Assembly: GCA_030621455.1 (NCBI GenBank) | Contig: JAUXHQ010000003.1 | Location: 1 to 20,868 of the forward strand | Direction: 5' to 3' | Origin: Deltaproteobacteria bacterium | Lineage (GTDB): Bacteria > Desulfobacterota > UBA8473 | DNA length: 20,868 bases | Part shown: positions 1 through 20,868 of the stretch, piece by piece | How the letters are laid out: every line of letters starts with the position of its first letter | Position numbering within the stretch: position 1 is the first letter of the stretch | Program-made: the position numbers and the translations under genes | The notes under the pieces: model-generated | What the model saw: only the letters and a program-made list of their open reading frames with translations | Database searches by the model: none | What the model was told of the DNA's origin: nothing

Positions 1-71
1 AGGCACGGGCGGTTTCGAACCGCCGACTTCTACCGCGTCAAGGTAGCGCTCTCCCCCTGAGCTACGTGCCT
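1..71 (-). tRNA. tRNA-Val (anticodon GAC), 3' edge cut by window
   Basis: On the minus strand this folds as a complete cloverleaf. The acceptor stem AGGCACG pairs with CGTGCCT. The D arm is GCTC/GAGC, and the anticodon stem CTACC/GGTAG encloses the loop TTGACGC. The variable loop has five bases, and the T arm GGCGG/CCGCC has the loop TTCGAAA. The anticodon is GAC, which reads the valine codon GUC. All 14 acceptor-stem bases are present, but the discriminator base and any encoded CCA lie outside the window. A sigma70-type promoter lies about 27 bases upstream of the predicted transcript start. Confidence 0.96.
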
Positions 72-104
72 ACGTAACAGGAAACCCGTCAAATTATTGT
101 TCGT

Positions 105-133
105 ATTTTGTATCACTAATCGATTTTTGTCAA
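105..133 (-). promoter_or_regulatory. sigma70-type promoter of tRNA-Val
   Basis: On the minus strand a perfect -35 hexamer TTGACA (133-128) is followed after exactly 17 bases by CAAAAT (110-105), which matches four of six positions of TATAAT. The expected transcription start is near 98, giving a short leader before the tRNA 5' end at 71. The surrounding sequence is AT-rich. No convincing intrinsic terminator follows the upstream coding gene that ends at 254, so read-through from that operon into the tRNA is possible. Confidence 0.75.
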
Positions 134-253
134 GCAAATTATTGGAATACCAGTACTTCTCGTCCCTTATCAAAGACTCGATGGTGATTGGATAAAAATC
201 ACGCAGGCTGACGTATAGACTCCCTCACCCATTAAGAATCATTCCACTGTACT

Positions 254-3082
254 TCACTGTGCTTCGGGTGATGCTGATATGCATGTGACGGATACGATAT
301 CTGATTTTGCACTCTCTAAGCCCATCTTATCCATTGCAGTGATCTGGTATTCATGCTTCTTTTCGGGTTTGGTAACGGTTATCCTGAACTCATTAGTGTC
401 TGTCTCTCCAACCAGGTTACTCCCAAGCATCCCTCTTTCGTACACTAGATATATTGTAACATCCTGTTCAGGGTTGACATTCCATGTCAACCTTATCTCA
501 TTTATCTCACAGGCAACCCTCAAACCACTCGGCTTGGTCGGTAGTGATCTTGTTATTGCGACTACTATTTCGGACTGCGGGCTTTCCAAACCATCCATAT
601 CCACAGCCTGAACCTTATACCTATACATGGTGCCATCTTCCAGGTTCTTGTCAACGTAATAGGCTTCTTGCCCTGTCAGAGCAACGATCTTCTCGAAATC
701 TCCATCGGGGTAGTACGCCCTGAATAGCCTGTATTCCTTGATCCCTCCCTCCGGATTTCCGTTCCACCTTAGGATTACCTCTTTAGCTCTGTTATTCAAC
801 GCCTCCAACCCGGCAGGGGACTGCGGGAGAGGTTTAGTGCCGGCAGACACCACTAGTGACCCTCCTGTCTCCGCCTTTTCTCTATTGTAAACTGATATAT
901 AGAAATAGTACGTGGCATTATCCTCCAACTGTCCGCCATCCTTCTTATTTTGGTAGTAGTAGACCGTCTTCTTTCTTGAGGTTATATCCCCAATCTCCAC
1001 AAAACTACGCTTATCCGTGCTTCCGTAAATTTTGTATCCTTTCACACCCTCATGGGGGTGCATATCCCATCTTAGCAAGACCCTTCTCGCCAGACCACCC
1101 TCTGCCCTCAGCCCTGTGGGTATCCTCACAGTACAACCTGATACGGGTATCGACCCACGACTCTCTGAGCCATTCTCACTGTATGCAGAAATCCTGTAGA
1201 AATATGTTGTCCCATCCATTAATTTTGTATCTCTAAACAAAGGCTTTTTAATGGGGCCAATCTCGCCAATCATCTCATAATTTCCTTCCTCTGAATCACT
1301 CCTCCAAATTCGGTATCCCTTGAGTTTCAGCCCACACTCGTTGCTCTGAGAACTGGAAGACCACGCCAATCGAATACTTCTTACATCGTGCTCCGCCTCC
1401 ACGTTACCGGGGGCGTCTGTGGCCATCGCCGTTGTGGCAAATGCCACACTTGACATCTCACTCTCTAGGCTGTCCCGGTCAAAAGCCACTACCTTATAGT
1501 AGTAAGTCCTTCCATCCTCCAGCCCCGTGTCCACAACCCTGTTCTCTATTGCCTTCGCTACTTGTTGGAATTCACTGTTGGGAGAACCACTGCGATATAT
1601 CTTATATCCTACCAGGTCGCGTTCAGTATTTGCATCCCACCTCAACGATACCTGACGGACCTGTCCAATTGCTGTGAGGCCAACTGGAATCTTGGGGCCA
1701 GTTGCCATCATACGATGAACATCCCTTATCTTTCTTACCATCCTCACAACCATATTACGTAATTCCGAATCGCTCTCGGTCTTTTCGGTCTGGACGATCT
1801 CAATCTTACCGGTCTCTACGTTGATCACCCTAATGTCAGTTTCGACCAAGGAGCCAAACTTCGCGACACTACCAGTAACTACCATTTCGACGCCCAAAAG
1901 CTCTCCGATATTTTGGACATCTTTTAGGGCACCGGATTGGCTTAAGGTCTGTTCTCCGAGGATTTTCTGTAATTCCTTTCTTTCAACCAGCTCAAAACAA
2001 CCGGTTTGAACCAGGGCAGTGGTAAACATATCAGATATAATGAATCCATAGCCGGTTGCTTCACGGTTGTTATTCCTGAAGTCCAGTACAGCCATCCTGA
2101 GCTTCGGAACATCGCCCCCCTCATCCTTTCCTATGCTAACCCCTTCCACTTCCCCGAAGGCAAGTTCTTGTAACCGGTTGTTCCCTGTGTCGGAGACATA
2201 GATATGCCCCATTGAATCTATGGTCATGTTCAACGGTTCCCTGAACTGGCCATTTTCCTTACCTTTGGTCCCAATCTCTGCTACAAACCTGCCATCTAGG
2301 TTGAAGACCAGTATCCTGTTGTTTCCGCTATCCAACACATAAAGTCTATCCCTCTTATCGATATCCAGGTCTGTGGGATTATCAAATTTTCCTCTCCCTG
2401 CCCCCTTCTTTCCAAAAACCCTTAAGAAGTCGCCATTTGATCTAAATATCTGTATCCTGTTATTTCCCGAATCGGCCACATATATCCTGCCCTTCTTATC
2501 GACTGCAATGCCTGTAGGATTCTTGAATTGGGAGATCCTCTCCCCCTTTTCCCCAAAGGTCATAACGAATATTCCATGACGACTGAAGACTTGCACCCTA
2601 TTGTTTCCGGAATCCGCTACGTATATATTCTGAAGTTCATCGACGGCCAAACCAACCGGACATGAAAACTCGCCTTTGTCCGAACCCTTTTCACCGATGG
2701 TCATAAGAAGGCCCCCATTCGGGGCGAACACCTGAATTCTGTGATTACCAGTATCAGACACATAGATATTCCCCTCTTTCCCCATGATGAGGCCGCGAGG
2801 TTTCCTAAATTGCCCGGGCTTACTGCCCTTTCCTTTTCCCAGGAGCCGAGTCGTCTTCCCCGTCGGGTCAAGGACCTGTATCTGGTCCTTCCCCCTGTTC
2901 AAAACATAAATGTACCCGTTTTGATCGACCATTACAGAGCTCACCTTCTTCATGTCGTCGCCCGTAATCCGTCTTATGAAGCTCACGACCTCGACAGGAT
3001 GCGAGATTCCTGGAAAGCTCAACACGAGAGACAGGAACAAGAATACGTTTACAAAAAGCATTAACGATGATCTTGCATACAT
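254..3082 (-). CDS. NHL beta-propeller / CsgG-like / fibronectin type III chimeric surface protein
   Basis: A secreted protein of 942 residues. It opens with a signal peptide (about 1-33). Six NHL-type repeats follow (about 45-310, period 47) with recurring IYVADSGNNRIQVF-like strands, as in a beta-propeller. Next comes a CsgG-like domain (about 325-455) carrying LRMAVLDFRN, FELVERKELQKILGEQ and VVTGSVAKFG. The rest is five fibronectin type III modules (about 465-935), each with a conserved LRW and GYKIYRS-like pattern. The frame can start at GTG 3121, overlapping the stop of the upstream gene. ATG 3082 is preferred because GGAG lies 7 bases upstream and it places the hydrophobic segment at the N-terminus. 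It is last in the envelope operon. The repeats suggest protein or glycan binding at the cell surface; the partner is unknown. Confidence 0.85.
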   Translation of the reverse strand: MYARSSLMLFVNVFLFLSLVLSFPGISHPVEVVSFIRRITGDDMKKVSSVMVDQNGYIYVLNRGKDQIQVLDPTGKTTRLLGKGKGSKPGQFRKPRGLIMGKEGNIYVSDTGNHRIQVFAPNGGLLMTIGEKGSDKGEFSCPVGLAVDELQNIYVADSGNNRVQVFSRHGIFVMTFGEKGERISQFKNPTGIAVDKKGRIYVADSGNNRIQIFRSNGDFLRVFGKKGAGRGKFDNPTDLDIDKRDRLYVLDSGNNRILVFNLDGRFVAEIGTKGKENGQFREPLNMTIDSMGHIYVSDTGNNRLQELAFGEVEGVSIGKDEGGDVPKLRMAVLDFRNNNREATGYGFIISDMFTTALVQTGCFELVERKELQKILGEQTLSQSGALKDVQNIGELLGVEMVVTGSVAKFGSLVETDIRVINVETGKIEIVQTEKTESDSELRNMVVRMVRKIRDVHRMMATGPKIPVGLTAIGQVRQVSLRWDANTERDLVGYKIYRSGSPNSEFQQVAKAIENRVVDTGLEDGRTYYYKVVAFDRDSLESEMSSVAFATTAMATDAPGNVEAEHDVRSIRLAWSSSSQSNECGLKLKGYRIWRSDSEEGNYEMIGEIGPIKKPLFRDTKLMDGTTYFYRISAYSENGSESRGSIPVSGCTVRIPTGLRAEGGLARRVLLRWDMHPHEGVKGYKIYGSTDKRSFVEIGDITSRKKTVYYYQNKKDGGQLEDNATYYFYISVYNREKAETGGSLVVSAGTKPLPQSPAGLEALNNRAKEVILRWNGNPEGGIKEYRLFRAYYPDGDFEKIVALTGQEAYYVDKNLEDGTMYRYKVQAVDMDGLESPQSEIVVAITRSLPTKPSGLRVACEINEIRLTWNVNPEQDVTIYLVYERGMLGSNLVGETDTNEFRITVTKPEKKHEYQITAMDKMGLESAKSDIVSVTCISASPEAQ

Positions 3083-3117
3083 GGCATTACTCCAGCAGGA
3101 AGTCCATAGTTTATCCT

Positions 3118-3717
3118 TCACAGTTGCGGTAATCCCCCATAGATTGCTTTTGGATTGATCACTTTCACAGGATCCTCCTTGTCCTCTTCCTCGCTCAGGA
3201 TCTTGCTTCCCCGGTAAATATAGTGAGCCTCTGAGACTATTGTGGAAATCCCTGCAGCCCAGATAATGACAGATAAGATATTATCATCGATCATGTGTGA
3301 GTAATTATTTAATAAGACACTGAAAATGGTAAGAAGCTGAAGGCAAGTGGTAATTTTGCTGGCAATGCTTGGCTTGGCTACCACCTTGTGGGAAGTAAAG
3401 AAGAAGACCATTATCCCGATAATTATCAGGATGTCACGACTCACAACAGTCACTGTCAGCCAACTGGGAACGATCTTCAAGAAAGTAAGAACCATGAAGG
3501 ACGAGCCAATAAGGAGCTTATCCGCTACAGGAACCAGGTAAGAGCCTAAAACCGTTTTCTGTTTATAGACCCTGGCAATTAACCCATCGAGACCGTCAGT
3601 GACACCCGCAAGGATAAAGATCAACAAAGCAGAACCAAAATGGCCATTAATGAGAAAAATAATAAAGACCGGGATTAATATTATGCGGAGAATGGTTAAA
3701 AGATTGGGTGTGTTCAT
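3118..3717 (-). CDS. CDP-alcohol phosphatidyltransferase family membrane protein, altered active-site motif
   Basis: A 199-residue integral membrane protein with several hydrophobic segments (about 7-24, 27-40, 69-80, 86-108, 123-137, 147-163). It resembles PgsA-type phosphatidylglycerophosphate synthases and related enzymes, which join a CDP-diacylglycerol headgroup to an alcohol. The family signature D-x2-DG-x2-AR-x8-G-x3-D-x3-D is present as D41, D44, G45, A48, R49, G58 and D66. The third aspartate, expected at residue 62, is Val (codon GTT). That Asp normally helps bind the catalytic metal, so activity may be lost or changed. The gene lies 4 bases after the FecR-domain gene, and its stop overlaps a possible GTG start of the next gene, which suggests co-transcription. 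The exact substrate cannot be read from sequence. Confidence 0.8.
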   Translation of the reverse strand: MNTPNLLTILRIILIPVFIIFLINGHFGSALLIFILAGVTDGLDGLIARVYKQKTVLGSYLVPVADKLLIGSSFMVLTFLKIVPSWLTVTVVSRDILIIIGIMVFFFTSHKVVAKPSIASKITTCLQLLTIFSVLLNNYSHMIDDNILSVIIWAAGISTIVSEAHYIYRGSKILSEEEDKEDPVKVINPKAIYGGLPQL

Positions 3718-3721
3718 AGAA

Positions 3722-4507
3722 TTACATGTTACCCTCTGAATCTATCTTTATCCTTTCATCTCTCCGCTTATTCCAAAAAACCCAATCATTAATGTCCTCT
3801 TCTCGTGAAAAGGACACGGGTTTTAATGCCTTTCCCTCAGGCGTAATAGTTATTTTCTGCATATCCTTTACTATGTATTCCCACTCCTCCAGGCTAACTT
3901 CGCGAGGTCCCGGCACCTGTCGGGGGCCTGGAACCTCCCTGGGTCCGTCAACTTCAGAGACGGGTCTGGGGATCTCCCTAGGAGGACCAGTCACACGTAT
4001 CCTCCCCTTGTAGACCTTGATAAGCACTGACTTATCTTTCCTGACGTTCATTCTATAGACAGTGCCTTTGACCCCTGCCACAGCATTTTCACTAGTGATC
4101 TCAAATCCATTGTTTCTCCCCACAAGTTCTTTGACATTAGCCCAGCTCCTGCCCAAAAACAATCTGAGCTTGAAGCTTCTGCTTCCACTTTCCATCTCAT
4201 AGCTCAAATCACTGACCTTGAAGCTAGTGTTATCTGCAAATCGAACAAAACTTCCATCCGGCAGCCTTATCTCTAATAAAGCTTTTTCACCTGTACTCAC
4301 CCTATCCTCTTCATAGAGCACATCCTGTACCTTCAAAGGAATCCTGTCAACCTCTCCTTTATGCAAGGCGAAGGCCTTCCCCCGGAGCAAGGTAACGATA
4401 GCCCGGTCTTCGGGAGCTCCGGTCTCCTTACAAAGAGAGGCAGATACAAACAAAAGACTCAGTATCAGTAGTATACTCAAATATATTGCCGATCCGAACT
4501 TTCTCAT
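3722..4507 (-). CDS. FecR-domain secreted protein with proline-rich repeat
   Basis: A 261-residue protein with an N-terminal signal sequence (about 1-26) and a FecR-like domain (about 36-172). The domain shows the usual FecR traits: an early VTLLRGKAF strand, a DRVSTGEKALLEIRLPDGS block near 68-86, and FEITSENAVAGVKGT near 135-149. It is followed by a short repeat built on PREVPGPR-like units (about 176-203) and a charged C-terminal tail. FecR domains without a TonB/sigma partner are common in secreted or periplasmic proteins and may bind glycans or peptidoglycan. No sigma factor is adjacent, so a signalling role is not supported. The gene sits 7 bases after the PEGA lipoprotein gene in the envelope operon. 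Confidence 0.82.
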   Translation of the reverse strand: MRKFGSAIYLSILLILSLLFVSASLCKETGAPEDRAIVTLLRGKAFALHKGEVDRIPLKVQDVLYEEDRVSTGEKALLEIRLPDGSFVRFADNTSFKVSDLSYEMESGSRSFKLRLFLGRSWANVKELVGRNNGFEITSENAVAGVKGTVYRMNVRKDKSVLIKVYKGRIRVTGPPREIPRPVSEVDGPREVPGPRQVPGPREVSLEEWEYIVKDMQKITITPEGKALKPVSFSREEDINDWVFWNKRRDERIKIDSEGNM

Positions 4508-4514
4508 GGATATA

Positions 4515-4832
4515 CTATTCCAACGCTCTTAATGTCACTTCAATAGTCTGTAGTGAGTGACTGGCATAGACATCCCGACTATAAGGGGCATAACCCTCTT
4601 TCTTTATCTCTATCTTGTGGGTACCACTGCTGAGTTTTATATAGCCTGGCTTCCCATCATATCTGTTCGTTTCTCCCATGGAAACCCCGTCTATAAAAAC
4701 CTCTGCATCAGAGGGATTGCAGAGAATCTTCAATGCCCCTTCGTTACCCACGCCTATGGTAGCTTCTCTCGGGGTACCACACCCCAATAAAATAAAGACC
4801 AGAACCAGAGATACAAAGACCGCTTTCTTCAT
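4515..4832 (-). CDS. PEGA-domain lipoprotein
   Basis: A 105-residue lipoprotein. The signal peptide ends in the lipobox LLGC with the lipidated Cys at 18. The rest is one PEGA-type beta domain (about 33-103), recognised by the pattern ILCNPSDAEVFIDGVSMGET, the GYIKLSSGTHKIEIKKEGY block and a final V-T-L strand. PEGA domains are usually surface or periplasmic binding modules with no enzymatic activity. AGG lies about 9 bases before the ATG. The upstream csgG-like gene ends 78 bases earlier and the FecR-domain gene follows after 7 bases, so it fits inside the operon. Confidence 0.85.
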   Translation of the reverse strand: MKKAVFVSLVLVFILLGCGTPREATIGVGNEGALKILCNPSDAEVFIDGVSMGETNRYDGKPGYIKLSSGTHKIEIKKEGYAPYSRDVYASHSLQTIEVTLRALE

Positions 4833-4910
4833 ACTGAAATACCTTTCTGACAGACGAAACGCCCGCCCTAATGCGTATTGAAGGAAACCTGTGGATGGAA
4901 AGAAAACTCG

Positions 4911-5843
4911 CTATGGTTTAAGCTTGACCACATCATTGACCTTGAGCCCCATCCCGGACTTGATGACAACCTTGGTTAGGTTGCTTCCCACATAACCTGT
5001 AACCATCAGTTCACCTCTCATCTGACCTTCTTCTCTCCCCAACAAAACATGGGTCTCAGGGTCATAGATCTCTTCGCCCAATGAATAAACTCCCAAAACA
5101 TCACCGATATTTAACCCCACATCCTTGCCGGAATTTATATATGCATTTGAGCCGCTTATCTTCGCAACCCTTCCGCTCCACTCTACGGTCTGCAACTGCC
5201 TGACAAGGTTATCCATAAATTTCACGATGGCAGACCTTAATGCGTTCTGCCCCATTGTTTCGTCATAACCACCACGCTGCCCAAACCCCAACACTTCAGA
5301 GATCTTCTTTTCGAAGACACCGGAGCCTGAATCAGCAAAAAGCAATTGTCCCGTAGTGGTGTCCACTACCCTGACATCCACGGTGCATTCTGCCTTCTGA
5401 ACCTTCTGCTTATATACACCATAATCCTTTCCCTCTGTTTTAACACCGAACTGGGATATGGAACCGGTTACGATGGCGTTCAAACCTAGTATCTTCCCTG
5501 CCTGGGCGGCTGTCGCAGGGTTAACCGCACCCGACTGTCCCAGGGCCTGTTCTCCCAGAACCTTCTGTAATTGCTCTCTCTCGACCATGATGAATGCTCC
5601 TGTCTTAAAAAGCTCAGTAGTCAGGATATCGGAAGCAGACGATCCCAATCTTCCCTTGCCATAAGCCGTCTTGTTCACAAAATCCACTATCCCAACCCTC
5701 TTTTTAGGACCTTTGGACGCTATCTTGGGCGGTGCGGGCTCCTCTTTCTCGGGAGCCGCTGTCATCGTGGGCATATGGGCGCAGCCAAAAGTACACAAGA
5801 ATAATGCAGTAACTAAGAACGTCATGATTTTCTTACTCAACAT
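4911..5843 (-). CDS. CsgG/HfaB-family outer-membrane lipoprotein
   Basis: A 310-residue lipoprotein with lipobox TFGC (Cys21). A CsgG-like domain spans about 48-218: KKRVGIVDFVNKT, then SSASDILTTELFKTGAFIMVERE, KVLGEQALGQSGA, and IVTGSISQFG before a VDVRVVDTTTGQL strand. CsgG proteins form secretion pores or envelope assembly platforms in the outer membrane. Beyond this core is an extra C-terminal beta-rich domain (about 221-310; WSGRVAKISGSNAYINSGKD, then GDVLGVYSLG), which resembles the C-terminal region of FlgT-type proteins. GGAGG sits 7 bases before the ATG. Two GNA1162-family genes lie upstream, an association known from other Gram-negative bacteria. The exported substrate is not apparent. 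Confidence 0.88.
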   Translation of the reverse strand: MLSKKIMTFLVTALFLCTFGCAHMPTMTAAPEKEEPAPPKIASKGPKKRVGIVDFVNKTAYGKGRLGSSASDILTTELFKTGAFIMVEREQLQKVLGEQALGQSGAVNPATAAQAGKILGLNAIVTGSISQFGVKTEGKDYGVYKQKVQKAECTVDVRVVDTTTGQLLFADSGSGVFEKKISEVLGFGQRGGYDETMGQNALRSAIVKFMDNLVRQLQTVEWSGRVAKISGSNAYINSGKDVGLNIGDVLGVYSLGEEIYDPETHVLLGREEGQMRGELMVTGYVGSNLTKVVIKSGMGLKVNDVVKLKP

Positions 5844-5883
5844 AACCTATCCTCCCATAATTTAGTCTTTTAAAGTGTAACTT

Positions 5884-5913
5884 CATAACTCATGGCACAT
5901 AACTCATGCCATG
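5884..5913. repeat. Tandem 11-bp repeat nested in a small inverted repeat
   Basis: CATAACTCATG occurs twice (5884-5894 and 5898-5908), separated by three bases. Overlapping it, CATGGCA (5891-5897) pairs with TGCCATG (5907-5913) around a nine-base loop. It lies in the 91-bp gap between the second GNA1162 gene and the csgG-like gene, about 40 bases before the csgG ribosome-binding site. It could be an operator or an mRNA hairpin that tunes csgG expression. No clear promoter hexamers accompany it. Confidence 0.55.
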
Positions 5914-5934
5914 TCGCATAGGGCATCATACCCC

Positions 5935-6588
5935 TTACGGCCCCAGGCAGCCGCGTCCGCCTTTAGACGGAACATAGCGAGGCCCATTGGGCAATGTAGA
6001 AAATGTCATGTTAATCAACCGCATCACGTAAGGTTCATATCCCTGCAAGGCAGCAAAGGACAGGTTGTCGACCATGTCATCACTGTCGAGTCCAAACTTT
6101 TTCTCCGCGACCTCGTGCTCTGATTCCCAAAGCTGTCCCCCGGTCCTTGCATCTATGAGTTGAAACCTGGCGCCCACTTTTACTGAAGAGTAAACCACCA
6201 AACAAGTGGTACTCCACTCCGTCACAGTCGCATACAGCAACGCATCAACATTGAGAAGCTCCCCTATCTCCAGGGGGGTCATGGAACCAAGCTGACCCGC
6301 CTCTCTTATGTCCTTTTGGGCGAGTAAGGAGTCGACCCCTGCGACCGCGGGTGTTGCGTAACCCTTACTGAGAATTATGCTATAGAGCCTTGGTCTGAAA
6401 ACACCGCCTGCATCCATGTCCGTGGTTTCATTCTGCACAGGCAACACGGCAATTGACGTCGGCATCTTATCCTGGTAGTCAGGCATAATACTGTGAGGGA
6501 TTTTAGTAGCACAACTACCGGAAAGAAAAAGGATAATTGAAAGAATGAAGATATGTCCAGCCTTCATCCCCGTCTTCCTGTTTATCAT
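5935..6588 (-). CDS. GNA1162-family (DUF799) lipoprotein, copy 2
   Basis: A 217-residue lipoprotein. The frame is open from 6663, but ATG 6588 is chosen because GAGGAG precedes it and the signal peptide then starts properly, ending at lipobox LSGSC (Cys26). The mature part matches the GNA1162/DUF799 family: TSIAVLPVQNETTDMDA, DIREAGQLGSMTPLEIGELL, a TVTEWSTT strand and SEHEVAEKKF. Members are outer-membrane lipoproteins usually encoded beside CsgG-like proteins and thought to help an envelope complex assemble; the precise role is not established. It is a close tandem paralogue of the preceding gene, sharing long blocks of protein and DNA. The csgG-like gene follows after 91 bases. Confidence 0.85.
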   Translation of the reverse strand: MINRKTGMKAGHIFILSIILFLSGSCATKIPHSIMPDYQDKMPTSIAVLPVQNETTDMDAGGVFRPRLYSIILSKGYATPAVAGVDSLLAQKDIREAGQLGSMTPLEIGELLNVDALLYATVTEWSTTCLVVYSSVKVGARFQLIDARTGGQLWESEHEVAEKKFGLDSDDMVDNLSFAALQGYEPYVMRLINMTFSTLPNGPRYVPSKGGRGCLGP

Positions 6589-6616
6589 AGCTAACTCCTC
6601 TTCTTGTATATAGCTT

Positions 6617-7345
6617 TCAGTCTTCAAAAAATGTGAAAGAGCACACCGAATACTCCCCTTCACCCGTGAAAGGGTGTAGAGAAAACGGACAAATAAGTCT
6701 ATCCCTCACTTTGCGAGGGATATGCCTGCGGTGCTTTCCAGGGGGTATATGCCTGTAACCGTTGGGTAACGTGGAAAATGCAGCATTGATAAGTTTCTTG
6801 ACGTAAGGATCATATCTGCGCAAAAGAGTAAAAGTCAAGATCTCCTCTATGGCATCCTCATCCAACGCGAACTTCCGTTCAGCAACTTCATGCTCCGATT
6901 TCCAGAGTTCCTGTCCTGTCCGCGTATCAAAGATCTGAAATCTGGCTCCCACCTTTATTGAGGCGTAACTCACCAGATAGGTAGTACTCCACTCCGTCAC
7001 CGTAGTATATAGCACCGCATCAACACTGAGGAGCCCCCCTATCTCGTGAGGGGTCATGGAACCAAGCTGACCTGCCTCCCTTATATCCCTTTCCAGGAGT
7101 TTTGAATCAATAACCGACGCCTGAGGGGAGACATACCCTTTATGGGTAACCATACCAACCAGCCATGTTCTGAACACTTTCGGCGCATCCATGTCCACGG
7201 TTTCATTCTGAACAGGCAACACGGCAATTGACGTCGGCACCCTCTCTTTATAATCCGGCGTCACATAATGAGATGTCCTCGGCACACAACCACTGAAAGT
7301 GAAGACCAACATTAAGAAGAAGAGGCTAAGTCTGGGACATCTCAC
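6617..7345 (-). CDS. GNA1162-family (DUF799) lipoprotein, copy 1
   Basis: A lipoprotein of about 242 residues with lipobox FSGC (Cys20). GTG 7345 is preferred over GTG 7351 because the purine-rich GAGAGGGAG element would otherwise abut the start codon. The core carries the same GNA1162/DUF799 blocks as the next gene (SIAVLPVQNETVDMDA, DIREAGQLGSMTPHEIG, TEWSTTYLVSYASIKVGARF, ALDEDAIEEIL). After the shared FSTLPNG it has an extra basic and aromatic tail of about 35-40 residues (GKHRRHIPRKVRDR and onward) that the second copy lacks. The tail may be accessory sequence or drift after duplication. It lies 25 bases after the FlgT-like gene and 28 bases before copy 2. Confidence 0.84.
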   Translation of the reverse strand: MRCPRLSLFFLMLVFTFSGCVPRTSHYVTPDYKERVPTSIAVLPVQNETVDMDAPKVFRTWLVGMVTHKGYVSPQASVIDSKLLERDIREAGQLGSMTPHEIGGLLSVDAVLYTTVTEWSTTYLVSYASIKVGARFQIFDTRTGQELWKSEHEVAERKFALDEDAIEEILTFTLLRRYDPYVKKLINAAFSTLPNGYRHIPPGKHRRHIPRKVRDRLICPFSLHPFTGEGEYSVCSFTFFED

Positions 7346-7370
7346 GTACACTCCCTCTCAAAACAGTGCA

Positions 7371-8564
7371 TTACTTGGGGAGGATGGTAAGTTCGATCGC
7401 GTTCTGTGTCATCTTGGTTATATTGATCGAGAACTTCTGAAAACTCTTGGTGGCCAATTCATCAGCAAGAGATTGGGCGTCACCCTTTATGTCTATATCA
7501 ATCTTGGCTACACCCGCAGATATGCTCCTCTGATGAACGCCTTTAACCCCTCGCAACTCTCCTTTCAACACATTCTTGAGACTCAGGAAATCTTGATAGC
7601 TGGAGATCCCGTTCACAGTCATCTGAACGAGCGTGGTCCCACCAATCTCATCGCGATGTGTACCCAGTATCTGGTCCATAAGTTTAGAAGCCAAGTCAGA
7701 AGCCGACTTTTTAAGGGCCTCTGTTCCGGCCGTGATCTCATCTATGTGAACCGCGGCTCCATGGCTGCTTGTTGAAGCGATAAACGCCCCGGTGTCGGTT
7801 CGGATCGCCCGTGCCGTTACGTTTGCCTGGCATGATTTCATCGAAGTATTCATTACATTGCCCACATATTTAGCCAGTGCCTTGCCAACGATTACCACCT
7901 CAGCATCGTACTGATTTCCAAGGGACATAGCCGTGTTGTCATTTAGATTCACAACCCGGTAAGCCTTGCTTACCCTTATGTTTCCAGCCTTGGCAGCGTG
8001 ATCAACAACATTGAAACCCTTTTCCCTGAATTTCTCAACCAAAACGGTTTCAGTAACGGAGAGGTCCGTTTCAGAGGCATGATACCCCCACCAGTATCGG
8101 TAATGTTCGTGACCTATGTTCTGTTCCGCAATCAAGAAGATGACCCTCGGTTTGTGCTTCCTTGCCAGTATAAGGCCTATGGCTGCCAGGTCATTCTTGA
8201 GATCGCCCATTGCCACAGTGGCTTGTACTGTAACCTTGTAAATGGGTTCAACAGAAGCTTCCGATATTATCCGGTAGTTTTGTATATACCCCTGGGTTTT
8301 CGTGTAGATTTTATCACTTAGGAGTTGATAGTTTTCGACCCTGGTCTCCGAAGATACCAGAGTACCCACAGCCTGCTCAACCGCCTTTCTCAACGCATCT
8401 TCGATGGCGCTGTCTCTGGCCATGGCCTTGTCGTTATTCCGAATGGCGGCCATACCCTCTGCACTCACAACCTGTGGTTGAACAGTCTGCTGCGCAACAG
8501 CGTAACCGGCGAAAATAACGATCACCAGAAAACACAGAGACCATACCCTAATCGGTTTCTCCAA
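7371..8564 (-). CDS. FlgT-like secreted envelope protein
   Basis: About 397 residues with an N-terminal signal peptide (about 1-24). The frame is open from ATG 8597, but that ATG lacks a ribosome-binding site. TTG 8564 has AAGGAGG seven bases upstream and puts the signal peptide at the N-terminus. The first part (VVSAEGMAAIRNNDKAMARD, SAIEDALRKAVEQAVGTLVS, then YKVTVQATVAMGDL) resembles the N-terminal domain of the flagellar assembly protein FlgT, which is also found in non-flagellar envelope proteins. The middle (about 140-270) resembles a CsgG-like fold with YDAEVVIVGKALAKYVG. The end (about 300-397) is another small alpha/beta domain. No flagellar gene is nearby, so an envelope-lipoprotein-operon role is more likely than flagellar assembly. 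Confidence 0.72.
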   Translation of the reverse strand: MEKPIRVWSLCFLVIVIFAGYAVAQQTVQPQVVSAEGMAAIRNNDKAMARDSAIEDALRKAVEQAVGTLVSSETRVENYQLLSDKIYTKTQGYIQNYRIISEASVEPIYKVTVQATVAMGDLKNDLAAIGLILARKHKPRVIFLIAEQNIGHEHYRYWWGYHASETDLSVTETVLVEKFREKGFNVVDHAAKAGNIRVSKAYRVVNLNDNTAMSLGNQYDAEVVIVGKALAKYVGNVMNTSMKSCQANVTARAIRTDTGAFIASTSSHGAAVHIDEITAGTEALKKSASDLASKLMDQILGTHRDEIGGTTLVQMTVNGISSYQDFLSLKNVLKGELRGVKGVHQRSISAGVAKIDIDIKGDAQSLADELATKSFQKFSINITKMTQNAIELTILPK

Positions 8565-8578
8565 GACACCCCCTCCTT
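8565..8578 (-). promoter_or_regulatory. Ribosome-binding site selecting TTG start
   Basis: A full AAGGAGG (8578-8572) lies seven bases before TTG 8564. The in-frame ATG at 8597 has no comparable element. This decides the start of the FlgT-like gene. Confidence 0.75.
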
Positions 8579-8776
8579 CTTTGTCCAGGGACAACATCTT
8601 TCACTTTGCAGGGCTTCGGCCAGCGACTTGATCTTACCTGGATCTGTTATATGTCATTTCGTTTCCTTCGTATGCTTCTTGGAACAAAGACCGACAACAA
8701 TTGCTCATTAGCCTATTCCGACCCGTCAAGGCCGACTTCCAACTTTTATATATCTTCGGTTGTCTTCTCTTTTTCT

Positions 8777-9952
8777 TTAGAAAAACCTCAATTCATCCTT
8801 GAGCTTCCTGATAATCAACAAGGCATCGGCGCCGGAGACCGGGTCCATTGAAGCGAATTCACCGGTAGTCAGATCCTTTGCCTCCATGATTCCTCGGGTA
8901 GTAACGACCATGACCGCATTGAAATAAGGAAGGTCACTCCTCAAATCAGGGAATGGGGATGAACTTCCAATGTACTTTGTGGCAAGTTTCCGATCTCCAC
9001 CAACTTTTATCAGAATGTCCTGTACCATTATGGCATACGAAGCCCTGGTTATGAGCTCATCAGGAACAAAGGTATGATTCGGGTAAGGTTCCAGTCCTTT
9101 TATGCCAATTTCCATGACAGTTTGTATGTCCGTCCTCAGAACATGGTCAGAAATATCAGTGGCAGCTTCAGTCTTCTCGATCTTATCGGCGGCAAAGGCT
9201 GTCGATGGGGCCTTGTAACTCGTGTCAAACCTTTTTGGAGATCGCTTCTTGTAGAGTTTCTCCAACTCCAGTTCCTGAATAAATAACGCGGCCATGTCCG
9301 CTCTGGTCACTTTATCTATCAGCGCTATCTTCTTACCTATCAAACTTCCAGGGGCAGCTCTCTGGATCTTTTGAACGAGTTTCCAATGGTTGCTCGCGGC
9401 TATCAAATACTTATCATTGATATCCAGCACTTTCTTAAACATCTCGCCTGCTTTGTCGAACTCGTAGGCGAGCTTATATGCTTCACCCATATAGTAATAG
9501 GCAGCCGACGATTCAGGATCGATATCGATTGCGTCTTCAAAGTTATTCTCTGCATCATCGAGCCAGTCTTCCTCTCTTTCCATCGCGTAGATCCTAACCA
9601 GACCGACCAAAGCATTAACCTTCTCATCCTTGGTCTTGGCATAGTTCTTACCCTTCTTTGCGTTGGCAAATGCCTCCTCAAAGTTACCTTCATAACCGTA
9701 TACCAGACCAAGCCCGGTAAAAGCAGCGGAAAATTTCGGAGATAACTGTATAGCAAGGCCAAATTCCCGTTTTGCGTCCTCATATTTCCCTTTGTCCAGA
9801 AGTTTCATCCCGCTAAACACGTGATGGTCCGGAGTATCTAAGGCGCTCACGGCTTTCCTTGGTTTAGGGCCACATGCGCCAAGATAAACCAGAGACAATA
9901 TTAAAACCGAAAGAAAAATCCACCTCACCGTATGCATCTCTTCTAGCTTCAT
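8777..9952 (-). CDS. TPR lipoprotein with C-terminal S-layer-homology-like region
   Basis: About 391 residues from ATG 9952, which has AGGAGG six bases upstream. A longer frame exists to 10051 but would bury the signal peptide. The lipobox LGAC puts the lipidated Cys at 27. Tetratricopeptide repeats occupy about 43-192 (GMKLLDKGKYEDAKREFGLA, then GLVYGYEGNFEEAF, YYYMGEAYKLAYEFDKAGEM). The C-terminal half (about 215-388) has S-layer-homology features: VTRADMAALFIQEL, FVPDELITRASYAIMVQDIL, and FPDLRSDLPYFNAVMVVTTR followed by GIM and MDPVSGADALLIIRKL. TPRs bind partner proteins and SLH modules bind cell-wall polymers, so this may be an anchoring scaffold. It follows the LPP20 gene by 71 bases. 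Confidence 0.82.
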   Translation of the reverse strand: MKLEEMHTVRWIFLSVLILSLVYLGACGPKPRKAVSALDTPDHHVFSGMKLLDKGKYEDAKREFGLAIQLSPKFSAAFTGLGLVYGYEGNFEEAFANAKKGKNYAKTKDEKVNALVGLVRIYAMEREEDWLDDAENNFEDAIDIDPESSAAYYYMGEAYKLAYEFDKAGEMFKKVLDINDKYLIAASNHWKLVQKIQRAAPGSLIGKKIALIDKVTRADMAALFIQELELEKLYKKRSPKRFDTSYKAPSTAFAADKIEKTEAATDISDHVLRTDIQTVMEIGIKGLEPYPNHTFVPDELITRASYAIMVQDILIKVGGDRKLATKYIGSSSPFPDLRSDLPYFNAVMVVTTRGIMEAKDLTTGEFASMDPVSGADALLIIRKLKDELRFF

Positions 9953-9964
9953 TTTTCCCCTCCT
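9953..9964 (-). promoter_or_regulatory. Ribosome-binding site selecting ATG 9952
   Basis: AGGAGG (9964-9959) is followed by six bases and ATG 9952. This supports the internal start of the TPR/SLH lipoprotein over the frame opening at 10051. Confidence 0.75.
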
Positions 9965-10023
9965 GTTGGTTTCGTGGACCTTGCAAAAAGCTGTCGCATT
10001 GAACACGAAGGAATCATCAAAAA

Positions 10024-10848
10024 TCAATCTACGACAAACATTACGCGGCATTGAGATAAGAAACTAAGGTTCCTGGAGGAATCCCTCAGCATAGTCGCAT
10101 CGGAACTGCTTATGACCACATTACTATTCCCTGATCCCTCAGTTTTTATCCCTTTGACGATGATAGGGTTGTTTGCCACGCGCTCATTCTGTCTAGCCAC
10201 TTCAACATCTTTTCCGTAACCAACTATCCCTTGCTGAATCGCAAATTCTCTTGACACATAAGCAGAGCCGTAAACCTCTCTCCCCTCTTCATCAATAACC
10301 TTCGGGGACATGGCCGGGTGGAGTTCCAACCCCTTTGTGTCAATAATAAGCCCCGTATATATCGGACTGCCGGCAGAAGGTGCCGATTGTCCGCCCGTAG
10401 CAGGCAACAGGATGTCAGCCAATTCTCCTGTAATGGGCATTTCGATAATCACTTCGACACCACCATCGTCAAAGTATTTCTTGTCAACCACCTTGGCCCC
10501 ACGAACGAAGCCTTGAACCCTGGACTGTATTACATCGCTTTGGGTCATCGCATTTACTACTGTGGTTTCCGAGTCAATCCTCACCCCTTTTATAGTCTCT
10601 AAAAGATTTCTCATAGCATCCACTTTGGCGGCTCTCTCCGCACCTAACCTTGCAACTGAGATGTTCGGCGAAGACGGGCTTGGAGCCCCACTACCAAGTG
10701 CCCTTATTACACTAGTTGTCCAGTTCACCTCCCCTTGACCGATGGTCTGGATGACTTGACCCGAATTGCCTTCCAGTAAACCACCAACGGCAAAAGAAAA
10801 GAGTACCAAGAAAAATGATAAACCCATTATGCCTGCCTGCTTCTTCAT
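10024..10848 (-). CDS. LPP20-family secreted protein
   Basis: A 274-residue protein with an N-terminal hydrophobic signal segment (about 1-23) and no lipobox Cys, so it is probably periplasmic rather than lipidated. The region about 30-150 matches the LPP20 family pattern: IGQGEVNWTTSVIRALG, then ARLGAERAAKVDAMRNLLET with VRIDSETTVVNAMTQSDVIQ, and GAKVVDKKYFDDGGVEVIIE. The C-terminal part (about 160-274) has TGLIIDTKGLELHPAMSPKV followed by an EVYGSAYVSREFAIQQG block, probably a second beta-rich domain. AAGGAGG lies directly upstream of the ATG at good spacing. It is the first gene of the envelope operon, behind the predicted promoter at 10986-11014. Its function is unknown beyond envelope location. 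Confidence 0.78.
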   Translation of the reverse strand: MKKQAGIMGLSFFLVLFSFAVGGLLEGNSGQVIQTIGQGEVNWTTSVIRALGSGAPSPSSPNISVARLGAERAAKVDAMRNLLETIKGVRIDSETTVVNAMTQSDVIQSRVQGFVRGAKVVDKKYFDDGGVEVIIEMPITGELADILLPATGGQSAPSAGSPIYTGLIIDTKGLELHPAMSPKVIDEEGREVYGSAYVSREFAIQQGIVGYGKDVEVARQNERVANNPIIVKGIKTEGSGNSNVVISSSDATMLRDSSRNLSFLSQCRVMFVVD

Positions 10849-10951
10849 CTTTGACCTCCTTCCAGCATATGTTCACTAGCTCGAAACATGCTAAATAAAA
10901 CCTCTTGTTTGCTGGCGAAATAAATCTTGCGCTACACCTAAATACCATCTT

Positions 10952-10981
10952 AAAAAAACGTATAGCTTCTGTTCGGAAGCT
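10952..10981 (-). terminator. Candidate intrinsic terminator after hflX
   Basis: On the minus strand AGCTTC (10981-10976) pairs with GAAGCT (10969-10964) around a six-base loop. Five bases later comes a run of seven T residues (10958-10952). The stem is short and the T-run is not directly adjacent, so strength is uncertain. It begins 51 bases after the hflX stop codon and overlaps the predicted start point of the next operon. Confidence 0.5.
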
Positions 10982-10985
10982 CTGT

Positions 10986-11014
10986 ACTCTATAGCCGAAA
11001 CCAGCCCTTGTCAA
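10986..11014 (-). promoter_or_regulatory. Predicted sigma70 promoter of the envelope operon
   Basis: A perfect TTGACA (11014-11009), a 17-base spacer and TAGAGT (10991-10986; four of six matches to TATAAT) face the LPP20 gene. Transcription would start near 10979, leaving a leader of about 130 bases. The spacing and -35 match those of the tRNA-Val promoter in the same window. Confidence 0.65.
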
Positions 11015-11031
11015 GAAAAAATAGAATCCAA

Positions 11032-12294
11032 TCAAAAGCAAAACGCGTCTAAGGAATCGGCCAGTATCTTATCTATCTCAGCTTCAATAATCACCTCCTC
11101 CCCATCATACTCCTTCCTGGTAATCCTCCCATTTCTGTGTATCCTGGAGATCAGGTCACCCGCCGTAATAGGCAATCTAAGTCTCACCTTCTTCAACTTA
11201 TCCGGCATCAAGGTTTCAACCTTATACAGTAGATCTTCAATGCCCCTTCCCGTTAATGCAGATACAGCGACACAGTTGTCCAGCACCCGTTGACAGTATT
11301 CAATAATGTTATTTATATTGTCAGCTTTATCTGTTTTGTTCAATAGATGAATGACGGGTTTTTTAGACACCCCTATCTCTTGCAGAACATTATTGACTGA
11401 ATTTATGTTGGCATCAAATCGAGGATGGGTGATATCGATCACGTGAACCAGGATATCCGACTCATTGACCTCTTCAAGTGTGGCTTTAAATGCGGCAATA
11501 AGCTGATGGGGAAGCCTGTCTATGAAACCAACAGTATCGGAGATCAGGATATCCCGGTTACTTGGCAGTCTTATCTTCCTCGTGGTGGGATCCAGGGTGG
11601 CAAACAACTTGTCTTCAACCACTACCGCGGCATCGGAGAGGCGATTCAACAGGCTTGACTTCCCTGCGTTCGTATAACCGATAATGGAGACTGTAGAACA
11701 AGAAATACGGTCCCTTCCTTTTCGGTGTAGAGATCTTACCTTCCTGACCACCTCAAGATCCCTTTTGATCCTTGTGATCCGATCCCTTACTCTCCTACGG
11801 TCAACCTCCAGCTTAGTCTCTCCCGGTCCCCTTGTCCCTATTCCTCCACCCAAACGTGACAGGGAAAGTCCTTTGCCCACAAGGCGTGGTAATATATAAT
11901 TGAGTTGAGCCAGTTCAACCTGGAGTTTCCCTTCGTTTGATTTTGCTCTCTGTGCAAATATGTCCAGTATCAATCCCGTCCTGTCCAGAACCTTAACGCC
12001 AAATGCTCCCTCCAGGTTTCGTTGCTGGGCCGGGGTCAAGTCGCTATCAAAGACAACCAGATCGGCGTCCGTTGAAGTTATAAGATCCTTTACCTCCTCC
12101 ACCTTCCCTCTACCCATGAGATAGGCAGGGTTCGGATGCCTGAGATCTTGAATGACACTCCTAAGCACCTCTCCACCTGCAGTCTCCGTGAGTTTTGCCA
12201 GCTCTGTCAGGGAATCCTCAACCTTTCGTTTCTCCTCTGTCTGCCACCCGACACCAACTAATATGGTCTTTTCCTTCGATCTATTCGTCTTAAT
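11032..12294 (-). CDS. hflX: Ribosome-associated GTPase HflX (start uncertain)
   Basis: HflX binds the 50S subunit and splits stalled or hibernating ribosomes. The HflX N-terminal domain ends in the glycine-rich GGGIGTRGPGETKLE stretch (about 149-163). The GTPase domain has GYTNAGKS (206-213), DTVGF (253-257), NKTD (319-322) and SALTG. The first conventional start is GTG 12168, but conserved HflX sequence (ILVGVGWQTEEKRKVEDSL) continues in frame for 32 codons before it. That stretch runs back to an in-frame TAG at 12297-12295. No ATG, GTG or TTG lies between, so ATT 12294 is given here, with GAGG nine bases upstream; this makes 420 residues, a normal HflX length. An ATG at 12315 lies in the same frame before the TAG. 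A rare ATT start, a nonsense change or a sequencing error all remain possible. Confidence 0.88.
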   Translation of the reverse strand: MKTNRSKEKTILVGVGWQTEEKRKVEDSLTELAKLTETAGGEVLRSVIQDLRHPNPAYLMGRGKVEEVKDLITSTDADLVVFDSDLTPAQQRNLEGAFGVKVLDRTGLILDIFAQRAKSNEGKLQVELAQLNYILPRLVGKGLSLSRLGGGIGTRGPGETKLEVDRRRVRDRITRIKRDLEVVRKVRSLHRKGRDRISCSTVSIIGYTNAGKSSLLNRLSDAAVVVEDKLFATLDPTTRKIRLPSNRDILISDTVGFIDRLPHQLIAAFKATLEEVNESDILVHVIDITHPRFDANINSVNNVLQEIGVSKKPVIHLLNKTDKADNINNIIEYCQRVLDNCVAVSALTGRGIEDLLYKVETLMPDKLKKVRLRLPITAGDLISRIHRNGRITRKEYDGEEVIIEAEIDKILADSLDAFCF

Positions 12295-12320
12295 CTAACT
12301 CACCCTCTCCGGCATCCCAT

Positions 12321-13721
12321 CTAAACCTTTACCTCTTTACCCGTAAACACCTGATCTACCTTGAGGTTCTCGAATCGGAAGGTACTGTACCTCGTCAGAA
12401 TCCTTGCGGGTTCATCATCAGTTAGCTCCGTCCCCCTGTAGTAGGTCTTCTTTTGGGGCCTGTCATTCACTATCTCATGATCCTCAATGACTATATCTCC
12501 GCCCTTTATCAGATAAGCACAGTCGCTGAAACGGTCTTTCAATTCATCTGCCCTTGTGTCTTCGTCAATGTCATAGATCGCTATGTCCGCTTCCGCCCCC
12601 ATACCCAGATGTCCTTTATTGTCCAAACCGAGGATGTCCGCTGGGTTCTGCCTGGTAATCCTTGCAATATCCATCAGGGAATACTCAAAGCAAGGAAGCT
12701 CTTTTTCAAACAGGTTGTCCCTGTTCTCGGCTCGCATCAGCCATGAAAATATTTTCGGGTATGCCTGGAATGACGCATTGGCAGGGCTGTCCGTTGAAAA
12801 CGATATACGCTTGAGAGGCTCGCTGAGGGCGAGTTTCAAGGCTAAAAACGGGGCTTCTCCCTCCGGGACCTTTCCCCGGGAGAAAATGATAGGCTCAGAG
12901 AGTCCCATATCAACGCTCCCGTAAATTTCACCATATGCTTGCTTCGGTGTCGATATCTTCAGGTTTTCCTCAAAATCGAACAACCCCAAATCTACAGAAG
13001 CTCCTCCGTCCATGTACGTCAAGACCTTCTCGTAGTCTTTTTCACTGCCCATGACTGAACCCACCTGGGAGAAATGATAGGTTCCAGGATTTTCAATCTC
13101 TCGTTTCAGCAGCTTCGGATAGGTATGCATGATTACCCTCGGGATCCTCTCCTTGCTGATACTCGAAAAAAATTTAAGCACCTTCTTTTCTCTCACATTT
13201 CTCATGATAAACTTCCTTTGAGCGTATTTTACGAAAGGTTCGTATATCTTCAGCCCGATAGCCTTGGCCCTGGCCACGGCGACAGACAAAGCCTTCTCTA
13301 CCTCTTCGAGATGCTTGGTAGATCTGATCTTTTCCTCAATATCCATTAAGTTCACAACGAGGAAGGATGAGGTGTCCAATATGGGTATTGAAGATAGCTC
13401 ATGATGGACATAATTGGCAGTCAATTGGGTCATGAAGGGCTCGTTTACGTGAGTATATCCCATCTTCGCGTATATACGGCCTATCTCAGTGGGTGAGTAG
13501 AAACGTTTCATCCCTCTTATCAGATTTAATCCATAGGTAGCTACGTGGCTGTGGATATCAATACCCCCTGCCATGATGGCTCTTCCGGATGCGTTAATAG
13601 TCTTGTCGACAGTGGAGGTCCTATCTACGATCTGTCCTCCCTCTATAAAGATGTCACCCTCTTCTCCGTTGAGGTTGTTCTTAGGGTCGTATAACCTTCC
13701 CCCTTGTATCCTTATCTTCAT
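12321..13721 (-). CDS. Formylmethanofuran dehydrogenase subunit A-like amidohydrolase
   Basis: A 466-residue amidohydrolase of the FwdA/FmdA/FhcA branch. In archaea subunit A hydrolyses or forms N-formylmethanofuran at a binuclear metal site; in methylotrophs FhcA works in a formyltransferase/hydrolase complex. The metal motif G-G-I-D-I-HSH-V gives His57 and His59. K158 in GLKIYEPF fits the carboxylated lysine, His199 lies in a strand where a ligand is expected, and D311 in STDSPANASFQAYP matches the catalytic Asp. The usual length is about 550-570, so roughly 100 residues of loops are missing and the remaining metal-ligand His cannot be placed surely. AAGG lies close before the ATG. Subunit B is encoded upstream, separated by two unrelated genes. 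The bacterial substrate is unknown. Confidence 0.85.
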   Translation of the reverse strand: MKIRIQGGRLYDPKNNLNGEEGDIFIEGGQIVDRTSTVDKTINASGRAIMAGGIDIHSHVATYGLNLIRGMKRFYSPTEIGRIYAKMGYTHVNEPFMTQLTANYVHHELSSIPILDTSSFLVVNLMDIEEKIRSTKHLEEVEKALSVAVARAKAIGLKIYEPFVKYAQRKFIMRNVREKKVLKFFSSISKERIPRVIMHTYPKLLKREIENPGTYHFSQVGSVMGSEKDYEKVLTYMDGGASVDLGLFDFEENLKISTPKQAYGEIYGSVDMGLSEPIIFSRGKVPEGEAPFLALKLALSEPLKRISFSTDSPANASFQAYPKIFSWLMRAENRDNLFEKELPCFEYSLMDIARITRQNPADILGLDNKGHLGMGAEADIAIYDIDEDTRADELKDRFSDCAYLIKGGDIVIEDHEIVNDRPQKKTYYRGTELTDDEPARILTRYSTFRFENLKVDQVFTGKEVKV

Positions 13722-13792
13722 ATGGTCCCTTTACAATTCTTCAACCTCTGCGGTCACCCCTCAGCAATCATCCAGACAAAGCGTCTAACCGG

Positions 13793-14521
13793 TTATCCCT
13801 GTGGATTGTCCGACGTTTCATCAAACATCCTCGCACGAAACGCCCTCAATTCGTTTCCGAGGAGTGAGTATGTCCATCTCTTTCCCGACCTGGTTTTGAA
13901 CCCACGGTCATTCAGGAGAGCGACAATCTTACGATGGGGGACCCCGCGCGTCGCATGTTCGTGGGCAGTCTTCACTGCTTCTTCAAACTGATCCCTGTAT
14001 TGTTCTCTAACTGAGGGGGCCGACGGTTCCTCTTCCTCTTCCTCCACCTTGTTTCTTCCTTCAACCTCATAAGATATGTCAGCCTCTCTTGCCTTTGTCT
14101 CCCTGTATTTGCCCAACATCTCTTCATATACGGGGCAATCGCGATCACAGTGTGCCTTGAAGGGGTTATTCTCACACCCGCAATCAAGGGTAGTGTCTGA
14201 TTTGTAAATATACTTGATGTTGGACTTTGTACTGTGCCGTATCTTCGAAGGAGAACTGGAAGATATGGAAGACAGGACATCGACACAATATCTATTCATC
14301 CAATCCCGGCACTCATCTGCAGATATGCCTATATATTTGAACCAGGCCGCCAAGAACTGAGTCAGGTCTTGACGGGAAGGCGTGCGCTCTCCCTCAGGGA
14401 ATCGTTCCATCGAGAGTCCATTTGTGACTAGATCCTTGATACAATGGAATAAGCGCCCCTTATTATTTTCTTCAAGGGCCTTTCTCAATCCTTCCAGGTT
14501 CATATCCGTGTTTGATGGCAT
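13793..14521 (-). CDS. Unrecognised protein with Cys cluster and recombinase-like helix-turn-helix C-terminus
   Basis: I do not recognise this 242-residue protein as a whole. The middle has a compact cysteine set (C114, C116, C125, C129 in a C-x-C-x8-C-x3-C pattern, with C71 and C79 earlier), which could hold zinc or an iron-sulfur cluster. An acidic run (about 159-165) links it to the C-terminal segment. There, TRGVPHRKIVALLNDRGFKT followed by RSGKRWTYSLLGNEL (about 191-224) resembles the winged-helix recombinase domain of large serine recombinases, but no catalytic resolvase domain is present. It is therefore more likely a DNA-binding protein than an active recombinase. It starts five bases after the ASCH-like gene with no strong ribosome-binding site, suggesting translational coupling. 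The two genes together split fwdB from fwdA. Confidence 0.6.
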   Translation of the reverse strand: MPSNTDMNLEGLRKALEENNKGRLFHCIKDLVTNGLSMERFPEGERTPSRQDLTQFLAAWFKYIGISADECRDWMNRYCVDVLSSISSSSPSKIRHSTKSNIKYIYKSDTTLDCGCENNPFKAHCDRDCPVYEEMLGKYRETKAREADISYEVEGRNKVEEEEEEPSAPSVREQYRDQFEEAVKTAHEHATRGVPHRKIVALLNDRGFKTRSGKRWTYSLLGNELRAFRARMFDETSDNPQG

Positions 14522-14526
14522 TTTGA

Positions 14527-14820
14527 TTATTCATATGCGGAAATAGTAATCGCGGTTCCCCATCGAACCTCCAGAACCGGCCCCAGCTGTAAAGCATAAA
14601 CCCTTTTGCCCTGCCAGGTCCCGAACTTCCATCCACGATAGACAACCCTCATGAATGGATCACCTTTCCGGTATCCATTCCGGAAGTGGATTTCATCATA
14701 ATTACGGTTTTCAATCCGTTTGGCCCAATAGGGCTTGATCTCCCGATATTCCTCATGCTTCTCACCTGAAGCGATCAAATCAAACCATCTACGCTTCACT
14801 GTCAGGTGTAAAATCTTCAT
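14527..14820 (-). CDS. Small ASCH/DUF3850-like protein
   Basis: A 97-residue soluble protein. Its N-terminus, MKILHLTVKRRWFDLIASGE followed by KHEEYREIKPYWAKRI, is typical of ASCH and DUF3850-type proteins, a PUA-like fold linked to RNA or nucleotide binding and often found in phages and mobile regions. The later RKGDPFMRVVYRGWKFG block and the charged surface agree. No catalytic role is assigned. It begins 24 bases after fwdB without a clear ribosome-binding site and is followed at five bases by the Cys-cluster gene. The pair may be a small cargo unit within the Fwd operon. Confidence 0.75.
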   Translation of the reverse strand: MKILHLTVKRRWFDLIASGEKHEEYREIKPYWAKRIENRNYDEIHFRNGYRKGDPFMRVVYRGWKFGTWQGKRVYALQLGPVLEVRWGTAITISAYE

Positions 14821-14844
14821 GGTTTATAAAATTGCTTGAAAAGG

Positions 14845-16131
14845 CTAACTTAGACGATGGTATATGTCCTCCAGTATTACCTCGTCCGATGGGTAGTCAG
14901 TCTCCAGAACCTTCCTCAGTTTAAGGGGGAGGCCATCCATCCTGTAAGCTATCCCTTCCGCTTCCACCCCCGTGATTGCCGTCGGGAAGACCACCTGGCA
15001 CTTGTTGGTTGTTCTCGTCCAGAACGGATCAATGAGAATTATCGGTATCTTCTTCAGCTGGTCAGAATGTTCCGAGGGCATAGACCAAAATGGGTCCTCT
15101 CCAACCACCAACGCTGCATCGATCTCATGGAGGTTTTCCAGTAACGTGGGCATACCGTGGTCAGCCGGATGGTCACAGGAAAAATCCGCGGGCACAGGAC
15201 TTCCCAATTCCCTAAGGAGAAGTTGCATTGCTCCGTTTGTGTTGAAATCGTCGTACAGAGGAACGATTACGAACCTTGTCTTCTGGTTCAACTCCTTGAC
15301 GAGGGTCATAAGAGTCTCGACATTCCTGACGGCATTGCCGTTACGTGACAACCCCAACCCAAAAAAGATCGCGCCATAGGCCGCCCTGGCCATATACTGA
15401 ACCATATCTTGTATAGCGGCAATATCCCCTTCGTAGTCTTCAACCTTTTCGTTCTTCAACAGTTTTATCATTGTTTCCATTGCGAGAAAATCAGTGCCCG
15501 GCTCTACCATCAGATATCTGCGAGACATCCTGACCAATTCATTTTCCGCAACATCCACAGTGAATACAACCCTGTCCAGATTTCCCCTTTCCTTACATCT
15601 CCCCCTTGGGTAGAGGGAATACCGGGCTAAGTGTTTTGGGGTAGAGTGTACCGGGTTGCACCCCCAATAGACGATAACGTCGGCGCTATTCCTTACCTCG
15701 TCTAAGGGCGCAATGTAAAAGCCTGAATTCTTCATCGCGGAATAGTACGGACTCAGGAGGACTGCCTTCCTCGGTTCAAACCATCCCTTTAACACTCTAG
15801 CGATATCTAGTGCGACATTTTGAGCGTAATATCCCGAGTTTGTAAGTCCGTATACTAACGGCTTCCTTGAGCACTTCAAGATATCCACAGCCCTGGAAAC
15901 GGCCGTTTCATAATCGGTCTCCACCAGGTTGTTTTCCCTGACCATCGGTCTTTCTACCCGCCCCCTTTTTACAGTAGAGGTAAACTTCTTGGTGAAAAAA
16001 AACTTGTTAATGCCCCATTGACAGACATTTCTTATGGACTTTACCTTATTGTCGGCAACTACTACGTCGATGTCATCACACAGACAACCACAGGAAGGGC
16101 ATATCACCGATTCATACAATGTCTCCGCCAA
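14845..16131 (-). CDS. Formylmethanofuran dehydrogenase subunit B-like protein with degenerate active site
   Basis: A 428-residue molybdopterin-oxidoreductase-like protein matching FwdB/FmdB in length and layout. The N-terminal [4Fe-4S] ligands are intact (C11, C14, C18 in CPSCGCLCDD, and C37). The core has VYWGCNPVHSTPKHLARYS (154-172) and LVVGEDPFWSMPSEH (341-355), as in FwdB. The catalytic segment, normally V-C/U-H-G-P with the Cys or Sec metal ligand and its His, reads V-L-L-S-P (124-128). The protein should therefore not work as an ordinary CO2-reducing or formate-oxidising centre. Methylotroph FhcB is likewise regarded as catalytically silent. The start is TTG 16131 with GGAGGT five bases upstream. 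It follows the iron-sulfur protein gene by 37 bases and may pass electrons or act as a scaffold for FwdA. Confidence 0.87.
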   Translation of the reverse strand: MAETLYESVICPSCGCLCDDIDVVVADNKVKSIRNVCQWGINKFFFTKKFTSTVKRGRVERPMVRENNLVETDYETAVSRAVDILKCSRKPLVYGLTNSGYYAQNVALDIARVLKGWFEPRKAVLLSPYYSAMKNSGFYIAPLDEVRNSADVIVYWGCNPVHSTPKHLARYSLYPRGRCKERGNLDRVVFTVDVAENELVRMSRRYLMVEPGTDFLAMETMIKLLKNEKVEDYEGDIAAIQDMVQYMARAAYGAIFFGLGLSRNGNAVRNVETLMTLVKELNQKTRFVIVPLYDDFNTNGAMQLLLRELGSPVPADFSCDHPADHGMPTLLENLHEIDAALVVGEDPFWSMPSEHSDQLKKIPIILIDPFWTRTTNKCQVVFPTAITGVEAEGIAYRMDGLPLKLRKVLETDYPSDEVILEDIYHRLS

Positions 16132-16142
16132 ACTTCACCTCC
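16132..16142 (-). promoter_or_regulatory. Ribosome-binding site for TTG start of fwdB-like gene
   Basis: GGAGGT (16142-16137) lies five bases before TTG 16131. The next ATG choices in frame would remove the first [4Fe-4S] cysteines, so the TTG start is strongly supported. Confidence 0.8.
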
Positions 16143-16168
16143 ATCTTTCATAAGGGCGTAGGTTCAAG

Positions 16169-16636
16169 TCAGACAAGGCTGATAGCCTTGGTGGGACACA
16201 ACTCTACACATGCTCTGCATATATAGTCGGATGGGTCCGCCCGCCGGCAAGACTGAGGGTCCACCAGTTTGATCCTTCCGTTATCTATCCTCAATACCAC
16301 ATCGTCTGTAAAGCGAGGGCCTCTTCCGGATTCCACCTCTTGACTCTTCTCCAGGTTTATCTCACATACTACAACACATATGCCGCATCCATTACACTTT
16401 TCCGGCTCAATCAAGAGCCCTGTTACCTCCTTCTCGAAATCCAGACCAGGGCCTAAAAGCTCGTTCAGTTTGGCAAGAGACTCTGAATACCCTGGTTCCA
16501 AGAGAATGGGGCAGTCTTCCGGTCTGACATCTCTGGAGATCAGGTGATTGGCAAAACCCAAACATGAAAAACCGCACTTCTTGCAGTCGGTTTTCGGGAG
16601 ATACTTTTGCAACTGATACATTGACAACTTTGCCAT
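16169..16636 (-). CDS. Multi-cluster iron-sulfur protein (CODH/ACS-type Fe-S domain plus ferredoxin domains)
   Basis: A 155-residue electron-transfer protein. The first part has the Fe-S domain seen in corrinoid iron-sulfur proteins and CO dehydrogenase/acetyl-CoA synthase subunits (C18, C21, C25, C42 in DCKKCGFSCLGFAN and CPIL). A ferredoxin-like cluster follows (C81, C84, C87, C91). The last set is unusual: C130 lies nine residues before C140, then C143 and C147, where a standard ferredoxin has two residues. Three [4Fe-4S] clusters are predicted. Its place between hdrA and fwdB matches the role of FwdF/FwdG-type polyferredoxins that wire Hdr to Fwd in methanogens. It probably carries electrons between the flavin HdrA pair and the FwdB-like subunit. 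Confidence 0.83.
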   Translation of the reverse strand: MAKLSMYQLQKYLPKTDCKKCGFSCLGFANHLISRDVRPEDCPILLEPGYSESLAKLNELLGPGLDFEKEVTGLLIEPEKCNGCGICVVVCEINLEKSQEVESGRGPRFTDDVVLRIDNGRIKLVDPQSCRRADPSDYICRACVELCPTKAISLV

Positions 16637-16714
16637 AGAACCATCCTATGTCTTACCACACCACATCATGTCTGTAACTCCGGAATGCGGGAACGAAATA
16701 AGGTTACACTCAAT

Positions 16715-18346
16715 TCACTTTGAAAAGAGCGTACACACCTTTGCCGCCGCCCCGCTGGCTTGAGACACCGTTTCAGGTATATCTTTCGGCCCCTGGCATG
16801 TCCCGGCTAAATAAATTCCTTTCCTCAATGTCTCCAGGGGTCTCGATGCCGGATGGAGCGAACGGATAAAACCGTGCCTGTCAGTTTCTAGATCGAGTAT
16901 CTCAGCAAGCCGGGTAGTCTCTTCAGAAGGCTCAAGTGCCACCGCCAGGACCACCATATCAAACGCAACCTCACTTACCTTTCCGGTCTTAGTATCTTCA
17001 AACAAAACGATGGGATCTCCGGTGTCGGTATTCTCCGTTATCTCACCGGGTAGGCCTTTGATGAATTTCATCCCTTCTTTTTCCGACCGAACGTAGAGTT
17101 CCTCGAACCCCTTCCCAAAGGCACGAAGATCGTTGTAAAAGATCCATACCTCTGCATCAGGCTCATGTTCCATAACCAATCTACCCTCCTTTATACTGGC
17201 CAAACAGCAATAAACGGAACAGTACTCATGGAAATGGACATCTCTGGAGCCGACACATTGGATGAAGGCCACCTTCTTTATATGTTTACCATCCGGTCTT
17301 ATAAGTTCTCCACTGGTTGGACCGGACGCACATATTATTCGCTCAAACTCGATATTGGTAAACACATTCCTTATCCTACCGTATCCATACTGTCCCTTCC
17401 TGGAGGCATCGAAGGTCTTTGTACCAGTCGATACAATGATGGCTCCGACCTTCAAGGTCAGCGTCTTTGGCTCTTCGGAAAGGTTTATGGCATCCAATTC
17501 ACAGACCTTCGTGCATAGTCCGCACTCAATACATTTTTCCTTATCTATAGTATATCTCAAGGGCACCGACTGGGCGAACATAACATAGATGCACTTTCTG
17601 GGCTTCAGGTTAAGATCCCATTCGTTAGGTAATATCACGGGGCAAACCTCGACGCAGGCGCTACAGCCGTTGCATTTTTTCATATCCACATATCTCGGTC
17701 TAACCTCGATCTCTGCGTTGAAATTTCCCGCGTCGCCAGTTATGTTCGTTATCCTGGCATTTGTTATTAGCTCAATGTTAAGATCCTTCGAAACGTCTAC
17801 GAGCTTAGGCCCAAGGATACATATTGAGCAGTCCATGGTTGGAAAGGTCTTGTCAAGTTGGGCCATGATGCCGCCTATAGACAGAGTACTCTCCACCACA
17901 TAGACCTTATAACCCGCTTGAGCTATGTCCAGGGCAGCCTGGACCCCTCCCACACCCCCGCCTACTATGAGGACCTCTTTTATCATCCTTTCTTCTTTGG
18001 GAAACTGTCCCCCGTCCTCCTTCAGCCTTTCTTTCAGTATATCGAGGAGGCCTTCTTTATCCGTCACCTTGTTTATATCAATATACCCTATGCCGATTTT
18101 CTTCAGTTGGGGCAACTTGTTGAAGGTATTACGGTGGACATCCTCGGCACATGCCATGATCAATACGCGATCGAGTTCATCCTCCTCGACACGATCACAT
18201 AGAAACTTTAACCCCTTCTGCGAACAGAGGTACTTCTGCGAATAGAGGACACTGTTGGGCAAATCCATAACTTGAGCATCTTTTTCCAAATCAAAAGCAA
18301 AGCCGGAAGACGGACATGCACATAGAAAGATGCCGGTCTTGTTCAT
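16715..18346 (-). CDS. hdrA: HdrA-like flavoprotein, short form
   Basis: A 543-residue heterodisulfide reductase subunit A homologue. It carries the FAD-binding GGGVGG motif (129-134), the HdrA signature TFPTMDCSICILGPKLVDV (168-186, with C173 and C176), two ferredoxin-type clusters (C225/C228/C231/C235 and C272/C275/C278/C282), and a later VGSR...YC..YCC set (C364, C376, C380, C381). Archaeal HdrA is the electron-bifurcating flavoprotein of Hdr complexes. This copy has a shortened N-terminal domain and stops after the flavin fold, lacking the C-terminal ferredoxin and MvhD domains of its neighbour. GAGGGG lies six bases before the ATG, within the end of the preceding hdrA-mvhD gene. The two genes are probably translated together and may form a heterodimer. 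Confidence 0.9.
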   Translation of the reverse strand: MNKTGIFLCACPSSGFAFDLEKDAQVMDLPNSVLYSQKYLCSQKGLKFLCDRVEEDELDRVLIMACAEDVHRNTFNKLPQLKKIGIGYIDINKVTDKEGLLDILKERLKEDGGQFPKEERMIKEVLIVGGGVGGVQAALDIAQAGYKVYVVESTLSIGGIMAQLDKTFPTMDCSICILGPKLVDVSKDLNIELITNARITNITGDAGNFNAEIEVRPRYVDMKKCNGCSACVEVCPVILPNEWDLNLKPRKCIYVMFAQSVPLRYTIDKEKCIECGLCTKVCELDAINLSEEPKTLTLKVGAIIVSTGTKTFDASRKGQYGYGRIRNVFTNIEFERIICASGPTSGELIRPDGKHIKKVAFIQCVGSRDVHFHEYCSVYCCLASIKEGRLVMEHEPDAEVWIFYNDLRAFGKGFEELYVRSEKEGMKFIKGLPGEITENTDTGDPIVLFEDTKTGKVSEVAFDMVVLAVALEPSEETTRLAEILDLETDRHGFIRSLHPASRPLETLRKGIYLAGTCQGPKDIPETVSQASGAAAKVCTLFSK

Positions 18347-18349
18347 GAT

Positions 18350-20689
18350 CTACCCCTCTAAATCCTTCAAAACGTTTGCCATCTCCTTGGTAACTCTTTG
18401 AAATACTATGCCTTCTGCGGCGGATACCCACTCCAATCTGAGCCGCCTGGGGTCTATGCCCTTCTTGGGCAGGGTCTTCATCAACGAATTAACCCTTTCT
18501 TCGCACCTGTAGTTCCCGGACACGTAATGACAATCTCCCGGAGGGTGACACCCTGAGACGAGTATCATGCCTGCTCCCTTATCAAAGGCATAGCGTATAA
18601 TGTCCTTACTCAACCTGCCTGAACACATGGTCCTGATTATCCGAACATTGGGGGGATACTGTAGCCTGGACACACCCGCAAAATCCGCACCCGCATACGA
18701 ACACCAATTACAGCAGAAGGCTATTATCTTTTCCCCCGGGTTCTCTTCAAGGGCAGCATCTATTTGTGAACATATCTGTTCTGTGGTGAAACCCAGTGCT
18801 TCTATCGCTCCTGTGGGACATGCCCCGGCACATACACCGCATCCCTTACACGCGGCCTCAATAACTCTCGCCTTCTTCTCCCCCTCGACATCCACTTCCT
18901 CTATGGCCAGGAAGGGGCATTCTTTTATGCAAATCCCGCATCCCACACACTTGTCTATGTCCACCTTCGATATGATTCCATCGAGCCTCAGTTTGTCCTT
19001 GGAGAAGAGTCCGCATACCTTGGCAGCAACTCCACTGGCCTGTGCTACAGATTCAGCTATATCCTTCGGACCCAGACAGGCACCGGCCAAATAGATTCCG
19101 TCAATAACAGTGTCTATGGGCCTAAGCTTCGGATGGGCCTCCATAAAGAAACCATCGGGACCTGTGGGAACCTTCACTATCTCCTTGAGAAGATCCGTGT
19201 CTCTGCCGGGTTCCATTCCCACAGCCAGCACCACCATTTCCGTATCCCTGGATCTCATACGGTTGAGGGCGTCACTGTGTGCCTTTATCAAAAGGTTATT
19301 GTCTTCCGTTTCGGTCACCTCAGTAACGTCCCCCCTGACGAAGAGCACCCCGGCCTCTCTGACGGATCTGTACATCTCCTCGAACTCTCTCCTCGGTATC
19401 CTTATGTCCTTATGATAGACGCTTATATCCGTTTCCGGGGATAGAGATTTCAACAATTTTGCCTGTTTTATGGTTGACATGCAGCAGATTTTTGAACAGT
19501 ACTCGTTCCCCTCTTCTTCCCTTGAACCGATGCATTGTATGAAAGTTATTTTCCGGGGCTCTCTCCCGTCAGAAGGTCTCAATGGGTGTCCCCCTGTTGG
19601 CCCATCGGTATCCAGCATCCTCTCCAACTGGAGTGAGGTAATCACATTCTTGAATTCACTGTAAGCATACCCTGGCTTATTTTGGGGATCAAAGGAGTCG
19701 AATCCCGTGGCCACGATAATACTGCCGACCTCCACCTCCAATTCTTCTTCTTTTCCCTCAAGATCTACCGCATCCACAGGACAGCATTCCACACAAAGTC
19801 CGCACCTTGTGCAGTGATCCATATCCACAACATACGTGGAAGGCGTGGCCTCTTCAAAGGGAAGATAGATCGCCTTTCTCGAACCGATACCTGTGTTGAA
19901 TTCATCCGTGACTTCTACAGGGCACACCGTGGTGCATTCACCGCACAGGATACAATCTTCTTTGACATATCGGGGGTGCCTTACGATTCTCACCTTGAAA
20001 TTGCCGATAAATCCCTCTACGGACTTCACCTCTGAATTCGTAAAAACTTGGATCTTCGGGTGGATTACCGCCTCTGTCATCCTGGGGATAAGTATGCATT
20101 TTGGCGGTGTAGAATCAGAGGAGATCCCCGAGAGCTGAGCCACCTTGCCTCCGAGAGTAGGCGCTTTTTCTACGAGATAGACTTGATGACCAGCGTTGGC
20201 TATGTCAGAGGCTGCCTGAAGACCGCTAATGCCACCACCGATGACCAAGGCTCTTTTTGTGGTGGGAACTTCCCTGTCGGACAGTGGCTGAAGAAGCCTT
20301 GCCTTTGCTACCCCCATCTTGACGAGATCCATAGCCTTAGTCGTAGCCATATCAGGCTCGTGCATATGGACCCAGGAGCAGTGTTCCCTTATATTAACCA
20401 TCTCCATAAGATAAGGGTTCAGGCCGGCCTCTGCAACAGCCCGCATAAAAGTAGGCTCATGGAGTTTAGGAGAACAGGATGCCACTACAACCCGATTTAA
20501 ATTATGTTCCTCTATGTCTTCTTTAATCTGAGTCTGACCTGTTTCAGCACAACAATAAGTATTCTCCCTGGCTATAACCACATTGTCGAGGGAAGACGCA
20601 AAATTAACTACCGCAGAGGGATCGATTACCGCCGCGATATTCTTACCGCAATGGCACACATATACCCCGATCCGTATCTCTTCACTCAC
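18350..20689 (-). CDS. hdrA: HdrA-MvhD fusion flavoprotein
   Basis: A 779-residue fusion. The HdrA part (about 1-563) has an N-terminal Cys-containing domain, the FAD motif VIGGGISG (149-156), two ferredoxin clusters (C246-C256 and C293-C303), and the C386/C398/C402/C403 set. Two more [4Fe-4S] clusters follow (C581-C591 and C614-C624). The C-terminal part (about 650-779) is an MvhD/FlpD [2Fe-2S] domain with FCCNWCSYAGAD, TMCSGR and SGCHPPGDCHY. MvhD links HdrA to hydrogenase or formate dehydrogenase in methanogens. The HdrA signature segment reads STPPKCIL (193-200), so only one of the two usual cysteines (C198) is left. The start is GTG 20689 with GGGGTGA upstream. No hydrogenase, HdrB or HdrC gene is seen. 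It leads the operon. Confidence 0.92.
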   Translation of the reverse strand: MSEEIRIGVYVCHCGKNIAAVIDPSAVVNFASSLDNVVIARENTYCCAETGQTQIKEDIEEHNLNRVVVASCSPKLHEPTFMRAVAEAGLNPYLMEMVNIREHCSWVHMHEPDMATTKAMDLVKMGVAKARLLQPLSDREVPTTKRALVIGGGISGLQAASDIANAGHQVYLVEKAPTLGGKVAQLSGISSDSTPPKCILIPRMTEAVIHPKIQVFTNSEVKSVEGFIGNFKVRIVRHPRYVKEDCILCGECTTVCPVEVTDEFNTGIGSRKAIYLPFEEATPSTYVVDMDHCTRCGLCVECCPVDAVDLEGKEEELEVEVGSIIVATGFDSFDPQNKPGYAYSEFKNVITSLQLERMLDTDGPTGGHPLRPSDGREPRKITFIQCIGSREEEGNEYCSKICCMSTIKQAKLLKSLSPETDISVYHKDIRIPRREFEEMYRSVREAGVLFVRGDVTEVTETEDNNLLIKAHSDALNRMRSRDTEMVVLAVGMEPGRDTDLLKEIVKVPTGPDGFFMEAHPKLRPIDTVIDGIYLAGACLGPKDIAESVAQASGVAAKVCGLFSKDKLRLDGIISKVDIDKCVGCGICIKECPFLAIEEVDVEGEKKARVIEAACKGCGVCAGACPTGAIEALGFTTEQICSQIDAALEENPGEKIIAFCCNWCSYAGADFAGVSRLQYPPNVRIIRTMCSGRLSKDIIRYAFDKGAGMILVSGCHPPGDCHYVSGNYRCEERVNSLMKTLPKKGIDPRRLRLEWVSAAEGIVFQRVTKEMANVLKDLEG

Positions 20690-20716
20690 GGAATCACCCC
20701 ATTAGATTAAGTTAGT

Positions 20717-20853
20717 TTCCATCCAGAAATGGCACTTTTTCGCAATCTCTGCGTCAGTCTGCGGGATTGTTTGTGCGGCGTAACCTTGTATGCCTCAGCG
20801 CAATCTCTTGTCTTCCTTGACTTTGCAAAAAAATGCTCATTTCTGAATTGGAA
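20717..20853. repeat. MITE-like element with imperfect terminal inverted repeats
   Basis: The two ends of this 137-bp stretch are inverted copies of each other. On the plus strand it begins TTCCATCCAGAAATGGCAC and runs on to CGCAATCTC (about 20749). The reverse complement of the other end begins TTCCAATTCAGAAATGAGCA and runs on to GCAAAGTC. They match over about 33 bases with a few gaps and substitutions. A direct repeat CGCAATCTCT (20741-20750 and 20799-20808) lies inside. There is no reading frame of note. It ends 27 bases upstream of the hdrA-mvhD start codon, so it overlaps any promoter of that operon. It resembles a non-autonomous transposable element or dispersed intergenic repeat. Confidence 0.6.
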
Positions 20854-20868
20854 GCTTGCTAGTGCCCC

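Follow-up and report, generated by a model that had tools for sequence, protein, structure and literature searches.

As judged from sequence comparison, a conserved gene set that resembles the Hdr-Fwd machinery of methanogens occurs in sulfate reducers and related anaerobic bacteria. We consider it quite possible, without going so far as to call it probable, that this set branched off from the Hdr-Fwd supercomplex and, in bacteria, has exchanged CO2 reduction for the relaying of electrons. The copy studied here lies in a window of 20,868 nucleotides (the whole stretch of DNA that was analysed), which belongs to a metagenome-assembled genome (MAG) that is 78% complete. Profile and structure matches bear out the architecture of seven co-directional genes, including HdrA-MvhD, short HdrA, Fe-S protein, FwdB and FwdA, that an earlier note had read from this DNA:

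20689-12321, minus strand: seven ORFs in one direction, from ORF calls on the window
18350..20689, minus strand: HdrA-MvhD fusion of 779 aa (GTG start), putative FAD/Fe-S hub with the full HdrA domains plus MvhD
16715..18346, minus strand: short HdrA of 543 aa, lacking both the C-terminal ferredoxin and MvhD
16169..16636, minus strand: FeS-FwdG of 155 aa, with a CFeSP-type [4Fe-4S] domain (~1-63) followed by FwdG (~72-155)
14845..16131, minus strand: FwdB-like subunit of 428 aa (TTG start as listed), from TIGR03129, structure matches and residue tables
14527..14820, minus strand: insert, 97-aa phrog_625 protein (E 5.4e-24) with weak ASCH resemblance (E 0.014)
13793..14521, minus strand: insert, 242-aa protein with a weak recombinase-type helix-turn-helix (HTH_62 E 1.3e-4, Recombinase E 0.004, both below cut-off)
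12321..13721, minus strand: FwdA-like subunit (FwdA2 clade) of 466 aa with an amidohydrolase fold, from TIGR03121 and metal-site residues

All genes of the cluster are present as claimed, but the earlier note had overlooked that those of 97 and 242 aa are inserts. Both occupy the same place in a sister genome (G001; 96% and 94%, respectively), and among six f1 loci tested they separate fwdB from fwdA only in L015 and L028. Since they are missing from L016-L019, the conserved unit comprises five of the seven genes, and by their distribution the two are lineage-specific inserts outside it. The gene order otherwise holds in relatives: of 30 genomes in the phylum that carry this FwdA clade, 29 have the core FwdB-FwdA-FeS-FwdG, with FwdB and FeS-FwdG adjacent in 29 and the remaining one interrupted by a contig end, while HdrA falls within the examined stretch of the locus in 20 and an HdrC-like gene occurs in 17 of the 30 clusters. 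This core is retained over five family groups. A literature search of titles and abstract openings found no description of such a bacterial module.

The HdrA-MvhD fusion matches HdrA of known structure over its full length (5odc_A, E 1.5e-224), retains the residue aligned to Cys197, and carries a FlpD/MvhD match (E 1.7e-46); its score with NF040770 is 1052.8 bits, below the cut-off of 1100. Its predicted FAD and ferredoxin domains, together with MvhD, are features of Hdr-type bifurcating complexes. The short HdrA, whose gene is separated from that of the fusion by a 3-base gap, aligns with residues 13-569 of 8rvu_a (E 2.5e-145), stops before the C-terminal ferredoxin, and is probably the partner of the fusion. 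Tandem HdrA heterodimers are known in ANME, according to the available part of one report (PMC9012536), and resemble the present arrangement in having two dissimilar HdrA genes next to each other, a double HdrA being also found in relatives. However, the N-terminal domain is present in both copies here, as is Cys197, so that the complementarity pattern of ANME is not seen. The asymmetry of the window's pair lies in the C-terminal ferredoxin missing from one copy. No HdrB/HdrC acceptor subunits were found among the window proteins with Pfam; HdrB homologues occur outside the cluster in all ten genomes searched.

The multi-cluster Fe-S protein of the earlier note is a real gene, but its identity had been missed: it is a homologue of FwdG (5t5i_G, E 8e-12; 9sfi_U, E 3.5e-13) fused at its N-terminus to an extra four-Cys [4Fe-4S] domain with the fold of the large subunit of CFeSP (corrinoid/iron-sulfur protein). 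Only the first 60 residues of its predicted model were used, the FwdG half being poor (pLDDT mostly <60). Twelve Cys are invariant across 11 sequences. Elsewhere in the window's genome (G000:C131:4835-5665) lies a FwdF-like gene, the product of which matches FwdF from complexes of known structure (5t5i_F, 3.4e-27; 9sw6_H, 1.9e-28; 7bkb_K, 7.9e-26) and which adjoins hdrA-mvhD in the relatives G002, G004, G005, G007 and G214. Homologues of both ferredoxin subunits of Fwd/Fmd are encoded, one in the window and one elsewhere in the same genome.

FwdB is recognized by TIGR03129 (369.2 bits, cut-off 327.8) and by structure matches (8rja_B, E 7.4e-80; 5t5i_B, E 1.4e-77). Its residues bear out the suspicion that it is inactive: C118, H119, R288 and H290 are replaced by L, L, Y and D in the window, and each is absent in 21/21 bacterial rows, which keep the [4Fe-4S] cysteines. 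In their trees, FwdA and FwdB each fall in a separate clade (100/100), to which unlinked genes of ANME-1/Alkanophaga also belong; the second FwdA and FwdB of these archaea are sister groups to the bacterial genes at 42-45% (FwdA) and 47-49% (ANME-1 FwdB) identity. These archaeal paralogues differ in being unlinked to each other, in variable surroundings, and in a FwdB that keeps C118, H119 and H290. A FwdB fused ahead of the ANME-1 FwdA was ruled out, the proteins encoded upstream of it (537, 598, 384 aa and others) being unrelated, so that FwdA stands alone there; apart from FwdB itself, no gene is shared next to ANME-1 FwdB by at least three of eight loci.

Several components recall the methanogen Hdr-Fwd supercomplexes (7bkb, 9sw6, 9sfi), with homologues of HdrA, the MvhD domain, FwdF, FwdG, FwdB and FwdA, several of them clustered. 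In contrast to these, no FwdC scores above its cut-off, the window cluster lacks FwdD and HdrB, FwdB has no tungsten ligand, FwdG bears the CFeSP-type domain, a short HdrA paralogue is present, and FwdA is shorter. With Fhc of methylotrophs (6s6y) the bacterial set shares a FwdB homologue without the metal-ligand cysteine, yet it is linked to HdrA, forms separate clades in both trees, and shows no FhcD/Ftr and no FhcC above cut-off. Another bacterial Fwd, fwdDBA-ftr-fwdC of Hakuba Actinobacteria, occurs in a genome that also has an hdrA-mvhD cluster; as far as the available part of its description goes (PMC7325909), it differs in possessing FwdC, FwdD and Ftr, in keeping Cys118, and in lacking FwdFG.

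The sequences of FwdG and FwdB preserve their cluster cysteines, and with the FwdF-like polyferredoxin of this genome an Fe-S chain from the HdrA flavin to FwdB is available. Its flavin hub would be formed by HdrA-MvhD and the short HdrA, encoded together with FwdG and FwdB, and FwdB at its end has lost the residues that hold and work tungsten. As the tungsten-site residues are gone and a CFeSP-type Fe-S domain has been gained, the function is probably electron transfer rather than CO2 fixation. We infer that electrons move between MvhD/HdrA and FwdF-FwdG, and that the added FeS domain may be where they exit or come in, by docking to a partner protein. As this partner, the corrinoid/iron-sulfur protein or CODH/ACS would be the strongest candidate, for instance for reductive activation of cobalt. 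FwdB would then be mainly the frame holding the arm and FwdA its structural partner, which in the window's family may additionally still bind two metals.

An unlikely alternative to such a relay is a FwdB that still binds a metallopterin without a cysteine ligand and carries out another redox reaction with electrons from the Hdr flavin hub. In some enzymes of the FwdB superfamily, the protein contributes no ligand to the metal. W149, G150, N152, P153, D185, G253, G255, N292, G295, D336, D344 and R395 (5t5i numbering) are kept in 19-21 of the 21 bacterial rows, and several of these conserved-fold residues, near pterin-type motifs, are lost in FhcB, described as pterin-free in the available part of PMC11656701. 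The ancestor, moreover, probably held the metal, because C118 is present in 8/8 ANME-1 sister FwdB. Against this stand the complete loss of the four metal-adjacent residues and the absence of FwdD from the window proteins searched with Pfam. FwdD shares the pterin site with FwdB. In M. extorquens, pterin loss is tied to loss of the D subunit (PMC11656701, available part). A conventional Fwd using FwdC and FwdD encoded in trans seems very improbable: the incompleteness of the MAG and weak FwdC-profile matches in eight of nine relatives would allow it, but all of these (best 45.8) are below the cut-off of 130.65, and the profile gives matches in E. coli and B. subtilis too. FwdC has no match in the window's 78%-complete genome, and Ftr/FhcD (TIGR03119) was found in none of ten genomes, of which seven reach 90% completeness or more, while M. 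jannaschii and M. acetivorans were both matched as positive controls. On Ftr, FwdC and the FwdB residues, a conventional Fwd operon in the genome, bearing in mind its 78% completeness, was rejected, and no conventional Fwd/Fhc operon was seen around the sister genome's copy (L015). The earlier view is upheld that a module derived from Fwd is linked to Hdr here, with no FwdC, Ftr, HdrBC or hydrogenase next to it and no FwdD in the cluster. Away from the cluster, the genome has a FwdF-like gene, which the earlier note had missed, and two HdrB matches.

The earlier note had instead proposed hydrolysis coupled to redox at FwdA, and such hydrolysis or condensation at its binuclear site is, in our estimate, quite unlikely. 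FwdA scores 209 bits with TIGR03121, under the cut-off of 392.75; its predicted model has the FwdA/FhcA fold, and its dN/dS is 0.13. The binuclear ligand set consists of four His, a Lys and an Asp (PMC11656701, available part). By alignment, this site, with its carboxylysine Lys, is complete in 5/6 members of the window's family and also in the Alkanophaga copy. The window protein keeps H57, H59, K158, the beta-5 His and D311, but has Q219 in place of the fourth His (codon CAG; CAT in the sister genome). The full set is found in 0/26 rows from four sister families that share the FwdB-FwdA-FwdG core and in 0/22 rows from ANME-1, which have Arg or Lys at the position of the beta-5 His. FwdC walls the channel between the two active sites, and it was not found. 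Redox-coupled hydrolysis therefore finds no support as a general explanation, being possible in the window's family only. A scenario with three or more losses of the FwdA metal site was dropped, as the FwdA tree requires one change only. That the operon is decaying and without function is scarcely credible: lost catalytic residues and two inserts might suggest it, but frames are intact, core and cluster cysteines are maintained, and dN/dS is 0.06 to 0.42 against the sister genome. Between G004 and G005 it is 0.03 to 0.18, FeS-FwdG being lowest, and by these ratios the cluster genes are under purifying selection.

The electron-relay reading can be taken further, to a doubtful but specific proposal: a third Fwd-type assembly beside Fwd/Fmd and Fhc, in which a FwdFGBA arm without CO2 chemistry would wire the Hdr flavin hub to CFeSP or CODH/ACS via the CFeSP-type domain on FwdG, and bifurcation at the flavin would directly drive the activation of cobalt or the cleavage of acetyl-CoA in sulfate reducers that oxidise acetate, for example Desulfobacca. 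If so, bacteria would have retained parts of the methanogens' central CO2-fixing machine purely for electron transfer, removing catalytic residues and adding a domain of the acetyl-CoA pathway. This would provide a concrete and testable candidate for low-potential electron delivery in acetate oxidation by sulfate reducers, and one that occurs in an isolate whose genome is complete. The finding would also caution against inferring methanofuran-dependent C1 metabolism from fwdA/fwdB annotations in bacterial genomes. In favour of the relay, the CODH/ACS gamma subunit (NF003195) is commoner in cluster genomes (27 of 30) than in the others (227 of 365; Fisher p 0.0014, with genomes counted as independent).

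In the window (G000:C138:1-20868), the 18 long genes that were examined are all encoded on the minus strand. The cluster under study (12321..20689, minus strand) and its neighbour HflX read, from 5' to 3':
HdrA-MvhD fusion, 779 aa
short HdrA, 543 aa
Fe-S protein FeS-FwdG (CFeSP-type, i.e. corrinoid/iron-sulfur protein, [4Fe-4S] domain fused to FwdG), 155 aa
FwdB, 428 aa
97-aa gene
242-aa gene
FwdA, 466 aa
HflX

The longest contig recorded for the 155-aa protein likewise measures 20868 bases, which puts the edge of hdrA-mvhD 179 bases short of the contig end. This MAG of 292 contigs and 1.92 Mb (78% complete) has a dsrA match above the cut-off, and the closest named relatives are Desulfobacterales/Deltaproteobacteria MAGs.

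The earlier note had called for a search for synteny in relatives, and the order HdrA-MvhD, short HdrA, FeS-FwdG, FwdB, FwdA is indeed kept within the window's family in the sister genome G001 and in G002, G004 and G005 (97 to 71% identity), while in G007 the cluster is spread over two contigs. A FwdF-like gene, matching FwdF of solved complexes (5t5i_F, E 3.4e-27; 9sw6_H, 1.9e-28; 7bkb_K, 7.9e-26), immediately precedes hdrA-mvhD in G002, G004, G005 and G007, and lies on other contigs than the cluster in G000 and G001. The 97- and 242-aa genes occupy the same position in G001 and were not found in loci L016-L019.

Inserted genes between HdrA and FeS-FwdG vary within the window's family: three relatives carry different, unrelated inserts at one spot between short hdrA and FeS-fwdG (L016:2338-7502, L017:5815-7834, L018:5720-7493), of reverse transcriptase, DisA-like DAC domain with phosphoribosyltransferase, and nucleotidyltransferase-like types. 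The window's insert between fwdB and fwdA (13793-14820), which encodes one phrog_625 protein and one recombinase-HTH-like protein, is shared with the sister genome only.

Across the phylum, 32 of 395 genomes have a FwdA match (E 1e-20). Two match over part only, in 545-aa frames, and were left out: G251, whose fetched locus is a conventional FwdB-FwdA pair with C118, and G209, set aside by analogy with it. The G251 pair (L159:2377-5299), from another family of this phylum, also has the full metal site. FwdB is adjacent in 29 of the 30 remaining cluster genomes, as is FeS-FwdG, the exception being G172, which stops at a contig end. The fetched stretches, some cut by contig ends, contain HdrA in 20 genomes, HdrC in 17, FwdF in 12 and DUF3795 in 10. 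Three layouts occur, the window's and:
Desulfobacca type: FwdB-FwdA-FeS-FwdG-HdrC-double HdrA-DUF3795-FwdF-HdrA-MvhD
family f71, a single run: FwdF-HdrA-MvhD-short HdrA-FwdB-FwdA-FeS-FwdG-HdrC-double HdrA

The f71 layout links the other two. In G214 (a single contig of 3,282,536 bases, taken to be Desulfobacca acetoxidans ASRB2 on the size given in PMC3156406), FwdB-FwdA-FeS-FwdG-HdrC-double HdrA-DUF3795 lies at one site and FwdF-HdrA-MvhD-short HdrA at another. In families f2 and f13 the fetched stretch holds the three-gene core but no HdrA; the f2 group (L151, L024), a third FwdB-FwdA-FeS-FwdG type, is very divergent and long-branched. In Desulfobacca-type clusters the double HdrA, which has two flavin domains in about 1050 aa (L052:11209-14382), is followed by the DUF3795 protein (L052:14454-14876).

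In the FwdA tree (50 rows), the studied clade (36 rows) is separate from FwdA/FhcA (support 100/100), and within it the bacteria (27 rows, 100/95) have ANME-1 plus Alkanophaga (9 rows, 94/87) as their sister group. One change suffices for loss of the metal site; the branches of f2, f13 and f71 are long, and the placement of these families is therefore unsure. The FwdB tree (41 rows) agrees (clade of 27 rows, 100/100; archaea 94/88; bacteria 90/89). Searching the nine ANME-1/Alkanophaga genomes that have this clade's FwdA with the window's FwdB gave an extra FwdB at 47-49% identity in seven, Alkanophaga's one at 39%, and the canonical type only in G398; all eight extra copies keep C118, and FwdB and FwdA of this clade are not linked to each other there. 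This second FwdB has CHN/CHS in place of CHG, and the second FwdA, its gene likewise unlinked, is shorter (L191-L198; L029-L047).

The window-sister dN/dS is 0.20 for HdrA-MvhD, 0.42 for short HdrA, 0.06 for FeS-FwdG, 0.15 for FwdB and 0.13 for FwdA (HflX control, 0.20); G004 versus G005 gives 0.13, 0.12, 0.03, 0.18 and 0.12 for the same five genes. On these values the genes are not in decay.

The features tested place the cluster in neither Fwd/Fmd nor Fhc, and we regard it as derived from Fwd, linked to Hdr and devoid of CO2 chemistry, a variant of known systems. The parts, gene order, cluster ligands and lost residues are shown at the level of sequence. PMC9012536 describes a complementary pattern for ANME HdrA heterodimers; the window's pair departs from it, because the N-terminal domain and the residue that matches Cys197 in the alignment are present in both copies, the short one lacking only the C-terminal ferredoxin and MvhD of the fusion.

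In a proposal that we hold to be somewhat less likely than not, the HdrA pair, FwdF, FwdG and FwdB would form a chain of clusters that no longer ends in the reduction of CO2, and FwdG's CFeSP-type domain may be the new outlet of this chain. CODH/ACS gamma occurs in 27 of 30 cluster genomes versus 227 of the other 365 (Fisher p 0.0014, uncorrected for kinship), CODH/ACS being present also in most genomes without the cluster. Counted by hand on the same data, 25 of the 26 cluster genomes at least 90% complete have it; G085 (99% complete) gave no match.

Elsewhere in the window, positions 254-10848 hold consecutive genes of outer-membrane/lipoprotein type (NHL-CsgG-fn3, PgsA-like, FecR, PEGA, CsgG, two GNA1162-like, FlgT_N/LipL46-like, TPR/SLH, LPP20), which together resemble a cluster for lipoprotein assembly of the CsgG type.
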